Shown: positions 1 through 64,000 of the stretch, piece by piece
Layout: each line of letters opens with the position of its first letter
How positions within the stretch are numbered: position 1 is the first letter of the stretch
Source of the DNA: Natrinema sp. DC36
Lineage (GTDB): Archaea; Halobacteriota; Halobacteria; Halobacteriales; Natrialbaceae
NCBI RefSeq assembly: GCF_020405225.1
Contig: NZ_CP084475.1
Location: forward strand, 1-64,000
Direction of reading: 5' to 3'
DNA: 64,000 nt
Program-made: the position numbers and the translations under genes
Notes under the pieces: generated by a model
The model's database searches: none
The model's input: the letters and a program-made list of their open reading frames with translations, nothing else
What the model was told of the DNA's origin: nothing

Positions 1-37
1 GCATTGATGGCAACGATAGTGTTTGCCTCAACGAGCG

Positions 38-156
38 AAACGAACAATTGGTTTTAACATCGTAGTATTCCTCTCACCGAGTGAAACACCCTCACCGAAC
101 CAAACGAACAGAACGACCAAAACGAACAGAACGAACACAACGAGGTAAACGAAAGA
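38..156. repeat. centromere-like AAACGAAC repeats upstream of parA
   Basis: The leader of the partition operon is full of short direct repeats of the form AAACGAAC(A/G), including two copies of AAACGAACAGAACGA (about 102-116 and 120-134) and single copies around 40 and 148. They run to the parA start codon. Clustered short direct repeats beside a ParA gene are typical of plasmid centromeres, which also act as operators for the par promoter. The role is inferred from position. Confidence 0.55.
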
Positions 157-157
157 A

Positions 158-976
158 ATGACCGACACCAACACCGCACGAATCACCGTGGCGAATCAGA
201 AGGGAGGCGCGGGGAAGACAACCGACGTCATTCATACTGGCGGCGCACTCGCTGCCCGAGGCCACGACGTCCTCCTGGTCGATATCGACTACCACGGGGG
301 GCTCACCTGCTCGCTTGGCTACAACGATCTGTACTACGATACCGACCGTACAACGCTGTTCGACGTCCTCGACTTCGATCAGATGGAGTCGGTGAACGAC
401 ATTATCGTCGAGCACGAGGAATTTGACATCCTCCCCGCGAGCGAGAAGCTCGCGAACAACAAGAACATCCAGACGCTGCTTGAGGCACCGAAGAGTCGCG
501 AGCGGTTGGAGATGACTCTCGACGAACTCGAGAAGGACTACGACTACATCATCGTCGACACGCCGCCATCCCTGAACGTCCTCACCGACAACGCCCTCGT
601 CGCGACCGGTAACGTCGTCATCCCCGTCATTCCCGAGAAGCTCAACGCCAACAGCCTCCAGATTTTCGCAAAGCAGCTGAGCTCTCTCGAACAGGCGTAC
701 GGAGACATCAATCGGCTCGTCATCGTCTGTAACCGTGTCGAGCAGAACGCCGAACACCGCGACACCATCGAGGAGATCAAGTCGGCGTACTCCCTTCCAG
801 TGTTCGAGATTCCGAAGCGGACCGACCTCTCCCAGTCGATTGGCGAGGGGGTATCCGTCTTCGGCTTCGGCAAGGAAAACCAGCGCGTTGAGGATGCACG
901 CGACCTGTTCAACGAAATCGCCGATCTGTTCGACGAGACGTTCGAGAAGACCGCGCCTGAGGAGGTGGAAGCATGA
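158..976 (+). CDS. parA: ParA/Soj-type partition ATPase
   Basis: A 272-residue ParA/MinD-superfamily ATPase that would drive segregation of this replicon by ATP-dependent DNA binding with a centromere-binding partner. The deviant Walker A motif KGGAGKTT is at residues 15-22, the switch region DIDYHGG near 42-48 and the DTPPSLN motif near 133-139. Length matches small haloarchaeal ParA proteins without an N-terminal HTH. The start follows directly on the AAACGAAC repeat leader. The stop overlaps the next start by four bases (ATGA), so the two genes are co-translated. Its presence argues that the window belongs to a plasmid or plasmid-derived element. Confidence 0.9.
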   Translation: MTDTNTARITVANQKGGAGKTTDVIHTGGALAARGHDVLLVDIDYHGGLTCSLGYNDLYYDTDRTTLFDVLDFDQMESVNDIIVEHEEFDILPASEKLANNKNIQTLLEAPKSRERLEMTLDELEKDYDYIIVDTPPSLNVLTDNALVATGNVVIPVIPEKLNANSLQIFAKQLSSLEQAYGDINRLVIVCNRVEQNAEHRDTIEEIKSAYSLPVFEIPKRTDLSQSIGEGVSVFGFGKENQRVEDARDLFNEIADLFDETFEKTAPEEVEA

Positions 977-1380
977 GCGACGGCTGGGGCGATGCTTCCG
1001 GCATCGAGGGCAACTACGAAGAGGAGGACGATGAGGTCGATTCCGGCGAAACGAGTGAGGTGAGTGAAACGGTGGAAACCAGTTCATCGACCGAAACGAC
1101 CGAATCGACTTCAATGAGTGAAACGAACGAAACGAGCAAAACGAAGACAAACATCAAGGACGAGTGGAATGGGCGAACGATCTACATTCCCGACGATGTC
1201 CTCGACGAGATGGAGGATACCTACCTCGAGTCCCAGCTGAAGCTCCGCAAGGCGGGCCAAGACGAGTTCAAGAAGAACCGCCACTTCTACCCGCTACTCG
1301 TCCAGTTCGGTGTTGAGGCGCTCTCTGAGGCGGATGCCGAGGAAATTCAGGCTCGACTCTCAGAACTCGGTGACGAATGA
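973..1380 (+). CDS. ParA partner protein, RHH-like candidate centromere binder
   Basis: A 135-residue protein translationally coupled to parA. The N-terminal third is low-complexity Ser/Glu/Thr (residues about 25-57). The C-terminal half (RTIYIPDDVLDEME, then a helix, then FYPLLVQFGVEAL) looks like a beta-strand plus two helices, as in ribbon-helix-helix proteins. By position it should be the centromere-binding partner of ParA. The low-complexity stretch is encoded by GAAACGA repeats that match the repeats upstream of parA. I do not recognise a named family. The RHH reading is an inference from the pattern. Confidence 0.7.
   Translation: MSDGWGDASGIEGNYEEEDDEVDSGETSEVSETVETSSSTETTESTSMSETNETSKTKTNIKDEWNGRTIYIPDDVLDEMEDTYLESQLKLRKAGQDEFKKNRHFYPLLVQFGVEALSEADAEEIQARLSELGDE
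1050..1147. repeat. GAAACGA repeats embedded in the ParA-partner gene
   Basis: About a dozen imperfect copies of (T/C)GAAACGA(A/G) lie inside the coding sequence of the ParA partner and specify its Ser/Glu/Thr-rich region. They share the AAACGAAC core with the repeats upstream of parA. The repeats therefore flank parA on both sides, once outside and once inside a gene. Confidence 0.6.
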
Positions 1381-1713
1381 GCACCCGCAGAACGAGGACC
1401 GAGATTTTGTATAGCGATATACGATATACATTTTCCTGTAGTGCGGAATTCCGGCGCTAAGAGACTCCAGATCCTCGAATTCTCCCGATGAGACCGATAC
1501 GGCAAGTGGTCGTGATTATGCCAATAATCACGACCACTTTGAAGTACCCCGACGCCGTCGGGTAAGCACGAATGTTGCAACCGCCTCATGACGCCGCTTT
1601 CTCCGGGGTAGAGACGCTGAGAGTGGGGGTCTTTCTGCAGTTACCGAGTGGTTTTCGAATTCACCTCCCTAGCCGGAAGCCTGATCACGAATTATTGACA
1701 ATCCGTAATCGAG
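1381..1713. other. intergenic region between par operon and decayed regulator
   Basis: No open gene is supported in these 333 bases. They contain a perfect 16-bp inverted repeat (1504-1539), a smaller GACGCCGTC palindrome near 1550 and an AT-rich patch just before the truncated regulator at 1714. Confidence 0.5.
1504..1539. promoter_or_regulatory. perfect 16-bp inverted repeat with 4-base loop
   Basis: AAGTGGTCGTGATTAT at 1504-1519 is followed by the loop GCCA and its exact reverse complement at 1524-1539. It sits about 125 bases after the par operon. It could be a terminator-type hairpin, an operator or part of a replication/partition site. No T-run follows, so a simple intrinsic terminator is less likely. 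Confidence 0.6.
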
Positions 1714-1908
1714 ATGGCGAACTCACCTCCCTGGGCGGGCCAGCCACCCATTCAGCAGCTTCAGACGGTCGTCGACCTTCTCGAGACGCCAATACTCGCT
1801 CAGATTTATGCCCCCATTTTGCAGTACGGTCCCGTCACTGTTTCCGAGACCGTCGGCGAACTCGGTATCCGGATGTCTTTCTCCGCAAGCACGTTGATCC
1901 CGTCGTGA
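1714..1908 (+). pseudogene. truncated winged-helix regulator (N-terminal fragment)
   Basis: The fragment begins MANSPPWAGQPPIQQLQTVV and continues through the first helices of a haloarchaeal winged-helix protein (ILQYGPVTVSETVGELGI). It then leaves the expected HTH sequence and stops after 64 residues. Full members of this family, as I recall them, are longer and continue through the recognition helix, so I read this as a broken copy. The following gene starts 50 bases later. Confidence 0.5.
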
Positions 1909-1970
1909 GTATTTAGGTGGAATCAGATCCACATATAATGTTTTTATAGTAGTAGTCCGTGTCACGTCAT

Positions 1971-2666
1971 ATGAACCGCGAGACGGAAAGTACGGATTCG
2001 CCCGGAGCATCTATTTCGCTTTCGGTACCCCCTTCAGATCCGGAATTATTCAAACATAAGGCGACGAGTGATGTCCTTTTATTTTTAACAAACCATCGAT
2101 TCAGTGACTTTTCGCTGCGAGAACTTGCGACGCAGATCGGCCATTCACACCAGTCCGTTCGACGAGCTGTGAATGTTCTCAGTTCGAATGATCTGGTCAC
2201 AGAATCTCCCAAAAGCAACCAGCGACTTATTCAGATCAACAGACAGCGCCTTTCTATCTCAGACGATCCGATTCTTCGGATTCCCCAATCGGAGTATCAC
2301 CAGCCAGTCAAAACTGCTATAACGAAGCTCCGTGAGAACATTAGTGATGTCGTCGGCATCATCCTGTATGGGAGTGTTGCCCGGGGAGATGCTGACCGAC
2401 GAAGCGATATCGATCTCTGGGTGCTGGCTCGCTCTGGGAGGGCCGAAAGCCAACGAGAAGCGAACGCCATCGCACGTGACCTCGAAGAGATGAAATTCGA
2501 TGGTGACCGGTACGCGTACGATATCGACGTCGAGGCCGTCCAAGCGATTCCGGCCTACACCGATGACATTCGGGAAATCATCGTCTCAGGAATTCCAGTC
2601 TACAAGACGAGTGACTTCGAAACTGTCGAAAACCTCCTTCTGGAGGAAGGAGCTGCCGATGAGTAG
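1971..2666 (+). CDS. HTH-fused MNT-family nucleotidyltransferase (antitoxin-like)
   Basis: A 231-residue protein with an N-terminal winged helix (about residues 25-85: FSLRELATQIGHSHQSVRRA) and a minimal nucleotidyltransferase domain with the signature GSVARGDADRRSDIDLWVL (GS-x10-D-x-D). MNT proteins pair with HEPN proteins as antitoxins and in some pairs AMPylate the toxin; the fused HTH suggests self-regulation. I chose the ATG at 1971 over a GTG 12 bases upstream because the paralogue at 61 kb also begins MNRxT. The stop overlaps the HEPN start by 8 bases, giving translational coupling. Confidence 0.8.
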   Translation: MNRETESTDSPGASISLSVPPSDPELFKHKATSDVLLFLTNHRFSDFSLRELATQIGHSHQSVRRAVNVLSSNDLVTESPKSNQRLIQINRQRLSISDDPILRIPQSEYHQPVKTAITKLRENISDVVGIILYGSVARGDADRRSDIDLWVLARSGRAESQREANAIARDLEEMKFDGDRYAYDIDVEAVQAIPAYTDDIREIIVSGIPVYKTSDFETVENLLLEEGAADE

Positions 2667-3168
2667 CGGCTCAGACCCGTCATCTGTGCTCGCAGCACTT
2701 GAGCGTGCGCAGGACGCCTTCGAGATGGTTGGACGAGGTCGGACAGAATTCGAGGACGGAATTAGCGCCGATGCAGACTGGAAGACACAACTGACGAAAG
2801 CATGTCGCCTTCTCGAAGTTGTTGACACACTCCAAGCACAAGACGGGTACTACACTGCCGTCATCGAGGTCTGTTTCGGGGCTATTGAACGGTCGATCGA
2901 GGCGTATGCCCTCTCGATGACGACCGATACACTCCAAGATTTCCAGGATCATCAGTTCAGCTACGAACGTGCCCATCAGATCGGGCTATTCGAGAGGCAG
3001 ACTGCAGAGGAGATGAGGAACCTCTACAGCGAAAACCGGACTGAGAGTTATTACGGTGGCGGTCGTCCAACCGAAGAACAAGCGGACGCAATGACCGAAC
3101 TCGCAATCGCTGTCCATCAGTTCGCGGTGAGTCAGATCCGGGAGAGCGGCGTCTGTCTGTGTGACTGA
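2659..3168 (+). CDS. HEPN-domain protein (toxin-like partner of MNT)
   Basis: A 169-residue helical protein paired with the upstream MNT gene. HEPN toxins are usually RNases with an Rx4-6H motif. Here the matching stretch reads RNLYSENRTESYYGG, so the usual histidine is not visible and a Tyr pair takes the place. The start at 2659 lies inside the end of the MNT gene, the usual layout for these modules; in-frame sequence before it is a shadow of the MNT gene. A paralogous pair lies at 60.0-61.2 kb. Toxicity is not shown by sequence. Confidence 0.7.
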   Translation: MSSGSDPSSVLAALERAQDAFEMVGRGRTEFEDGISADADWKTQLTKACRLLEVVDTLQAQDGYYTAVIEVCFGAIERSIEAYALSMTTDTLQDFQDHQFSYERAHQIGLFERQTAEEMRNLYSENRTESYYGGGRPTEEQADAMTELAIAVHQFAVSQIRESGVCLCD

Positions 3169-3195
3169 CTCCATTAGACACTTAAAGAGAGCAAT

Positions 3196-4434
3196 ATGGA
3201 CCGGAATACATCTACAGGACGAACACAATTGACCCCCTTTATCGACTCGTTCGAGCGCTACCTCCAAGACAAGGGGAAAGGCCGCGGTGGGGACGGCGGG
3301 AACTACCGACGCAACGCAGCGCGCGAGCTCGAGCGGTTCTTCGAGTGGGCTGCCGGCGACCGCGACGACGACTGGACCGGGATCATCCCCGACGATGTTG
3401 ACCGAGAGCCCACCTTCGAGGACCTCGACGAACGCGTCTTCCGCGAGTACGCCCGACACCTCGCCGGTGATCGAGGGCTCAAACAGAACACTGTACAAAC
3501 CTATTACCGCTATATCTCTGCGTGGTGTGGCTGGTGCGTCAACGAGGGGTACCTCGAGGCGCACTACGCTCAGCGGGCGAGTGCGATGGCACCACTCCCC
3601 AACGACGACGGCCGCAAGCCCGGTGACCAGCAGGCCTGGACGTCCGAACAACGCCACGCCCTCACTCGACACGTCGACGAGCGAGCCCGCGATGCCATCG
3701 AGATGTACACGACACTCCCGGAGGATGCCGATCCCTTAGACAGACAGCGAGCGCGATACACGGCGCTGAAAGCTGCCCGTGAACGCGCCCTCGTGTTCGT
3801 CCTCGCCTACACAGCTGTCCGTGTCGGGGAACTGCTTCGGGACCCGAACGACCCGCGCCGGCGCGGGGTCCGGTGGGAGGAAATCTCGCTCGAGGACGGG
3901 AGCATGGACGTCTATCGGAAGAAACAGCAGTGGGACGCTGCGAGCCTCCCCGATCCGGTAATCTCGCCGCTTCGGAGCTATCGAAAGTTAATGGAGCCAC
4001 CAACTGAGCGCTGGCCAGTGTTCCCGACGTTCGACCAGCGGACGCTCGCGACGCTTGTGCAGGACGAGTTGGCTGATCGAGGGGAACGCCCAGATGCAAT
4101 TGACGGGCGACGTGGTGAGTATGCTCGTGACCTATTGCTGGCTCTCGACGAGGACGTTCGACCGCCATCGATCACGACGGATGGAGCACGGTCGATTCTT
4201 CAGCAACTCTCGGAAGACTGTGATATCGACATCGACCATCCGAAGCACGATTATCTCGCACCTCACGGTGGTCGACGCGGGATGGGCGAAGTTCTTGTCC
4301 GCGCGTTCGGATACACGGTTGCGGCACGGTATCTTGATAACTCCGAGGAGATGGTTCGTGAGCGATACTCTCATATTGAGGCCGGAGAACTGGGAGATGT
4401 GGCGACAGAGGCACTCAACGAGATCGATAGGTAG
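3196..4434 (+). CDS. tyrosine recombinase / phage-type integrase
   Basis: A 412-residue site-specific recombinase. An N-terminal SAM-like core-binding domain (about residues 8-125, FIDSFERYLQDKGKG onward) precedes the catalytic domain with Arg in AYTAVRVGELL (near 210), HGGRRG (His and Arg near 357-360) and the nucleophilic Tyr in RYSHIEAGE (near 391). It would integrate, excise or resolve the element. It follows the MNT/HEPN pair by 27 bases in the same direction, so it may share transcription. No tRNA gene or clear attachment site was found next to it. Confidence 0.85.
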   Translation: MDRNTSTGRTQLTPFIDSFERYLQDKGKGRGGDGGNYRRNAARELERFFEWAAGDRDDDWTGIIPDDVDREPTFEDLDERVFREYARHLAGDRGLKQNTVQTYYRYISAWCGWCVNEGYLEAHYAQRASAMAPLPNDDGRKPGDQQAWTSEQRHALTRHVDERARDAIEMYTTLPEDADPLDRQRARYTALKAARERALVFVLAYTAVRVGELLRDPNDPRRRGVRWEEISLEDGSMDVYRKKQQWDAASLPDPVISPLRSYRKLMEPPTERWPVFPTFDQRTLATLVQDELADRGERPDAIDGRRGEYARDLLLALDEDVRPPSITTDGARSILQQLSEDCDIDIDHPKHDYLAPHGGRRGMGEVLVRAFGYTVAARYLDNSEEMVRERYSHIEAGELGDVATEALNEIDR

Positions 4435-4461
4435 ATAAAATCCCAATTGTCCTATGACAAT

Positions 4462-5208
4462 GGTACTATCTAGTTTTGCACCTCCTCCTCGACTGGCATG
4501 GTTTCGTCGAGAGCTTGATGCGGTCTTTGACGGTTGTAGTAATGCATGAACTGTTCAAGACACTCTTGGATGGTCGCCCGACTCCCCATCGACAAATTAT
4601 GGAATCGCCCGATCCGCATTTTGAGGGAATGAAACCACTTTTCGATAGGTTTCTGTCGGTATAATTGACCCGACCGCTCAGTCCGACTCGGGAAAGGGCA
4701 GTCCGATAGCCGAATTGACCAATGATAAACTCAGCCTCGGGGGAGATCGTATTTCTCGCAGAATTTCTGCAGAAACGCAGCCCCCGGATTAGTGCCATGT
4801 CGGCTAAACAGTGCAACGTCGCGAATCAACTTTGTCTCGATGTATATTGCAGTATATAGTCAAAATCGCTCGCCGTTGATCTTAACAACGGTTTCGTCGA
4901 CAGCGACCCGCGACGGCGGAGCCGTCGTCGGGTCGCATCCGCTGTCAGCCAACCGATGCACCCAGTTCAAACTGCTCCGTGAGAGCGTTCGACGCCTAAT
5001 TCAGTGAGAATCGTTGTTGTCTCCCGAAGCGAACAACCGGTCTGATAGAGGCGGACGGTGAACGCCCTGATGGACGTCGCCGTCCGCTCGTTCTTCCAAA
5101 AACCTTCTAAATCCCCCTCATAGCTCTCGGTGAGCAGGTTTGCGAGCATTTTCACCAATTCACTCAACGACCTGCTCACTTCTCAAACTGGCTCAACTAG
5201 GCCGTACC
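4462..5208 (-). mobile_element. decayed IS6-family insertion sequence
   Basis: The element is bounded by imperfect terminal inverted repeats GGTACTATCTAGTT (4462-4475) and, on the other strand, GGTACGGCCTAGTT (5195-5208), 11 of 14 matching. The flanking octamers differ (ATGACAAT and TATTAAGA), so there is no target duplication. The outer ends were probably rearranged after insertion. Its right edge lies 2 bases from the stop codon of the SDR gene. Confidence 0.7.
4470..5179 (-). pseudogene. frameshifted IS6-family DDE transposase
   Basis: Reading the minus strand through three frames restores an IS6-type transposase. The N-terminal part (FWKNERTATSIRAFTVRLYQ) and HTH come first, then VAVDETVVKINGER with the first catalytic Asp, then EAEFIIGQFGYRTALSRVGL, YTDRN, and EKWFHSLKMRIGRFH with the catalytic Glu. 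I count a one-base deletion near 4973, a nonsense codon replacing Trp near 4865, a one-base insertion near 4740 and a one-base deletion near 4655. It cannot make a working enzyme. Confidence 0.75.
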
Positions 5209-5210
5209 TA

Positions 5211-5966
5211 TTAAGACATAGAGTACCCGCCATCGACGATAAGGTTCTGGCCCGTCACAAACGAGGCCCCATCTCCGATTAGGTAGATCACCGCATCGGC
5301 GATTTCTTGGGGATCACCGACACGGCTCATCGGCGTCTGTCTCTCGGCGAACTCGATAGTCCCCTCGTGAGTATCCTTTCGCAACATCGGTGTATCGACG
5401 AATCCGGGCGAAACGGCATTCACGCGGATACCCGAATCTGCGTAATCGCGAGCTATCTGACGCGTCAGCGCGAGAACGGCACCCTTCGACGCACTGTAGG
5501 ATGCTGAGTTCGGTGCTCCGACGACACCGAAGACGCTCTCGATGTTGACAATCGCGCCGCCGCTATCGTCGAGCATCCGTTCGACTGCGGCGAGACACCC
5601 GTGATAGACGCCTGTGAGGTTGAGTTCAATTGTCGCCTGCCAGTTGTGTGTGCTTGTGTCCGTTATCGGGTAAGATTCAGCACGGCCAGCGTTGTTAACA
5701 ACGGCATCGAGACTTCCAAACTCTTCGATAGCAGCGTCGACAGCTGTCCGAACAGACTCAAGGTCTGTCACATCCGTTTCGACGTAGATAGCCCTGCCGC
5801 CGTCGGCTTCAACCCGTTCATCAGTTGGGATGGTACCGTCACGCGGCGCACGGCGAATATCGGCATTGATTACTGATGCACCTGCTGCTGCCGCCTGAAG
5901 CGCAGTAGCACGTCCAAGACCGGAGCTTCCGCCAGTGACAAGACACGCCGTTCCATCGAGTGACAT
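5211..5966 (-). CDS. SDR-family oxidoreductase
   Basis: A 251-residue short-chain dehydrogenase. It has the nucleotide-binding TGGSSGLG near residues 11-18, the NNAG motif near 90, the catalytic YSASKGA near 155-160 and the C-terminal DGGYSMS typical of FabG-like members. It would use NAD(P)H to interconvert a hydroxyl and a keto group, probably on an acyl-CoA or small acid given the neighbours. The right end of a dead IS6 element lies directly after its stop. The substrate cannot be named. Confidence 0.8.
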   Translation of the reverse strand: MSLDGTACLVTGGSSGLGRATALQAAAAGASVINADIRRAPRDGTIPTDERVEADGGRAIYVETDVTDLESVRTAVDAAIEEFGSLDAVVNNAGRAESYPITDTSTHNWQATIELNLTGVYHGCLAAVERMLDDSGGAIVNIESVFGVVGAPNSASYSASKGAVLALTRQIARDYADSGIRVNAVSPGFVDTPMLRKDTHEGTIEFAERQTPMSRVGDPQEIADAVIYLIGDGASFVTGQNLIVDGGYSMS

Positions 5967-6103
5967 AGGTATATCTTCCGTGGGAAGCGCAAAAGTAGTT
6001 CCCCCGGAGAACGGGGAGCAGCGTCCGTCAAAGACCGGCCGGACAGTTAGTATGCAGGTTCAAAGACGATTTCCGGACTGGCTGAAAACGCTGTGACGGT
6101 TGC

Positions 6104-6370
6104 TTACCAAAGTTCAAATTGAAGAGATTCAGACGAGAGGTACCGTTTCTTGATCTCATCATCCTCTCGAAGCTCCGCAGCAGGCGCAGAGACCATGATA
6201 TACCCTTCGTCAATGACGTATCCATGGTCACCGATCGACAGCGCCAAGTCAACGTTCTGTTCGATGAGGATAATACTCACCCCGCCATTGTTGATTCGTT
6301 TCAGCGCCTCTTCGATGAGATTGACCAGTGATGGCATGAGTCCCTCTGTAGGTTCGTCGATCAGCAAGAC
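6104..6370 (-). pseudogene. C-terminal fragment of a LivF-type ABC ATPase
   Basis: Only the last third of a branched-chain-amino-acid ABC ATPase is present: Walker B LLIDEPTEGLMPSL, then IILIEQNVDLAL and the D-loop/H region. The Walker A and signature motifs are gone. It aligns with the C-terminus of the intact LivF at 24.2 kb (LLIDEPTEGLMPTLVEK). The upstream side joins, in another frame, the end of a broken glyoxalase-fold gene near 6368, so the two fragments are fused by a deletion. Confidence 0.7.
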
Positions 6371-6582
6371 ATCGAGACTTGAAAGGCCAGGTCGTACAGG
6401 CCCGTCCCATACTCGTCGACGTACTGTACGACGGCGTCGTCAGCATCGGGGTCGGTCGACTGGACCACGTCGATGTCGATACCGCTGTCGTCGATGACGC
6501 TTCGGAGGTCGTGTTCGCCCGCAATCGTCTCAGCCGTCATCGTCAACAGTTCTCTGAATCCGATGTTCGAGCAGTCGTCCAA
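6365..6582 (-). pseudogene. fragment of a VOC (glyoxalase-fold) protein
   Basis: The stretch (IGFRELLTMTAETIAGEHD, DDSGIDIDVV, YVDEYGTGLYDLAFQV) matches residues about 25-85 of the intact VOC protein at 17.86 kb (IGFGELLSLTTKTSAGSHD, EHGTGLYAMALQV). Both the first strand and the C-terminal part are missing; the sequence is cut off where the LivF fragment begins. The live relative also lies directly after a hydrolase sequence, so the original order was hydrolase then VOC. Confidence 0.65.
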
Positions 6583-6630
6583 TGTCGTTGCGGTCCGGTC
6601 GAGGCCGAGGAGATGGAATCCCGACGGTCT

Positions 6631-7440
6631 TCAGGCAACACCGTTCTCTCCGAGGAACTCGAGACTGATGTTCGCAAGTCCCTCCGGATCCTCGAACATC
6701 GGGTAGTGGCCCATTTCATCGCCGACGACGAATTCTCCGTACTCGTCAGGAACCTCCGCAATCGTGCTCTCCATGATCTCGTCGGGAACGTAGTAGTCGG
6801 CCTCCCCCTTGAATAGCAGGAAAGGACATGAGATGTCCTCCAGTTTGTCCCTGACATCGTGATTCACCCAGGACTCGAGATCACCGGTCGCGATCTCCTG
6901 GGGAGCGTACCGGTGCATCCACCTTGTCTCACGCACTTTCTCTTCGGAGACGGGACGGTACATCGACTGCTCCGCAGCTCGCTCCATGATGTCTCGCCAG
7001 CTCGGACAGGCGTGGGGATGTTCGTATGCGTTGACGTCGGGGAACGTCGGCGTATGGGCCGCCCCTTCGAGCGCGAGAGCGGCGCGCATATCGTCTGAGT
7101 AGTGACAGGCCATATCGGTGACCATGTCTCCGCCAATCGAACAGCCCATGACAATCGGATCCTCATCACAGACCTCTTGAATGATCTCCCACGTGAACGC
7201 CGAATAGTCACGCATTTCTCGGAACGGTTCCCACCCGACCGGGTAAGACTTCCCGTGTCCGGGGAGATCAACGGCGATGGCCCGGTACCCCTGCTCAGCG
7301 ATGAGTGGAAGAAATTCGTAGTACTCGATCGAGCAAGCACCGGCGGTATGGATGCAGAAGAACGGCGGCCCGTCACCGACTTCCTCATAGTAGATCCGCG
7401 TTCCGTCGACGTCCGCGTAGTGACCAGTAAGTTCTGTCAT
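6631..7440 (-). CDS. alpha/beta hydrolase
   Basis: A 269-residue alpha/beta-hydrolase-fold enzyme. The oxyanion region FCIHTAGACS is near residues 28-37, the nucleophile elbow GCSIGG near 99-104, an acid in FKGEADYYVP, and the catalytic His in MGHYPMFEDPEG near 245. It is likely an esterase, thioesterase or C-C hydrolase in the catabolic route. Its start overlaps the stop of the SCP2-like gene by four bases (ATGA). A degenerate copy of its last 18 codons occurs on the plus strand at 17.72 kb, before the intact VOC gene. Confidence 0.8.
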   Translation of the reverse strand: MTELTGHYADVDGTRIYYEEVGDGPPFFCIHTAGACSIEYYEFLPLIAEQGYRAIAVDLPGHGKSYPVGWEPFREMRDYSAFTWEIIQEVCDEDPIVMGCSIGGDMVTDMACHYSDDMRAALALEGAAHTPTFPDVNAYEHPHACPSWRDIMERAAEQSMYRPVSEEKVRETRWMHRYAPQEIATGDLESWVNHDVRDKLEDISCPFLLFKGEADYYVPDEIMESTIAEVPDEYGEFVVGDEMGHYPMFEDPEGLANISLEFLGENGVA

Positions 7441-7835
7441 TGTTCGCCCTCCGTAATCAGGTTCTCGCCCATTAGCTCGGCCATCCGCACGAGCGCCTCG
7501 TGCATCCGATTCGCTTCCATGATATTCCCGTCAATCGTTATTTCTCCCGTGCTGTACGCGTTCCAGAACGGCATTTCTGCGTCATTAACCGCCTTCCACG
7601 CGTCTCTCGACCCCGAAAGGATAATATCGTACCCAAGCGGATTCGACATCGGTTCGTACGGCATCGTGTCGATGATCTCACCGCCATACAGTTTGAGCCA
7701 GTAGCGCTCGTCGCCAACCTCCAGCACGACGTTGACGTCTGACCATTCCGAGACGCGGTTGAAATGTTCATCCTCGTTGCATCGTTGTTGGATCTCTTCG
7801 ATCCATTCTTCTGATGGTATCTCCATCCATGTCAA
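7437..7835 (-). CDS. SCP2 sterol-transfer-like protein
   Basis: A 132-residue small acidic protein with the layout of SCP2-type lipid/acyl-binding domains: an alternating strand region (VNVVLEVGDERYWLKLYGGE), a helix, and ITIDGNIMEANRMHEALVRM near the C-terminus. Such domains bind hydrophobic acyl ligands and occur near acyl-CoA enzymes in haloarchaea. It is the first gene of a two-gene operon with the hydrolase. The family call rests on pattern, so it is moderate. Confidence 0.5.
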   Translation of the reverse strand: MTWMEIPSEEWIEEIQQRCNEDEHFNRVSEWSDVNVVLEVGDERYWLKLYGGEIIDTMPYEPMSNPLGYDIILSGSRDAWKAVNDAEMPFWNAYSTGEITIDGNIMEANRMHEALVRMAELMGENLITEGEQ

Positions 7836-7964
7836 TGGCCAACATTAGACTATATATAGATTACTCACATTTTCAGGTTATTCATTTCACATAGTGTGTT
7901 CCACCGGATAGCACATTAATAGGTCTAGCGACCGGACAACGGCTGTCGGTGACTGACTCGACGC

Positions 7965-8294
7965 TACAGTTTGGTTCTCCGCTCTCCAGAGGGAAACGAC
8001 CAACGATTCAGGCGATGACCTCGTTTTTCCGCGACGGTACCATGACTGAAGGTCCTGTCCACGAGCCGATGAATTTTGTCGGCGTCCAAGACCTACCGGG
8101 GTCTGTTAACCAGCACGCGGCCGATCGCCGAGATCATGTATGCTGATTTCATGGGACTGTCAATCGATTAGGTGATGAATCATATAAGACTTTTAAATGA
8201 TATGTTCGGTGGTGATGTCTCTGTTCCCATGACGGTCCGTACTGTCAACGGTGGCTAAGCATTCAACGCTGCCGCATAGCACTCGAAAGTACAT
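7965..8294 (+). pseudogene. fused remnants of 2-oxoacid dehydrogenase E1 alpha and E1 beta
   Basis: The plus strand reads SFFRDGTMTEGPVHEPMNF then VGVQDLP, matching the intact E1 alpha at 12 kb (FFGEGSMAEGVVHESMNLAG). At about 8100 it jumps to TRPIAEIMYADFMGLSID, then FGGDVSVP and VRTVNGG, matching the intact E1 beta (SRPIAEIMYADFMGLAVD). In-frame stops interrupt it (for example near 8169 and 8256). The C-terminal half of alpha and the N-terminus of beta are deleted between the two pieces. It faces the IclR gene tail-to-tail. Confidence 0.75.
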
Positions 8295-8310
8295 TTGATT
8301 AGGTAGTCAC

Positions 8311-9069
8311 CTAGTCATAGTTCATCAACACCTCAACGATGTTCCCGGAACGCATGAGGAGTTCCGGAAACTCTTCGGTGAAGAGATGATCGCTAATTCG
8401 GTTTGTCGGGCCGTATATCGCCAGTGACCCCCGGATCCGATCGTTTCGGTCGATGACAGGAACAGCAATTGAGCGCATACCCGCCAACCGCTCCTCGTCA
8501 TCAAGTGCGTATTGTCGTTCCCGGATTTGTGTAAGCTCTTCACTCAGCTCGCTGGGATTGACAATTGTGTTTTCTGTTCGCCTGATCAAGCCATGCTGAG
8601 CGATAATATCGGACACTCTCTTTTCATCAAGAAATGCGAGGATCGCTTTGCCCGGAGCTGCGGTGTGCATTCCCATCATAATTCCACTATAGATGTTAAC
8701 GGGAATCGCTTCTTTTCCTTCTTCCGTCGCGATGATGACTGCTTTTCCATGTTCCTCAATTGTGAGACTCGCATGCTCACCTGTCTCATCAGCCAAACGA
8801 GTGAGTTCGTCGTTAGCTGCCTGATAAATTTCTTTGTTTTGGCGAGTGAGATCACCCATACGCAGGAAATCCGAACTGATCGTATACTCCCCATCCCGTT
8901 CGACGAGATATCCTAGTTCATGGAGAGAACGGATGTGATCATAAACCGTACTTTTTGGACGATCCATCGATGCAGTCAGTTCAGAGATACCTGCACCGTT
9001 CCTGTCAACTATTTCTTCGATAACTTCAAATGACATCTGTAAGGATTTGACGGGAATATCACGTGCCAT
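8311..9069 (-). CDS. IclR-family transcriptional regulator
   Basis: A 252-residue IclR protein. The N-terminal winged helix (residues about 8-65: GISELTASMDRPKSTVYDHI) is followed by the effector-binding GAF-like domain (about 80-250: HTAAPGKAILAFL, AVPVIDRNDRIRGSLAIYGP). It probably senses a substrate or intermediate of the adjacent route and controls the 2-oxoacid dehydrogenase/hydrolase genes. A perfect TCCGGCA-T-TGCCGGA palindrome lies 34 bases upstream of its start, and two related sites follow. A decayed plus-strand copy of the same gene lies at 9.53-10.08 kb. Confidence 0.85.
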   Translation of the reverse strand: MARDIPVKSLQMSFEVIEEIVDRNGAGISELTASMDRPKSTVYDHIRSLHELGYLVERDGEYTISSDFLRMGDLTRQNKEIYQAANDELTRLADETGEHASLTIEEHGKAVIIATEEGKEAIPVNIYSGIMMGMHTAAPGKAILAFLDEKRVSDIIAQHGLIRRTENTIVNPSELSEELTQIRERQYALDDEERLAGMRSIAVPVIDRNDRIRGSLAIYGPTNRISDHLFTEEFPELLMRSGNIVEVLMNYD

Positions 9070-9102
9070 ACTCCCATGTGTGGTATAATACTACGAAAAG
9101 GT

Positions 9103-9117
9103 TCCGGCATTGCCGGA
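9103..9117. promoter_or_regulatory. candidate IclR operator 1 (perfect palindrome)
   Basis: TCCGGCATTGCCGGA is a perfect odd palindrome 34 bases before the IclR start and just upstream of its TATA-like box, where binding could control transcription. Confidence 0.5.
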
Positions 9118-9276
9118 CAGTAGAACGACGAATTTTAAACCAGAGTAGTAACATTTACAATATTACTCGCCCTCCCATTTGGGGGAATATTGCCAATTGT
9201 ATCTAACATGATTAGACAACACGGTTTCACCAACGCAATATATAGAAAAAGTAATTATTTCCACATTCATAGAGCG

Positions 9277-9290
9277 TCCGGCAATACCAA
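9277..9290. promoter_or_regulatory. candidate IclR operator 2 (degenerate site)
   Basis: TCCGGCAATACCAA matches the first nine bases of the reverse-strand form of operator 1 (TCCGGCAATGCCGGA) and then diverges. Confidence 0.35.
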
Positions 9291-9393
9291 TATATCGGTG
9301 CCAGTATCTCCCACAATATTACAACCATACGATTGTAAAATCACCTATGACAAGCTGTAACACGTTATTATAGCTGAAGTTAGGCCCTCAATA

Positions 9394-9408
9394 TCCGGTA
9401 ATACCAAA
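9394..9408. promoter_or_regulatory. candidate IclR operator 3 (degenerate site)
   Basis: TCCGGTAATACCAAA repeats operator 2 with one change (C to T) across the shared core. Confidence 0.35.
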
Positions 9409-9526
9409 CAGAACTCTGCCTTTGTAGCACTATTTAGTTTAGCATCTCTGCTAGCGTTTATCCGTTGAGTGACCGGTACAGTCGTTGTCACTGTCTATAG
9501 TAGACGTACTACAACGTTCGAACTTA

Positions 9527-10075
9527 CTCAGGATGGGCGATATCAATAGATGTAAAACGGAGATCTACCAAGCCGCGAGCGACGAACTCAAACAGCGGGG
9601 GAGAAAACAGGCGAACACGCGAGCCTCACGATCGAGGAACAGTGGAAAGCGGTGATCATCACCACCGAGGAAGAGATGGAAGCTATCCGGATCAACTTTA
9701 TAGCGAGATCATGATGTACATGTACACTGTGTCACCGGGAAAGGCGATCTTAGCCCTCCTCGATGAGAACAAGGTGTCCGGCATCATCGACTAGTGCGGA
9801 TTGGTCGAGCGGACCGGGAACACAATCACTGACCGCGAGGAACTGGCCGATGAACTGGCGTAGATCCGCGAACACAATTACGCGCTCGACGACGAGGAGC
9901 GGTTGACGGGCAAGCACTCGATCACCGCCCCGTCACCGACCGGGAGGAACGGATCCGGGGGTCGCTGGCGATTTAAGCCCTGACCAACCACATTGATGAC
10001 AAGCGGTTTCGCGAGGAGTTCACGGAGTTACTCATATGCTCGGCAAACATCGTCGAAGTGATGATGAACTACGAC
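9527..10075 (+). pseudogene. decayed IclR-family regulator, inverted copy of the live gene
   Basis: The plus strand reads LRMGD, EIYQAASDELKQ, GEHASLTIEEQWKAVIITTE, SPGKAILALLDENKVSGIID, NYALDDEERLTG and finally NIVEVMMNYD. This follows the live IclR from residue about 69 to its last residue (NIVEVLMNYD). Several in-frame stops and small deletions are present, and the DNA-binding domain is absent. It ends at 10075, overlapping the 3' end of the SnoaL-like gene on the other strand. Confidence 0.8.
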
Positions 10076-10530
10076 TGCTCGTCACCGACGATTTCGGCCC
10101 AGCCTTCGTCGTACTCCGCGAAGTAGTTGAAGTCGGCGACGACCTCAGCGAACAGCCACTCGCCGTCGACGCGTTCGTACTCGTCGTCGTAGACCCCCTG
10201 AATCCACCCAGCTGATCCGTCTGTGAACGTACAGGGGACCTCAAAGTACCAGTTCCCGGTCGCCGTCGTCCCGTCGATATCGATGATCGGGTTGTGGACC
10301 ATGTGCGCCAGGAACGGGTGCTCTTCCCCGACGATGTTCTCGGCAAAGTCCCGAACCGCGTCCCGCCCATCAAAGGTGCCGATGGAGCCGAAATCGAGGT
10401 GTGCGTCCTCAGTAAACAGAGACGCATATCCGTCCCAGTCCCGGGAGTCGATCCGGTAACAGTACTCCGCGCGCAGCTCGGTGATCGCCTCTCGGTACTC
10501 CAGTCGAGTGATTCGGTCTTCCAAGCTCAT
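10069..10530 (-). CDS. SnoaL/NTF2-like protein
   Basis: A 153-residue protein of the NTF2-like SnoaL type: N-terminal helices (ITRLEYREAITELRAEYCY), then DSRDWDGYASLFTEDAHLDFG, the family hallmark, then four strands. Relatives include small cyclases, isomerases and ring-hydroxylating dioxygenase-like subunits, so the reaction is open. The start overlaps the E1 beta stop by four bases, so it belongs to the E1 operon. Its stop codon is made from sequence of the decayed IclR copy, so the natural C-terminus may be clipped. Confidence 0.7.
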   Translation of the reverse strand: MSLEDRITRLEYREAITELRAEYCYRIDSRDWDGYASLFTEDAHLDFGSIGTFDGRDAVRDFAENIVGEEHPFLAHMVHNPIIDIDGTTATGNWYFEVPCTFTDGSAGWIQGVYDDEYERVDGEWLFAEVVADFNYFAEYDEGWAEIVGDEQS

Positions 10531-11504
10531 ATTCGGGGCATTTCTCGGATCGCGGTTTCAATGTCCGATGCGTCGGGGACGACGGCCTCGGTCAGCGGCG
10601 GCGAGAATGGGATCGGCGTGTCGTCGACGCCAATGACCTCGACCGGCGCTTCGAGGTGGTAGAACGCCTCTTCTTCGATGCGTCTTGCGATGTAGGACGC
10701 CGGCCCGTTCTGGATGACGGACTCGTCGGCGACGATGACGCGTCCGGTTTTTCTAGCGCTCTCGATCAGTGTGTCGATGTCCAAGGGTTTCAGTGTCCGC
10801 GGGTTGATGACCTCGACGCTGATGTTGCCGGCAACCGACGACGCGACGTTGAGCGCGTGGTGAAGCATCTTCTGGGTGGCGACAACTGTCACGTCCGCGC
10901 CCTCGCGTTCGACCGCGGCTTCACCGAGCGGCAGCGTGTAGGACTTTTCGGGGACCTCGCCCTCCCGGTTGTACAGCTCCATGTGCTCGAAGAAGAGAAC
11001 GGGGTCATCGCTCCGGATGGCGCTTTTGAGCAGGCCCTTGGCGTCGTACGGCGTGTTCGCGAGCACGACCCTGATGCCGGGCATGTGCATGAATAGCCCG
11101 TGGAGGCTCTTCGAATGCTGCGCGGCGGCGTTCGAACCGGGGCCACCGTTGACGGTCCGGATCGTTATTGGGACGGATACGTCACCGCCGAACATGTACT
11201 TGAACAGGCCGGCCTGGTTCATCACCTGGTCGACTGCCAGCCCCATGAAGTCAGCGTACATGATCTCCGCAATGGGACGGGACCCGGTCAGCCCGGCGCC
11301 GGCGCTGCTCCCGACGATCGCCGCCTCACTGATCGGGGTGTCGATGACCCGGTCGCCGCCGAACTCGTCGTGAAGACCTCTGGTGACGGCGAAACTGCCG
11401 CCTGGCTTCCCGACGTCTTCGCCGATGAGGTACGCCGAGTCGTCGCGGGCGAGTTCCTCAGATAGTGCGTCGTTGATTGCGTGTCGCATCGATTTCTCTG
11501 GCAT
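10527..11504 (-). CDS. 2-oxoacid dehydrogenase E1 component, beta subunit
   Basis: A 325-residue E1 beta subunit with the TPP-dependent transketolase-like fold. Family landmarks are LIGEDVGKPGGSFAVTRGL near residue 22, RPIAEIMYADFMGLAVDQ near 76 and the C-terminal domain starting VEVINPRTLKPLDIDTLI. It pairs with E1 alpha (two bases upstream) to decarboxylate a 2-oxoacid or acetoin and acylate the lipoyl arm of E2. Related to pyruvate, branched-chain 2-oxoacid and acetoin dehydrogenases; sequence alone does not separate these. Confidence 0.88.
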   Translation of the reverse strand: MPEKSMRHAINDALSEELARDDSAYLIGEDVGKPGGSFAVTRGLHDEFGGDRVIDTPISEAAIVGSSAGAGLTGSRPIAEIMYADFMGLAVDQVMNQAGLFKYMFGGDVSVPITIRTVNGGPGSNAAAQHSKSLHGLFMHMPGIRVVLANTPYDAKGLLKSAIRSDDPVLFFEHMELYNREGEVPEKSYTLPLGEAAVEREGADVTVVATQKMLHHALNVASSVAGNISVEVINPRTLKPLDIDTLIESARKTGRVIVADESVIQNGPASYIARRIEEEAFYHLEAPVEVIGVDDTPIPFSPPLTEAVVPDASDIETAIREMPRI

Positions 11505-11506
11505 CG

Positions 11507-12487
11507 TTAGATCTCCTCCGTGTAGACGCCTTCGAAGGCCGTTTCCTCATCGGGATAGTCGCTGTCTCGGGCGAATTGGACAGCCTCGTCGATTCGATCG
11601 CTTGCCGTCGAACGGATCGCCTCAACTTCGCTTTCGTCGAGGTGGCCGCCCTCGACGAGGGACGCTTCGAGGGTATCGATCGGGTCGTGCTCTCGCCACT
11701 GTTCGACTTCCTCATCGGTGCGATAGGTTGTCGGATCGCCCTCGTAGTGGCCGTGATACCGGTACGTATCACAGATGATTAGGGAGGGGCCACTGCCGTT
11801 CCGGGCGCGCTCAACAGCCTCGGCCGTTGCCTCGTACACGTCGTGGACCGACATGCCGTCGACCGTCTCGGCGGGCATGTCGTAGACCTCGCCGCGGGCC
11901 TCAAACCCATCGACGTTGTGCTGGTCCGCCGCGGGCGTCATCTCCCCGTACTGGTTGTTCTCGCAGATGAACACCACGGGGAGGTCCCGGACGCCCGCGA
12001 GGTTCATCGACTCGTGGACGACGCCTTCTGCCATCGAGCCTTCGCCGAAAAATGACAGACAGACGCGGTCCTCATCGGATTGTTCGATAGACAGCCCCGC
12101 TCCGGCCGCCAGCGAGGGGCCTGCACCGACGATCCCATTCGCGCCGAGCATCCCCTGGCTGACGTCGGCGATGTGCATGCTCCCGCTTTTCCCGCCACAG
12201 TACCCGGTCTCCTTGCCGAACAGTTCGGCCATCATTCGATCCGGTTCAAGCCCCTTGGCGATGGAGTGGCCGTGACCGCGGTGCGTACTCGTGATGTAGT
12301 CCTTGTCGCCGATCGTCCAGCAGGCGCCGGTTGCCACTGCCTCCTGCCCGAGACATAGGTGGACGAAACCGGGGAGCTCGTTGTCCTCGAACAGCGAACT
12401 CACCCGCGTCTCGAACTCCCGTATCAGTATCATCTCTCGGAGTTGGTCGGCCAACTGTTCCGTATGCTTTGCTACCTCGTCTGGCAT
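11507..12487 (-). CDS. 2-oxoacid dehydrogenase E1 component, alpha subunit
   Basis: A 326-residue E1 alpha subunit. It carries STHRGHGHSIAKG near residue 53, the GGKSGSMHI motif of the acetoin/pyruvate group, and the TPP-binding GEGSMAEG followed by ENNQY. I chose the ATG at 12487 (MPDEVAKHTEQL) because the in-frame extension upstream is not acidic and not typical. It leads the E1 alpha-E1 beta-SnoaL operon, with gaps of two bases and an overlap. A dead fragment of this gene lies at 8.0 kb on the other strand. Confidence 0.88.
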   Translation of the reverse strand: MPDEVAKHTEQLADQLREMILIREFETRVSSLFEDNELPGFVHLCLGQEAVATGACWTIGDKDYITSTHRGHGHSIAKGLEPDRMMAELFGKETGYCGGKSGSMHIADVSQGMLGANGIVGAGPSLAAGAGLSIEQSDEDRVCLSFFGEGSMAEGVVHESMNLAGVRDLPVVFICENNQYGEMTPAADQHNVDGFEARGEVYDMPAETVDGMSVHDVYEATAEAVERARNGSGPSLIICDTYRYHGHYEGDPTTYRTDEEVEQWREHDPIDTLEASLVEGGHLDESEVEAIRSTASDRIDEAVQFARDSDYPDEETAFEGVYTEEI

Positions 12488-12547
12488 GAACTGATATGAC
12501 GAAGGCGACCACAAAAAACTATGCACCGGTGTCAATCTGCTGCTATA

Positions 12548-13327
12548 CTACTCTCCGAAGGATGGGTCGCGCTTCTCGACGAAGGCGGCCAGTCCCTCCT
12601 CTTTGTCCTCGGTCTCGAAGAGTAGTCCGGCCAGCGCCGCCTCGAGTTCCAGCCCCGACTCCAGTTGCGCCCTAGTTTCGTTAATAGATTTCTTGGCGAA
12701 CCACTGGGCGACCGGTGGGCCGTCCGCGAGGTCCTCGGCAAGGTCGTCGATGCACGCCTTGAACTCCTCGTCGGCGACGACTTCGTTGGCGAGCCCGATG
12801 TCGGCGGCTTCGTTCGCCGAGATGTGTTTGCCGGTCAGTATCAGTTCCTTGGCCTTCAGGTAGCCCACGAGGTGGGCGAGACGCTGTGTTCCGCCCGCTC
12901 CCGGAATGATCCCCAGCCCGATCTCCGGGAGGCCGAACCTGGCGCTCTCGGCTGCGATGATGAGATCGCACATGAGCGCGATCTCGGTGCCGCCGCCGAG
13001 CGCGACCCCATTGACTGCCGCGACGACGGGGACATGGCTGCCCTCGATTGCATCCTCGAGGTCACCCATCGCCTCACGGAACTCGCTGCGGAACCAGATG
13101 CCCGACCGATCCTGGAACTCCTTGATATCGCCGCCACCAATGAAGGCATCGTCGCCCTCGCCGGTGAGGACCACCGTTCGAACTTCCTCCGACAGGGCGT
13201 CAATCGCGTCGGCGAGTTCGATCAACACCTGCGTGTTGACCGCGTTCATCGCGTCCGGCCGCGCCACGCGAACTGTCCCGATAGATCCGTCTCGCTCAAC
13301 TGCAACTGTCTGGTACTCTGCTGACAT
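12548..13327 (-). CDS. enoyl-CoA hydratase/isomerase family protein
   Basis: A 259-residue crotonase. The oxyanion-hole segments are GEGDDAFIGGGDIKEFQDRS near residue 58 and VNGVALGGGTEIALMCDL near 104. The active-site region LPEIGLGIIPGAGGTQRL (near 133) carries the first catalytic Glu. It hydrates or isomerises an unsaturated acyl-CoA in a beta-oxidation-type route. It lies 60 bases before the E1 operon on the same strand. Confidence 0.87.
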   Translation of the reverse strand: MSAEYQTVAVERDGSIGTVRVARPDAMNAVNTQVLIELADAIDALSEEVRTVVLTGEGDDAFIGGGDIKEFQDRSGIWFRSEFREAMGDLEDAIEGSHVPVVAAVNGVALGGGTEIALMCDLIIAAESARFGLPEIGLGIIPGAGGTQRLAHLVGYLKAKELILTGKHISANEAADIGLANEVVADEEFKACIDDLAEDLADGPPVAQWFAKKSINETRAQLESGLELEAALAGLLFETEDKEEGLAAFVEKRDPSFGE

Positions 13328-13467
13328 CCCTTGCCCCTTCGAGGTGTTCTCTCATAATAGTTGTCCACTCCCCGAGTGTATCGTACGATTTCCGTTGGGC
13401 AGTCGCCGTATAGCGACCGAGTTCCGCCGCTGCCGCTTGGTCGACAACACCACTGATTTGGACGCGG

Positions 13468-14478
13468 TCAGGGCGTGATGACCAGATTTCCGACGACCGT
13501 TCGGTCTCGCATGTCGGCGAATGCCTGCCCGGCGAGATCGAGTCCGTACGTCTCGTGAACCGGCGGTTCGACGGCCCCATCCTCGTAGAAGCTGACGACG
13601 CGTTCGAGGTCGGCCTGGGTCCCCATCGTGCTCCCGATCACTCGCTTGTGTTCGAGGAACAACTCCTGCGTGTCGATCTCGGAGAATTGCCCAGCCGTTC
13701 GACCGCAGATGGCCATTCGGCCGCCCCGTCCGAGTGCGGACAGGCACGCGTCCGTGAACTCCCCGCTCAGGTGATTGATGACGGCGTCGACGGGGTCGAT
13801 GTCGTTCAGTTTCTCGTCCAGTTCCGTCACGTCCGCCGCCTGGATCAGTTGGTCGGCACCGAACGCCGGCAGTCGGTCGAGTTTCGCCCCTGACGAGGAG
13901 GTGCAGATCGACCGGGCCCCCATCGTATCCGCGAGTTGCGTGGCCGCGACGCCGACGCCACCCGTCGCACCGGGGATGAGAACAGTGTCGCCGGCGTCGA
14001 CGTCTGCACGCCGGAACATGTGCCAAGCAGTCATGTACGCGACCGGCAGGGCGGCCGCTGCCACCAGATCCACGTCGTCGGACACGGGGACGAGTCGGTT
14101 GGCGTCCACAACCGCCTGTTCGGCGAAGCCGCCATGGAAGAGGCTGTACTCTCGACACAGGTTCTCCGGCCCGTCCCGGCAGAACCGACACGACCCACAG
14201 GTCAACATAGGGTTCAACACTACCGGGTCGCCCGACTGGAGGCCGTCGACGCCGTCGCCGGTCTCCCGAACTGTGCCTGCAACATCGACGCCCGAGACGA
14301 ACGGGAGGTGCTGCTCCTCCAACCTGAAGTCGCCTTCGAGGTAGAGGAGGTCGTGTCTATTCACCGATGCACCTTCGACGTCGACGATTGCCTGGCCGGC
14401 GTCCGCTGTCGGCGTTTCGACGTCGATTGCTTCGACTCCCGACGGGCCACCAAGGGCCGTAAAGGCTGCTGCACGCAT
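13468..14478 (-). CDS. MDR-family zinc-type alcohol dehydrogenase
   Basis: A 336-residue medium-chain dehydrogenase/reductase. It has a GroES-like N-terminal domain, the structural-zinc cluster pattern CGSCRFCRDGPENLC near residues 93-107, and the Rossmann motif GATGGVGVAATQLA near 170. The catalytic-zinc Cys of classical ADHs is not obvious near residue 40, so quinone-oxidoreductase-like chemistry is possible. It sits between the hydratase and acyl-CoA dehydrogenase genes on the same strand. Confidence 0.8.
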   Translation of the reverse strand: MRAAAFTALGGPSGVEAIDVETPTADAGQAIVDVEGASVNRHDLLYLEGDFRLEEQHLPFVSGVDVAGTVRETGDGVDGLQSGDPVVLNPMLTCGSCRFCRDGPENLCREYSLFHGGFAEQAVVDANRLVPVSDDVDLVAAAALPVAYMTAWHMFRRADVDAGDTVLIPGATGGVGVAATQLADTMGARSICTSSSGAKLDRLPAFGADQLIQAADVTELDEKLNDIDPVDAVINHLSGEFTDACLSALGRGGRMAICGRTAGQFSEIDTQELFLEHKRVIGSTMGTQADLERVVSFYEDGAVEPPVHETYGLDLAGQAFADMRDRTVVGNLVITP

Positions 14479-14642
14479 ACACCTGTTTTTCGACCCGACA
14501 CGATTATACTTTCCTGCTAGTCGCGGACTGTAGCCGTCATCGTCTGAGCGCTAGGATGAGATCGAAGAAACCGGAACGCGTGGTGTCCAATCGGTGAAGC
14601 CTATTGTCGGGTCCGTCTGGGCCCTGCCCGACCGGCGATCCT

Positions 14643-15806
14643 TCAGTACGACCGTGGGAGATCGAGGACATTCGTGCTGACGAACGACTTGACTAACTCG
14701 TCGCTGACCGGCGCGACGCGTGCCAGCCGAACGTCGCGGAAGAGACGTTCGACGTGGTACTCGTCGGCGAAGCCCATCCCACCGTGGGTCTGGATCGCCT
14801 GGTCACAGGCGTTGAACCCGGCGCGGGCACCCATGAATTTCGCGGCGTTGGCCTCCATCGAGCAGTCCTCACCCTTGTCGTACAGCGAGGCGGCATTGTA
14901 GATCATGAGTTTCGCCGTTTCCAGTTCCATCTTCGACTCGGCTAGCGGGAACTGGACGCCCTGGTTCTTCCCGATCGGACGCTCGAACGCTTCACGTTCT
15001 TTCGCGTAGTCGACCGCCATATCCAGCGCCAGTTCGCCGGCCGCTAGCGGGATCGCCGCCCAGATGATCCGCTCGGTATTGAGCGTCCTGAGGACGTGGT
15101 AGAACCCCTTGTCCTCTTCGCCCAGCAGATTCGCTTCGGACACGCGGACATCGTCGAAGACGACCTCGCAGGAGCCCAGACACCGCATGCTGAGTTTGTC
15201 GATCTTGTTGACGGTGATACCGTCGGCGTCCGACGGGATGACGAAAAGCGAGATGCCGCTGTGGCGGGAGTTGTCTTCCATCGGGGATGTCCGCGCGAGG
15301 GTGACGATGTAGTCGGAGACGTGTGCGCCCGTCGTCCAGATCTTTGTCCCGTTGAGGACGTACTCGTCGCCGTCTTTATCGGCGGTCGTCTTGATCCCGG
15401 CCGTGTCGAGGCCCGCGTCCGGTTCCGTGAGTCCGAGCGACACGATGGCCCCGTCGGCGATTTCCGGGAGCCACCGCTCTTTCTGTTCCTCGTTGGCGTG
15501 TTCGTTGAGCGAAATACCGCCGAACACCGGTCCGAGTGTGAGCAGGTTTGGACCGCTGACGCCGCCGCCGTGCCGCCCGAGGGCCAACCCGACCGCGGCG
15601 ACCTCCTCCATACCGAGCCCTTCGCCGCCGTACTCTTGGGGCACGGTCAGACCCGTGAACCCTGCTTCCGTCAGATCGTCCCAGATTTCATGTGGGAACT
15701 CCTCGGCCTCGTCTTTCTCGCGCCAGTAATCGAGAGGGTAGTCCGAACAGATATCTTTCGTCAACCGTTGCATCATCTGCTGCTCCTGGGAGAGAGCGAA
15801 ATCCAT
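14643..15806 (-). CDS. acyl-CoA dehydrogenase
   Basis: A 387-residue FAD-dependent acyl-CoA dehydrogenase. It has the N-terminal helical domain (MDFALSQEQQMMQRL), SLGLTEPDAGLDTAGIKT near residue 118, KIWTTGAH in the middle sheet, and the C-terminal signature QTHGGMGFADEYHVERLFRD. It oxidises an acyl-CoA to the 2,3-enoyl-CoA, feeding the hydratase next door. I chose the ATG at 15806 because the 18 in-frame codons before it are basic and untypical. Electrons would pass to ETF, which is not encoded here. Confidence 0.88.
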   Translation of the reverse strand: MDFALSQEQQMMQRLTKDICSDYPLDYWREKDEAEEFPHEIWDDLTEAGFTGLTVPQEYGGEGLGMEEVAAVGLALGRHGGGVSGPNLLTLGPVFGGISLNEHANEEQKERWLPEIADGAIVSLGLTEPDAGLDTAGIKTTADKDGDEYVLNGTKIWTTGAHVSDYIVTLARTSPMEDNSRHSGISLFVIPSDADGITVNKIDKLSMRCLGSCEVVFDDVRVSEANLLGEEDKGFYHVLRTLNTERIIWAAIPLAAGELALDMAVDYAKEREAFERPIGKNQGVQFPLAESKMELETAKLMIYNAASLYDKGEDCSMEANAAKFMGARAGFNACDQAIQTHGGMGFADEYHVERLFRDVRLARVAPVSDELVKSFVSTNVLDLPRSY

Positions 15807-15875
15807 GATTATAATATTCCGGTCACGTATCTTAGTGTTTTTGTTAGTGTGCCTGCACATCGCGGCCGAGCGTCC

Positions 15876-17582
15876 TCAGAGCCCCACGATTTCGGGGTCC
15901 CTGAGGCCAGTTATCGTGTCCGCGTACGCCGACTCCCGGCACGCAGCGTAGAGGAGTCGCTTCGTTGTTGCCGGCGTCGAGCCGTTGGGCGAACCGACCG
16001 TGATCGACGGCTGACCGCCGTCGAGGGCCACCTCGAAGTCGGGGACCGGCCAGTCGTGGCTTGCGGCGATCTCGTCCGCGTGCGCCGCGACGTCGCGCAT
16101 GACGACCGTTGCGATGTCGCGCTCCCCCGTGGCAGGGTCGTCCGACGCTTCGTCACCGGTCCTCACCCGACTGCCCGAACGGTCCGCGACGACGAGCGAC
16201 GGTGACTCGACGCCCTCGGTGAGGGCGTCCAAAAACCGGGCGGCGTCGGCGCCGTCGACCACGCGGTGATCAAACGACAGCGAGAGTGTACAGGTGCGCC
16301 CGTCACCGTGTTCGCGGACCCGACCAACCCCTAGGATGGCGACCTGTGGCGGGTTGATTATCGGATCGAACGAATCTACGCCGAACATCCCGAGGTTCGT
16401 GATGGTGAAGGTTCCGCCCTGCAGGTCGTCCATCGTGTGTTCCCCGTCTAGGACGGTGTCGGTGAGCCGTCGCCGCTCGGTAGCGATTCCGGCTAACGAC
16501 CGCTCTTCCGCCGACCGTATCACTGGCGTCAACAGGCCCCTGTCCGTGTCCACGGCCACCGCGACGTTACGCTCGGCGACGTATCTGATCGTTTTGTCCT
16601 CGAACCAGGCGTTGAACACGGGATACGCCACGAGTGCGCGGACAGACGCCCCGACTAGTAGGTCGGTGAACCCGATACTCGCGTCCCGCTGGCCCGACAG
16701 TTCCTCGGCCGTCTCGAACGCCCGTTCGACGTCGATCTCGCGGTTGAGCGTGACGTGGGGGGCCTGCTGTGCGGAGCGGGACATCCGGTCGGCGATCGTC
16801 CGGCGCATCCCCGAGAGGGGCTCTTCATCCGTGATCGTGACGCTGGACGGGTCGGCGTTCGCGGTGGTACCGCTCGACGCTGTCGACCCCGTGGCCGCCG
16901 GCCGGTCCGCCTGCCCGGCGGCGGCACGAACGTCCGACTCGGTGACACGCCCACCGATCCCCTGTCCCTCGACATCGTCGAGAGTGACGCCGAGTTCCCG
17001 AGCCAGTCGCCGCGTACTCGGACTCGAAAAATTGCGTCCGGAAGTGACCGTCGCGACCGCATCACCGTCGACCTCCTTCTCATTGAGGACCGCCTCTACG
17101 TCGCTTCGGAGGATCGCGCCCTCGGGGCCGTTGCCGTCGATCGCTGTGAGGTCGACATCGTGTTCCCCCGCCAATTTACGCGCGCCCGGTACCGCCCGTT
17201 CGAGATCGTCACTCTCGCCCGCGGACTGGTCAGCCCCTGTCTCCTCGGGTGTCGTTGCCGAGCCGGTTGTATCGCTCCCGTCCCCGTCGTCCGTGTCGTG
17301 GTCGACGCGACTGCGGGGCGCGGGTGCGTCTTCTATGCTCTCGCCGGGGCCGAGCACGACGCCGAGGACAGTTCCCGGCGGCACCGATTCCCCGGCGTCG
17401 ACATCAACCCGTGCGAGCGTCCCGTTCTGATCGGCGTGGACGTCCGCAGACGCCTTCTCGGATTCGACCTCTGCGAGGACTCTCCCGTCCGTTACTTCGT
17501 TCCCTTCGTCGACTTGCCACTCGACGAGGAGACCGGTTTCCATCGTGTTACCCATCATCGGCATCCGGACTGCCTGTACCAT
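15876..17582 (-). CDS. E2 dihydrolipoamide acyltransferase with C-terminal extension
   Basis: A 568-residue E2 core of the 2-oxoacid dehydrogenase complex. Residues 1-80 form a lipoyl domain with the lipoylation Lys in VESEKASADV. Two peripheral-subunit-binding-like segments follow (GARKLAGEHDVDLT near 130, TRRLARELGVTLDDV near 188), then the acyltransferase domain with the catalytic SFDHRVVDGADAARF near 432-446. About 115 residues continue past the usual end (VVADRSGSRVRTGDEASDD to the stop) with no match I recognise. Two binding domains and the extension are unusual. ATG at 17582 gives the normal start MVQAVRMPMMG. Confidence 0.85.
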   Translation of the reverse strand: MVQAVRMPMMGNTMETGLLVEWQVDEGNEVTDGRVLAEVESEKASADVHADQNGTLARVDVDAGESVPPGTVLGVVLGPGESIEDAPAPRSRVDHDTDDGDGSDTTGSATTPEETGADQSAGESDDLERAVPGARKLAGEHDVDLTAIDGNGPEGAILRSDVEAVLNEKEVDGDAVATVTSGRNFSSPSTRRLARELGVTLDDVEGQGIGGRVTESDVRAAAGQADRPAATGSTASSGTTANADPSSVTITDEEPLSGMRRTIADRMSRSAQQAPHVTLNREIDVERAFETAEELSGQRDASIGFTDLLVGASVRALVAYPVFNAWFEDKTIRYVAERNVAVAVDTDRGLLTPVIRSAEERSLAGIATERRRLTDTVLDGEHTMDDLQGGTFTITNLGMFGVDSFDPIINPPQVAILGVGRVREHGDGRTCTLSLSFDHRVVDGADAARFLDALTEGVESPSLVVADRSGSRVRTGDEASDDPATGERDIATVVMRDVAAHADEIAASHDWPVPDFEVALDGGQPSITVGSPNGSTPATTKRLLYAACRESAYADTITGLRDPEIVGL

Positions 17583-17715
17583 TGCTCGTCTCACTATCCA
17601 AACCGGAGAACCAAAACAGTAGCGTCGGCGTCGACCGGTACTGAGGAAGTCATATAGTAATTTGATTGATATTTAATGGCTCTTAGACACGAATCAACCA
17701 GGAGATCGAAATATA

Positions 17716-17776
17716 TGAATCATGGAGGGCCTCACGGACATCAGCCTTGATTTCCTCGAACGGTACGGCATCGCCT
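17716..17776 (+). pseudogene. C-terminal remnant of an alpha/beta hydrolase
   Basis: The plus strand reads EGLTDISLDFLERYGIA then a stop. This matches the last residues of the intact hydrolase at 6.6 kb (EGLANISLEFLGENGVA). Nothing more of the enzyme is readable upstream. It lies 82 bases before the VOC gene, reproducing the hydrolase-then-VOC order seen at 6.4-7.4 kb in the opposite orientation. Confidence 0.6.
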
Positions 17777-17858
17777 GAGACACGGTCGAATTGCTATCTT
17801 TTCGATCCCGCCTCGGAGACTCAGTTTCAAGACCCCGCCCACGCATGACATGGACGCT

Positions 17859-18323
17859 ATGCACGTAGTAGGCATTGATAGAATCGTGATCGCTACCGAC
17901 GACCTCGACCGTACATCCGGCACGCTCTCGGACCGGCTTGACATCGGTTTCGGCGAGTTGCTTTCGTTGACGACCAAGACCTCTGCCGGCAGCCACGACC
18001 TCCAGAGCGTCATCGACGACAGCGGAGTCGGTATCGACATCGTCTCGTCTGACTCGGCCGATAGCGACGATGCGGTGGCGAAGTTCGTCGACGAACACGG
18101 CACCGGACTGTACGCGATGGCCCTCCAGGTCGCCGATCTCGACGCGGCACGGACAGACTTGGCGGCCGACGGCGTTGACCCCGTCAGCGAGATTGCGGCC
18201 GGCGAGTTCACCGAGTATCTCTACCATCCCCGCGACTTTGACGGGATTTTCGTGTTCCTCGCCGAGTTCCCCCACGCCTACGAGACGAACTACCGCCTAG
18301 AGGCGTTGCGCGACCAAAAATGA
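17859..18323 (+). CDS. VOC superfamily (glyoxalase-fold) protein
   Basis: A 154-residue vicinal-oxygen-chelate protein with the two-repeat beta-alpha-beta pattern: HVVGIDRIVIATDDLDRTSG at the start and GLYAMALQVADLDAARTDLA at the start of the second repeat. C-terminal YHPRDFDGIFVFLAE carries a possible metal-ligand Glu. VOC members include dioxygenases, glyoxalases and methylmalonyl-CoA epimerase-like enzymes; the reaction here is open. ATG at 17859 is preferred, with an alternative 9 bases upstream. A broken paralogue lies at 6.4 kb. Confidence 0.7.
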   Translation: MHVVGIDRIVIATDDLDRTSGTLSDRLDIGFGELLSLTTKTSAGSHDLQSVIDDSGVGIDIVSSDSADSDDAVAKFVDEHGTGLYAMALQVADLDAARTDLAADGVDPVSEIAAGEFTEYLYHPRDFDGIFVFLAEFPHAYETNYRLEALRDQK

Positions 18324-18372
18324 CAAAAGTCATTCAAAACCACTAAGCATTGGACACACGCAGGTTCCTGAT

Positions 18373-19908
18373 ATGCGCCAAGCGAATTTCGGTTATATCG
18401 TTCGAAAGAAGTCGTACTATCGGCCAGACGCCGTGGCTATCGTCGAACAGACCACGCGCGAGGAATACACGTATGCGGAACTCGAACGGCGCTCGAATAG
18501 TATCGCGGCCGAACTCGAAGCCCGTGGCGTCGGCAAGGGCGACCGGATCAGTGGGCTCTTCCGCAACTCCGCGGAGTTCTTCGAGCTGTTCTTCGCGACC
18601 TGCAAACTCGGCGCCGTCCTCGCCCCGTTCAACTACCGGCTGTCGCCTGCCGAACTCACGTATCTGAACGACGACGCCGACCCCAGACTGTTCGTCTACG
18701 AGGGTGTCTTCGAGGATACGGCTGCGGCACTGCCCCTCGACGAGGTACCGGCGGTTCGCATCGGCGAGTCCGATGGCGACGAGCAGATGGCGGCCGACGA
18801 CTGGAACTCGTTCTACGAGCGCGATCCCAGCGAGGTCGAGGTGGCCGGCGCGTTCGAGGACCCGGCCGTGCTGCTGTACACTAGTGGCTCAACCGGGCGG
18901 CCGAAGGGCGTGCCCATCTCCCATAAGAACCTGTTTTTCTCGTCGGTGAGCTACGTCGTCGACACGGAACTCGACAGCGCTGACGTGACCGTGACCTCGG
19001 CCCCGATCTTCCACGTCGGTGGGCTCAACATCTTCACGCTCCCTCTGCTCCATGCGGGCGGGACGGTGATTCTCCAGCAAGAGTTCGAACCCGCCGAGAC
19101 TTGGGAGATCATGGCCGACTACGACGTGACTAAGACCTTCGCCGTCCCGACGATGCTCAACTCGATGATCGGTGTCGACGGCTGGCAGGAGTACGACCTC
19201 GACGCGCTAGAATTGGTCGTCGGCGGCGGCGAACCGGTGCCGACCGAACTCAAGGAAGCGTTCGCGGAGATTGACGTTCCATGTATCGCGGCCTACGGCC
19301 TGACAGAGACAACCGACGGGTCACTGTTCCTCCGGCCTGAGGTCGCCATGGACAAACCGCCCAAGTGCAACGGGAAGACATTCACACACGTCGATGCGAA
19401 GGTCGTCAACGAGGACGGCGAGGAGTGCCCGCCGGGAGAGGCAGGGGAACTCCTCCATCGAGGTCCGACCGTCACCGACGGCTACCTCGAACTCCCTGAG
19501 AAGACCGCCGAGGCTTTCGATAAGGACGGCTGGTTCCATACCGGCGACATCGCCGAGGTCGACAATGACGGGTTCTATCACATCCACGGTCGCATGGACA
19601 ACATGATCATCACCGGCGGGGAGAACGTCTATCCCTCCGAGGTTGAGGAAGCGCTGTACTCCCACGACCAGGTCGACGAGGTCGTGGTCATCGGCGTTGA
19701 CGACGACCAGTGGGGTGAGATCGTCAAAGCCGTGATCGCGACAACGGACAGCGAGCCGATACCGGATGCGGAGCTCGACGAGTTCCTCGGCAACCGCCTC
19801 GCGCGGTTCAAACACCCGAAGGAAGTTACGTTCGTCGACTCGCTCCCGAAAAGCGGTACCGGGAAGATCGAGCGCCAAGCCGTCCTCGACCGTCACGCCG
19901 ACCAGTAG
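18373..19908 (+). CDS. AMP-dependent acyl-CoA synthetase
   Basis: A 511-residue adenylate-forming ligase. It has the P-loop-like LYTSGSTGRPKGVP near residue 168, the adenine region AAYGLTETTDGS near 305, HTGDIAEVDNDGFYHIHGR near 391, and the C-terminal Lys in PKSGTGKIERQ. It activates a carboxylic acid to its CoA thioester, the entry step for the acyl-CoA enzymes nearby. It starts 49 bases after the VOC gene in the same direction. The ATG at 18373 starts the conserved MRQANFGYIVRKK. Confidence 0.87.
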   Translation: MRQANFGYIVRKKSYYRPDAVAIVEQTTREEYTYAELERRSNSIAAELEARGVGKGDRISGLFRNSAEFFELFFATCKLGAVLAPFNYRLSPAELTYLNDDADPRLFVYEGVFEDTAAALPLDEVPAVRIGESDGDEQMAADDWNSFYERDPSEVEVAGAFEDPAVLLYTSGSTGRPKGVPISHKNLFFSSVSYVVDTELDSADVTVTSAPIFHVGGLNIFTLPLLHAGGTVILQQEFEPAETWEIMADYDVTKTFAVPTMLNSMIGVDGWQEYDLDALELVVGGGEPVPTELKEAFAEIDVPCIAAYGLTETTDGSLFLRPEVAMDKPPKCNGKTFTHVDAKVVNEDGEECPPGEAGELLHRGPTVTDGYLELPEKTAEAFDKDGWFHTGDIAEVDNDGFYHIHGRMDNMIITGGENVYPSEVEEALYSHDQVDEVVVIGVDDDQWGEIVKAVIATTDSEPIPDAELDEFLGNRLARFKHPKEVTFVDSLPKSGTGKIERQAVLDRHADQ

Positions 19909-19944
19909 GGCGCGCTGTTACCACTGGGCGGGTTAGACCGGTTC

Positions 19945-20714
19945 CTACGGTTCTTCGAGGTACGCTATGTTGCTGCCGGACAGCGAGATGTCGGGCGCGC
20001 CTCAACCGTCTCCCGGAGATGTTGGACGCTCGTCGTGCCGACGATCGGCGCCGTCACCACGTCCTTGTGCAGCAGCCAGGTGAGCACAATCTGTGCCATG
20101 CTGATCCCTTCGCCGGCCGACGAGTTGCTGTACTCGCTCGTTGATCTCGCGTCCGCCACCGACGTGATAAGGGTTGTCGAGAATCCAGGGATCGACTTCG
20201 GAACGGTCACTCTCTTTGAATTCTTCGTGGGGGCGCGTCAGGTACCCGCGGGCCAATGACGACCACGGCATCACGACCACGTTTCCCCGTTCGCACAGAG
20301 GCAGTACCTCCCGCTCCTGTTCGCGGTAACCGAGATTGTAGTGCAGTTGAACCAAGACGAAGCAGCTGAGTCCGTCGCACGTCGTTCGTACGTAAGGCGG
20401 TCCCGAACTGGTAGCCCCACATCGAACTTGTGCTGACGTAGCGGATCTTCCCCCGCCGGATGGCGTCGTTGAGTATACGTACCGTCTCCTCGATGAGCGT
20501 GTTCTCGTCCCAGCGATGGATTTGGATTCACCAGTCGAGTACATATTTGCGGTGTCGAAGAGGTTGGTTCCTAATCTGCTTTCTCCCAAATTATCTCGGT
20601 CGCCGACTCGTCTTCGAAGGACCACTCCAGTCAGTCAGTGGAACCGAAGCTCAGACAATCCAGACACAAGCGGCTGACTGTCGTTCCTGTCGGATCGAAT
20701 GTCGTGTACTCCAT
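19945..20714 (-). pseudogene. frameshifted aldo/keto reductase
   Basis: Joining minus-strand frames gives an aldo/keto reductase. The start is MEYTTFDPTGTTVSRLCLDC, then FDTANMYSTGESKSIAG (NADPH-binding region), a central YNLGYREQEREVLPLCERG-like stretch, then IAQIVLTWLLHKDVV and APIVGTTSVQHLRETVEAR, ending with IAYLEEP and TAG at 19945. A nonsense codon near 20629 and at least two frameshifts break it. Coverage is close to full length, so it was a recent functional gene. Confidence 0.75.
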
Positions 20715-20868
20715 GGTTTCACCTCGAAACACAGCTGCAAATGCCTTTGTGGGGCTGCTAGCACAGGAGCCCCGCCGGTCCCACGCTGATAATATGACGG
20801 GCAAATGATGTAATCGATCTTAATATTTCCGAAATACATAAGTTACCTCTCGAGCAACTCGCTTACGT

Positions 20869-22125
20869 ATGCCAATGGATGCCATTAACGCAGGTACGTC
20901 GAGGCGTCAGTATCTCAAATACGCCTCAGTAGGGTCCGCGGTCACACTGGCTGGGTGTATGACTAACAGCGGTGACTCGGATAGTATCATGATCGGGGCG
21001 ACGATTCCAGAGAGCGGTCCGTACGGAAATATCGGCAAAAACCAGGTAAAAGGCGTTGAACTGGCCGTCAAGCACGCGAACGAGGACGGTGACGTAAATG
21101 GCACCGAAGTAGAAGTCGCGTTCCGCGACACCCAGACCGACACGCAGGAGGCGACCCAGGTCGCCCGCGAACTCCTCCGGAGGGAGAATGCGGACTTCCT
21201 CGCGGGGAACTTCTCTAGCAGCGTCGCGCTGGCGATCGGTGAACTGGCCCAGCGCGAAGACGTTATTTACACGTGTGTTGGTGGTAGTAACGCTATCACC
21301 GGGAGCAACTGCCGGTCGAACGTGTTTAACGCCGGGAACAGCGCGGTTCAGCAGACCAGCGGTGGCCTCAAGTATGTCCTCGACGAGGGGCTCGGAGAGA
21401 GCGTCTACGAGATCACAGCTGACTACTCCTGGGGACAGTCCATTCAGGAGTGGAACGAAACCGAGATCGTGCCCAGCTACGACGATGTCGAGTACATAGG
21501 TAACAGCTTCGTCGAGTTCGGTGCGACGGACTACTCGCAGGCAATCACCGACGCACGCAACTCTGGGGCCGACATCATCAGTTTCAACCTGTTCGCGTCG
21601 AACCACGTCCAAAGCGCCCGTCAGGCCGACGAATACGGCCTCTTCGAGGACTTTGTCTGTGTCTGGCCGGCCACGGGTATCGTCGAGGCCGAACAAATCG
21701 GGTCGAACATCCTGAGCAAAGACAACTTCTACGCGAGCGCACCGTGGTACTGGCAACACGAAGCGGAGGCCGCACAGACGTTTGCCGAGTCGTTCCAGAG
21801 CGAGTACGGCGAACGACCGCTTGGATTCTCCGCGAGCATGTATACGGGCGTTCGCACAACGCTCAAGGCGATCGACGCTGCCGGTGGCACGGAAACCGCG
21901 GACATCAGGGACGAGATGGAAGACCGCGAGCTGTTCCCTCAACTGTGGGGCGTCGGCGAGCGGTTCCGGGCCTGTGACCACCGAGCGACCATCTCGACCA
22001 TGACGGTGCAGGGTCGGGACCCCTCCGAGGTCGACGGGCAGAACTTCTTCGAGATCATCAACGTTCCGCAGAACCCCGAGGAGACGCAGATGCGGACCTG
22101 CGACCAGACGGGCTGCTCGTTCTAA
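20869..22125 (+). CDS. livK: Tat-exported lipoprotein, LivK-type ABC substrate-binding protein
   Basis: A 418-residue periplasmic-type binding protein anchored outside the cell. The twin-arginine motif SRRQYLKY is at residues 9-17 and the lipobox LAGC ends near residue 31, followed by a short linker and the two-lobe Leu/Ile/Val-binding fold (IGATIPESGPYGNIGKNQVK; FLAGNFSSSVALAIGEL). It would hand a small ligand (amino acid, amide, organic acid or aromatic acid) to LivH/LivM. The permease genes follow directly, 8 bases downstream. The neighbouring CoA ligases suggest an organic-acid ligand. Confidence 0.85.
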   Translation: MPMDAINAGTSRRQYLKYASVGSAVTLAGCMTNSGDSDSIMIGATIPESGPYGNIGKNQVKGVELAVKHANEDGDVNGTEVEVAFRDTQTDTQEATQVARELLRRENADFLAGNFSSSVALAIGELAQREDVIYTCVGGSNAITGSNCRSNVFNAGNSAVQQTSGGLKYVLDEGLGESVYEITADYSWGQSIQEWNETEIVPSYDDVEYIGNSFVEFGATDYSQAITDARNSGADIISFNLFASNHVQSARQADEYGLFEDFVCVWPATGIVEAEQIGSNILSKDNFYASAPWYWQHEAEAAQTFAESFQSEYGERPLGFSASMYTGVRTTLKAIDAAGGTETADIRDEMEDRELFPQLWGVGERFRACDHRATISTMTVQGRDPSEVDGQNFFEIINVPQNPEETQMRTCDQTGCSF

Positions 22126-22133
22126 CTCCACCC

Positions 22134-23072
22134 ATGGCCTCATCTATACTTCTTAACGCAATCCCGGGAATGGCGGATACGCTGTTCGTGCCGCTCCAGA
22201 TCGATTACTACGCGGCTCAGTTGTTTAACGGGCTCGTACTAGGAATGATTCTCGTCCTCATCTCGCTGGGACTGACCATCATTTTCGGACTCCTCGGCGT
22301 GATCAACTTCGCACATGGGGATCTGCTGCTCGTCGGGACGTACGTATCCTGGACGGTGATGGACGCGAGCGGGAGCTTCCTGCTCGGCATCGGTGCAGCG
22401 CTAGTCGCGACCCTTGCACTCGGAATGATTTTGGAGCGGACGTTGCTCAGATACACGTACGGTCGGCACGGTGCACTGTTACAGCTGCTGCTGACGTTCG
22501 GTATCGCCGAACTCGTGCGCGGGTCGGTGATCCTCATCTGGGGTCGGACCGGGAAGAATTTCGCCACACCGTCGTGGGGAAGTAGTTCCATCGACCTTAT
22601 ACTATTCACGTACCCGATCTACCGGGTTTTCGTCATCGTCGCGGCCGCCGTGCTCATCGTCGCCGTCTACCTGTTCCTCAACCGGACGGACTTGGGGCTG
22701 CTCATCCGGGCCGGAACGCAGGACCGTGAGATGGTCGACATGCTCGGCATCGACGTGTCACGCCTCTACATGTTGGTGTTCGGTATCGGCGTCGCGCTCG
22801 CCGGGACAGCCGGTGCGCTCATCGGACCAGTGAGAGGCGCATTCCCGACGCTCGGCATCGAGTTACTGATACCCGCGTTCGTCGTCGTCGTTATCGGTGG
22901 GCTCGGGAGTTTCCGGGGCAGCGTCGTTGCGGGGATCCTCATCGGTGAACTCCAGGTCATGACTGGCGTGTTCTACTCGGAGGCGTCACAAGCGATCGTC
23001 TTCGTGTTCATGGCGCTGGTGTTACTGGTACGTCCACGAGGGCTGTTCGGACAGGAGGGTGTTGTCGAATGA
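22134..23072 (+). CDS. livH: ABC transporter permease LivH
   Basis: A 312-residue membrane permease of the branched-chain amino acid family with about eight hydrophobic segments. Landmarks are FNGLVLGMILVLISLGLTII near residue 32, GVINFAHGDLLLVGTY near 55 and VVVIGGLGSFRGSVVAGILI near 254. It forms half of the membrane channel with LivM. The stop overlaps the LivM start by four bases. The first 15 residues may be dispensable; MADTLF at residue 13 is an alternative start. Confidence 0.87.
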   Translation: MASSILLNAIPGMADTLFVPLQIDYYAAQLFNGLVLGMILVLISLGLTIIFGLLGVINFAHGDLLLVGTYVSWTVMDASGSFLLGIGAALVATLALGMILERTLLRYTYGRHGALLQLLLTFGIAELVRGSVILIWGRTGKNFATPSWGSSSIDLILFTYPIYRVFVIVAAAVLIVAVYLFLNRTDLGLLIRAGTQDREMVDMLGIDVSRLYMLVFGIGVALAGTAGALIGPVRGAFPTLGIELLIPAFVVVVIGGLGSFRGSVVAGILIGELQVMTGVFYSEASQAIVFVFMALVLLVRPRGLFGQEGVVE

Positions 23073-24082
23073 TTGAAGCCATCGCCGCTCGCGTCCAGTC
23101 CGTCTACGACCAGGTCGGGGAGCGCAACCTCTCCTACTTGGGCGTCTTGGCGCTGCTGGCCGTGTTACCGAATCTAATGGGGCCGTTCATAGCGTCTCAC
23201 ATCATCGTCATGGCTATCTTTGCCATGGGATACAACATCATCCTCGGGTTCGGCGGCGAGCTTTCTTTCGGCCACGCGGCTTACTTCGGACTGGGTGCCT
23301 ACGGCGTCATCCTGAGCCTAGAGCACCTCGTTTCGAACCTCTACCTTGCGATCCCCATTACTGTCGTCGCGGTGACGCTCCTGAGCGTCGTCTTCGGCTA
23401 CCTGAGTCTCCGACGCCGGGGCATCTACTTCGCGATGATTACGCTGGCGCTGGCACAGCTCGTCTACGCCATCGTCTTCCAGATGAACGAGCTGACCGGC
23501 GGGTCGAACGGGATCGCCATCCCGGCCACCGAGGCACCACTTGGCCCACTGATGCCCATGAATAATGATCTCCACTTCTACGCGTTGGCCTGTGCGTTGT
23601 TCCTGCTGTCGTTCGTGGTGATCGCCCGAATCGTCAACTCTCCGTTTGGCCGCGTTCTAAAGGCGATCCGCGAGAGCGAGGATCGGGCGCTCCACCTCGG
23701 TTACGACGTGAACTCGTACCTGTGGCTCGCCTTTGCTATGTCTGGGGCGTTTTCGGCGCTGGCAGGCGCACTCTACGCCGTGCTGTTCGTGTTTATCTCC
23801 CCCTCGATTCTGTTCTGGCAACTCTCTGGAGAGGTCGTACTGATGGCCATCATCGGTGGCGTCGGAACGCTCACAGGACCGCTCGTCGGTGCCATCGTGT
23901 TCATTTTCTTTTCGAACACGCTGACTAGCATCACAGAGCACTGGGAAATCTTCTTCGGGGCCGTCATTATCGGCATTGTATTACTGGCCCCGGAAGGGCT
24001 GATCGGCCTGCTCCGCAAGGCCGTGCTAGACGACGAGAAGGTGTTAAACCTCAGACGCCTGCTCGAGCGACTCCGTCCCTAA
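23069..24082 (+). CDS. livM: ABC transporter permease LivM
   Basis: A 337-residue permease, partner of LivH. It has the LivM landmarks FGGELSFGHAAYFGLGAYG near residue 56, GGSNGIAIP near 146, SPFGRVLKAIRESEDRALHL near 191 and IIGGVGTLTGPLVGAIVFIF near 264. The operon livK-livH-livM is tight, but unlike most liv operons the two ATPase genes are not downstream in line. They lie opposite and convergent. Confidence 0.87.
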   Translation: MIEAIAARVQSVYDQVGERNLSYLGVLALLAVLPNLMGPFIASHIIVMAIFAMGYNIILGFGGELSFGHAAYFGLGAYGVILSLEHLVSNLYLAIPITVVAVTLLSVVFGYLSLRRRGIYFAMITLALAQLVYAIVFQMNELTGGSNGIAIPATEAPLGPLMPMNNDLHFYALACALFLLSFVVIARIVNSPFGRVLKAIRESEDRALHLGYDVNSYLWLAFAMSGAFSALAGALYAVLFVFISPSILFWQLSGEVVLMAIIGGVGTLTGPLVGAIVFIFFSNTLTSITEHWEIFFGAVIIGIVLLAPEGLIGLLRKAVLDDEKVLNLRRLLERLRP

Positions 24083-24206
24083 GCGGGCCGTCCGTTTCTT
24101 TCGACCGATTTCGGTTCAGTTGTCGCGAATCTACCGGCTAGCGATGCCACTGTTCGATCTGAGAGCGAAAGACAGCAAAATTAACGTCGGCTTTTCGAGC
24201 GGGCAC

Positions 24207-24923
24207 TCATCCGAGCGCGAGGTAGCGGTCCTTGATCTCGGCGTCTTCTTTGAGCGTCTCGCTTGGTCCGTCAATCTTGTTCTCGCCCTCGTCGATGACG
24301 TAGGCGTAGTCGCTGATGTCGAAGGCGAGCTCGGCGTTTTGCTCGACTAGGAGGATCGTAATGCCCTCGTCGTTGATACGTGCGAAGATGTCGCGCAGCT
24401 TCTCAACCAGCGTCGGCATCAGGCCCTCGGTCGGCTCGTCGATGAGCAGCAGGTCCGGGTCCGATAGCAGGCCGCGAGCGATGGCCAGCATCTGCTGTTC
24501 ACCGCCGCTCATCTGCCCGGCCTGTTGGTTCAAACGTTCTTCCAAGCGCGGGAAGTACTCGAACACCTGGTCGGTCAGTTCTGAAACTCGGGTGTTCGCA
24601 ATCTCCTGGCCCATATGACCCAGCCGGAGGTTCTCCTCGACGGTCAGTTCCGGGAATACACGACGGTGTTCCGGGATGAGCGAGATGCCGAGTTGCGATG
24701 TCTCGTGTGGTTCGTTGTTCGTGATGTCGGTTCCATTAAACGTGATCGTCCCCGACTTGGGGTTCTGGCTGCCAATGATCGATCGGAGTGTTGTCGTCTT
24801 GCCGGCGCCGTTCCGCCCGATGAGCGTACAGAGTGACCCCTCCTCGACAGTCATCGAAAGGTCGTGGAGGATGTGGCTCTGTCCGTAATACGTGTTAATG
24901 TCGTCGATTTCGAGGATACTCAT
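24207..24923 (-). CDS. livF: ABC transporter ATPase LivF
   Basis: A 238-residue ATP-binding subunit. It has Walker A GRNGAGKTTTLRS near residues 37-49, signature MSGGEQQMLAIARGL near 137, Walker B LLLIDEPTEGLMP near 157 and the H-loop LLVEQNAELAF. It energises the import system together with LivG, whose stop overlaps its start by four bases. It is convergent with livM, with 124 bases between. A fragment of a paralogue is fused to VOC sequence at 6.1 kb. Confidence 0.88.
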   Translation of the reverse strand: MSILEIDDINTYYGQSHILHDLSMTVEEGSLCTLIGRNGAGKTTTLRSIIGSQNPKSGTITFNGTDITNNEPHETSQLGISLIPEHRRVFPELTVEENLRLGHMGQEIANTRVSELTDQVFEYFPRLEERLNQQAGQMSGGEQQMLAIARGLLSDPDLLLIDEPTEGLMPTLVEKLRDIFARINDEGITILLVEQNAELAFDISDYAYVIDEGENKIDGPSETLKEDAEIKDRYLALG

Positions 24924-25678
24924 GTCGTACCCTCCAGGTAGACGCGCCGCACTTCCTCATTTTCCTGCACCACTAACGGCGCATCGTCGGCGATCTTTTT
25001 CCCGTTGTACAGTACCATTATCTTGTCGGCCACTTCGTTGACAACGTTCATCTTGTGTTCGATGAGGACGATCGGGAAGTCATCTTGCAACTCGTGGATG
25101 AGCTCGATCACTTCCGTCGTTTCCTCGGGACTCATTCCGCTTGTCGGTTCGTCGAGCAGGAGCATCTTTGGCTCCGTCCCTAGCGCGACGGCGATCTCGA
25201 GGGTCCGCTGCTCACCGTGACTCAGGTCCGATGCGAGGCTGTCGGCCTTGTCGACGAGCCCGACGCGTTCGAGTATCTCGTACGCGCGGTTGCCGATCGC
25301 CGGATCGGTTGACTGCCAGAAGTTGTAGGACATCGAGTCCGACTGAACCGCAATCGAGACGTTCTCGAGGACGGTCAGCCCCTCGAACAGCTTCGTCACC
25401 TGATAGGACCGGATGATCCCGCGGCGTGCGATGCCACTGGGTCCCACATCGGTGATGTCCTCGCCATTGAAATGGATGCGGCCACTTGTCGGCGTCAGTG
25501 CACCGGTGAGGAGGTTGAAAAAGGTTGTCTTGCCCGCGCCGTTCGGTCCGATAATCGCGTGGAGTTCCTCGTCGAGGAACTCGACGCTCACGTCGTCGAC
25601 GGCGGTGAGCCCATTGAACTTCTTCGTGAGGCCCTCCACTTGTAAAACTGCATCTCCTTGAGCCATCGGTGTGCTCAT
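24920..25678 (-). CDS. livG: ABC transporter ATPase LivG
   Basis: A 252-residue ATP-binding subunit. It has Walker A GPNGAGKTTFFNLLTGA near residues 41-57, signature LSHGEQRTLEIAVAL near 153, Walker B MLLLDEPTSGMSPEET near 173 and IEHKMNVVNEVADKI as the H-loop region. The length and C-terminal YLEGT tail are those of LivG. It leads a two-gene operon with livF. MSTPMAQGD gives two possible ATG starts four codons apart. Confidence 0.88.
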   Translation of the reverse strand: MSTPMAQGDAVLQVEGLTKKFNGLTAVDDVSVEFLDEELHAIIGPNGAGKTTFFNLLTGALTPTSGRIHFNGEDITDVGPSGIARRGIIRSYQVTKLFEGLTVLENVSIAVQSDSMSYNFWQSTDPAIGNRAYEILERVGLVDKADSLASDLSHGEQRTLEIAVALGTEPKMLLLDEPTSGMSPEETTEVIELIHELQDDFPIVLIEHKMNVVNEVADKIMVLYNGKKIADDAPLVVQENEEVRRVYLEGTT

Positions 25679-25928
25679 ACTGATACTCCCCGTATATTAG
25701 TAGTTCCGCTAGGTTCGGCAGGCGTGTTGTTCCCGTCCCGGAACACGGGCCCGAGTGCAAGCCGAAACATTGGCCCTTTTCACGATCACCTCTCCCGTGG
25801 TCGGTGCATCGGACCGCCGAGGGTGATGCTTTCGGCGACGTGTCGATCGTCTTGTCCGTCGGACGCCTCGTCGCCGATGGCGAGCGTCTAATTTCGTATC
25901 CCCTTCGTTATGGGTGGTATCCAGTACA

Positions 25929-27581
25929 ATGATTATGGAGGATGTATTTGAGAGGGATATGGAGATTGACTTGAGTCAGTACGACACGTACGACGAGGCC
26001 TATGAGCAGTTCGAGTGGGACGTTCCGAAGACGTTCAATATGGCTGACGCGGTCTGCAATCGTTGGGCGAGCGAGGATGACGGCAAGCGCCGCGTCGCGC
26101 TCTTCTACGAGGACGAGGACGGCAATCGGGAGACCTACACCTTCTGGCAGGTCCAGCGGATCGCCAACAGGGTGTCGAACCTGCTCGGGGACGCCGGCGT
26201 CGAGCGGGGCTCGCGCGTCGGAATCGTCCTCCCCCAGCGCCCGGAGACGCTGTTTGCTAACATCGGCATCCTACAGCGCGGGGCGGTTTCGGTGCCGCTA
26301 TCGGTGCTGTACGGGCGCGAAGGACTTCGGTACCGCCTCGATCACTCCGAGACGGAAGTCGCGATCGTCGACGAGGAGCGTGTAGAGCTCGTAGCCTCGC
26401 TCCGGGACGAACTCGACCATCTGGAGACGGTCATCACCATTGACGACTCCAAGTCGATTGACAGCCAATCCTGGGAGGATGGTATTACTGACGCGTCGCC
26501 GAAATTCGAAACGGTCACGACCGATCCAGAGGATTCGGCCTATATCATCTACACCAGCGGCACGACGGGGAAACCGAAGGGCGCACACCACGCTCACCGG
26601 AAGCTGCTTGGATACATTCCCGGCTGGCAGATGATTAACGAGCTCCCCAGTGAGGAGGCGGTTCACTACACGCCCTCGGGCTGGTCATGGGTCGGCGGCT
26701 TATTCGCCGTCGTTTGGGGCGCCTGGTATCACGGCCAACCCGTTGTCGGCTATGGCGGGCAGTTCGACGCCGAGTCGGTCTACGAGGTCCTCGAACGGTA
26801 CGGCGTCACCAACGCCCTGCTGACGGCAACGATGATTCGCATGCTCAAAGAAGAGGACCACAGCCGGTACGATCTTGACGTCGACGTCGTGCCCAGCGGC
26901 GGCGAGAAGGTGACCAACGACATCTACGACTACGTTGAAACCCAGTGGGACGCAGTCGTCAACGAGATATACGGCCAGACGGAGTGTAACTTCCTGGTCG
27001 GAACCAACACTCAGCTGATGGACGGGAACCGGGAGGCATCCGGGAAGCCGTGTCCGGGCCACACGGTCGCGGTGATCGACGAGGAGACGGGCGAACGGAT
27101 GGATCCGGGCGAAATCGGGCACATCGCCGTCCAGCGGCCGGATCAATCGATGCTGCTCGACTACTGGAACCAGCCGGACCTGACGGAGGACCTGTTCGTC
27201 GACGACTGGATGAAGACCAGCGACGCCGGCTCCTACGATGCGGATGGGTACATCTACTACGAGGGACGTGCCGACGACGTCATAATCACCAGCGGCTATC
27301 GAGTGAGTCCGCTGGAAGTCGAGGAGTGTCTGCGAGAACATGACGCCGTCAACGACGCCGTGGTGATAGGGGTCGATGACGCCGAACGCGGGACGGTTGT
27401 AAAGGCGTTCGTCAAACCGGAATCTGACGCCGATCCGTCGGACGCACTCGTCTCGCAACTCCAGACGTTCGTCAAGGAACGCGAGGCCGCCTACAAGTAC
27501 CCGCGCAAGGTCGAGTTCGTCGCGGAGTTCCCCACGACGGTCTCTGGAAAGATCCAGCGCCATAAGCTGACCGACGACTGA
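25929..27581 (+). CDS. AMP-dependent acyl-CoA synthetase (acetyl/propionyl-CoA synthetase-like)
   Basis: A 550-residue adenylate-forming ligase, closer to the acetyl-CoA/medium-chain synthetase group than the one at 18.4 kb. It has FNMADAVCNRWASEDDGKRR near residue 34, the P-loop-like YTSGTTGKPKGAHHAH near 206, the adenine region NEIYGQTECN near 345, and the C-terminal TTVSGKIQRHKL with the catalytic Lys. It activates a carboxylate to CoA ester. ATG at 25929 is favoured over the GTG 15 bases earlier. Divergent from livG. Confidence 0.85.
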   Translation: MIMEDVFERDMEIDLSQYDTYDEAYEQFEWDVPKTFNMADAVCNRWASEDDGKRRVALFYEDEDGNRETYTFWQVQRIANRVSNLLGDAGVERGSRVGIVLPQRPETLFANIGILQRGAVSVPLSVLYGREGLRYRLDHSETEVAIVDEERVELVASLRDELDHLETVITIDDSKSIDSQSWEDGITDASPKFETVTTDPEDSAYIIYTSGTTGKPKGAHHAHRKLLGYIPGWQMINELPSEEAVHYTPSGWSWVGGLFAVVWGAWYHGQPVVGYGGQFDAESVYEVLERYGVTNALLTATMIRMLKEEDHSRYDLDVDVVPSGGEKVTNDIYDYVETQWDAVVNEIYGQTECNFLVGTNTQLMDGNREASGKPCPGHTVAVIDEETGERMDPGEIGHIAVQRPDQSMLLDYWNQPDLTEDLFVDDWMKTSDAGSYDADGYIYYEGRADDVIITSGYRVSPLEVEECLREHDAVNDAVVIGVDDAERGTVVKAFVKPESDADPSDALVSQLQTFVKEREAAYKYPRKVEFVAEFPTTVSGKIQRHKLTDD

Positions 27582-27664
27582 CCTTACCGAAAGAAAATGG
27601 CCGATCTGAAACCTGCCTCAGCGGACTGAGTAATGGTGCACGGCGTTCCGAGAGTGACGCGTCC

Positions 27665-28115
27665 TCACGCGTCCCGCCGTCCGAGAATACTGACGTACGT
27701 GACCGACAACACGGGTGACCCGCCCGGCATCGTCATCGTCAACTCGAAGGTAACGTCGCCGGGCTTCGGGTGGGTTCGATTCTCTCGACGATGTCAAGAC
27801 GGCCTGTGAGCGTGACCTCAGATTCGACCGACCGGTGGGAACTGATGTCGGTGCTCCACCTCTCGCCCATGTTAGCGCTCTCGTTCATCACCTCCGTCAT
27901 CATCATGCGCAACCCGAGTCAGAGGGTATAGAGCCCGCTTGTGACCAATCCATCGAACAAAGCGTTGTTCTCGTGGTCCTCGCTGAGGTAGTAGGATTGC
28001 GGGTCCCACTGCTTGGCGAACTCAACGATTTCCGCAGGTGTCAGCGTCTGTGACGACAACTCGAAGGTGTCATCTTCGCTGAAGTCATCGAAATATAGTA
28101 TCCCACCGGGTACCG
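27665..28115 (-). pseudogene. decayed MaoC-type (R-specific) enoyl-CoA hydratase
   Basis: The minus strand reads ILYFDDFSEDDTFELSSQTL then TPAEIVEFAKQWDPQSYYLS and LFDGLVTSGLYTL, the substrate-binding part of a MaoC hot-dog hydratase. A nonsense codon follows near 27929, then LGLRMMMTEVMNESANMGER. After a frameshift near 27779 it ends KPGDVTFELTMTMPGG to a TGA at 27665. The start codon has been lost. The conserved hydratase His in the WDPQ-x-H position reads Tyr here. The intact MaoC relative at 32.0 kb is a different subfamily. Confidence 0.7.
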
Positions 28116-28166
28116 GACCTACGTATCTATATATCGGCGTTCCTCGCTGTCGACGCTTCCGCTCTC

Positions 28167-29564
28167 TCAGCGGTTGAAGATGTGGACCGCTTCCCCGCGT
28201 GCGTCAGCGGACGCTTCCATGACCGCTTCCGAGAGTGTGGGGTGCGTGTGGATAGTAGAGACGACATCTTCGATCCGCGCACCGACCTCGACGGCGAGCG
28301 CGAGTTCGCCGATCAGTTCTGATGCCTCTGGCCCGACGATCTGTCCGCCGAGGATCCGTTCCGTGGCCGCGTCGGCGACGACGCGGACGAACCCGTTGCT
28401 TTCATCGAGGGTGAGCGCCCGTCCGCTGGCGTCGAGCGGAAAAGTCCCCACGAGCGGCTCGAACCCCTGGCTCTCGGTTTCCGCTTCCGTGAGCCCGACC
28501 GTACCGACTTCCGGATCGGTGAACACGGCCGCGGGCACGGCGCGATAGTCGTACGCCGCCGGTTCGCCCGCGAGTACGTCCGCGACGACTTCGCCCTGTC
28601 TCGACGCCTTATGGGCGAGCATCGGCTCGCCCACGACGTCGCCGATCGCGTGGATGTTCTCCTGACTTGTCCGCCCCTGCCGGTCGGTAGTGATGAAACC
28701 GTCCTCGGTCACCTCGACGCCGGCCGTGTCCAGAGCAAGCGTGTCTGTCACCGGCTCTCGCCCGACCGCAACTAGCACGTTGTCGGCCTCGAACTCCGAT
28801 TCATTGTCACCAGAGGTCGTCGTCACGGCGACGCCGTCGTCAGTCCGAGTACAGTTGCTGGCCGCCTCGTTCGTGCGGATGTCGATGCCGAGCGCTTCGG
28901 CCTCTTCGTGGACGATGTCGGCGATATCGGCCTCGTAGGGCGCAAGGATCCGGTCCATCATCTCAATAACCGTCACGTCGGTCCCAAGTTTCGCTAATAC
29001 TGTCGACAGTTCCATGCCGATGTAGCCGCCGCCGACGACCAGGAGACTGTCTGGGAGTTCTGGCAGCGCGAACACGTCGGCCGACGTGAGAACCGACTCC
29101 CCGTCGGGCTCGAAGCCGGGGACCTGAACCGGCCGACTCCCCGTCGCGATCATCGCCGACTCGAAGCTGATCCGATCCGGACCGTCGGCCGATCCGTCAC
29201 GGACCACAACCTCACCTGGGGACTCGAACATTGCCGTTCCCTCGACGAGCGTGACGCCGTTGGCCGTACAGAGCTGTTCGACACCGCCGGTCAGCTGATC
29301 GACGACTTCCGCCTGCCAGGAACGGAGTTGCGGAAAGTCCACCTCGACCGTTGCGTCGACGCCCATGTGCTCGGCGGTGCGGCTCCGATGGACAAGGTCC
29401 GCGACGGTTACGAACGCCTTCGATGGAATGCAGCCGCGGTTGAGACAGACGCCGCCGTAAGCGTCGCGCTCGACGAGCGTCACGTCTTTGCCGTGCTGGC
29501 CCGCCCGGATCGCGCTGACGTAGCCGCCGGGTCCGCCCCCGATCACCAATATCTCGGTTGACAT
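28167..29564 (-). CDS. lpdA: dihydrolipoamide dehydrogenase (E3)
   Basis: A 465-residue FAD flavoprotein that reoxidises the lipoyl arm of E2 with NAD. It has the FAD-binding GGGPGGYVSAIRAGQ near residue 8, redox-active CLNRGCIPSKAF near 41-52, NAD-binding VVGGGYIGMELSTVLAKLG near 176 and the C-terminal HTHPTLSEAVMEA with the catalytic His-Glu pair. I chose ATG at 29564 (MSTEILVIGGG). The long in-frame extension beyond it overlaps the divergent SDR gene and is a shadow. It completes the E1-E2-E3 set, though 11 kb from E2. Confidence 0.9.
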   Translation of the reverse strand: MSTEILVIGGGPGGYVSAIRAGQHGKDVTLVERDAYGGVCLNRGCIPSKAFVTVADLVHRSRTAEHMGVDATVEVDFPQLRSWQAEVVDQLTGGVEQLCTANGVTLVEGTAMFESPGEVVVRDGSADGPDRISFESAMIATGSRPVQVPGFEPDGESVLTSADVFALPELPDSLLVVGGGYIGMELSTVLAKLGTDVTVIEMMDRILAPYEADIADIVHEEAEALGIDIRTNEAASNCTRTDDGVAVTTTSGDNESEFEADNVLVAVGREPVTDTLALDTAGVEVTEDGFITTDRQGRTSQENIHAIGDVVGEPMLAHKASRQGEVVADVLAGEPAAYDYRAVPAAVFTDPEVGTVGLTEAETESQGFEPLVGTFPLDASGRALTLDESNGFVRVVADAATERILGGQIVGPEASELIGELALAVEVGARIEDVVSTIHTHPTLSEAVMEASADARGEAVHIFNR

Positions 29565-29817
29565 AGTCTGGTCTGCGCACATTACCGGCTTCGTTCTCGG
29601 GGCTCCCTCAAAACATTGCGGGTCCGCGTTCGAAGAAGCGCCCGCGGGCCGTTCGGACACGGCTGGCGGCTCGCGGGGTGTTGGTGTCGATCGACGATCA
29701 GACCTGTGTGATATCGCTCTGGACGTGTTAAATCTTCTAGTTTTGTATATATCTTTGATAGTGGCCGGGTGTGCTGGCAGCACAACGTTCATGGTCGCAA
29801 CTCGTGATTCGTCACAC

Positions 29818-30585
29818 ATGGTATTGGATTCGTTCTCGCTGTCGGATCGCGTCGTAGTGGTAACGGGCGGTAGCCGTGGTATTGGCGAGGAAATCGCCGT
29901 CGCGATGGCGGAAGCAGGGGCCAACGTGGCTCCGGTCGCCCGCTCGGAGGACGCCCTCGAGGCCACGGCCGAGCGCATCGAAGACGCGGGCGGGACCGCG
30001 CACCCTCGGACGCTCGACGTGACCGACGAGGCAGCCGTGACGGCGATGTTCGACGAGGTCGAGGACTCGCTCGGCGACGTGGACGTGCTGGTGAACAACG
30101 CCGGCGTCAACCCCTTCTTCGGGAACGCGCGGGACCTTGACGGGGAGATGTGGCGTCACATCCTCGACGTTAACGTCTCTGGTGCGTTCTACTGCGCCAG
30201 GGAGTTTGGGAGGCGCGTCCATGAGCGCGAGGGCACGGGGTCGTTGATCAACCTCGCCAGCGTCGGCGGAGTCGTTGCACTTCCCTACCAAGCACCATAT
30301 ACCGCCTCGAAACACGCGATGGTCGGTCTGACGAAGTCACTCGCAATCGAGTGGGCGCCAGCGATTCGCGTCAACGCGCTCGCGCCAGGATACGTCAAAA
30401 CCGCCTTCACGAAGGGCGTCCGGGAGAACAGGGAGATCCGCGCGGACCTCCTCGATTCAATCCCGATCGACCGCTTCGCCGAACCCGACGAGATTGCGGC
30501 CAGTGCGGTGTACTTAGCCAGCGACGCCGCCAGCTACGTCACCGGTGAAGTCCACGTCGCCGACGGCGGCATCGCCGCTCAGTAG
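29818..30585 (+). CDS. SDR-family oxidoreductase
   Basis: A 255-residue short-chain dehydrogenase, FabG-like. It has TGGSRGIGEEIA near residues 15-26, VLVNNAGVNPF near 90, the catalytic YTASKHAM near 160 and VNALAPGYVKTAFT near 190. It would oxidise a hydroxyacyl or reduce a ketoacyl intermediate. It is divergent from lpdA. The ATG at 29818 (MVLDSFSLSDRVVVVTG) is the natural family start; the in-frame sequence upstream is hydrophobic promoter-region DNA. It is distinct from the SDR at 5.2 kb. Confidence 0.85.
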   Translation: MVLDSFSLSDRVVVVTGGSRGIGEEIAVAMAEAGANVAPVARSEDALEATAERIEDAGGTAHPRTLDVTDEAAVTAMFDEVEDSLGDVDVLVNNAGVNPFFGNARDLDGEMWRHILDVNVSGAFYCAREFGRRVHEREGTGSLINLASVGGVVALPYQAPYTASKHAMVGLTKSLAIEWAPAIRVNALAPGYVKTAFTKGVRENREIRADLLDSIPIDRFAEPDEIAASAVYLASDAASYVTGEVHVADGGIAAQ

Positions 30586-30837
30586 TCCCCACCCGTAAAC
30601 CCGCCGTCGAGGACCCAAACCCGGACCGACGACGGCTGTACTCCGGCGAGTATTAAGGTGCTGGACTGTCAACACTCGAACAACCGTGATCGCAGAGACT
30701 TCAGTCGACGAACCGTCCGACCAAGCCGGTGGATTGATAAACTCGGCGACGACAGACGAGAACCGTGCGGCGGCGGAACAGTCCGAACCTGATTCTGTGT
30801 CAGTGATGGGGCCGTTCGACTTGGTTCAGAGACGACC

Positions 30838-32037
30838 ATGCCGTCCATGAACGGCGAGAGCCGGTGGGAGGACTCGCGCCTAGGCGTGTTCGTCGCGTGT
30901 TTTTTCATCTCGGTGGCGGCTAACGGGTACTTCATCGCTCCGGCGAGTGTTCTCCCGCTGCTCGTCGGGGAGTTCTCGGTGACGAAGACGGTCGCCAGCT
31001 TGGCGATCAGCACGGCGATCTTCGGGACGGTGCTTTCCCAGATACCCTGCGGATTCCTCATGGACCGATACGACAACCGTCGCTTGATGGCCGCGGCCAC
31101 CGCCGTGTTCCTTCCGGTGAGCGTCGTCGGTGTTGTCTTGGTGTCGTACCCACTGTTTCTCGCCAGTCGGTTCGTCGCGGGTGTTGCTGCCGGCGTGCTG
31201 TTCGTGCTCGGAACGAACGTGGTGAGTCAACTGTTCGCCGGCCGAAACCAAGGGTTCATGATGACGGTCTTCATCGCGAGTGCCCCGGTTGGCTTCGCAT
31301 TCAGCCAGTTCAGCGGCCCACCCGTGGCGGCGGCCTTTGGGTGGGAGGCTACATTCCTCACATATCCGCTGCTGGCGGCCGCGGGATTCGTACTTTTCCG
31401 CCTCTCGTGGTCGACGCCGATACAGTCTGGCGATCCCATCTCGCTCGCGCAGTTTGGGATGGCGCTCCGGAACCGCTCCGTGTTGGTGGTGTCGGTCTCG
31501 GCGTTTTGTTCGTACATGCTATACATCTTTTTCAACTCCTGGATGCCAACGTATGCGACGGAGGTCCTCCCATTGACGCTGGTACAAGCGGGAGCGGTGA
31601 CCTCGCTGCTCCCGGCGGTCGGGGTCGTCGCCCGGCCGGTCGGCGGGTGGGTGTCCGACGCGCTCGGCTATCGCCGACGGGTCGTCGTCGCAGCCTCGCT
31701 GCTGTTCTCGCTCCCCGGACTGTACGTCGTCGCGGCCGGTGTCTCGCCGACGGTCTTCGCTGTCACGATGCTCTGTGTCGGCTTCTCGATCCAGTTCGGG
31801 TCCGGCGTCTACTACGTGTACGCCCGCGAACTTGCCACGGAGAACTCCGGGGGGACGACCCTTGCGCTGTTTACGACCATCGCGTTCACCGGGACGCTCG
31901 TGTCACCGACCGTCGGTGGGTGGCTCATCAGTGCGGTCTCATGGTCGGCCACCTTTGCTGTCTACGTCGGTATCGGCCTCTTCGGCATCGGCATCCTCCT
32001 GCTTTCGACCGATTCCCGACCGAATGCCGTCGCGTAG
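30838..32037 (+). CDS. MFS transporter
   Basis: A 399-residue major-facilitator carrier with about 12 hydrophobic segments (GVFVACFFISVAANGYFIAP at the N-terminus). The loop 2-3 motif GFLMDRYDNRR is near residue 75. It may import the organic acid handled by this island or export a product. It lies 252 bases after the SDR gene in the same direction and runs toward the MaoC gene. The start MPSMNGESRW fits a short cytoplasmic head; a second ATG is three codons in. Confidence 0.85.
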   Translation: MPSMNGESRWEDSRLGVFVACFFISVAANGYFIAPASVLPLLVGEFSVTKTVASLAISTAIFGTVLSQIPCGFLMDRYDNRRLMAAATAVFLPVSVVGVVLVSYPLFLASRFVAGVAAGVLFVLGTNVVSQLFAGRNQGFMMTVFIASAPVGFAFSQFSGPPVAAAFGWEATFLTYPLLAAAGFVLFRLSWSTPIQSGDPISLAQFGMALRNRSVLVVSVSAFCSYMLYIFFNSWMPTYATEVLPLTLVQAGAVTSLLPAVGVVARPVGGWVSDALGYRRRVVVAASLLFSLPGLYVVAAGVSPTVFAVTMLCVGFSIQFGSGVYYVYARELATENSGGTTLALFTTIAFTGTLVSPTVGGWLISAVSWSATFAVYVGIGLFGIGILLLSTDSRPNAVA

Positions 32038-32042
32038 GAGGC

Positions 32043-32504
32043 TCAGACGGCGTCGTTATCGCCCGTCGCGACGAGCAGCCTGTGAACGTCGATGACAGCC
32101 GTCTCACCGTCGTCGTTGACCAGTTCCACCCGTGCCGTCACGAGTCCCCACGCCTCGTTCCGGAACTCCGTGTCAACAATCTCGATCTCGGCGTGGACCG
32201 TCTCGCCGGGTGACACCGATTCGAGATAACGGACCTCGTCGTGGCCGTAGTTCATCGCTAGCGCGGCGTCGCTCGCGATCGCGTCCACTAGGAATCCGTC
32301 GGCGATACCCAGCAAGAGCGTCCCTTGAAGTACTACGTCGTCGACCAGCGGATGCGCGTCGGCATACTCCCGGTCGACGTGGATAGGGTCCGTCGACCCC
32401 GATGCGCCGACGAACTGCCTGATGTCCGAGTCGGTCACCGTCCGGCCCTCGGTCTCGTACTGTTCTCCCATCTCGAAGTCCTCGAACCGTCGACGTTCGA
32501 CCAT
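32043..32504 (-). CDS. MaoC-like hydratase
   Basis: A 153-residue hot-dog-fold protein. It has RFEDFEMGEQYETEGRTVTD at the N-terminus and the hydratase motif GSTDPIHVDREYADAH, with Asp and His in their usual places (near residues 37-42). VVLQGTLLLGIADGFL follows. It would hydrate an enoyl-CoA with R stereochemistry. ATG at 32504 (MVERRRFEDF) is chosen over one three codons upstream. It lies convergent to the MFS gene, five bases apart, and 45 bases after the alcohol dehydrogenase on its own strand. Confidence 0.8.
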   Translation of the reverse strand: MVERRRFEDFEMGEQYETEGRTVTDSDIRQFVGASGSTDPIHVDREYADAHPLVDDVVLQGTLLLGIADGFLVDAIASDAALAMNYGHDEVRYLESVSPGETVHAEIEIVDTEFRNEAWGLVTARVELVNDDGETAVIDVHRLLVATGDNDAV

Positions 32505-32549
32505 TGACTGCACCGTTGCAGGGGAGGGGTTAGAAGGTTACGCTGCGGG

Positions 32550-33752
32550 TCACCAAGCGTCGCGGAGCGCCCGCTCGATGTCGTCCACGGTCGGATCGAA
32601 CTCCGCCGGGCCGATCTCCAGGAACGCGTCCTCGGCGGTGTGTTCCGCGACCGCCCGGAGTCCGGCCACCATCGTGCCCTGAATGTCGCGGAGTCGCGAT
32701 GGCAGACCCAGCCCGTCGCGAACGGTTCTGACGGCCTCGACGATGGCCGCCTCGGTTGTGTCTGCATTTTCCTCCCCTGTGACGAGTCCGTCGGCGAGTA
32801 CGTCCGGCCGGCCGCCCCCCTCGGCGAAGATGAGTTCGAGCGCGTGGGGGACGATCACGCCGTGGGCGGCACCTTGTTGGATGCCAAACTGGTTGCGGAG
32901 CGCGTGCCCGAAGGCATGGACGACGTTGATCTTGTACTGGTCGGGCATCGAAACGCCGTACTGGACCAGCAGCGTTCCCGCTACGGCGCGCTCCATAACT
33001 TCTGGCTCCGCGGACTCACGGAGGTGCGGGAGCGACGACCGGAGGTATCGGAGCCCGCGAACGGCCGTCGCGTCGGTCACGGGATTGGCGAACCGCGAGT
33101 AGATGGCTTCGACTCCCTTGTCGAATCCGTTGATCGCCGAGGCCGTGAGGATATCCATCGGCGTCGTCTCGAACAGGTCGGGATCGTACACCAGCGCCGT
33201 CGGCATCAGCCGGGTATCGACCGGAATCGCCTCGACGGATCCCTCCTCGGTCTCAGCAACGAGGCCGGCCGCGACCGAGAGGTCAGCGCCCGCCATCGTC
33301 GTCGGGACGGCCAGGATGGGCACGAAAGCGTCGTCGTTCACCGGTAGCGTCAGTTCGCCCGATTCGAGGATCTCTGAGCGGGCGTCCGTCAGGGTCCGAT
33401 CCGCTCGTGCGAGCGCGCTGATGCCCCGGGCCACATCGATACTGCTCCCGCCTCCGACCGCAACAATGGCGTCCGCATCTTCCGTTTGGAATTGTTCGAT
33501 TCCGTCGAACACGGTCGACAGCGTCTTCGCGGTCGTCGTCTTGTCGAACACGCCGGTGAGCCGGTCGCCGAGCCCCGCTTTCACCGGGTCAATTACGGCG
33601 TCGGTGGCACCGACGGTCTGGCCGCACACGACCATTGCGCTTTCAAGCCCTTCGCCTGCCAACGTCTCGTCGAGCCCATCGATGTGTCCCCTCCCGAACC
33701 GGATGGTGCCTGGTTTGAACTCAAACGCAAAACTCGGGGTATCGAGTGCCAT
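32550..33752 (-). CDS. iron-containing alcohol dehydrogenase
   Basis: A 400-residue group III dehydrogenase. It has the dinucleotide-binding AIVAVGGGSSIDVARGISAL near residue 91 and the metal-binding C-terminal half with HAFGHALRNQFGIQQGAAHG near 260-280, which supplies two or three His ligands. It may be a hydroxyacid-oxoacid transhydrogenase or a maleylacetate-reductase-like enzyme. I chose the ATG at 33752 (MALDTPSFAFEF). It likely leads an operon with the MaoC gene. Confidence 0.82.
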   Translation of the reverse strand: MALDTPSFAFEFKPGTIRFGRGHIDGLDETLAGEGLESAMVVCGQTVGATDAVIDPVKAGLGDRLTGVFDKTTTAKTLSTVFDGIEQFQTEDADAIVAVGGGSSIDVARGISALARADRTLTDARSEILESGELTLPVNDDAFVPILAVPTTMAGADLSVAAGLVAETEEGSVEAIPVDTRLMPTALVYDPDLFETTPMDILTASAINGFDKGVEAIYSRFANPVTDATAVRGLRYLRSSLPHLRESAEPEVMERAVAGTLLVQYGVSMPDQYKINVVHAFGHALRNQFGIQQGAAHGVIVPHALELIFAEGGGRPDVLADGLVTGEENADTTEAAIVEAVRTVRDGLGLPSRLRDIQGTMVAGLRAVAEHTAEDAFLEIGPAEFDPTVDDIERALRDAW

Positions 33753-33773
33753 GATATAGAGACTTGATACCAT

Positions 33774-34159
33774 CTCGCATAAATATTCCCTTCCCCCGTG
33801 CGGGACGCTCCCGAGGTCAGATAATATCGCGTTGGCCGGGGCCGCTCAAATGTTGATGCCTATGCGGTCAGGACTGGCCTAACGGGCGCCACGTTTGGCA
33901 CTGGAAACGGACGGCCGGGCGGTCCAATAACGATGATAGACGACACTGACACGACTACATTGACCGCATCGTCGACGACGACTCGCTCGCTGGTACTTGT
34001 CGAACCGTCTCGGTCCTATCGACGAGTACGACCTCGAGCATCATGCGAAGGGGGACTCCAACGAGACGCTCTTCGTCACTTGGGGCAGCTACAAACTAGT
34101 CATCTGACGACCGCCGCCCGGTGAGACAGCCGATACGGAACGGCACGATTTCGAGCAAC
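33774..34159. other. intergenic region without a recognisable gene
   Basis: These 386 bases hold short acidic-looking readable pieces on the plus strand (for example EYDLEHHAKGDSNETLFVTW near 34023-34090) that need frame changes and do not begin with a clear start. It may be the tail of a decayed gene. I could not assign it to a family. Confidence 0.4.
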
Positions 34160-34470
34160 TCAATCCTTTTTCAGCAGTCGTTGACAACTCGGGAGTGAGT
34201 ATTCGGCACCATACGTTTCCTTAAGATATTCTTGGAGGAGCGTCAGCGTCCACACTGGTGTGTCGATCCCAACCTCTTTGGGTAGTTTGTGAACAGCTTC
34301 TTCAAACCTCTTTTGCTATAACTCTGAGGGTTTTCGGTTCTTCTAGTTCGTTTATTATCAGAAACAGCTGGCTCGTCATGACCGTAAAGTAACTCGCCAG
34401 TGTCGAGTCACTTGAGCAAGCTGTAAATCATCCGTCGCTGAACGTCGCACCACTCGGCTAACTCGTTCAT
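34160..34470 (-). pseudogene. N-terminal remnant of an IS630-type transposase
   Basis: The minus strand reads MNELAEWCDVQRRMIYSLLK, a stop, then LDTGEL. After a frameshift it continues KRFEEAVHKLPKEVGIDTPV, TLTLLQEYLKETYGAEYSLP and SCQRLLKKD before a stop. This is the winged-helix N-terminal half of haloarchaeal IS630-family transposases. The DDE catalytic domain is absent. Its first codon overlaps the stop of the lipoate-ligase gene. Confidence 0.75.
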
Positions 34471-35162
34471 TGGTCGCTCCGGTACTTTCGAACGTCTTCG
34501 GTCTTGGGGTGCCGACCGTCGAGTAACGCGTCCTCGATCACCGAAGCAACCGTCTCGAGGGCCACTATACTGCCGGCTCGGTGGATACTACCCACAGCTT
34601 GCGGATCAAATTCAACTTTCAGGTTCTCATACACGGGCTCGAGAACGCGGACGAGTTCCGCGCGGTCACAGATGACGACGATTCCCGCGGTCACCGCGAC
34701 CTCGTCCCCGATCCGCTGGGCGATTCCCGCGATCTTTCCGTCTGCCGACAGCGAGTGTGAACCTGGGCAGAATGCACCGTCCGGTTCACCACGTTCTACC
34801 GAGACCCCGATTTCGCCCAATGCACGGATTAGTTGCGACGTCGTTCGCTCATAGCGCTCCGTGATACCGCGACGCTCGTTGGCCACTGGATCCACCTGCG
34901 TGAAGGCGAGTGTCTGGCCTGTGTAGGCAACTGCACGGCCACCCACGCTACGTTCGTTCGGGGGGAACCCGTGTTCCTCCCCGGCCGAACGCGCCCTGTC
35001 GTATCCGCTCGCCTGCGTGTCGCGCGGGCCGAACACCACCTGTTTCGGCGGAAACCAGACCCGCACAATTGATTCTCCCGTAGTTCGCACCCGATGTCGT
35101 ATCGACGATTCGACCCCGAGATCGGATTCGGGCGAGGAGAGACGACCACGTATCACGCGCAT
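34467..35162 (-). CDS. lplA: lipoate--protein ligase A-type enzyme
   Basis: A 231-residue member of the biotin/lipoate ligase family. It has VRVWFPPKQVVFGPRDTQAS near residue 34, the conserved SVGGRAVAYTGQTLAF near 71 and GAFCPGSHSLSADGKIAG near 126, where the Lys would bind lipoyl-AMP. It should attach lipoate (or octanoate) to the E2 lipoyl domain. No accessory C-terminal domain is present in it, and no separate one was seen nearby. The match is to the haloarchaeal branch of the family. It lies 1.4 kb from the acyl carrier protein and lipoyl synthase genes. Confidence 0.8.
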   Translation of the reverse strand: MRVIRGRLSSPESDLGVESSIRHRVRTTGESIVRVWFPPKQVVFGPRDTQASGYDRARSAGEEHGFPPNERSVGGRAVAYTGQTLAFTQVDPVANERRGITERYERTTSQLIRALGEIGVSVERGEPDGAFCPGSHSLSADGKIAGIAQRIGDEVAVTAGIVVICDRAELVRVLEPVYENLKVEFDPQAVGSIHRAGSIVALETVASVIEDALLDGRHPKTEDVRKYRSDQ

Positions 35163-35229
35163 ACCACAGGTACTGATGCCGGGGGCTTAACGATACCTGC
35201 AATCATGGCCGGAGCTGGGAATCGCGAAA

Positions 35230-36007
35230 ATGCCAACAGATCTATTCGAGCAGTTCAGCGACATCGGCGAAGCGGAAGTGACCCTGCGATCAGCCGAGAG
35301 TGGACCGAGTAGTTCATGGATTTCCCGACAGCGACGTGATCATCGTCGATGACGGCCTCTCGGGGTTGATGGTCGCCAGAGAGTTCCCCGAGCGGGGCGT
35401 CCAGACGATGGTCGTCGAGAAGTACAACTACCTCGGCGGGAGCTTCTGGCTCGACGGCTTCCTGATGAACAAGATCACACGGTTCGGGGTCCGGCCCACC
35501 ACGGCCTCGACGTGGACTACAAGCAGTCACTGGACAGGAGGGCCTCTACGTCGCCAACGGCTCCGAGGCCTGTTCTGGCCACACCAAGGCGCCTGCGATG
35601 CCGGCGCCAAGATGCAAAACATGACAGAGTTCACCGATATCGTCATCCGTGAGGACCACCGCGTCTGCGGCATCGTCATGAACTGGACGCCCGTCGGCGC
35701 CCAGTCTCGAAGACGAGGCCAGTGGGATGGACCAGACCGGCGACAACTCCTACGGCGCCCCCGGTAACGGCCCCATGTGAGTCGGGAAGTCCGAAGACGC
35801 GACATCGAGCACACCGGCCTCGCCCGCAACGGCCTGATAGTTACCGGTATGGCCACCGCAACAACCTACGGCTTCCCATGGATGGGCCCAACAGTCGGCG
35901 CCACGCTGCTCTTCGGGAAACGGGCCGCCCAGACCGCCATCAACGAACTCGGCGTCGACATCGAGGACGTGGACATGGTGACCCAAGCGAGTCGCGCTGA
36001 CGATTGA
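35230..36007 (+). pseudogene. decayed Thi4-type thiazole synthase
   Basis: The plus strand, read through several frames, gives MPTDLFEQFSDIGEAEV, then [71 protein letters not shown] and finally [40 protein letters not shown]. This is the archaeal ribose-1,5-bisphosphate-dependent thiazole synthase family. Frameshifts near 35280, 35500 and 35700, an amber codon near 35312 and a missing middle portion disable it. It is unrelated to the island's catabolism and looks like transferred debris. Confidence 0.75.
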
Positions 36008-36533
36008 CATCATCGTCTTTTTGAAGTAGAGAGGTTGGCGATCGCGACCGGGACGACGTGAATCCCCACCGCGAGCTGCCCGTTACTGCCTCCAACTGCA
36101 AAGCTCCTACCGCCGCTGTGCAACGACGAAAGCGGTGCCGTCATCTTCGGTCTCTATTTTGTCTGAGACTAACAGACAGTACACATAGTCTCCGTGACAA
36201 GCGTCACGAAGAATGAAGGACCACTTGAGCACGACTCTCCGTGAAAGATCGAGGTCAATTCGGAGAGATCGACGACAATGACGGAATCGGCGATCAACAC
36301 CATAGTTGAGGGATGTGGATCAAGGAAACACCTGTCGCCAAAGACGTTACTGGGCCCGAACCGACAAGAGAACCGTGGTAATCATCCCACTTCGTTCTTC
36401 CGGCTACTGGTCGCTGTTTTCGGGCCGGCAGTGGTTGTACGTTCTCCGCCAGAACTGTGGAACGGCCGCGCCGCCCGCCTATTCCGGGGGTTCGTTCACA
36501 GAGAGGGAAGCTTTTGTAGAGTTAGCCAATTAC
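36008..36533. other. long leader region upstream of the ACP gene
   Basis: No gene is supported in these 526 bases. The open frames present are not acidic and match nothing I recognise. The stretch probably carries the promoter for the ACP and further debris of the thiazole synthase insertion. Confidence 0.4.
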
Positions 36534-36791
36534 ATGGCAATGACGGAACCAAACGTGAGTATCTCCAGCCGAATAGACAAATTGATTGCCGTACACTGTG
36601 ACATGGCCGCCAATTCATTCACCGACGAGACGCCGCTCGGAGAGACCGAAATCGATGCAGATTCGCTCGGCTTGGTCGAGATAGCGGAAATAATTGGGGT
36701 TGAGATGGACGTGTGTGTACCAAATGAAGCGCTCGATACATTTGAAACCGTTGGGGGCATAAGGGACTACGTGAAGGACCATGACACGTGA
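36534..36791 (+). CDS. acyl carrier protein
   Basis: An 85-residue acidic ACP-like protein. The phosphopantetheine attachment motif is DADSLGLVEIAEI (Ser near residue 43), followed by the helix 3/4 region ALDTFETVGGIRDYVKDH. Archaea normally lack the ACP-based fatty acid synthase, so an ACP is notable. Directly downstream is lipoyl synthase, whose bacterial counterparts insert sulphur into octanoyl groups made on ACP. A role as octanoyl carrier for lipoate synthesis is my inference. ATG codons at 36534 and 36540 are both possible. Confidence 0.75.
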   Translation: MAMTEPNVSISSRIDKLIAVHCDMAANSFTDETPLGETEIDADSLGLVEIAEIIGVEMDVCVPNEALDTFETVGGIRDYVKDHDT

Positions 36792-36875
36792 TATCGACGA
36801 AACAGACCCCTGCCTTGAACTGACGATCACCGTCCGGCCCACTATTTTTTATATTGTTCGCCGTACTGATCGAGC

Positions 36876-37763
36876 ATGAACTCCACTAGAAAGCCCGAGT
36901 GGTTACGGATACGACCCCCCTCGGGCGAGCGGTTCACCGAGATCAAAGAGACACTTCGCGATCACGACCTCCATACCGTGTGTGAGGAGGCCAACTGCCC
37001 GAACCTCGGGGAGTGCTGGAGCGGTCGAGATGGGCCCGGCACCGCGACGTTCATGCTGCTGGGCGACCGATGTTCGCGCGGATGTAATTTCTGCGACGTG
37101 GAGACCGGCGGGATGGACCCGCTCGATCCCGACGAGCCGACAAACGTCGCCGAGGCGGTCGCCAAAATCGGACTTGACTACGTGGTTCTCACCTCCGTCG
37201 ACCGTGACGACCTTGCCGGTCAAGGGGCGAGCCACTTCGCCGAGACAATCCGCCAGATCAAAGAACGACAGCCGGACATCCTCGTGGAAGTGCTGATCCC
37301 CGACTTTCAAGGGGAGGAGCATCTCGTACGCCAGATTATCGAGGCTGAACCGGACGTGATCGCCCACAATGTCGAGACAGTTTCCCGCCTGCAGTGGCCG
37401 GTGCGAGACCGTCGGGCCAGCTACGAACAATCGCTGTCGGTGTTAAGGCAGATTGAACAGGAATCGGACATCTACACCAAGACCAGCCTGATGCTTGGCG
37501 TCGGCGAGTACCACCACGAGGTCTATCAGACCCTGCGGGACCTCCGTTCAGTGGGTGTCGACGTGGTAACGCTGGGCCAGTACCTCCAACCCTCCCGATC
37601 GCATCTAGAGGTCGCCAAATTCGTCCATCCCCACGTCTTCGACACGTGGGAGCGGGTCGCTGAGGAGGAACTGGAGTTTTTGTATTGTGCCAGCGGCCCG
37701 ATGGTCCGCTCGTCCTATCGGGCCGGCGAACTATTCGTCAAGGCGCACCTCCGTGAGAGCTAA
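36876..37763 (+). CDS. lipA: lipoyl synthase
   Basis: A 295-residue radical-SAM enzyme that inserts two sulphurs into a protein-bound octanoyl group to make lipoyl. The auxiliary cluster motif CEEANCPNLGEC is near residues 35-46, the radical-SAM cluster CSRGCNFCDVETG near 65-77, and the C-terminal RSSY with the Ser ligand is in MVRSSYRAGE. All LipA hallmarks are intact. It follows the ACP gene by 84 bases. It serves the lipoyl domain of the E2 at 15.9-17.6 kb. Confidence 0.92.
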   Translation: MNSTRKPEWLRIRPPSGERFTEIKETLRDHDLHTVCEEANCPNLGECWSGRDGPGTATFMLLGDRCSRGCNFCDVETGGMDPLDPDEPTNVAEAVAKIGLDYVVLTSVDRDDLAGQGASHFAETIRQIKERQPDILVEVLIPDFQGEEHLVRQIIEAEPDVIAHNVETVSRLQWPVRDRRASYEQSLSVLRQIEQESDIYTKTSLMLGVGEYHHEVYQTLRDLRSVGVDVVTLGQYLQPSRSHLEVAKFVHPHVFDTWERVAEEELEFLYCASGPMVRSSYRAGELFVKAHLRES

Positions 37764-37939
37764 TCAGTTGCTCAGGCACGCTAGGAAGCGCGTGCCGTCG
37801 ACTGAGAGTTGTGGCTGTCTGGGCGGTTTCAGAATATAGGAGTGACAGTGTGTTTCGTCAGGAGAGGGAATCGAAGCGGGCTAGAACTCACCGTCGATTC
37901 GCTCTGTCGCGTCGAACGTGCGGTCCTAACGGTCGACTT

Positions 37940-38868
37940 TGTCGATTCCGGCCATCAGCAGATCATTTTTGAAGAAGACGCGGCGTGGATGTGCGTACGC
38001 GGGGCCGTGTTTCAGCGCGTACTCCCTGATATCGGTTTCGAGGTCCTCTATCTCGTCCTCAAGGGATTCATGGCGACGCTGCTCTTTCTCTCGGTCGCGC
38101 TTGTTGTCGCGTAATTCGCCGAGTTCGTCCTCGGTATCGCGGATCTATCATCTGGTCCTACCCGACTGTCCGAAGCGTATCCAGCGTTTCCTCGATGCGG
38201 TCGGTGTCGACTTTGCCCCCGCAGGTCCAGCAGATCCTCGTTTCGTCGACGAGGAGTTGATCGGCCAGATCTTCATAGGAATAGTTATCGGTTGCCAGCG
38301 CGCCGGTCACGTTCATTTCCTCGCCGTCGAGCATCTCCTCATTAGACTGGATGATATCGTGGAGATCCTGACCTCGGATTCGAGTTCGCGCTTGCGTTCC
38401 TCCAAGGATGAGAGTTCCTCTTTGAGTGAATCCAAGTCTTCAAGTTTCTCGTCGATTACGTTGTGCCGGCGTTCGAGGCAGTCGATCTCCTCATGGATCT
38501 CGTCGGTATCGACGGGCCGAATGATGAGTTGCCGGAGATCGCACTGCTGGACGATTGCCCGGCAGACCTCGTTTGATTCGAGCAAACGCAAAGAGGTAGG
38601 CGAGTGGTACGTCCTCGAGGTACGTCTCGCCGTTGATAGAGGGTTCAACTATCCCCTCATCAGCATCACCTTTGAGCGTCACATCGTTGCTCCCCATTAC
38701 GGGCATGATCGACTGCAAAAAGTACGTACGGTTCGTCGCGTTGCGTCCGGACAGGACGGCCACATCCAGCGAGATCTTGACTTCAGCCTACGTAATGCCG
38801 CCGATATTCTTGGCGGAGATCGTGGCTCCCAAGCCCCCACTACCCGTTCTGGCATGCTCGCTGGCTAA
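37940..38868 (-). pseudogene. decayed archaea-specific SMC-related protein
   Basis: The minus strand reads VAVLSGRNATNRTYFLQSIM (ATP-binding region of the family), GSNDVTLKGDADEGIVEPSI, then LLESNEVCRAIVQQCDLRQL, RPVDTDEIHEEIDCLERRHN and coiled coil. It continues LDGEEMNVTGALATDN, DQLLVDETRICWTCGGKVDT (zinc-hook CxxC) and IRDTEDELGELRDNKRDREK. Frames shift near 38580 and 38390, much of the coiled coil is missing, and the C-terminus is not recognisable. The insertion point of the IS6 element is at its 5' edge. Confidence 0.65.
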
Positions 38869-38876
38869 CATAGAGC
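38869..38876. repeat. 8-bp target site duplication, left copy
   Basis: CATAGAGC directly precedes the left terminal repeat of the IS6 element and is repeated exactly at 39574-39581 on the other side. Confidence 0.85.
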
Positions 38877-39573
38877 GGTCGTGTTTAGTTTGTAGCATTG
38901 TGCCAGACGGCGAAGGCTTGGAGCCACGATTCGGCTGTTGATGGTTGTGCGTGACTGAAACAGTTTGAGAATGAAGAGGTACGTCGCTTTATCTCGCGGA
39001 AGACATGTTCCGCCGCGTTCCGATTTCCATGTTTTTCGTATCGAAATCGGAGCCCAGATCGACGGAGTGCAGTCTGGAGATGTTTCGCTCCATCGACGAG
39101 AAACACGGCATCATCAAGATCATGTTTCTCACGGAGTTCGTGCAGGAACCGTTCTGTCAATGCAGTCGTAGTCGTCGAATACAGCCGTATATGGAGTATG
39201 TTGTTCGTTTCTGGATCGACAGCGGTGTACAGCCAATAGCGATGTTCGTTAAGTTGAATCACCGTCTCGTCAAGTGCGACGTGATTCGGTTCCTCGTCAA
39301 CTGTCGGCTGTATATCGCATTTGTGAACCCAATCATGGACTGCCTTGCGACTGCGCTCGACACCGATCCTCTCTAATTCTCGAACAGTATTCGAAAGCGA
39401 TAATCCAGCAAGATGGAGTCGAATGCCGAGCTCCATCAGCCGACGCGGTGTCCGTTCTCGCTCCACAAAATCCAAATCAATCCAGTCGCTACTACCGCTG
39501 AGGCGTGCGATTTCTGCCATGAACCAGCTGAAAATCAGCACGCCTCACTTTTCACGATCAACTAAACACGGCC
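38877..39573 (-). mobile_element. complete IS6-family insertion sequence (697 bp)
   Basis: Terminal inverted repeats GGTCGTGTTTAGTT (38877-38890) and, on the opposite strand, GGCCGTGTTTAGTT (39560-39573) match at 13 of 14 positions. The element is flanked by the exact 8-bp duplication CATAGAGC, as expected for IS6. It carries one intact transposase gene. A decayed relative lies at 42.4-43.1 kb. Confidence 0.9.
38885..39520 (-). CDS. IS6-family transposase (intact)
   Basis: A 211-residue DDE transposase. It has an N-terminal HTH-like region (SLSNTVRELERIGVERSRKA near residue 41), first catalytic Asp in NHVALDETVIQLN near 78, second in AVFLVDGAKHL near 142 and the catalytic Glu in EHVFREIKRRTSSF near 180. 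The start MAEIARLSG at 39520 is preferred; seven in-frame codons precede it. It ends within the left terminal repeat. With an intact frame, both terminal repeats and a target duplication, it may still be active. Confidence 0.88.
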   Translation of the reverse strand: MAEIARLSGSSDWIDLDFVERERTPRRLMELGIRLHLAGLSLSNTVRELERIGVERSRKAVHDWVHKCDIQPTVDEEPNHVALDETVIQLNEHRYWLYTAVDPETNNILHIRLYSTTTTALTERFLHELREKHDLDDAVFLVDGAKHLQTALRRSGLRFRYEKHGNRNAAEHVFREIKRRTSSFSNCFSHAQPSTAESWLQAFAVWHNATN

Positions 39574-39581
39574 CATAGAGC
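39574..39581. repeat. 8-bp target site duplication, right copy
   Basis: CATAGAGC directly follows the right terminal repeat of the IS6 element and equals the left copy at 38869-38876. Confidence 0.85.
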
Positions 39582-39622
39582 CCACTCAAACCTATATATA
39601 CTTCCAAGTACACAAATATCAT

Positions 39623-39910
39623 ATGGATACATCTACAACAGCGCATGTTGCTGGGATTGTGATCACTCAAGCAATCGCGAAATCAAAATTCTCGGTTACA
39701 GATATACAGTCCGAACTTGATCGATCAGCGGATGAAAATGAGATAAGGTCGGTACTGGTGCAAATTGAACGAGACGGTTGGATAGAAAAGCATTCATCCT
39801 CATCATTTGAAGCTTGGCACTCTGGTCCACTTGCATTGGAATATGGTAATATGATCACTCATAGTGAAGATATTGAAGGGAATATTCCTGTCTTACCTGA
39901 CGAGCGATAG
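39623..39910 (+). CDS. small winged-helix-like hypothetical protein
   Basis: A 95-residue acidic protein. Residues about 10-60 (GIVITQAIAKSKFSVTDIQS then ADENEIRSVLVQIERDGWIE) have the helix-turn-helix-wing order of small winged-helix proteins, and WIEKHSSSSFEAW fits the wing. A TATA-like TATATATAC lies 33 bases before the start. The sequence is more AT-rich than its neighbours, suggesting separate origin. I do not recognise the family; a small regulator is likely. Confidence 0.55.
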   Translation: MDTSTTAHVAGIVITQAIAKSKFSVTDIQSELDRSADENEIRSVLVQIERDGWIEKHSSSSFEAWHSGPLALEYGNMITHSEDIEGNIPVLPDER

Positions 39911-39989
39911 AGGTTTTTTGTCGGAAGTAATCAACGAACATGAGCACAGTTTCGTTGCAAAAATGAATGGTAGTATTTAGATAAGCTGA

Positions 39990-40127
39990 TTCCGTGCGGA
40001 GGCGATCGTTGCCGAGTACGAACTGATCGAGGTCCTCCGACAGATCGATCGGGAACGACTCGAGAGTATCCCTGGTATCGGCGATGATCATAGCGAGACT
40101 GTACTCGGTCAGGTACGGGACGAATAA
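39990..40127 (+). pseudogene. C-terminal fragment of an unknown protein
   Basis: An open acidic stretch without a start reads FRAEAIVAEYELIEVLRQID then RERLESIPGIGDDHSETVLG and a stop. SIPGIGDDHSETV resembles a helix-hairpin-helix turn. The upstream part is cut off by a stop at 39987. I could not assign it. Confidence 0.35.
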
Positions 40128-40487
40128 TCACCGTCAGAACAGCGCTTTCATTATACCATAATACGTTTTTCACCACGCTTCTCGAACGGACAAACGCAAT
40201 GTGGATGATAGCTGCGTTTGTCCACGGAACGGATCGCAAATGTTCCTAGGTTCAGTATAGAGAACTCGATAGATTGGTTGGCGTACAATTTACTGCGTGA
40301 TCTACCCGGGGTGTGTCAGTAACATTTCGGAGGTAGATTACCCGAACGTGGATTAGTCACAAGGTAAGGTATTGAACCGTCCACCGCAGGATTATAAGGA
40401 AAGTTTTAGTAATTTAGTCGTCATTCCGGACCCCCTCACAAACAGACGGGTTCTCTGGGTAGTCCTCGAGATTAAGCCAGTGTCCGA
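40128..40487. other. intergenic region, nothing recognised
   Basis: These 360 bases are AT-rich, with no acidic open frame and no repeat I could identify. They separate the fragment at 40.1 kb from the convergent PadR operon. Confidence 0.4.
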
Positions 40488-40691
40488 TTAGAAACGGCTC
40501 GGCAGCGTTCCTTGTGTATACGCGATACCAAGTACGACTGTCATAGCGCCAATAAGTAGCCAATTGATGGCAGAACTATCGTCCTCACTGCCGTTGTATC
40601 CAAACGGCACAAGTCCTCCAGCTACATCCTCAGACAGGAATTTCCCGCTATCAGAGACTTGGATTCTCTTCAACTTTGTATTCAGTTTCAT
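40488..40691 (-). CDS. small single-membrane-segment protein
   Basis: A 67-residue protein: a charged head (MKLNTKLKRIQVSDSGKFLS), then an acidic loop and one hydrophobic segment NWLLIGAMTVVLGIAYTQG near residues 43-61. It starts 2 bases after the PadR gene ends, so the two form an operon. PadR genes often sit beside membrane partners. The function is unknown. In-frame sequence upstream of this ATG is a shadow of the PadR gene. Confidence 0.55.
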   Translation of the reverse strand: MKLNTKLKRIQVSDSGKFLSEDVAGGLVPFGYNGSEDDSSAINWLLIGAMTVVLGIAYTQGTLPSRF

Positions 40692-40693
40692 CG

Positions 40694-41038
40694 TTATATA
40701 ATAACTTCCTGTATTCTCACCTGAGCTAGGATATCGGTTATCATGCGCCCTCCTTCTCGAGATACGACCAGTTCCCATTCACGCTGGTTCTCGAGTTCCT
40801 GTTTCGCTCGAGCGGTCCGTTTGTAGGAGTTCGTCCGCCGGTCCATCGACCCTTTCTCGACAAGCCTGCGGTCGACCAGCGTGTCAAAATTTGGATATAG
40901 TTGGCCGTGGTTGATCCCCTTGGCATAGTAGTCAGATAGCTTATCTTTGATTTTGAGGCCTTTCGCGGGGCCAAACCACGCGATTACGAACAGCAGACCG
41001 CACTGGAATGTGGTCAGGTTCGACACCATGTCAGGCAT
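40694..41038 (-). CDS. PadR-family transcriptional regulator
   Basis: A 114-residue winged-helix regulator. TTFQCGLLFVIAWFGPAKGL gives helix 1, KIKDKLSDYYAKGINHGQLY the HTH, and NFDTLVDRRLVEKGSMDRRT the wing, ending with an amphipathic helix. This is the haloarchaeal PadR pattern (LT-FQ-LL-VI at the start). It probably represses its own operon, which includes a small membrane protein. Upstream DNA is AT-rich with several TATATA-like stretches. Confidence 0.75.
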   Translation of the reverse strand: MPDMVSNLTTFQCGLLFVIAWFGPAKGLKIKDKLSDYYAKGINHGQLYPNFDTLVDRRLVEKGSMDRRTNSYKRTARAKQELENQREWELVVSREGGRMITDILAQVRIQEVII

Positions 41039-41909
41039 ATCAATACAGTTTTTATATATTTAAATATGATATTTTTATGGTATAAATGTACCCTAGACAG
41101 GTGGGTTTAGCGTACTGTAGGACTGGTAGATCGACTATCTAATCACTGATTCGGGGTGTCAGACAGGCGGTCGCCAGTCGAACAGCTATCCGCTTGGTCG
41201 TTGGACGGAACATATGGACAGCGAGGGGTTCACCGATGAAGAGATCGCGACGTTACTGACGCTCCTCGCACAGAATCAGAGAGTTGGCGCGAAATGGTAG
41301 CATGAGAACGGGCGTGATGAGTCGCGTAAGATCCCCCAGAAGAGCCTAGTCTCGAACAGGACTGACGTGGCCTTAGTGGGATCCGGTAATTCACTGACAC
41401 ACGTTGGTCGTCGCTCCCACAGGAGACTGTGGCCGTCATTCGCACCCAAAATGATGAAGGTATCGGCTCGAGAAACACGAACGATCGCCCGGTCGCAACG
41501 ATCGTCGTGCTCGGCGATCGTGTGCTCGAGGTAAATCACGGGCCAGTGCGATATTATCTACCGAAAACGGGCGCGATAACCGCTAAGATACTGGCGTCCA
41601 AGTGACACCTATGTCCACGGGACAATCGATATGAACACTGAAAGACGACGCTGTTACAGGCGTTCAACTGACGCTGGCGGCGTTTTTCTTTCTCACGTTT
41701 ATCGGGTAGGCACACATGGAGCTCCGTTCGTACTACTACCTTGAAGATTTCTACCACTATCCTGGACTACTATTGTTTCTCGCTGCGGAGGCCGTGACGA
41801 TCTGGTTGCTTGCCTACCTATACGGGTGAGAGGGGTATCGAGAGGCTCTGTTGAAAGTCTTAAAACACGATGGGTTTGGCACCCTCTGCGGTAAGTACAG
41901 GGTCTGTAG
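41039..41909. other. long region with gene debris
   Basis: 871 bases without a supported intact gene. The first 60 bases are AT-rich promoter DNA for the PadR gene. Short acidic readable pieces occur on the plus strand, such as HMDSEGFTDEEIATLLTLLA near 41213-41272. A hydrophobic piece follows at 41649-41829, with a stop inside: QLTLAAFFFLTFIG, then MELRSYYYLEDFYHYPGLLL. These look like decayed ends of unknown genes. Confidence 0.4.
41716..41829 (+). pseudogene. short membrane-protein remnant
   Basis: MELRSYYYLEDFYHYPGLLL followed by FLAAEAVTIWLLAYLYG gives a 37-residue open frame with one hydrophobic segment. The same frame upstream, past one stop, holds another hydrophobic stretch (LTLAAFFFLTFIG). 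I read it as the broken end of a small membrane protein. Family unknown. Confidence 0.3.
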
Positions 41910-42353
41910 CTAGCAGTCGTACCACGGTTCGATTGTGTTATCTGGGTGCAGCGTGAGTCCGATGTCTTTCGGTTCGCAGTCGAACTCAACCGGCAAATTG
42001 GGGTCGTAACGCCACATATGGGAGACGCCAGCTTCTGTGAACACGTATACTCTCGTGGGCGTGGCTTCAATTGCGCCACGGGATGTCATCTTTTCAGCCC
42101 CGAGTACGAATACATGGCTGAAAAGCGTCTCATCTTCACTCCCTATCACGCGGACTGCTATCTCCGCCTCCGAAGTAGTCCTGTTCTCAACCATTACTTC
42201 GCTGGATTCGTCGCTACTCCCGGTGTTATTCTCTGGAAGAACGCCACTACAGCCACCAGTTGCCACGGACGTCACCACCCCGAGAGTCGCAAGAACTCGT
42301 CGTCGAGATGGGCGATGTTCACGGGGAGTGGCTGATACGTGGTCAGAGTGCAT
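41910..42353 (-). CDS. Tat-type lipoprotein, hypothetical
   Basis: A 147-residue exported protein. The twin-arginine motif SRRRVLATLG is near residue 16 and the lipobox ATGGC ends near residue 35, followed by a Ser/Asp linker and a beta-rich domain (EVMVENRTTSEAEIAVRVIG; THE strand-turn pattern continues to PVEFDCEPKDIGLTLHPD). Two Cys in the mature part may pair. It resembles small cell-surface lipoproteins common in haloarchaea. Function unknown. Confidence 0.65.
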   Translation of the reverse strand: MHSDHVSATPREHRPSRRRVLATLGVVTSVATGGCSGVLPENNTGSSDESSEVMVENRTTSEAEIAVRVIGSEDETLFSHVFVLGAEKMTSRGAIEATPTRVYVFTEAGVSHMWRYDPNLPVEFDCEPKDIGLTLHPDNTIEPWYDC

Positions 42354-42404
42354 TACTATTCGAATAGGTATTCGGAAATAAATAATAATGGTGTCCAGTG
42401 ATCG

Positions 42405-43100
42405 GGTGCTGATTCGTTAAGCGTGAAAAAGTGAGGCGGTACGATTTTGTGGTGCTCTAAGCCAAAATTCTACCGCCTCAGTGGATGTAGAGACCGGATC
42501 GATTTGGGTTTTGTGGAGCGAGAGCGGACACCGCGTCAGCTGATGGAGTTCGGTATTCGGCACCATCTTGCAGATTTATCGCTTTCAAATACCGTTCGAG
42601 AATTAGAGAATTTCGGTGTCGAACGGAGTCGCAAGGCAGTCCACGATTGGGTTTATAAGTGTAATCTACAGCCGGCAGAGGATAAGAAGCCGAATCACGT
42701 CGCGCTTGACGAGACAGTGATTCAACTCGGTGAATATCGTTATTGGCTGTACACTGCTGTCGATCCGGAAACGAACAAAATTCCCCATATCCGGCTGTAT
42801 TCGACGACAACAACCACGTTGACAGAACAATTTCTGTAGGAGTTCACTGAGAAACATGATCTTGATAATGCCGTGTTTCTTGTCAATGGAACAAAACATT
42901 TCTAGACTGCACTCCTTCGATCTGGACTCCGATTTCGATACGAAAAACATGGAAATCAGACCGCTATTGAAAAATTTTCTATAAGACAAAACGATGTGTC
43001 TCCTTATTTCCAAACTGTTTCAGCCATGCAAATCCGCAACAGTAGAATTGTGGCTTCAATCCTTCGCGGTCTGACACAATGCCACAAACTAAACACGACC
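42405..43100 (+). mobile_element. decayed IS6-family element, relative of the 38.9 kb copy
   Basis: The right end keeps the terminal repeat AACTAAACACGACC (43087-43100). The left end is degenerate (GTTAAGCGTGAAAAAGTGAG near 42415 against the corresponding end of the intact copy). No target duplication is seen. The left limit is approximate. The right end lies 2 bases from the P450 stop codon. Confidence 0.65.
42447..43075 (+). pseudogene. broken IS6-family transposase
   Basis: Residues match the intact transposase at 38.9 kb: FVERERTPRQLMEFGIRHHL, VERSRKAVHDWVYKCNLQPA, NHVALDETVIQLGEYRYWLY, then TEQFL. A stop follows at 42837 where the intact copy continues. Reading on gives EKHDLDNAVFLVNGTKHF (the second catalytic Asp is now Asn), a further stop and a frameshift before the catalytic Glu region. 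Not functional. Confidence 0.8.
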
Positions 43101-43102
43101 GT

Positions 43103-44461
43103 CTAGCGTTGCTGAATCCGCATAGATAAACCGTTCTTTGTCTGCGTAGCGATCTCTGGTTCGATTGTGATTGTCGGGTCCTCACCAGCCCATTCGAGAG
43201 TCCACTGTTGGCCGATCGTCGCCAGCACTAACGTCGCCTCGAGGCGGGCAAACTCCCGACCGATACACGTCCGGCGACCACCACCGAACGGGATGAACGC
43301 GTGGTCAGTGAGTTCCGCTTCGAAATCATCTGTCCACCGATCAGGCCGGAACGAGAGAGGATTGTCGTAGAACCGCTCATCACGATGAGCCGAAATAATG
43401 GACAGATGAACTTCCTCCTCGGCCGGAATCCGATAGCCATCGACCTGGATATCTCGAGTCGTCTTCCGGGGGATCGTATGGATGGGCGGATACAGTCGGA
43501 GGGTCTCGGTGACGATTCGGTTTGTGAGATCGAGATTTGCAATGTCTTCTGGTGTCGGTGATTCACCCCCCAGAACTGCGTCGAGTTCGTCGTGGAACGC
43601 TTGCCGAATGCCGGGATTCATCGCCAGCGAGTACCAGGCGAATCCGAGCGCGGCGGCGGTGGTCTCGTAGCCAGCAAAGATCATCGTGAGCATCTGGTCT
43701 TCGACTTCTTCCGTGCTCAGACGGTCTTGGCCACTTGCTTCGCGTGCCTCGTGAAGCATCGATAAGAGCGTCTCTTGCTGGAGGTCGTTCGGCTGTGGGC
43801 TGTTTGCTCGTTCCGAATCTGCACTATACTCCGCAAGCAGTTGTCGAACTTCCGTTCGGAGACGCTCTACTGAGTTGCTGAACTCTCGTCGTGATGGTGT
43901 CGGAATCCAGTTCGGTAAGAGCCAGGACGTCGGCGCGAACCATTTGTTGAGTCCTTCCGATGCTGCACGGAGATCGTTGCCTTCCCCCGGAGGTAATTCG
44001 CGCCCAAAGAGTGTCGCGAAGAGGATCTCTATTGTGAGATCCTGCATCTCCGACTCTATATTTCGAGTCTCGCCTGGCTCCCACGTAGCGAGTCGTCGTT
44101 GTGTAGCGTCGACCATATACTCGCCATATCCCCCGATTCGATCCCGATGAAATAATGGTTGGAGGATTCCTCGCTGGCGACTCCACTGCTCTCCCTCTGT
44201 CGACAGCAATCCATTGCCAAACACCCGCTGAAAGTCCGCGGTCTTTCCGAATGCATCGATGTCAGTCACCAGCGCTTGTTTGAAATACTCCGGATGGGCT
44301 AAGATATAGACGTCGACGCTAGGAAGTTCCATCCGATAGAGGTCTCCACATTCGTTCGTCGCGCGGTCAACGAACTCAAACGGACTTCGAGCAAAATCCA
44401 GCGTATGCCCAATCACTGGGTGTCCTGAGGGTGCAGGAGGGCGACGACCGTTCGGATCCAT
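43103..44461 (-). CDS. cytochrome P450
   Basis: A 452-residue P450 mono-oxygenase. It has the I-helix oxygen-binding AGYETTAAALGF near residue 257, the K-helix ETLRLYPPIHTIPRKT near 321 (ExxR), and the haem-ligand loop FGGGRRTCIGREFARLE with Cys near 401. It would hydroxylate a hydrophobic substrate in the cytoplasm. No ferredoxin or reductase gene is adjacent, so redox partners must come from elsewhere. The divergent FilR1-type regulator 160 bases away may control it. Family length is normal. Confidence 0.9.
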   Translation of the reverse strand: MDPNGRRPPAPSGHPVIGHTLDFARSPFEFVDRATNECGDLYRMELPSVDVYILAHPEYFKQALVTDIDAFGKTADFQRVFGNGLLSTEGEQWSRQRGILQPLFHRDRIGGYGEYMVDATQRRLATWEPGETRNIESEMQDLTIEILFATLFGRELPPGEGNDLRAASEGLNKWFAPTSWLLPNWIPTPSRREFSNSVERLRTEVRQLLAEYSADSERANSPQPNDLQQETLLSMLHEAREASGQDRLSTEEVEDQMLTMIFAGYETTAAALGFAWYSLAMNPGIRQAFHDELDAVLGGESPTPEDIANLDLTNRIVTETLRLYPPIHTIPRKTTRDIQVDGYRIPAEEEVHLSIISAHRDERFYDNPLSFRPDRWTDDFEAELTDHAFIPFGGGRRTCIGREFARLEATLVLATIGQQWTLEWAGEDPTITIEPEIATQTKNGLSMRIQQR

Positions 44462-44621
44462 AGTAATTCATCCATGCAGAACACAAATAAATCCACTGTA
44501 GATCCACACTCAACTGGCAGTTATACATTTATATAGTAGACTTAGATATTAGGGTTGATTATAGCAGTAATCAATAAAGATAAATAACTATTGGATTAAA
44601 GGTAGAGATGGGAAATCCATC

Positions 44622-45740
44622 ATGGGGGATACAACTGTGACTGGAAATATACGCCGAGCAAGGAACCCCCTTACAGGCGAAAAACTCGTTGTCCGGAGTG
44701 TTATCAATGAGACAGTTGACTCAGCGCGTCTCAACGTTTTACGAGCCATGGGAAAACTCTCGAGCCCCGTGGTACAGACTGTTGTTGCCCAACAGGCCGA
44801 TATCTCCCGTCAGTCTGTCTCTAATCATCTTGCGGTTCTCCGAGACCGTGGGTTTGTCAAGGAACCTAACACAGAGATTGAGCTAACTGCTGGTGGCCTC
44901 TTGCTCTTGGATGTTATCGAGAGTTGTCTTCAGACGGTCTCGGTTGAGGAGCTATCGTCCCTGACTCGTTCCGACCATCCGATTGGCGTGTTAAGAGCAC
45001 TTGAAGGACAACCATACCGTCTGAGTGAGCTAGAATCAGCAGTAAGCAGTTCCCCGTCACGACCCACAATTGGGCGTATCATCAAGACCTTCACAGAGTA
45101 TGGCTGGAGCCAAGACAATGGGGGGAAACAGCAGATCACACCTGCCGGAACACGTGCCTTGAATGCCTATGTTGACTTGGCGACGGCAGTTGAGCAACTC
45201 ATAGAGAAAGCGCCATGGCTACAGCGCCTCCCGAAAGAAGATGCGACCTTTCCAATTCCGGAATTGGCTGACGCTGAGTTGATCATTTCTACCCCTACTC
45301 GCCCCTCTTCCGTACTTTGGACAGCTCTCAAGCTCTATGACCGACAAACAAGTCGCTTTCGGGGGTTTTGCTCTATCTTTAATCCAGTTCTGTTCCACGC
45401 CTATCGAGGATTGCTTGAACTCGGCATTGAATGTGAGGCTATCCTTGACTTGCCAACTTACGTCGAAGCCGCCGAAAACCCTCAAACCCAGTATGTGGTC
45501 CATGGCTCGACGTATAGCAACTACCAGCCCCTGGTCCTCGATCGTGCACATACGCTCGGTATCGGGATTTACGATACTCGCAAGGTCGCTATTGGAGCGT
45601 ACAATGAATCCGGTAGTGGAAAGCATATTGCGATGATTGTCACTTCTAACGAACGACTCGTCGAATGGGGAATCAACTTGTATGAGTCCTATCGCGCGCA
45701 AGCTCGATCTGCCTCTGAACTGGAGCCAAAGAGGGTATAG
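44622..45740 (+). CDS. FilR1-domain-type HTH transcriptional regulator
   Basis: A 372-residue regulator with two winged-helix segments (QQADISRQSVSNHLAVLRDR near residue 61; YRLSELESAVSSSPSRPTIG near 132) and a C-terminal ligand-binding-like domain (PELADAELIISTPTRPSSVL, then LVLDRAHTLGIGIYDTRKVA). The layout matches the methanogen FilR1/DUF1724 regulators widespread in haloarchaea. It is divergent from the P450 gene across an AT-rich 160-base promoter. It may sense a lipid-like or aromatic ligand. The ATG at 44622 is preceded by an A-rich leader. Confidence 0.7.
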   Translation: MGDTTVTGNIRRARNPLTGEKLVVRSVINETVDSARLNVLRAMGKLSSPVVQTVVAQQADISRQSVSNHLAVLRDRGFVKEPNTEIELTAGGLLLLDVIESCLQTVSVEELSSLTRSDHPIGVLRALEGQPYRLSELESAVSSSPSRPTIGRIIKTFTEYGWSQDNGGKQQITPAGTRALNAYVDLATAVEQLIEKAPWLQRLPKEDATFPIPELADAELIISTPTRPSSVLWTALKLYDRQTSRFRGFCSIFNPVLFHAYRGLLELGIECEAILDLPTYVEAAENPQTQYVVHGSTYSNYQPLVLDRAHTLGIGIYDTRKVAIGAYNESGSGKHIAMIVTSNERLVEWGINLYESYRAQARSASELEPKRV

Positions 45741-46115
45741 AATTCATCAGACGCCAGTTTATCGATTATATTCGGCCCACAGAGAGAGTCATCTGAGAAT
45801 TGAATAATAGTACGGATTACATACATATTGACGGTGTAAACGCCAGTGAAAATATAGTTATCCTCCTTGAAATTTCGATTGGTGAGAACCAGTGGAAAAA
45901 CATCCAATGAAGATAATTCAGGACCGACATGCTCGAGAAGTACCCTCCCACCTATCCAGTTGGCCCAGTGACGGTACCGATGAACTCCTCCGGTTCAGCG
46001 TTAGAGTGACGCGGTTACTAATTCATCGAGACTCTGATCGAAACGGTTACTCTGCGATTAGAACCCCGAACAACGAGGTCCTAGTCTCAAATTTCCACAA
46101 ATCAGCAACTGGTCT
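45741..46115. other. promoter region upstream of the conjugation-like operon
   Basis: 375 bases with no convincing gene. A 70-codon plus-strand frame from the ATG at 45907 ends exactly against the next gene, but it lacks the acidic composition of this genome. The first 150 bases are AT-rich and probably hold the operon promoter. Confidence 0.4.
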
Positions 46116-46127
46116 GTGAGTAAGAAA

Positions 46128-46409
46128 ATGGTGAAACGAACTACCACGACGACTATTTCGGTTATGCCCGCCGACGCCCTGTTCCTCAACTGGGCGACCG
46201 GCATCAACGCATCGGGGCTATTCCGCGAGGCACTCGCCGAGCAGATGGCGTATCGTGATATCGAGCGAGACAGGCTCGTCGCACTCATCGAGGAAGCACT
46301 CCGCGACGACGATCGTGACCTCGACGACCTGATCGACCAGACCTCGTGCCTCGAGGACCTCGAAAATATCCTCGACACACCAAACGTCAACTCAGTTTCC
46401 CATGAGTAA
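46128..46409 (+). CDS. small RHH-like protein, first gene of the conjugation-like operon
   Basis: A 93-residue acidic protein. MVKRTTTTTISVMPADALFL is a possible N-terminal strand, then INASGLFREALAEQMAYRDI resembles the two-helix part of ribbon-helix-helix proteins, followed by an acidic tail. RHH proteins at the head of conjugation operons commonly regulate transfer or bind the origin. An in-frame GTG at 46116 is an alternative start. It overlaps the next gene by 8 bases, so it is coupled to it. Confidence 0.5.
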   Translation: MVKRTTTTTISVMPADALFLNWATGINASGLFREALAEQMAYRDIERDRLVALIEEALRDDDRDLDDLIDQTSCLEDLENILDTPNVNSVSHE

Positions 46410-46887
46410 TCGTTCATCCCCCACAGCGACTGAATCGTCCAGTGAACACCCCACCACCAACGAGAAGTCCCCTACGTCTCGTAAAACGAGACTGCGAGTG
46501 CAGTTGCTTTACACCTCTGTTCCACCACAGCTTGTCTCACTCGCGACTGGACTCCTCTTGTTAATTGTTGCAGTAGGTCCAGCTACGGCTCAAAGCGATG
46601 TGGGAGACGTTTACTGCGGCACCGGCGTCGAGACTGGTATCGGGATTGTTTTTGGCGCTGTTGCTGGTCTCGGGCTCCCTGCAACCGGTTTCTATGTCGG
46701 TCGAGCTGGCCTCTCGTATATGCGTGCTGGTGGGAACCCTGAAAAGAAGAACCAAGCCAAAGAGAAGCTCGTAATGTCGGGTATCGGATTTGGGATCATC
46801 GTCCTCGCGCTGATCTCACCGGAACTCATCGACAAGGTCGGCAGTCAGATGGGATTCGGCTTCTCTGACTGCGTGAAACCGTTCTAA
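46402..46887 (+). CDS. VirB2-pilin-like membrane protein candidate
   Basis: A 161-residue protein with a charged head of about 45 residues, then a hydrophobic stretch ending in a signal-peptidase-like site (LLLLIVAVGPATAQ near residue 60). Two further hydrophobic segments follow (IGIVFGAVAGLGLPATGFYV and SGIGFGIIVLALISPELI). Long leader plus two closely spaced membrane helices in the mature part is the architecture of VirB2/TrbC pilins. The call rests on topology and operon position. Two Cys, near residues 70 and 157, could pair. Confidence 0.5.
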   Translation: MSNRSSPTATESSSEHPTTNEKSPTSRKTRLRVQLLYTSVPPQLVSLATGLLLLIVAVGPATAQSDVGDVYCGTGVETGIGIVFGAVAGLGLPATGFYVGRAGLSYMRAGGNPEKKNQAKEKLVMSGIGFGIIVLALISPELIDKVGSQMGFGFSDCVKPF

Positions 46888-46918
46888 TACGGCAGACAAA
46901 CCGGTTCACTGAAATCCA

Positions 46919-48673
46919 ATGACCACGTCTCGTGTGATCGTCATCGCCGTCGCGTTCCTCGCCGTAAGCGGGGGCGTTGCGAGTCTGACTGCAGATGTCG
47001 CTGCAGCTGACCCAAACTCGAGTACGGCGATTCCTGCTGACGGACCGGATTACGGTGTAAACGAAACGCGGTTCCCGCTGTTGTGGTCGGAAGACATCGA
47101 TAAGGGGGACCGCTCAAGTAAGGAGTTCACGGACACCGTTTCTTCCGACGCGGAATTTTCCACTCGGCTCGCAGGGGCGACGGATGTCCCGTTCGAAGAA
47201 CCGATTGAAGCCGTCGAAACCTGGAACAGCGGTGACGTCCAGGATTTCACCCCTGGGAATGAGAAGACGTCAGTTCATCCTAAGGGAGCACAACTCGAGG
47301 ACGGACGCTATATCAGGGATGCGTACGCGAGCATCTTCGCGGTCCAGCCGTCGACGGTGTTGCATTCAGGAAACAACTCGACACAGTATATCGCTCCAGA
47401 CGGTGAGGTCCTCGCGATAGCCGATTACCGAGTCCGTGTTCCAGATGACGATACCACTGGCTCGGTCCGCGATCAGTGGTCGATTGCTGAGACAGATATT
47501 GATAGTGTCGAACTACGGGCAGACGGTCGGATACTTGACTCCGGTAACGATCATCGCTCCACTCTCGAGTACAGTGGGCTGTCAGGGACGCAGAACCTCT
47601 CCGTAGAGGTTGCGATTTCTGTTCGCCTTCGCCATGAAATACGAACGTGCGATGATTACGACAGTGAGGAAGATTCCTGTGATGAGTCGTGGGAGACTGA
47701 AACGGAGAATGTGAGCGAACGGGTAACAGCAACCGAATCCCGTCAGACGGCCGTTACTCGGATCGACAATAGTGACGGAAAGCGCGTGACGTTCGAAAGC
47801 GACGAGAATCGTACTGGTGTCGTCGTACATCCGGGTACTACGTGGGCAGCAATCGATGTTGACAGTACCGCTCGTCTTCGGGGGAATTGGCGGTTCTACT
47901 CTGCGGGAGTAGACGGCTGGCACACGATGGTGTCCCAAACGGAAAGGGACACTACCCGGAAGAACTCATCCGTCCGCCCGGCACAAATCCATGCCGTACC
48001 GACGCAGAAACGGCCAGATATGCCAAGCGAGGCGACGGATACCGCTGAGCCACCGTTAGTTATCGAAGAAGCCTGGGGAAATGAACAAGTCGGTCCCTCC
48101 CTCCCGAACGAGATCGATATTGCGACTGTCGATCGCTATGTGAACGCAACGTCAGTCGCCGTCCAATCGGAGACGCTTCCAGCAGCGACCTTTGACGAGG
48201 TGACCGTTCACGGCATTGTCCGTGGCCAGTCGCAGACCATCTCGATCGATGGCGACGGATCCGTTCGCGAAACGAACCTCGAGTTGACGGTCCTCGAGGC
48301 GAACTCGTCAGGGGCCCGCGTTCAGGCAACTGTCACGGAGAAGGCGACCGGTGATCCAATCACAACCGGCCGGGTCGAAGTTGGGAATCAGTCCACCACC
48401 GTCAACGCTAGTGGAATGGCCGTTCTCGAACTCGAGAATCGGCCGTCTGTAGTCGTTGATGGACAGTACATTCCAACGGAGTGGTGGCGCGCGAATCAAC
48501 TGTATTCCGCAGCGGAGGACCGGGCGAAGATCCCACCGAAATATCCCGGTTTCCAGAAGATCGTTCAGTTGATTCTTGTAACACTGCTCTGGTTTCTGCC
48601 GGTCGCTCTGGCTGTCTACGGTTTCGACTACCTGTCCGGAGGCACGTTCCTCGGACTTACAGATCAACAATGA
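46919..48673 (+). CDS. large exported membrane-anchored protein of the conjugation-like operon
   Basis: A 584-residue protein. It has an N-terminal signal segment (VIVIAVAFLAVSGGVASLTA near residues 6-25), a long beta-rich extracellular region with many Asn-x-Ser/Thr sites and a disulphide-type pair CDDYDSEEDSC near 242-252, and an Ig-like segment (ATVTEKATGDPITTGRVEVG near 476). A C-terminal membrane anchor follows (ILVTLLWFLPVALAVYGFDY near 553). It likely forms the surface part of the apparatus (adhesin or mating-pair factor). No specific family recognised. Confidence 0.6.
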   Translation: MTTSRVIVIAVAFLAVSGGVASLTADVAAADPNSSTAIPADGPDYGVNETRFPLLWSEDIDKGDRSSKEFTDTVSSDAEFSTRLAGATDVPFEEPIEAVETWNSGDVQDFTPGNEKTSVHPKGAQLEDGRYIRDAYASIFAVQPSTVLHSGNNSTQYIAPDGEVLAIADYRVRVPDDDTTGSVRDQWSIAETDIDSVELRADGRILDSGNDHRSTLEYSGLSGTQNLSVEVAISVRLRHEIRTCDDYDSEEDSCDESWETETENVSERVTATESRQTAVTRIDNSDGKRVTFESDENRTGVVVHPGTTWAAIDVDSTARLRGNWRFYSAGVDGWHTMVSQTERDTTRKNSSVRPAQIHAVPTQKRPDMPSEATDTAEPPLVIEEAWGNEQVGPSLPNEIDIATVDRYVNATSVAVQSETLPAATFDEVTVHGIVRGQSQTISIDGDGSVRETNLELTVLEANSSGARVQATVTEKATGDPITTGRVEVGNQSTTVNASGMAVLELENRPSVVVDGQYIPTEWWRANQLYSAAEDRAKIPPKYPGFQKIVQLILVTLLWFLPVALAVYGFDYLSGGTFLGLTDQQ

Positions 48674-49527
48674 CAGAAAATTCCAATACGGATGGCAGTC
48701 GTATCGCTCGCAGGTCAGTCCTTGCTACCCTCGGCGTTAGTACAGCCACTCTTGCTGGCTGTGCGTCAGGGTCAGACCCCTCAAACAATAGTACAGATGG
48801 GAATGGAATCAGTACTGAAGACAGTGACGTCTTCACGTCCGTCGAGATAGCGGAGGAGAGCCTTGAGATCGAAGTTACCGATGATATGTCGGTTGAGTTC
48901 ATCAACCTCGTCGATCCAAGTGGAGAGCTGTACGATCAACAGCGTCTCGAGAACGGCGAGACCAAGACATCATTCGAAATTCTTGGCCGATATGAAGATG
49001 ACTTCTTTACTGGAAAATACGAGCTAGTCGCCCTCGATGGGGACGATCAGGTCGATACAACGACGCTCACGCTCGAGGCTAACTGTACGATCACAGATGT
49101 CCTGTGGTCGGCAGAAAATCCCGATATGGAGTGGGACAAAAACTCGCCTACTTGGGAGACATATGCGGCAGTCGTTATAGAGAACACGGGGACGATTCCA
49201 TCGTTGCTCACTGAACTCGAGTGGGCAGGTGCTCCAGTTGCTCGACTGCAATCGAAGGAATCGCAGTCATACTTTCACGAGACACGCTTACCGCCGGGGG
49301 AGACTACTGTTTATTCTAACGGGTCGGTCTATGCCACAGATGGTGCAGTTCACTCGCTGAACTGTAGTGATCTCGAGACGGAACCGATGACTGTCACAGC
49401 CGTCGTTCAAGTCGGATCAGATCCCTCATATACTCAGGATATTGAATATGGAGACGATCAATCGTGTAGTCTCACCATTGTCGATAGCGACTCTACTGGA
49501 GGTTCATCTAGCGAGGGTGAGAGTTGA
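48670..49527 (+). CDS. Tat-type lipoprotein of the conjugation-like operon
   Basis: A 285-residue exported lipoprotein. The twin-arginine motif ARRSVLATLG is near residue 13 and the lipobox LAGC near 27-30, followed by a Ser/Asn/Asp linker and two beta-rich segments (VEFINLVDPSGELYDQQRLE; VVIENTGTIPSLLTELEWAG). The start overlaps the previous stop by four bases (ATGA), and the VirB6-like gene begins on the next base after its stop. A surface or pore-lining part of the apparatus is plausible. Function unknown. Confidence 0.6.
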   Translation: MTENSNTDGSRIARRSVLATLGVSTATLAGCASGSDPSNNSTDGNGISTEDSDVFTSVEIAEESLEIEVTDDMSVEFINLVDPSGELYDQQRLENGETKTSFEILGRYEDDFFTGKYELVALDGDDQVDTTTLTLEANCTITDVLWSAENPDMEWDKNSPTWETYAAVVIENTGTIPSLLTELEWAGAPVARLQSKESQSYFHETRLPPGETTVYSNGSVYATDGAVHSLNCSDLETEPMTVTAVVQVGSDPSYTQDIEYGDDQSCSLTIVDSDSTGGSSSEGES

Positions 49528-50736
49528 ATGGGATGGCTTCAAAACGAAGTTGAGACTGCAATTGAGAACGTCATCGAGGATTTCACCGATGCGCTTCTCG
49601 GCCTTGTTAATGACATTTATGAAGCGATCTTAGCTCCGATCGTCGGCGTTCCAACCCCCAAATCAGATTCGGGGTATATGGTTGTTGGAACCCCGGACAA
49701 TGCGCCATGGGAGAGTCTGTACCAAGACGTATACCTCTCATACATCATGCCGCTGGCGATCATGCTGTCGGTTATCGCCTTTGCGTTTGTTGGACTCCGG
49801 GCAGGTTCGATCAGTGAGTACCGACGAAAACAGCTCCTGCGACGACTCGGTCTCGTATTTATGGGGACTTTTGTTTGGTTTCCACTTGTCTCGATTCCGT
49901 TGCAGTTCATCGACGCAGTCGGTATGACGATTGCCCCAATTGACGAGATGTCGGCAGGACTCGGCGGCCTCATCCAATCCTCGCTTGGGGGCGTGTTCAC
50001 TATTCTTGCGATGGTCGTCATAACGAACTTCTTCTTAGTTATCGCAGGATTTGTCGTCGCTCTTCGCTGGATTGCACTCTGCGTCTTGACGCCAATCATG
50101 CCGCTACTGGGCGTCCTTTGGTCGATGGAAGTCTGGCCATTTAGTCCCGCGGCTAACATGGCACGCCGAGCTTCAGGAATCTATCCAGGCTTAGTCCTCG
50201 CTGGGATTCCGCCAGCTATTCTCTTCCGAATCGGCTGGGAGGTTGGCGGTCTCGAAACATCTGTTAAGGGCCTCTTTTCGTTGTTCATCGGGTTGACGCT
50301 GATTCCTGCAGCGATTATCACGATGATCATGACGGTGTACTGGAGCAGCCCAGCAATACGGACCGTCGCACAGAAGGGCGTCTCGGCAACGAATCCTGCA
50401 GCAGCCGCATCCGGGGCTGCGAAGGCAAAACGCACCTCTGGAAAGGCTGTCCGGGGTGCTCGAAACGTCCATCGAGGATACGCGAACAACCAGGTTGGCG
50501 CAGTAACAAAGAGTGGCCAGACGACGCTCGGAGGTGGCAACTCGAAAGCCTATCAGCTCGGATCATCAGCCCGCTCAACGAAGGCTCACGCTGGGCGGTA
50601 CAGCAACCTGCGGAAGTCGAAGACGGGCCGTATGCGAGACAAAGCCGCCGATGACGCTCGTAAAGCCACACAGAAGACATCGACTCGAGCAAAGCGCGGG
50701 CTCAAGAACACGAAACAGAAGGTCTCACGGTGGTGA
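49528..50736 (+). CDS. VirB6/TrbL-like polytopic membrane protein with basic tail
   Basis: A 402-residue protein with about six hydrophobic segments (MPLAIMLSVIAFAFVGLRAG, GVFTILAMVVITNFFLVIAG, WIALCVLTPIMPLLGVLWSM, LFSLFIGLTLIPAAIITMIM and others) in residues 60-275. A C-terminal tail of about 125 residues is rich in Lys, Arg, Ala and Ser (AKAKRTSGKAVRGARNVHRG). VirB6/TrbL proteins form the membrane channel of type IV secretion systems. The strongly basic tail is unusual in an acidic-proteome organism and may touch DNA. The call rests on topology and position. Confidence 0.6.
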   Translation: MGWLQNEVETAIENVIEDFTDALLGLVNDIYEAILAPIVGVPTPKSDSGYMVVGTPDNAPWESLYQDVYLSYIMPLAIMLSVIAFAFVGLRAGSISEYRRKQLLRRLGLVFMGTFVWFPLVSIPLQFIDAVGMTIAPIDEMSAGLGGLIQSSLGGVFTILAMVVITNFFLVIAGFVVALRWIALCVLTPIMPLLGVLWSMEVWPFSPAANMARRASGIYPGLVLAGIPPAILFRIGWEVGGLETSVKGLFSLFIGLTLIPAAIITMIMTVYWSSPAIRTVAQKGVSATNPAAAASGAAKAKRTSGKAVRGARNVHRGYANNQVGAVTKSGQTTLGGGNSKAYQLGSSARSTKAHAGRYSNLRKSKTGRMRDKAADDARKATQKTSTRAKRGLKNTKQKVSRW

Positions 50737-50742
50737 TTCCGT

Positions 50743-53700
50743 ATGAGTACGAATACAGCTGATAGCGAGTATAGTACGAGAAAGATCCATCAGTCATTGG
50801 GCGGTACTACGGCGTTCTTCCGAGGGTACACGATTGGTGAACTCATGCTGTTTCTCGCAGTGGCGTTCATCACTGTCGTTGCAGCGACGTTCGTCCCTGC
50901 TGCACTGACGATCCCGGTACTGGGATTCGGGATCATGGTCACGATCCTCCTGTTCTTGCTCCATAAGGTGAAGCCCAGATACCTCTGGCTCACCGAGTGG
51001 CTCGCTGCCCGCTTCGGCTGGGCGATCAAGAACAAGGAGTATACCCACGGTGGTGAGGATAACAGCGAGGTTCGGTATCTGACTCGTTTACAACGGGTGT
51101 ACCCCCACGCTGTCGAACGAACGGATGGTGCACTCGTCAGAGCGATGCAAGTCGAGCCAGCGAACATGGCCCTCGAGGACGACGATGCATGGGCGAAGGC
51201 TGTCCAGTCGCTTTCTGAGTTCGTTAATTCGACCGTGGACTTCCCGGTGAAGATCTATATCACCAGCCGAGAGGTCGACGATGACGATGTCGTCCGTGCA
51301 CACCAGGACCGACTCGGTGACGCTGATGTTCGGTCACGGCCGGTCTTGAAGCGGCTTCTCGAGAAATACGTCACCGCGAATACGACCGAAAGCGGAGACA
51401 TCGACTCAGAGACGACAACGATTCGCGAGTACTACCTCATCACTGCAGTGAACGATGACGATGTCGAACAGTTCGACAAGACGGGTGACAGCGTCCTCGC
51501 CTATCTCGCAGAGATGCCCATGGTAGGTCGATTCTTCGATCGGTTCCAGACCGATGATCTGACTGAGCCTGAGCGTGAGCGACTCAAAGAAGAGCAACTC
51601 GAGTCACGACTCACACAACTCCGACGCGGCGGCTCGTCGCTCTATCAGTGTTCAGTTAGTCCGGTTGACGCATACGACCTCGCTCGGATCACGAAGGAGT
51701 ACTGGTCGTGTCAGCCCGAGAAGTATGCTGATATCACGGATGCACTCGGTACGTTCCCGGTCGTCTCCCACGGGATTAGCGATGGTGTTCCAGCAACTCC
51801 CGATCCCAATGACGTCCTCGATGCAATGGACGAGCAGACCAGTACGCCGGAATCGGCCTCGGACGATCGTACCGAAGATAGTATCGACGAGGATCTCTCG
51901 ATTTCCTCCGGCGATCGGTTGCCAGACACGTCGACGATGCACCAGTCGGTTATCGCCCCGACGACGGTCGATTGGGAGACGACCTACGCCGTGATCAACG
52001 ACGAGACGTACGTCCGTACGTTCTGGGTCGAACAGTTCCCCGAGGAACCCTCAGATGGCCTCCTCGAGCGTCTATTGCTCGAGACCGACCTTCAGACGGA
52101 TATCAGCGTTCACCTCGACCCGTTTGACAGCCAGTCGGCCCAAGACATGATGGCGGACTGGATCTCGGATTTGAAGATCAATCAGCACGACTCGGACAGC
52201 CTCCAGTCCGAGGACCTTCAGGACGATATCGATCAGGCGAAATACATGCGGTCGCTCGTTCGTGCGAACAAAGCGTCGTTCTACCGCGGTGGCGTGTTCA
52301 TTCGCCTCGCCGCTGACAGCGAGCAAGCGCTCGACAATCAGACGACTCGCTTGCGGTCGATCGTCAAGGATGCCCCGGCGAACTGTACGCTCAAGGTTGC
52401 GAGCCGGTGGCAGGAGCGCGGCCTCGCAACAGTGTCACCGCTCGGGACGAACGAACTCGGTCGCGATCGGATGTCCACACTGACGAATCAGGCGATCGGC
52501 GCGATGTTCCCGTTCTCGTCGAACTACCAGATGATGGACGACGGCATCGAGTACGGCTATCACGGCCACAACGGCTCCCCCATCCGAATCAATCCATGGG
52601 AACTCGAGACTGGACATAGCGAACTCGTCGTCGGAATGCCGGGCGCCGGGAAAACGTTCGGCGATATCATGCGCCACCTGCGGATGATGAAGCGACGCAA
52701 CGACACGATGCTCGTCCTCGTCGATCCAGTCGGCGGCTTTCGTGGTATCGCGGACGCTCTGAACGCGAAAACGATCACCGTCGGCGGCGACACGAAGCTG
52801 AACCCGCTCGAGATCCGAGAGACGCCACAGCACGTCCTCGAGTCGAGCGATGGCATCTCTCCCCTCTCGGCGAAGAAGGATGAGGTCTACGCCATTCTCG
52901 AGAACTTCCTCGACGCTCGTGATATCGAACTCGGAGCCGAGACGGGTGTCCTCTCGTACGTCATTGACGAGGCCTACCGACAAGCAGGCATCATCGAGGG
53001 TGATGTCTCGACGCATACCTCGAAGCACTCACCGACGATGCAAGACGTCCATCGGATTCTCTGTGATATCGCCGAGCATCCAGATGAGCACAATATTGCG
53101 GCATCCGAATCCGCTCGCGAGCGGGCCGCACAATACGCAGACGAACTCGCAATCGCGTTTCAGCCATTCCGAGAGGGCGGTGCCTACGAAAATCTCTCAC
53201 ACCGCTCGGAGATCAATATCCTCGAGGGAGACAACAAGGTCGTCTATATCGATCTCGGTCAGATCGAGGGCAGCGCATCAGGGATCGACCGCCAGACGTT
53301 CCTGATGCAACTCCTGCTCTCGACGATCTATCAGCAGGCGAAGAACACCCAACGGAACGTCGAACTCGCGATCGACGAAGCGCACTACCTCTTCGAGGAC
53401 CAGGCCAACCTCGACTTTCTCGAGACGGCGTTCCGTCACCAGCGCCACGCTGGCCTTCGAATGGTCCTCCTCTCGCAGACAGCCCAAGAGTTCTATGAGA
53501 CCGAGCAGGCCGAGAAGATTATCGGAATGTGTCCAATCAAGGTCTTTCACAAACTGCCCGACCTAGACGACGGGACAGCCGACAAAATCGGCCTCACAGA
53601 GGAACAACGTTGGTACGTTCGACGGGCTGATGCAGGGAAGGAAGACCTCGGATACAGTCAATCACTCGTTCGCGTCGAAGAACACGGAACGTATCCGCTG

Positions 53701-54024
53701 CACGTCGTCGCCGACGACTTCGAGAAGCGCGTCATCAACTACGAACCCGACGACCGGACATACATCCAGCAGGCGATTAGCGACCAGCCTGAAGAACTCG
53801 TCGACTTCGAACGGTTCGTGGAAAATGAGGCGCGGATGAACGCACTCACCAATCGCTACGGACTCTGCGAGGCAGAGGCGACTCGAATTCTCGATCGTGG
53901 CTTCACTGAAGACGAAATCATCGAGGCGATCGTCGCGACCGCGCGGCAGAGCGACACAGTAGAGACATCCGCTCTCGCCGACGGCGGTGACGACGGCGTT
54001 ACGGTTCGACGAGGAGGTGAATGA
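50743..54024 (+). CDS. VirB4-like conjugation ATPase with VirB3-like N-terminus
   Basis: A 1093-residue ATPase. Residues about 25-80 hold two membrane segments (TIGELMLFLAVAFITVVAAT; AALTIPVLGFGIMVTILLFL) like VirB3/PrgI. A long VirB4 N-domain follows, then the HerA-type motor: Walker A GMPGAGKTFGDIM near residues 630-642, Walker B NVELAIDEAHYLFEDQ near 873-888, and LLSQTAQEF near 908. It should energise pilus/apparatus assembly. It starts 6 bases after the VirB6-like gene and overlaps the next by four. A fused VirB3-VirB4 is known from some bacterial systems. Confidence 0.8.
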   Translation: MSTNTADSEYSTRKIHQSLGGTTAFFRGYTIGELMLFLAVAFITVVAATFVPAALTIPVLGFGIMVTILLFLLHKVKPRYLWLTEWLAARFGWAIKNKEYTHGGEDNSEVRYLTRLQRVYPHAVERTDGALVRAMQVEPANMALEDDDAWAKAVQSLSEFVNSTVDFPVKIYITSREVDDDDVVRAHQDRLGDADVRSRPVLKRLLEKYVTANTTESGDIDSETTTIREYYLITAVNDDDVEQFDKTGDSVLAYLAEMPMVGRFFDRFQTDDLTEPERERLKEEQLESRLTQLRRGGSSLYQCSVSPVDAYDLARITKEYWSCQPEKYADITDALGTFPVVSHGISDGVPATPDPNDVLDAMDEQTSTPESASDDRTEDSIDEDLSISSGDRLPDTSTMHQSVIAPTTVDWETTYAVINDETYVRTFWVEQFPEEPSDGLLERLLLETDLQTDISVHLDPFDSQSAQDMMADWISDLKINQHDSDSLQSEDLQDDIDQAKYMRSLVRANKASFYRGGVFIRLAADSEQALDNQTTRLRSIVKDAPANCTLKVASRWQERGLATVSPLGTNELGRDRMSTLTNQAIGAMFPFSSNYQMMDDGIEYGYHGHNGSPIRINPWELETGHSELVVGMPGAGKTFGDIMRHLRMMKRRNDTMLVLVDPVGGFRGIADALNAKTITVGGDTKLNPLEIRETPQHVLESSDGISPLSAKKDEVYAILENFLDARDIELGAETGVLSYVIDEAYRQAGIIEGDVSTHTSKHSPTMQDVHRILCDIAEHPDEHNIAASESARERAAQYADELAIAFQPFREGGAYENLSHRSEINILEGDNKVVYIDLGQIEGSASGIDRQTFLMQLLLSTIYQQAKNTQRNVELAIDEAHYLFEDQANLDFLETAFRHQRHAGLRMVLLSQTAQEFYETEQAEKIIGMCPIKVFHKLPDLDDGTADKIGLTEEQRWYVRRADAGKEDLGYSQSLVRVEEHGTYPLHVVADDFEKRVINYEPDDRTYIQQAISDQPEELVDFERFVENEARMNALTNRYGLCEAEATRILDRGFTEDEIIEAIVATARQSDTVETSALADGGDDGVTVRRGGE

Positions 54025-55154
54025 CGATGTTTAGCTGGCTTTTCAATGACGGTCCAGAGTACGACGCAACACAGGTAGAGTTCGAAGAGCCGTTCGTCCA
54101 GCACCCGGAGAGTGCGCCCGGTATTCTGCTCAGAATCCGCCCCTTCAAAGAGAATCAGGGCATCGTCGACGGCGCCGGACTACTCCAGTCGGTCCACGAC
54201 GTGACGACGAACTTCCGAGAGAAGAACACGAGCGACCATCACACCTTCGAGGTCTGGTTCGACGAGGGGAAGATCAAGTTCTACATGCACGCTGCAACCG
54301 AGGCAGCCGCCGACAAGTTCCGCCGCCGCGTCGGGAATAACTACGCTAACAGCGAGGTATTCCCCGTCGAGGATGGCTACGCCTTCCCCGTCATCGAGCC
54401 CGATGAGTACGTCGCTGGCGCATGGCTGGAGATGGAGAAGCTTCCCTACTACCCGATTCGCCATCACAACAGCGAGGGCTGGGAAACCGACCCATACGGC
54501 GAGATCACGAGCGAGATGCTCTCGCTCGACGAGAGCAAGGTTGTCACGCAGGTCGTCTTTCGACCGGCGAAGCAGTCCTGGACGGACGGCGACCAGTTCA
54601 AGCATAACAGCGTTGATGATCTGGCCCACGCGCTCCGCCAGGGAACTTCGGTCGGGTGGCTGAATCCTCGGACGCGACCAGCGAGCGAGAAGGACAAGCA
54701 GGCGGCCAAAACCATCGAACAGCAGCGCGGCGAACAGGCGTTCCACGTCAACATCCGTATCGTCGCAATCTCAGCGGACAAAGACGAAGCTCAAGCCCGT
54801 GCGCACGGCGTCGCCGGGATGTTCAGAAAGTACTACAACGCGATCACTGAGCAGGGTCTCGACGATATGCCAGTGTACCATCGGAAAGAAGGGAAGCGTG
54901 CGAGTCAACTCCGCCAGCACGTCACTCGGATGGCCGACCGCGAGTGGACCGACCGGCGCATGATCATGACCGTCGACGAACTCGCCGGCGTCGCACACAT
55001 CCCGAACAACGAAATCGAGACGCCAAACATCGACTGGCGATACACGCAACGTGGTGACCGCGTTCCCGCCGACGCCGTTCAGTACGAGCGACCCACGACC
55101 AGTGACGGTCTCCAGAAGCGCCAGGCTGGACAGGGAGGGCAGGATGGTGTTTGA
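54021..55154 (+). CDS. conjugation operon protein, partner of the two ATPases
   Basis: A 377-residue acidic protein without clear membrane segments. It has an alternating strand/helix pattern (GILLRIRPFKENQGIVDGAG; HHTFEVWFDEGKIKFYMHAA; HVNIRIVAISADKDEAQARA) that resembles the N-terminal domain that precedes the motor in some TraD/HerA-like proteins. It overlaps VirB4 by four bases and the TraD-like gene by 11 bases, so it is expressed in a fixed ratio with both. I suggest it is a split-off domain of the coupling ATPase. Confidence 0.55.
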   Translation: MTMFSWLFNDGPEYDATQVEFEEPFVQHPESAPGILLRIRPFKENQGIVDGAGLLQSVHDVTTNFREKNTSDHHTFEVWFDEGKIKFYMHAATEAAADKFRRRVGNNYANSEVFPVEDGYAFPVIEPDEYVAGAWLEMEKLPYYPIRHHNSEGWETDPYGEITSEMLSLDESKVVTQVVFRPAKQSWTDGDQFKHNSVDDLAHALRQGTSVGWLNPRTRPASEKDKQAAKTIEQQRGEQAFHVNIRIVAISADKDEAQARAHGVAGMFRKYYNAITEQGLDDMPVYHRKEGKRASQLRQHVTRMADREWTDRRMIMTVDELAGVAHIPNNEIETPNIDWRYTQRGDRVPADAVQYERPTTSDGLQKRQAGQGGQDGV

Positions 55155-58100
55155 ACGATTCTTCGGTCGTGGCAACGGGGATCAGTCGGCACGCTCTGAT
55201 GCAGGCTCATCTTCGAAAGAACCGACAGAAGTCGAAGAGGCGAGTACCGATCTCCAGACCGAACCAGACGAACGTGCAAACGTGAATGTAACGTCTGATC
55301 CAGCACCAGAACCGCAGTCTCGAGTCAATAAAACGTATGAAATAACCGAACAGGACACTACCTACGTCGGTGGAAAATCAGTCATTACCGAAACAGCCAG
55401 TGAGGGCACTGTCGCGGGATTGTACGTCCGCGAGATGTTCGAATCAGGTGCCACAACATCGCCCGCGCCGCTCTGGATCGGCTACGACGAAGATGCGCAA
55501 CGTGGGTTCCGCGAAGCACCGCTCCGGTTCGAGTCGCTCTTCCGGCATATCTGGATCACGGGCACTACCGGCTACGGGAAAACAACGGAACTGCTGAACA
55601 TGATGGTCCAGTGGGCGTATTCAGGATATGGATTCGTCTACTTCGACCCGAAAGGACGAGACTCTCGCGAACTCCTGCGGAAACTCCCCGAAGACCGTCT
55701 TGACGACATCGTCTGGATCGAGCCTGGATCGTCAGAACACGATAAGACGGTCGGGCTGAACTTCCTCGAGGTTCCCGACTGTGATACAGAGGAAGAGCGC
55801 GAAAACGAGATTGAGAATCGCATCGAGAATCTGAAGGCGATCTTCGATACGGACGAGTACTGGGGCATCAATATGGAGTCGATCACCGAGTCAATGGGAC
55901 GAGCGATGATGCAGTCCGAGAGACCGTTCTCAGTGATCGACATGTACTTCACGCTGTTGAACGCCGAGCGGCGTGAAGAGTTTGCTCTCGATGTCGACGA
56001 TCCGTATGTGCAGGAGTTCTGTCTCGAAATCGCACGGATGGATGACGAGACAGTCCGGCCACTCCTGAAGCGAATCAAATCCTGGGTCGAAAACTCGGTC
56101 ATCCGACGGATCATCTCCCACCGCGAGAGCACGATCGATTTCCGCGATATTATCGACAACGACCGAATCGTTATCGTCCGCACGCCCGTCGAGAATACGG
56201 ACATCAAGAAGATGGTCACACTCGGCGTGATGCGGAATCTCTGGAGTGCAATTCAGCAGCGGTCGTATGAACGCGATACCGACCCAGATCCGTATTTCGT
56301 CCTCTGCGACGAGTTCGACGACATCGCCAGCGATAATCTCGATATCGAGTCGATGCTCGCTCGTGCTCGGTCGATGCGGCTCTCCGTGACGCTCGCCTCT
56401 CAGTACCCCTCACAGTTCGACGAGGACACGCTCAAGGCGATGCAGAACAACTGCGACAACCTCATTGCGTTCTCAGTGAATGACGTAGACGACGCCCAAC
56501 TCCTGATGAAGCGGTTCCGAGACTACACTGCAGAGGACCTGATCTCGACTGACCAGTATCAGGTCTGGACGAAACTGCCTCTCGATGGCGGTCGGTACTC
56601 AGAACCCGTCCTCCTCCGCTCGTTCCCGCCGTATCCACCACTACGGTCGGCTGATGCGGTCGACGACATCATCGAGCAGAGTTTGGACCGCTACGGGACC
56701 AAGCCGCTGACCGATGCTGAAATCATGCAGAATCTCATCTACAGCGACGCCAACGAGGCAGCGAACCCGACGAAGATACTGGATGAAACGATGGCGGAGT
56801 CGATTCGTGCAGTACAGATTCGGGAGGGAGTACGGGCGGAAAACGGCTGGGTGGATGTCACTACCGTTGACGAGGAACTCTCGATCCGCCTTGAGAACAC
56901 CCAGCCTGACATCGACTATGCGTACGAAGACCTTCCGGACGTGCGTGAAGCATCGCAATTGCTCGAAGTCGATCTGAAGGACGACGACATCGTTGCTCGC
57001 CTCTCCGACGAGGGGGAAACGACGGTACAGCCTGAAACGGGAGCTGTTAGATCGGCAGGGGGAACGAGCCATGATGCAGTCCTCATGGATACCGAAACGG
57101 CGCTTACCGAACGCGGATTCATCGTCGATATCCTCGTACAGGACGGGAGCGAGCAACCCGACGCCACCGCGACCCACCCAGACCACGACGTCGTCTTCAA
57201 CATCGAGGCCGAGACGACGACACCGGACCGGCCCGCGAAGGTTTTGCAGAACTTCAAACGGGCCTGCGAAGCCGACCGGATACCGCTCTTTGTCGTCCGT
57301 CCTAGTGACTCCGATACGAAGTGGGCGAAACGAATCGAGAACATCCTCTCGCCGCCACTGCGAGAACGGGCGGACGGCACTGAGCAGTTCTATAATCGCG
57401 ACGAGATCGTGATGTTCGGCGGTGGCGCGACGGCCCACGGTGGAGTAACCGCTGTTCGACCACGTACTGCGGACACAAATCGAACTGTCTGGACACGCGA
57501 TAACGGCGAGCGCGTGCTTTCAGACGGCGAGACGGAGTTCACCCGTGTTCCAGATGAGGGGGAACTCTCCAAAGACGGTGTTCCGGCCTACTATAGCCAC
57601 GATCGAGAAAACGGCCAGTATACCGTCCACAAACCAGGAGAGACCTGCGTCTATGACTCGAAAGACGACTTCGAAGAGGATTGGACGCCGATCAAACGAC
57701 CGTTCATCCCCGATATCGAGTTGCCGAATGCAGACTATTCGCGTGACAGCTACATCGTGCTGATTCTGCCAGCTGACGGTAGTCCACTGATTTTCCAGCA
57801 TGGAGAAACGTATGTGCTGTCCGAGAACCCCGACTTCGAGGAGCTATGGCCCGACGATTCCAACGGTGATTCAGGCCGAGTTGAGGTTTCGACGATTCGT
57901 CGTGGTGGAAATCCTCCGTCAGATGGTGAGGCATCTGATTCGCCATCGAAAGATGAGACGGTGGACATCGACCCGGACGGCGACGGTGTTGAAGCGTTCA
58001 CGGCAATGTACGTCAGGCAGGCCGATGGAGCCAAAGTTCCACAGGATGATCTGTTTCAGGCGTACGCTACCTGGACTGACCAGCACGATATCGACGGGAC

Positions 58101-58239
58101 AACCAAAGGCTGGTTCACCCGGAAGCTACGGAACGTCGTCGACCTCGAGACCGACCGGTCCAGAGTAGACGGTGACCGCGTACAGTTCTACGTCGGACTC
58201 TCCCTGACAGAAGAGGGGCAGACACTCCTCGATCAATGA
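55144..58239 (+). CDS. TraD/VirD4-like coupling ATPase with C-terminal nuclease-like domain
   Basis: A 1031-residue protein. After an acidic head, the motor has Walker A WITGTTGYGKTTELLNM near residues 137-153, Walker B YFVLCDEFDDIASDN near 383-397 and LASQYPSQF near 418. A domain near 645-720 (ALTERGFIVDILVQDGSEQP, then HDVVFNIEAETTT, KVLQNFKRA) looks like a PD-(D/E)xK restriction-like fold. Further beta-rich repeats follow (HKPGETCVYDSKDDF; FQHGETYVLSENPDFEE). It would couple DNA to the secretion channel. ATG at 55144 is chosen; earlier in-frame codons overlap the previous gene. Confidence 0.75.
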   Translation: MVFERFFGRGNGDQSARSDAGSSSKEPTEVEEASTDLQTEPDERANVNVTSDPAPEPQSRVNKTYEITEQDTTYVGGKSVITETASEGTVAGLYVREMFESGATTSPAPLWIGYDEDAQRGFREAPLRFESLFRHIWITGTTGYGKTTELLNMMVQWAYSGYGFVYFDPKGRDSRELLRKLPEDRLDDIVWIEPGSSEHDKTVGLNFLEVPDCDTEEERENEIENRIENLKAIFDTDEYWGINMESITESMGRAMMQSERPFSVIDMYFTLLNAERREEFALDVDDPYVQEFCLEIARMDDETVRPLLKRIKSWVENSVIRRIISHRESTIDFRDIIDNDRIVIVRTPVENTDIKKMVTLGVMRNLWSAIQQRSYERDTDPDPYFVLCDEFDDIASDNLDIESMLARARSMRLSVTLASQYPSQFDEDTLKAMQNNCDNLIAFSVNDVDDAQLLMKRFRDYTAEDLISTDQYQVWTKLPLDGGRYSEPVLLRSFPPYPPLRSADAVDDIIEQSLDRYGTKPLTDAEIMQNLIYSDANEAANPTKILDETMAESIRAVQIREGVRAENGWVDVTTVDEELSIRLENTQPDIDYAYEDLPDVREASQLLEVDLKDDDIVARLSDEGETTVQPETGAVRSAGGTSHDAVLMDTETALTERGFIVDILVQDGSEQPDATATHPDHDVVFNIEAETTTPDRPAKVLQNFKRACEADRIPLFVVRPSDSDTKWAKRIENILSPPLRERADGTEQFYNRDEIVMFGGGATAHGGVTAVRPRTADTNRTVWTRDNGERVLSDGETEFTRVPDEGELSKDGVPAYYSHDRENGQYTVHKPGETCVYDSKDDFEEDWTPIKRPFIPDIELPNADYSRDSYIVLILPADGSPLIFQHGETYVLSENPDFEELWPDDSNGDSGRVEVSTIRRGGNPPSDGEASDSPSKDETVDIDPDGDGVEAFTAMYVRQADGAKVPQDDLFQAYATWTDQHDIDGTTKGWFTRKLRNVVDLETDRSRVDGDRVQFYVGLSLTEEGQTLLDQ

Positions 58240-58606
58240 CATCTGACATAACTATAATGTACTGTAATAGCAATTCTAAGGGTATCCTTGCTCGAGGGCA
58301 TCGAGTCTCCCATTCTCTCCGAAATAGCCCCTCACACAGCCAGAATCCAACATCTGAATTATCTGTCCACGCAGACTGGATTTCCAAGGAAATTCTATGG
58401 ACGGTGCTGTCCACGCAGAACCGCATGACGGGAGTGCTGTCCACGCAAAATAACCCGCCAAAACCAACTAGTATACACTGGGTTCCATCCGCAGAACGAT
58501 GCGGGGACAGGGAGATCGGGCTGCCTATCGATTGTCAGCAGTTGTCTCGAGATTATGATATAGTTTGTTCGGAGGACTCAATGAGTGAACCTCGGAGTGA
58601 TCAACG
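58240..58606. other. iteron-bearing intergenic region
   Basis: 367 bases between the coupling ATPase and the primase-like gene with no supported gene. It contains three CTGTCCACGCA repeats and an inverted GGACGGTGCTGTCC. It is a candidate transfer or replication origin. Confidence 0.45.
58363..58449. repeat. three CTGTCCACGCA direct repeats (iteron-like)
   Basis: CTGTCCACGCAGA at 58363-58375 and 58407-58419 and CTGTCCACGCAAA at 58437-58449, in direct orientation, spaced 44 and 30 bases apart. TGGACGGTGCTGTCCA (58399-58414) adds an inverted form around the middle copy. The last two copies are preceded by AGTG or GGTG. Confidence 0.7.
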
Positions 58607-59875
58607 ATGAGTTCTGACACCTTAATCGACACAGCAGCGCTGCCAGCTAGCTTACGAGAACGTGAGCAGTGGGTATGCTGGAAAGAAGAAGATCGGGATG
58701 GCAAACCGACGAAGATACCGGTGACACCAGAGACGGGAGCATTCGCCTCGTCGACCGATCCAGAGACGTGGGACAGTTTCGAGACAGCACTCGAGTACGC
58801 CGAAACAGGGAACGCTACTGGCGTTGGGTTCGTCTTTACCGATGACGATCCTGTCGTTGGCGTGGACCTCGATGACTGCCGGGATACTGAAACCGGGGAT
58901 GTCGACGACGCGGCGCTGGACATCATCGAGCGACTCGACTCCTATACGGAGATTTCTCCGTCAGGTACTGGATTTCATGTGCTCATCGAGGGAGAACTCC
59001 CAGATGGGCGGAACCGCCGTGGCAGTATCGAACTGTACGACACTGCTCGGTTTTTCACTGTTACCGGCGACCGCCTCGAGGACACGCCAACTCGCGTTGC
59101 ACGTCGGCAGGATGCGCTGGTAGCGATCCATCGTGAGTACGTTCAAGACTCTGAACCGGATCCAGAACACGAATCTGGAGACTATAGTTCCAGTGAGAAG
59201 CAAGCAGCGACGGGCAGTGCAGCCGATACCAACGTCGACCTCAAGGACGAGGAACTGCTCGAGCGAGCACGGAACGCATCGAACAGCGAGAAGTTCGAGC
59301 GGTTGTGGCGTGGCTCGACTGCTGGTTACGAGAGTCAGTCAGAGGCGGACATGGCACTGTGCTGTCTGCTGGCATTCTGGACTGGTGGTGACCACCAAAC
59401 GATGGACCGGCTCTTCCGCCAATCAGGACTGCTCCGAGACAAGTGGGATGAAGTCCACTACGCTGACGGCTCTACGTATGGCGAAAAGACTATCGAGCGA
59501 GCAATTGCGAGTACCTCCGAGTTCTACGATCCCGACACTCGAGATACGTCAACCGAATCTGTTCCCAGAACGAGCGAGTCGTCGACCAGTGCTAGCCGTG
59601 ACGACTCGGAGCAGAATCGGAATCATGCGTATCTGGTTGAGAAGAACCGACTGTTGACTGACCGCGTCGACGAACTCGAGGCCACGCTCGAACAGAAAAC
59701 TGAACGTATCGATCGCCTCGAGACAACGATCGAAGATCTCAGAACCGAACTTTCAGAGCGTAACCGAGAGATCGAGCAGGCTCGAGAAGAACAAGCCGGG
59801 ACAACGTCCGACTGTGATACGGCTTCAGAGACATCCTCTCTATGGGGACGATTATTCGGCGATAGGTCCAAGTAA
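58607..59875 (+). CDS. primase-polymerase-like protein with C-terminal coiled coil
   Basis: A 422-residue protein. The N-terminal 190 residues resemble the primase-polymerase domain of phage/plasmid replication proteins (QWVCWKEEDRDGKPTKIPVT at 20-39; acidic motif VGVDLDDC near 85-92; GTGFHVLIEG near 121-130; then YDTARFFTVTGDRL). Residues 225-310 are a helical domain (FERLWRGSTAGYESQSEADM; AFWTGGDHQTMDRLFRQSGL) common after such domains. A coiled coil (LLTDRVDELEATLEQKTERI) ends the protein. No helicase is fused. It could prime replication or transfer of this element. Confidence 0.75.
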   Translation: MSSDTLIDTAALPASLREREQWVCWKEEDRDGKPTKIPVTPETGAFASSTDPETWDSFETALEYAETGNATGVGFVFTDDDPVVGVDLDDCRDTETGDVDDAALDIIERLDSYTEISPSGTGFHVLIEGELPDGRNRRGSIELYDTARFFTVTGDRLEDTPTRVARRQDALVAIHREYVQDSEPDPEHESGDYSSSEKQAATGSAADTNVDLKDEELLERARNASNSEKFERLWRGSTAGYESQSEADMALCCLLAFWTGGDHQTMDRLFRQSGLLRDKWDEVHYADGSTYGEKTIERAIASTSEFYDPDTRDTSTESVPRTSESSTSASRDDSEQNRNHAYLVEKNRLLTDRVDELEATLEQKTERIDRLETTIEDLRTELSERNREIEQAREEQAGTTSDCDTASETSSLWGRLFGDRSK

Positions 59876-59970
59876 CAGTCATTGGGAGGACCGTTTCTTC
59901 AATTCAGAATAAGGTATGAAGGGACACTCGACAGAACAATGGTTATGAGGGAGACGATGTTGTTGAGGAG

Positions 59971-60025
59971 AGAGGAGTACACTTCCACCCAAAGCCCTCG
60001 GCCGCTCGGCATCCCGCGCCTCGCT
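59971..60025. repeat. long direct repeat, left copy (flanks MNT/HEPN module)
   Basis: Bases 59991-60025 are identical over 35 bases to 61498-61532 (beginning AAAGCCCTCGGCCGCTCGGC). The 20 bases before are similar too (AGAGGAGTACACTTCCACCC against AGAGAAGTACCTACCACCG). It ends 2 bases before the HEPN stop codon. Purine-rich (GA) DNA precedes both copies. Confidence 0.8.
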
Positions 60026-60027
60026 CC

Positions 60028-60546
60028 CTAGGATTTGGTTTCGTGGCGCTCCTTGCAGTTACACCGGGAATGCGCATCGGCGAACTCGACAGCGTACGAG
60101 TGAACTTCCTCAGCTAGCTCGTGCATCCCAACTGCCAGATCTCGACCGGGTCGATCAATATCGTAATAGATCCGGGCACGATGTTCCGATCGGAACGCAT
60201 CAATCCGGGCAGGCACACCCGTATCAGAGAATACCCCGCGACTCTCGATGTCCTCGAACACTTGCTCATGCTTCCGGAAATCAGACGATTCAGCAGCAGT
60301 CTGATCCACCAAGTAGAACTGGAACGACCGTTCGATGGCGTTGAACGACAACTCGACAATACTGACGTAGTTATTTGTCCCGCTGCGTAATTGACGGCAC
60401 GTTCCTAGCATCGCACATGCTTTCCCCAGTTGTACGTCAGCATCCGTTTGCTGCCACGACAACGAGTCTTGAACAGGGCCTGTTTCCTCGTCGGCTAACA
60501 ACGACTCAACGTGCTCGACAGCGTCAACGACGTCTTCAAGTCCCAT
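60028..60546 (-). CDS. HEPN-domain protein (toxin-like)
   Basis: A 172-residue helical protein paralogous to the HEPN at 2.66 kb (shared SIVELSFNAIERSFQFYLVD, and GVFSDTGVPARIDAFRSEHR). The active-site region reads AFRSEHRARIYYDIDRPGRD; the usual Rx4-6H spacing is not obvious. It pairs with the upstream MNT gene, overlapping it by 11 bases. With MNT it forms a type II (or type VII-like) toxin-antitoxin module that could stabilise the element. C-terminal Cys pair CNC may bind metal or be incidental. Confidence 0.7.
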   Translation of the reverse strand: MGLEDVVDAVEHVESLLADEETGPVQDSLSWQQTDADVQLGKACAMLGTCRQLRSGTNNYVSIVELSFNAIERSFQFYLVDQTAAESSDFRKHEQVFEDIESRGVFSDTGVPARIDAFRSEHRARIYYDIDRPGRDLAVGMHELAEEVHSYAVEFADAHSRCNCKERHETKS

Positions 60547-61225
60547 CCGCGAACACCTCCTGTTTCACCGCGTCGAGAACTGGGGTGTCGTGAAGCGTGA
60601 TCCCTTCCACGAGCACGTCACGGATTCGGTCGTGCGTTACTGCTGAGTCGCGCGTCTCAACGACGATGTGCGGTTCGAATCGATCTCCATCGAACTGTTC
60701 CGACGTGATATCTTCCTCAATGTCGTGAGCCGCTCGTTGCGCCGCCATTCGACCATCATCGACAACGACGAATACGTCGATATCGCTTGCCCGGTCGGCG
60801 TCACCACGAGCGACACTCCCGAACAACACAATCGCTGCATGATCACCGATACGGTCTATAAGCCGATTCCGAACAGTTCGCACTGGGTCATGGAACTCGG
60901 ATTGCGGAATTGTGGTAACAGGATCATCACTGTGAACGAATCTTTCCGGGTTGATCTGTACGGCATTTGACCTGCCGTCGCGATCAACGTGAATTATACC
61001 GAGGGCTTCGAGGGAGAGAACAGCGGCATTCACGTTCGACATTCCTCTTTCCGTCAACCGGTGGAGTTCTCGGTTCGAGAAGGCTGTATCTGGATTATCT
61101 GCGAGTACGTGGAGGATGTCAGTCGCTGCGCGGTGTCGGAACGCCTCGCGGTCACCGAGCGGAATCGGGAGGCAAACGTACGTTCCCTCACATCCATCCG
61201 ATGCCCGAACGGTATCACGGTTCAT
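60536..61225 (-). CDS. HTH-fused MNT nucleotidyltransferase (antitoxin-like)
   Basis: A 229-residue protein with a winged helix (ATDILHVLADNPDTAFSNRE then LHRLTERGMSNVNAAVLSLE, residues 29-70) and an MNT domain with GSVARGDADRASDIDVFVVV near 134-153. It is a paralogue of the 1.97 kb gene. I chose the ATG at 61225 (MNRDTVRAS), matching that paralogue, although 33 in-frame codons precede it. A perfect 16-bp palindrome covers this start codon, pointing to self-repression through the HTH. Stop overlaps the HEPN start. Confidence 0.8.
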   Translation of the reverse strand: MNRDTVRASDGCEGTYVCLPIPLGDREAFRHRAATDILHVLADNPDTAFSNRELHRLTERGMSNVNAAVLSLEALGIIHVDRDGRSNAVQINPERFVHSDDPVTTIPQSEFHDPVRTVRNRLIDRIGDHAAIVLFGSVARGDADRASDIDVFVVVDDGRMAAQRAAHDIEEDITSEQFDGDRFEPHIVVETRDSAVTHDRIRDVLVEGITLHDTPVLDAVKQEVFADGT

Positions 61226-61232
61226 GAACCGT
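61217..61232. promoter_or_regulatory. 16-bp palindrome over the MNT start codon
   Basis: ACGGTTCATGAACCGT is its own reverse complement and contains the ATG of the MNT gene. It is a candidate operator for the HTH-MNT/HEPN complex. Confidence 0.5.
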
Positions 61233-61454
61233 AATGCGGTTCGGTCGCTATTAAATGTTCCGTCCACGTGCACTACTTCAGGTATGTTCTTCGAACCGGT
61301 GATCGGTCGATGATACATAGACACCCTGTAATTGTCGTTTGTTCGATATCCGTGTCGAGGACGTGAGGATTATTTTACGACATGTCTGTGTGAGTGTCTC
61401 GGACTACGTCGGGGTTGGACTGGAGGTGACGCTCGAGGAGATAAGATATCTCGA

Positions 61455-61485
61455 GAAGAGAGAGAGAGAGAGAGGGAGAGAGAAG
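61455..61485. repeat. purine (GA) repeat tract
   Basis: About 31 bases of almost unbroken (GA)n with occasional GG, immediately before the right copy of the direct repeat. A shorter GA-rich stretch stands at the same place before the left copy. Confidence 0.7.
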
Positions 61486-61532
61486 TACCTACCACCGAAA
61501 GCCCTCGGCCGCTCGGCATCCCGCGCCTCGCT
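61479..61532. repeat. long direct repeat, right copy
   Basis: Bases 61498-61532 equal 59991-60025 exactly, with a similar 20-base lead. Together the two copies bracket the MNT/HEPN module with its promoter (about 1.5 kb). Confidence 0.8.
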
Positions 61533-62074
61533 GCGCGCCTCACTCCCTCGCAACGCTCGGTCGTTGCGGTGCTTGCCGAGCGAGAGCCGCGGCTCTCACT
61601 GGCCTCCGCTCGCTACGCTCACGGAGACGTCGGCGGGGGACGACAGAGATGTCCTCGCCCTTTCGAAGCCCGCCAGGCTGAGCTGAAGGTGGGGATGCTG
61701 TAGCTGTCCCTCGACTGGTGTGAATGAAGACGGCACGCCCCGCTCGCCTTCCCTCCCTCTGCATCGCTCGCGACCGACCATTCCGGGCTGCTCGCTCCCG
61801 GTGGTCGCTGTGCTGCCGGGCTTTGGTTTCGACGCCAGCGGGTAACCGCGAGGGGTTGCGCGGCGTAGCTGCTCACCCCCCACGGTTACTCCGCTGGACG
61901 CTCGCGCCGGTCGTCTCGGCGCGCGGTGCTGGCTGGTGGGGGTGAGTGTCCCGCTCTACTCGCGCCTCAGGGGACCTGAAGGCGCGAGCGAGAGCGGTTG
62001 CAGGAGACGAGTATAGTTGGGACTGAGAGGTGTTGGAGTGAAGACGCGTTGGAAAGCGCCTTCGGAGCTAAGCA

Positions 62075-62956
62075 ATGAGTTCTACGAACTTCCGAGATGA
62101 TAAAACTTCGGCTGAATCGACTGTCAACCAAGATGCGGCTGCGGAGAAGACGGACGCAGGCGTGACGGTGGAAGCTCCGTTCGCGGAAGCCATCGTGGAC
62201 GAAACGCCGGAGTTCTCGCCGAGTGTCGAGCAGGAGATCAACACGAAAGTCGAGACGAACCACCCGGAGACAGTGGTTGGGCGTGAGGAGAACGAGTTCG
62301 GACACCTGCCACTGGCACAGGAAGAGCGGATTCGGGCTCGAGAGGAGGAACTCAAGTTGATCAGCGCAAAGGCAGCGTTCGGAACACAAGAGGGGCGAGA
62401 AGCGCGGACGCGAGAGGTCGTGGTCGAGCAGCGCCGAGAGCGGCGGGTTGAACGGGTGGACCCCCGATCGGAGCTAGAGCAAGAGCAGTTGGCGGAGGTC
62501 AACAAACAATCGGTGCGAATCACGGAGACGGTTCGTGGGGGTCCAAGCCGGGCGGCAGTGAGCCGTGGACTGGCGGAGAAGGTGACGGACGGAAAGTCGA
62601 TGATCGACGCAACCCTCGAGGAGATGGACGAAGTGAAGGCCGAATCGGGAACGAGCGTTGACATCGCAGACGTACCGGAGGTGGAGGCAGGCGAAGTGGA
62701 CGTGGAAGGTGAGATCATCAAACTGTGGGACCCCTCACAGCCGTCGATCAGCCAGGTTGGGCTGATCGCGGATGAGACCGAGAAGATGAAGTTCACGATC
62801 TGGGAGAACTCATACCAGACGAACGTGAGTGAGGGCGAAACGGTGCGGATCAGGAACGCGGCGAAGAACTGGCACAACGAGCGATGCAGCCTGGCTGTGA
62901 CCGGCTGGAGCCGCCTCGAGTTCCCCGAACGCGGGCGGTGGTGGACCCAGGAATAG
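62075..62956 (+). CDS. OB-fold (RPA-like) DNA-binding protein
   Basis: A 293-residue acidic protein. The first 90 residues are disordered-looking, then a charged helix (EERIRAREEELKLISAKAAF; VVEQRRERRVERVDPRSELE). The last 85 residues form an OB-fold of the haloarchaeal replication-protein-A type (VEGEIIKLWDPSQPSISQVG; TEKMKFTIWENSYQTNVSEG; VRIRNAAKNWHNERCSLAVT). It should bind single-stranded DNA, fitting replication or conjugal transfer. It stands alone after the GC-rich block. The ATG at 62075 opens the acidic frame. Confidence 0.75.
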   Translation: MSSTNFRDDKTSAESTVNQDAAAEKTDAGVTVEAPFAEAIVDETPEFSPSVEQEINTKVETNHPETVVGREENEFGHLPLAQEERIRAREEELKLISAKAAFGTQEGREARTREVVVEQRRERRVERVDPRSELEQEQLAEVNKQSVRITETVRGGPSRAAVSRGLAEKVTDGKSMIDATLEEMDEVKAESGTSVDIADVPEVEAGEVDVEGEIIKLWDPSQPSISQVGLIADETEKMKFTIWENSYQTNVSEGETVRIRNAAKNWHNERCSLAVTGWSRLEFPERGRWWTQE

Positions 62957-63319
62957 CGTAGCCGCTCCTCTTTTTTGTGTGTCCGACCACACGCTCGCTT
63001 CGCTCGCGTCCTCCCCAGCCTCCTCGCTTCGCTCCCTGTGGTCGCATCGCTCGTCCCTCGCACGTTCTGCGCGCTGAAGCGCGCATTCATCGCGCGCCAC
63101 CGCTGGCACGGCTCAGAGAGCATTACAAAGCCGTCCAGTCGGGCCGCACCCACAGCAGCAGTACGATACCATCTTTGAGATTTAAAACGGGTTGATTACC
63201 ATGGTCGAAGACCTCTCACTTTCTTGCTTTCCTCCTGACATCCGATACCGCCTAGCAGGAATAATACGACGACAGCCATCCAAAAACGTTCATTAGCGCA
63301 CCTTCACTAGTATACGTCT
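62957..63319. other. intergenic region with GC-rich inverted repeats
   Basis: 363 bases without a supported gene. The first 180 contain repeated CTCGCTTCGCTC-type motifs and inverted pairs like those in the 61.5-62.0 kb block. The last 100 are AT-richer and serve as promoter DNA for the Lrp/AsnC gene. Confidence 0.4.
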
Positions 63320-63799
63320 ATGAAACGCGGAACCCTTGACGAACTCGACCGGCACATTCTCTACGCGTTACAGCAAGATGCACGACATACCTCGTCCGGG
63401 GATATTGCCGAGGAACGTGGTATTTCCGCCAGTACTGTTCGGAAACGTATTCAGCGGCTTGAAGAGGAAGGCATCATCTCGGGCTATCACGTCGAGATTG
63501 ATTACGAAGAAGCTGGCCTCCCGTTGCATGCGAAGCTCATCTGCTCCGCCCCGATCCCACAACGCGAAGAACTCGCCAAACAGGCGCTTGATATTCATGG
63601 CGTCGAAGCGGTGCGCGAAATCATGAACGGGCACGATAACATCTACATCAACATCATCGGCGTCGATCACGACGACCTAAGCCGTATTGGACAGGAACTG
63701 TATGACTTGGGGCTTGATATTGAGGATGAACAGATCATCCGCCACGAGTACGTCTGTCCGTATCGAGGATTCCTTGCTCGGGATGATCTCGAAGAGTAG
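63320..63799 (+). CDS. Lrp/AsnC-family transcriptional regulator
   Basis: A 159-residue regulator. It has an N-terminal HTH (LDELDRHILYALQQDARHTS; SGDIAEERGISASTVRKRIQ near residues 26-45) and a C-terminal ligand-binding RAM-like domain (GYHVEIDYEEAGLPLHAKLI; GHDNIYINIIGVDHDDLSRI). This is the usual haloarchaeal Lrp layout, responding to an amino acid or metabolite. It is monocistronic within the window. The target is unknown. Confidence 0.85.
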   Translation: MKRGTLDELDRHILYALQQDARHTSSGDIAEERGISASTVRKRIQRLEEEGIISGYHVEIDYEEAGLPLHAKLICSAPIPQREELAKQALDIHGVEAVREIMNGHDNIYINIIGVDHDDLSRIGQELYDLGLDIEDEQIIRHEYVCPYRGFLARDDLEE

Positions 63800-64000
63800 G
63801 CACAGTCACACGGCCTGACGTGGAATCAGACGCTTCCGGTTCTCACGCGGATCGTAAGCAGTGCTGTTTCTCCGCAACGACAGGCTCGACATCACGAGGG
63901 GAGATCGTTTCGATCCGGTATTAAACAATCTACTAATTCACGTTCTGGTATTCATCCCGCTATACTTTTCACGTTCCGGTCGTTACGGGCGACTACGGGA

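Follow-up and report, generated by a model that had tools for sequence, protein, structure and literature searches.

A probable plasmid-borne accessory set of lipoylation genes with an orphan acyl carrier protein in Natrinema sp. DC36

Does a haloarchaeal plasmid carry its own route from octanoyl-acyl carrier protein (octanoyl-ACP) to lipoyl-E2? The question is raised by the window, the 64,000-nucleotide stretch of Natrinema sp. DC36 DNA analyzed here, which belongs to a plasmid-sized contig of 161,989 bp in a genome of 5.1 Mb. A sequence-only reading had proposed that an ACP, a lipoyl synthase (LipA) and an LplA-type enzyme form a portable pathway that travels with the 2-oxoacid dehydrogenase it serves. 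All three open reading frames (ORFs) are present as described, and extra lipoate genes do lie near a 2-oxoacid dehydrogenase on this contig, but the pathway from octanoyl-ACP to lipoyl-E2 is incomplete; taken alone, the value of the window is this correction. The plasmid genes constitute a second set, given that the chromosome carries its own LipA, LipL-like and LplA-large/LipM-like genes and also encodes GcvH. The locus probably represents an accessory lipoylation set carried by a plasmid: LipA and a LipL-like amidotransferase are both present here as second copies, in the vicinity of a catabolic 2-oxoacid dehydrogenase (E1/E2 and E3), while the ACP is an orphan which is probably unloaded. 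The gene identities given here are established by homology; the enzyme activities, the roles of GcvH as donor and E2 as acceptor, and the inactivity of the ACP are predictions.

The predicted LipA (36,876 to 37,763, plus strand) begins 84 bp downstream of the ACP ORF on the same strand, in agreement with the reported adjacency of an intact LipA to the ACP. It scores 379 bits against TIGR00510 (cut-off 310) and contains the auxiliary and radical-SAM cysteine motifs, CEEANCPNLGEC and CSRGCNFC, as well as the C-terminal RSSY, all as in canonical LipA, from which it differs only in being a second, plasmid copy that groups with other haloarchaeal LipA proteins and not with that of its host. Because its 13-member haloarchaeal clade (100/98) is separate from the host chromosomal LipA in the LipA tree, the plasmid copy appears to have been acquired. 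The gap between the ACP ORF and lipA contains a TATA-like stretch, TTTTTTATAT (36,845 to 36,854, plus strand), which may be a promoter of lipA itself, judged by the usual spacing of archaeal TATA elements. An ACP-LipA operon is thus not established.

The third gene (34,467 to 35,162, minus strand), which lies 1.4 kb before the ACP, had been called LplA-type. Its 231-amino-acid product has the LplA/LipB catalytic fold according to PF21948 (50.5 bits, cut-off 27), and this part of the assignment stands; its best NCBIfam and PDB matches are LipL-like and not those of a ligase. The top NCBIfam model is octanoyl-[GcvH]:protein N-octanoyltransferase, and no ligase model was among the NCBIfam matches. 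As the scores of 46.8 and 36.1 bits do not reach the respective equivalog cut-offs of 400 and 450, we refer to the protein as LipL-like and do not file it as LipL. Both by sequence search and by structure comparison, the best PDB matches are 2p0l and 2p5i, which we take to be LipL proteins (the depositor title of 2p0l names LplA), and the sequence search gave no match to solved structures of characterized ligases at E ≤1. The cysteine of the CPG motif, presumably the nucleophile of LipL, aligns with 2p0l and 2p5i, and the candidate nucleophile C132 and K143 are invariant across an alignment of 26 haloarchaeal homologues. In comparisons with the AlphaFold model (pLDDT 90.8), 2p0l and 2p5i ranked at the top with ligases nearly tied: LplA and the bipartite LplAB ligase (Thermoplasma Ta0514), which share the PF21948 fold, reached Z scores of 22.6 to 22.9 compared to 23.9 for 2p0l. 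We rejected the structural ranking as a means of deciding between LipL and a ligase, since ligase chains score within about 1 Z unit of LipL-type chains. The plasmid protein differs from LplA and LplAB in its conserved cysteine in the CPG motif and in the lack of a ligase match in NCBIfam. We conclude that it is predicted to be a LipL-like amidotransferase rather than a ligase, with an activity that could differ given scores so far below the equivalog cut-offs. LipB, which the sequence-only reading had not found, is indeed absent by name from all three PF21948 loci of the genome.

The closest known parallel is Bacillus subtilis LipL, which acts in a relay with LipM and GcvH. The likeness consists of the best NCBIfam and PDB sequence matches, the CPG cysteine, the lack of an accessory ligase domain and the presence of a GcvH gene in the genome, whereas the plasmid protein is archaeal, shares only 18 to 19% identity in structure alignments, falls far below the NCBIfam cut-off and has an activity that is predicted. 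In the proposed mechanism, the chromosomal LplA-large/LipM-like enzyme would octanoylate a carrier, probably GcvH, either LipA copy would insert two sulfurs, and the LipL-like enzyme would use C132 to hand the octanoyl or lipoyl group on to the E2 lipoyl domain.

The ACP-type ORF with its DSL serine, ending at 36,791, was confirmed (36,534 to 36,791, plus strand; start at 36,534 or 36,540). Its product is 30 to 42% identical to 13 ACPs from haloarchaeal type II fatty acid synthesis (FAS) cassettes, all of which share its attachment serine (S42 if the ATG at 36,540 is taken as the start), and its model (pLDDT 75.6) resembles solved ACPs in its helical fold. At 16.8 bits it remains below the Pfam cut-off of 20.8 for PF00550. 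It is the most divergent of the 14 proteins: of 18 columns that do not vary among the other 13, it breaks 5, and it deviates at 30 of 53 conserved columns, compared to 0 to 15 in other ACPs. Although homologous to the ACPs of such cassettes (ACP-KAS-AcpS-FabD-FabG; for example, on pHTUR01 and pHME505), the window ACP is far more divergent and has no adjoining KAS, AcpS or FabD; tblastn identified no remnants of these three in the window, only SDR and QOR paralogues at 29 to 40%. Haloferax mediterranei is among the haloarchaea that possess the cassette.

The sequence-only reading had asked for a phosphopantetheinyl transferase (PPTase) in the genome. A profile search with PF01648, which would miss a strongly divergent PPTase, returned no match across the genome, and the same search was positive in 23 of 24 genomes tested. 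A PPTase is present in all 22 other ACP-bearing haloarchaea examined, usually within the FAS cassette. A full-length ketoacyl synthase was likewise not found in the genome: six PF00109 matches exceed the cut-off, none of them covering more than 71 of the 252 positions in the profile, whereas a cassette KAS matches PF00109 over its full length. Since the genome lacks both a PPTase and a full-length FabF-type synthase by these searches, the ACP is probably unloaded. It is thus very unlikely that the locus encodes a portable pathway in which an octanoate-loaded ACP supplies an LplA-type enzyme that passes octanoate to E2 for LipA to convert into the lipoyl group, even though ACP, LipA and the LplA-fold gene all lie inside 3.3 kb and complete FAS cassettes occur near lipA in other replicons. 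This proposal is further weakened by the divergence of the ACP and by the LipL-like character of the supposed LplA.

An intact ORF that keeps S42 and the ACP fold counts against a dead ACP, as a dead relic need not keep them. The protein might instead act in a non-acylated (apo) form or have taken on a new role, such as binding to LipA or to the iron-sulfur assembly machinery as a partner protein, with the fold retained and the acylation partners lost. Such a role would fit rapid divergence of an intact ORF that adjoins a radical-SAM iron-sulfur enzyme, and earlier work links ACP to iron-sulfur assembly in Escherichia coli (PMC13343975). We regard it as quite improbable, because an apo role would have no need of the attachment serine and because a scan of genome contigs revealed no near relative of this ACP, and hence no conserved ACP-LipA pairing. 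An alignment scan identified relatives at nine loci; each of these has the ACP-KAS-AcpS-FabD-FabG cassette, and LipA is missing from the roughly 10 kb on either side in every case. In the absence of a second ACP-LipA pair, co-selection of the two genes is unsupported. We also considered whether the arrangement arose when 14 kb were deleted from an order like that of pHTUR01 (ACP followed by lipA on the same strand). The flanks give this no support, and in the LipA tree the window copy shows no tie to the pHTUR01 replicon; we retain it as no more than an idea.

The likely acceptor of the accessory lipoylation set is an E2 acyltransferase (15,876 to 17,594, minus strand; PF00198, PF02817 and PF00364) with one lipoyl domain and its lysine in ESEKASADV. 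It is accompanied on the same strand by E1 beta (10,527 to 11,504; Pfam Transket_pyr and Transketolase_C, and just below the cut-off of an NCBIfam PDH E1 beta subfamily model), E1 alpha (11,507 to 12,535; PF00676, with a 78% identical copy in genome G053) and the dihydrolipoyl dehydrogenase E3 (28,167 to 29,564; TIGR01350, 522.6 bits, cut-off 408.8). LipL-like genes are present in 119 of 125 genomes of the Natrialbaceae. By hand tally, all five genomes with two LipL-like loci have one of them no more than 25 kb from an E1 of this type, compared to 1 of 114 genomes with a single locus (Fisher p 3e-8). The limits of 48% E1 identity and 25 kb were set after the tables had been inspected, and the p value does not represent independent evidence from each genome, given the close relationship of G042 and G048. 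On one Natrinema plasmid, LipA is found together with a LipL-like gene and with both E1 and E3. The proposal that lipoate genes travel with the dehydrogenase is upheld to this extent. An obligate linkage was rejected, however, as LipL lies near E1 in only 6 of the 54 genomes whose E1 alpha reaches 48% identity or more (hand tally). Moreover, the nearest relative of the dehydrogenase cluster, in a sister species, lacks LipA, LipL, ACP and E3, identifying the lipoate genes as optional companions of the dehydrogenase; for the same reason, the plasmid LipA and LipL copies may not serve the plasmid E2.

The sister cluster also bears on the possibility that the stretch from 34.4 to 37.8 kb is plasmid debris left by the import of several clusters, in which LipA and LipL merely duplicate what the chromosome already encodes. 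A broken Thi4 gene between LipL and the ACP, insertion sequences on one side and a GC3 of 0.60 in the ACP, compared to about 0.8 in the dehydrogenase genes, are in keeping with debris. We nevertheless find this explanation unlikely, given that neither the LipA nor the LipL ORF is truncated or has lost a motif, and that other genomes, too, have a second LipL copy near a dehydrogenase of this kind; an accessory lipoylation set remains our preferred reading.

A 2014 survey (PMC3904984) identified no LipL in archaea, and the source of octanoyl-ACP in archaea has been called unresolved. The literature searched, which covered few subscription papers, yielded no paper on an archaeal LipL or a haloarchaeal FAS serving lipoate (passages in PMC10332631, PMC3904984, PMC7253636 and PMC3533463). 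On five haloarchaeal replicons, the ACP of a FAS cassette is positioned 5 to 14 kb from lipA, with a glycine-cleavage operon alongside in four, making the FAS cassette near lipA a candidate source of octanoyl-ACP in haloarchaea. We tentatively raise the possibility, which we hold to be short of probable, of a haloarchaeal lipoyl relay centered on GcvH (LplA-large/LipM-like, LipA and LipL-like proteins) that is unrecognized in the literature searched and in some cases fed by a bacterial-type FAS cassette with a glycine-cleavage operon and lipA; the window would then be a stripped derivative that keeps ACP, LipA and the LipL-like gene beside a catabolic 2-oxoacid dehydrogenase. The prevalence of LipL-like genes in the family and the AcpS-bearing FAS cassettes next to lipA on some replicons render such questions about lipoate directly testable in haloarchaea, for example, in Haloterrigena turkmenica.

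An acyl carrier protein (ACP), an enzyme of the LplA/LipB fold and LipA, from which a sequence-only reading had built a portable route from octanoyl-ACP to lipoyl-E2, are all encoded by real, correctly placed genes. The route itself is not supported in the genome of the window, given the absence of a match to the phosphopantetheinyl transferase (PPTase) family PF01648, only partial matches to the ketoacyl synthase (KAS) family PF00109, and a divergent ACP. The ACP gene (ending at 36791, + strand) is sub-threshold by Pfam alone and matches NCBIfam ACP models at E 1e-8, under their cut-off. Its product is 30-42% identical to 13 haloarchaeal ACPs, with the serine invariant, and solved ACPs are the top matches of its AlphaFold model (pLDDT 75.6). 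It departs from 5 of the 18 columns invariant in these other 13 ACPs and breaks 30 of 53 conserved columns, compared with 0-15 in the others. GC3 is 0.60 in the ACP gene versus 0.77-0.82 in the dehydrogenase and neighboring catabolic genes of the window.

A search for a PPTase had been proposed as a check, and the PF01648 family search found none in this genome. PF01648 does pick up haloarchaeal AcpS, at 52-56 bits, and it has matches in 14 of 125 genomes of the family. An ACP of the window's type is present in 23 genomes of the family sample (125 genomes) and the class sample (391 genomes), and a renewed search of these gave a PF01648 match in 22, the window's genome alone being without one; in G008, the 24th genome searched again, a PPTase is present but no ACP was matched. 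Of the 22 genomes, 21 have the PPTase no more than about 1.6 kb away from an ACP; in the remaining one, G268, the distance is about 5 kb. PF00109 matches in the window's own genome span only 46-71 of 252 positions, all of which are spanned by a KAS from one of the FAS cassettes, the haloarchaeal gene sets ordered ACP-KAS-AcpS-FabD-FabG. Judged by sequence, the window ACP is an orphan.

The gene labeled as an LplA-type enzyme (34467-35162, - strand; 231 aa, PF21948) is better described as LipL-like, according to its best NCBIfam and PDB sequence matches. Among NCBIfam models, octanoyl-[GcvH]:protein N-octanoyltransferase ranks first and LipL second, both far under cut-off. In a PDB sequence search only 2p0l and 2p5i were found at E 1 or below, and their cysteine aligns with that of the window FCPG motif. 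C132 and K143, the candidate catalytic residues, are invariant among 26 haloarchaeal homologues. The structural model (pLDDT 90.8) also has 2p0l and 2p5i as top matches, with a Thermoplasma ligase so nearly tied that structure does not decide between LipL and a ligase. LipL-like genes occur in 119 of the 125 family genomes; the six others comprise five assemblies at 53-77% completeness and one at 98%. In the available text of a 2014 survey (PMC3904984), archaeal proteins fall in every clade but LipL. One LipL-like gene (G088:C1:233899-234591) carries an in-frame TGA, an error or decay, and its genome has no second LipL-like match.

LipA (36876-37763, + strand) scores over its equivalog cut-off and has all three motifs. 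The chromosome encodes a LipA 77-80% identical to it, adjoining E1, E2, and E3 genes, a second LipL-like protein (48-50% identical to the plasmid one), an LplA-large/LipM-like protein, and GcvH. In a 29-row tree, the plasmid LipA belongs to a clade (100/98) of LipAs from other families and from plasmids, and the host chromosomal LipA groups with Natrialbaceae chromosomal LipAs; on this phylogeny, the plasmid LipA is no recent copy of the chromosomal one. A LipM to GcvH to LipL relay is reviewed in PMC7253636, the available text of which cautions that sequence-based assignment of these functions is perilous; we infer the enzyme roles of LipA, the LipL-like protein and the relay partners from homology. 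Most likely, plasmid LipA and the LipL-like enzyme would add capacity for E2 lipoylation through the GcvH relay, and the octanoyl group would most likely enter it from a donor other than the window ACP, which would be unloaded. The chromosomal LplA-large/LipM-like gene (locus L001, 1363-2211, - strand) has a cysteine ahead of an RKISGNAQ motif and is a candidate octanoyltransferase.

That the lipoate genes travel with the dehydrogenase (E1 beta 10527-11504, E1 alpha 11507-12535, E2 15876-17594, E3 28167-29564, all - strand) holds in part. By hand tally, two LipL-like loci are present in each of five genomes (G000, G040, G055 and the close kin G042 and G048), and every one of these has a locus at 2-23 kb from an E1 alpha of the window's type, compared with 1 of 114 one-locus genomes (G039). 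On the Natrinema gelatinilyticum plasmid (which shares its coordinates with G055:C2), LipA and E3 also accompany the LipL-like gene and E1. Against this, an E1 alpha with at least 48% identity is found in 54 genomes, with LipL nearby in only 6. The most telling evidence against joint travel is the window's catabolic cluster in G053, a genome of the same genus, on a 715-kb contig (L172-L175, G053:C2:100000-179999), with proteins 76-85% identical (E2, 61%). The 80 kb examined there contain no E3, LipA, LipL or ACP, and these four are therefore additions in the window, not integral to the cluster. The G053 cluster comprises E1, E2, ECH, ACAD, two AMP ligases, SDRs and MaoC; relative to it, the window carries inserted DNA that separates the conserved blocks.

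Contig C4, which carries the window as its bases 1-64000, is 161,989 bp long in a 5.10-Mb genome of 7 contigs scored 100% complete. Its ParA-type gene, conjugation-like pilin genes, TrbL-like genes and insertion sequences are consistent with a plasmid. The interval that separates the LipL-like gene from the ACP contains fragments of a disrupted Thi4 (thiazole synthase family) gene (35300-36007, + strand), spread over two or more reading frames. Two inverted IS6-type transposase copies (38876-39552 and 42427-43101; 75-88% alike by segment) enclose about 3 kb of low-GC DNA, and a full-length cytochrome P450 gene (43103-44461, - strand) adjoins insertion sequences.

Elsewhere, the distance between an ACP and lipA is 5-14 kb on five replicons: pHTUR01 of Haloterrigena turkmenica, a plasmid of Haloarcula sp. 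JP-L23, one replicon each of G306 and G399 (contig C13 in the latter), and a Haloterrigena KLK7 plasmid, for which the reading covered just the positions of ACP and LipA. A glycine-cleavage operon stands between or beside the two in the first four. The JP-L23 cassette may be incomplete, since its record annotates ACP, AcpS and FabD with only a short hypothetical ORF at the expected place of KAS. LipA is within 20 kb of an ACP on the same contig in just 4 of the 22 other ACP genomes; most FAS cassettes therefore lack an adjacent lipA and may act in something other than lipoate synthesis. ACP genes in a few archaea are not new, as the available text of a 2012 report (PMC3533463) describes ACP, ACP synthase and MCAT in a few unrelated archaea through transfer from bacteria. 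Our literature search, outside which most subscription papers lay, turned up no description of the FAS cassette placed with lipA and gcv. Ahead of most cassettes are quinone-oxidoreductase-like and ribonucleotide-reductase-small-chain-like genes (for example, locus L021, 6179-7045, - strand; locus L023, 10545-11396, + strand). Near its full cassette, pHTUR01 also has a fragment of a ketoacyl synthase (73 aa) and an ACP-like ORF of 77 aa (L021, 4710-5168, - strand), apparently a decayed second copy, and second ACP matches are also present in G027/G028.

Follow-up and report, generated by a model that had tools for sequence, protein, structure and literature searches.

A conserved haloarchaeal type IV secretion operon with a multidomain VirD4-like coupling protein and adjacent lineage-specific iterons

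The window, a stretch of 64,000 nucleotides of Natrinema sp. DC36 (contig NZ_CP084475.1, positions 1 to 64,000), contains a type IV secretion (T4SS)/conjugation-type operon followed by short repeats and a primase-like gene (Table 1). All open reading frames of the first-pass annotation were confirmed in position on a single strand, and its count of eight proteins in a tight array agreed with ours, the largest gap being 31 bases between the VirB2 gene and that of the exported protein. Two starts were trimmed, that of the Tat lipoprotein gene to 48670, giving a 4-base overlap with the stop of the exported-protein gene, and that of virD4 to 55144, giving an 11-base overlap with the partner gene. 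An ORF at 58236-58610, spanning the repeat region, is probably not a gene. The regulator gene adjoining the operon is likely to be its local regulator; a FilR1-type gene was also present upstream of the C3 copy of the operon and of the copy in Natrinema salsiterrestre, with neighbours 88-89% identical.

Table 1. Features of the operon and its surroundings, with positions in the window
Feature	Position	Strand	Basis or remark
HVO_A0261/FilR1-type winged-helix regulator	44622..45740	+	PF25213 1e-22, PF08350 1e-13; adjoins operon
RHH-like head gene, small, 93 aa	46128..46409	+	no family match; found in many loci
VirB2-like T4SS pilin, three hydrophobic segments	46402..46887	+	PF18895 8e-9, above gathering cut-off; hydropathy
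Exported surface protein, C-terminal anchor, 584 aa	46919..48673	+	Sec-type signal; TM 548-566
Tat lipoprotein, 285 aa	48670..49527	+	RR and LAGC lipobox invariant in alignment
VirB6/TrbL-like channel protein, six predicted TM segments	49528..50736	+	PF19590 (TrbL_3/VirB6) 3e-11, above gathering cut-off; hydropathy
VirB4-like ATPase, two N-terminal TM segments (25-43, 55-73)	50743..54024	+	NF045971 3e-50, NF045975 1e-43, TIGR00929 9e-16
Partner, no TM	54021..55154	+	N-terminal domain split off from coupling protein
VirD4/TraD-like coupling protein, 1031 aa, no TM segment	55144..58239	+	PF12696, PF10412, PF02534 above gathering cut-offs
VirD4 ATPase region, aa 90-520	55411..56703	+	no variation in the Walker A GTTGYGKTT region or in DEFDD
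VirD4 nuclease-like domain, aa 630-735	57031..57348	+	motif H..Q..E.PD..A..P..E-x-E.T..P..N
VirD4 C-terminal D5/P4-primase-type winged helix, aa 940-1031	57961..58236	+	PF03288, TIGR01613
Iterons TGTCCACGCA, three copies	58364..58449	+	starts 58364, 58408, 58438; spacing 44, 30
Conserved block AAAACCAACTAGTATA	58460..58475	+	about 26 bases past start of last iteron; hardly varies across 16 aligned loci
Primase-polymerase-like gene, NrS-1 type helix-bundle domain	58607..59875	+	PF22763 3e-32

The operon is real and conserved. The order VirB2, exported protein, Tat lipoprotein, VirB6, VirB4, partner and VirD4 was kept across dozens of haloarchaeal plasmids (about 50 loci), as the first-pass annotation had proposed to check, and three copies of the operon were found in the Natrinema sp. 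DC36 genome, all of them under purifying selection, with Ka/Ks values of 0.04-0.32 for every operon gene in pairwise comparisons. The assignment to type IV secretion held, with the pilin, VirB6 and coupling-protein families scoring above Pfam gathering cut-offs in a conserved gene order; every component that had been named was supported, as was the plasmid location. To call the machine 'complete' goes too far, since a relaxase was not found and homologues of VirB1 and VirB8 were not seen. A search of viral contigs yielded no relatives, leaving a viral origin unsupported.

The head gene evolves fast, being diverged or missing in several relatives (Ka/Ks 0.04-0.22 in pairwise comparisons). Neither of the two surface proteins has a Pfam relative, in line with the earlier remark that they lack a recognised bacterial counterpart. 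Relatives of the exported protein occurred in all T4SS loci, with identities down to 26%; an AlphaFold2 model indicated Ig/FnIII-like beta domains at about residues 162-280 and 450-540 (local pLDDT 75-89, overall 49), for which Foldseek returned FnIII/Ig-type domains, none at E <= 0.001, and a search against PDB sequences gave no useful match. VirB4 matched the VirB4 families CD1110 (3e-50) and Mbov_0397 (1e-43), which are FATA-type, below the equivalog cut-offs. The N-terminal transmembrane part of VirB4 is possibly a fused VirB3/PrgI-like segment. Grouping with HerA/NurA repair helicases, which had been named as a finding against conjugation, was rejected for both ATPases, neither of which matched HerA (PF01935) or NurA at E 0.1 in the profile search.

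The partner protein had been taken for a separate function. In Haloferax gibbonsii pHGLR3 and Halorubrum salinarum pHAR01, partner, VirD4 ATPase and nuclease-like domain form one chain, with the partner at the N-terminus, and by this comparison the partner of the window is an N-terminal domain split off from the coupling protein. A relationship to the VirB4 N-terminal domain was rejected, profile-profile comparison giving no signal, and PDB sequences gave no useful match to the partner. Residues 630-735 of VirD4 were assigned, with low confidence, a PD-(D/E)xK-like nuclease fold. The motif residues were kept across 20 non-redundant sequences and the model, with a mean pLDDT of 44, shows an alpha-beta-beta-beta-alpha-beta core whose top Foldseek matches were VRR_NUC (probability 0.98, E 0.04) and Hjc (probability 0.94, E 0.19), none reaching E 0.001. 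Only one weak AHJR-like match (E 0.021) was obtained for this domain in Pfam, and no useful match among PDB sequences. The Asp and the Glu-x-Glu are conserved; nuclease activity is uncertain because the usual Lys of PD-(D/E)xK is Glu here, the model is weak and sequence families lend no support. At the C-terminus, nine of nine members matched PF03288 (best 7.9e-6) and TIGR01613 (best 1.1e-4), all below cut-offs. The architecture recurred in 12 broader-class loci; one branch of the window type (L049, L052-L055) has the nuclease domain and lacks both the winged helix and the primase. The split domain, the two VirD4 domains and the repeats that change with the winged helix are additions to the first-pass annotation.

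Both features noted there downstream of the operon, the iteron-like repeats and the primase-like gene, are real. Iteron copies were found at corresponding positions in 37 loci with a lineage-specific sequence, among them types A (TGTCCACGCA), B (TGTTCAGGGC) and C (TGTCCAGGGT). Iterons and the VirD4 winged helix co-vary (Mantel r = 0.665), compared with an r of only 0.05-0.22 between iterons and VirB4, partner, ATPase, nuclease or primase. The correlation was 0.57 once all other segments and the flanks had been controlled for; linkage explains part of the signal, because intergenic flanking DNA reached r 0.57-0.61 with the iterons, nearly as high as the winged helix. A natural swap was seen in the N. 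salsiterrestre copy (L088), with DNA 92-98% identical up to about 53600 but a VirD4 C-terminus and iterons that both differ. The repeats are probably part of a transfer (or replication) origin, and they are tied to the VirD4 C-terminus. In most loci of the window type, and in 12 of the broader class, the iterons are followed by the primase gene.

Searches of the genome with the relaxase families PF03432, PF08751, PF03389 and PF02486, each with a working control, gave no match; this absence rests on four family models, PF01076 having been left out when its control gave no match. A relaxase does occur in a sister branch. The Haloarcula marismortui pNG500 type shares the succession running from VirB2 through the exported protein, the Tat lipoprotein and VirB6 to VirB4, the last 45% identical, but there VirB4 is followed by two NikA-like RHH proteins, a PF03432 relaxase of MobA/VirD2 type and a TrwB-like coupling protein, and partner, nuclease fusion and primase are all absent from the Haloarcula loci examined. 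The relaxase slot between virB4 and virD4 is the exact position of the partner and VirD4-nuclease in window-type loci. Grouped by VirB4, window-type loci carry the nuclease fusion and no adjacent relaxase, whereas Haloarcula-type loci carry the relaxase and no fusion; the tally of this module swap (26 versus 15 loci) was counted by hand and is descriptive only, as a Fisher test ignores shared ancestry. A 2011 study (PMC3158045) had already placed pNG500 among conjugative plasmids, so machinery of this kind was not in itself unknown.

Taken together, we consider it fairly probable that the locus encodes a plasmid-borne haloarchaeal conjugative T4SS, with a VirB4 near MPF_FATA and a coupling protein doing the work of a relaxosome. 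VirB2, the exported anchored protein, the Tat lipoprotein, VirB6 and VirB4 would form a pilus and a channel across the single membrane and the S-layer, and VirD4, together with the partner as its detached N-terminal domain, would be the soluble motor. The winged helix of VirD4 would bind the iterons that lie close downstream of virD4 and would serve as an oriT- or clt-like site; the nuclease-like domain may cleave or process DNA at this site, and the ATPase would feed DNA, in single- or double-stranded form, into the VirB4/VirB6 channel. On the transferred DNA, synthesis of the second strand may be primed by the primase-polymerase. As a more tentative generalization, the coupling protein of most haloarchaeal conjugation systems could be an all-in-one relaxosome, combining motor, nuclease domain and origin-reading winged helix, with lineage-specific adjacent iterons and a relaxase-free start.

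Two other readings would keep the system conjugative, and both appear rather unlikely to us. A relaxase of a new family, or one acting in trans, might have escaped detection, the nuclease-like domain then being a dead fold for DNA binding only. The Glu in place of the motif Lys fits such a role and Guglielmini et al. (2011) suspected unidentified archaeal relaxases (PMC3158045), but four relaxase families were absent with working controls, and the relaxase slot of Haloarcula is precisely where the partner and VirD4-nuclease sit. Alternatively, iterons and primase-polymerase could constitute a plasmid replication origin, the winged helix coupling replication or partition to transfer without an oriT. 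D5/P4-type winged helices, like primase-polymerases of the NrS-1 type, belong among the replication proteins, and iterons adjoining a primase gene resemble an ori. However, the contig encodes its own Orc1/Cdc6 (at 134433 and 142908) and ParA (158-976), the iteron-associated winged helix belongs to the coupling protein, and the primase gene scarcely co-varies with the iterons (r 0.22).

It is less probable still that the plasmid is not sent at all and that the operon is a domesticated or protein-delivering T4SS or a DNA importer resembling Ced/Ted. MOB-suite labels nearly all carrier plasmids non-mobilizable, relaxase-less T4SS have been interpreted as protein exporters (PMC3158045), and Ced/Ted are likewise built of VirB2, VirB4 and VirB6 homologues (PMC9905601). 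These importers are chromosomal, unlike the present plasmid-borne system, which occurs in three diverging copies in one genome, has a VirD4-type coupling protein with linked iterons and primase, and has a sister branch with a relaxase. That the operon belongs to a plasmid-vesicle system of the pR1SE kind, known from Halorubrum lacusprofundi, is very improbable: vesicle plasmids also encode large surface proteins and, as ORF25, a VirB4-like ATPase, but the vesicle proteins were found to be without similarity to conjugation proteins (PMC10818511), and this reading was rejected on the full set of pilin, VirB6, VirB4 and VirD4 encoded here.

The scarcity of relaxases in archaea has been noted before. 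Many VirB4 and coupling-protein pairs with hardly any relaxase were reported in 2011 (PMC3158045), and a 2025 review described the classic archaeal conjugative plasmids as lacking a known relaxase (PMC12857230). The VirD4 architecture described here may explain how most such archaeal systems operate without a relaxase of bacterial type, and a nuclease-like, DNA-reading coupling protein in the relaxase slot of the sister branch offers a concrete and testable answer to this gap. The locus also supplies candidate transfer origins for haloarchaeal vectors.

Among known systems, the VirB4 matches recall the MPF_FATA systems of monoderm bacteria, within which archaea have been counted (PMC3158045, PMC12102498). 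The haloarchaeal operon differs from them in having no VirB1, VirB8 or relaxase, in its two archaeal surface proteins and in its VirB2-type pilin, FATA systems being said to lack one (PMC12102498). Thermococcus pT33-3 and the Sulfolobus conjugative plasmids likewise have VirB4 and VirD4 homologues without a relaxase, and are set apart by description, the full operon and the nuclease/winged-helix architecture of VirD4 not being described there (PMC12857230). The Streptomyces protein TraB, a homologue of FtsK, functions without any T4SS, whereas the present locus combines VirB2, VirB4 and VirB6 with a nuclease-like domain and is thus not a single FtsK-like motor. TraB recognizes its repeats through a winged helix. 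The TraB/clt system is similar in that the motor reads short plasmid repeats and needs no relaxase (PMC4170104), and if the proposed mechanism is true, the start of haloarchaeal conjugation would combine a T4SS with a motor that recognizes repeats, the latter as in Streptomyces TraB.

Contig C4, of which the window is the opening 64 kb, is 162 kb long in a genome of 5.1 Mb and seven contigs, and is a plasmid or plasmid-like replicon, since it has its own Orc1/Cdc6 genes and a ParA gene. The compact type IV secretion (T4SS) operon that the first-pass annotation had read from the sequence was recovered in its place, with two gene starts trimmed (to 48670 and 55144). Three copies are present in the genome (on C4, C2 and C3; VirB4 identity 91–96%), and in the comparisons made every one of the nine genes had a Ka/Ks of 0.04–0.32. 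C3 also carries a fourth VirB4-like ATPase, a distant one (31% identity; loci L004, L014), so this genome may have a second T4SS type.

Features of contig C4 and of related loci
Feature	Position	Remarks
ParA gene	158-976	contig C4
Nucleotidyltransferase-domain gene with small partner	1959-3168	resembles HEPN/MNT-type toxin-antitoxin
Catabolic gene block	10069-33773	GC above remainder of window; acyl-CoA dehydrogenase, CoA ligases, 2-oxo acid dehydrogenase-like subunits, branched-chain amino acid-type ABC transporter (names assigned by reading sequences, without searches)
Cytochrome P450-like gene	43103-44461	adjoins the operon's regulator (by eye)
T4SS operon	46128-58239	+ strand
Repeats	58364-58449	
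Primase-polymerase-like gene	58607-59875	NrS-1 type
Nucleotidyltransferase-domain gene with small partner	60028-61324	resembles HEPN/MNT-type toxin-antitoxin
Ssb-like OB-fold protein	62075-62956	PF21473 2e-4, under cut-off; the pNG500 operon likewise has a SOSS-B-like gene close by
Orc1/Cdc6 genes	134433; 142908	contig C4
Distant VirB4-like ATPase	G000:C3:31960-33930	window genome, contig C3
MobA/VirD2-type relaxase	L100:14095-14850	Haloarcula marismortui pNG500
Giant coupling-protein frame	L098:8794-16116	Halorubrum salinarum, 2441 residues
Giant coupling-protein frame	L152:3-8294	at least 2764 residues

We are confident that the operon encodes a conjugation-type T4SS. The pilin and the VirB6 channel passed Pfam gathering cut-offs, as did VirD4 for three coupling-protein families, and VirB4 matched VirB4 families from Clostridioides and Mycoplasma mobile elements; two transmembrane segments at the VirB4 N-terminus may be a fused VirB3/PrgI part. 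The exported protein (signal, beta domains, C-terminal anchor) and the Tat lipoprotein, with invariant twin arginine and lipobox, have no Pfam relative, and both are core parts of the archaeal machine because even distant T4SS loci of haloarchaea have them alongside VirB4. Gene order (VirB2, exported protein, lipoprotein, VirB6, VirB4, partner, VirD4) is kept, mostly on plasmids, in Natrinema, Natrialba, Halorussus, Halobacterium, Halostella, Salinibaculum, Haloarchaeobius, Halostagnicola and other genera, and 166 of 242 Halobacteria genomes have VirB4 relatives at E <= 0.001. Other haloarchaeal groups carry VirB4 as two genes, an N-terminal and an ATPase half (L145, L146, L149-L151, L062).

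The partner has no transmembrane segment and no family match. It is an N-terminal domain of the coupling protein that has been split off, since partner, VirD4 ATPase and nuclease-like domain follow one another in a single 1306-residue frame on Haloferax gibbonsii pHGLR3 and in the Halorubrum salinarum frame; in the latter and in L152, which has the same domains, long further regions follow. The domain C-terminal to the ATPase conserves H, Q, D, E-x-E, P and N. The structure predicted for it has low confidence on the whole (mean pLDDT 44), but the best part has the alpha-beta-beta-beta-alpha-beta order of PD-(D/E)xK nucleases, with VRR_NUC and the Holliday junction resolvase Hjc as best Foldseek matches. 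It was found in 120/242 genomes, nearly always within long frames and often a few kilobases from VirB4. Over the final 90 residues of VirD4, each of the nine members tested matches the C-terminal winged helix of D5/P4 primases, with scores under the curated cut-offs.

A sister branch on Haloarcula plasmids shares the five channel genes, VirB2 to VirB4, and has behind them two RHH proteins (one NikA-like, PF21983 1e-5, just under cut-off), a relaxase above the PF03432 cut-off and a coupling protein that is TrwB-like (PF10412 3e-30) and lacks the nuclease domain. By hand count, a relaxase lies about 1.2 kb from 15 of 16 Haloarcula-type VirB4 copies and the nuclease fusion accompanies 26 of 28 window-type copies, the exceptions sitting close to contig ends. 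PF03432 relaxases occur in only 19/242 genomes, and none was detected in the window genome with four family models (PF03432, PF08751, PF03389, PF02486) or, in a search without a control, with the Haloarcula relaxase as query. Guglielmini et al., who counted a single conjugative plasmid, pNG500, among the archaea of their set, found many archaeal VirB4 with coupling proteins and few relaxases, and suspected undiscovered ones (PMC3158045). The MobA/VirD2-type relaxase that lies with NikA-like neighbours within a T4SS operon in pNG500, and likewise in L102 and L103, contrasts with recent papers denying archaea recognisable relaxases.

The interval separating virD4 from the primase-polymerase gene holds three or four short repeats, placed at constant distances from a near-invariant block, CCAACTAGTATA. 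Copies on one plasmid have a common sequence, which differs among plasmids (TGTCCACGCA, TGTTCAGGGC/T, TGTCCAGGGT, TGTCCGGGGT). Across 27 plasmids repeat distance followed that of the VirD4 winged helix (Mantel r 0.665) and hardly tracked VirB4 (0.05), partner (0.20), ATPase (0.18), nuclease (0.17) or primase (0.22), the p values being rough because loci share ancestry. The intergenic flanks also co-varied with the repeats (r 0.57–0.61), so winged helix and repeats are co-inherited as a cassette; once all other variables were controlled for, r was still 0.57 for the winged helix and dropped to 0.05–0.10 for the flanks. The Natrinema salsiterrestre and C3 copies match the window at 92–98% identity as far as about 52800-53600, inside virB4, and are 65–85% identical or unalignable beyond, where winged helix and repeats differ; this break indicates that channel and DNA-handling modules recombine independently. 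Twelve wider-family haloarchaeal loci have a winged-helix coupling protein, repeats of yet other sequences and a primase-polymerase gene in succession; three-copy arrays are near shuffle expectation, so recurrence over the 12 loci outweighs any single array.

We lean slightly towards a full mechanism in which VirD4 of a conjugative T4SS takes the relaxosome role: its winged helix would read the repeats, its nuclease-like domain would process DNA and its ATPase would pump it, with the primase-polymerase perhaps working on transferred single strands; the transferred DNA could be single- or double-stranded. The T4SS itself is of known kind and the novelty is the DNA-handling module. A 2025 review covers archaeal systems from Sulfolobus and Thermococcus only (PMC12857230), and a literature search, with subscription papers and preprints outside its scope, found no paper on this coupling-protein architecture. 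In principle the nearest parallel is TraB of Streptomyces, a protein that assembles at repeats of 8 bp and transports DNA in double-stranded form (PMC4170104); TraB does so without a T4SS, whereas here one is present.
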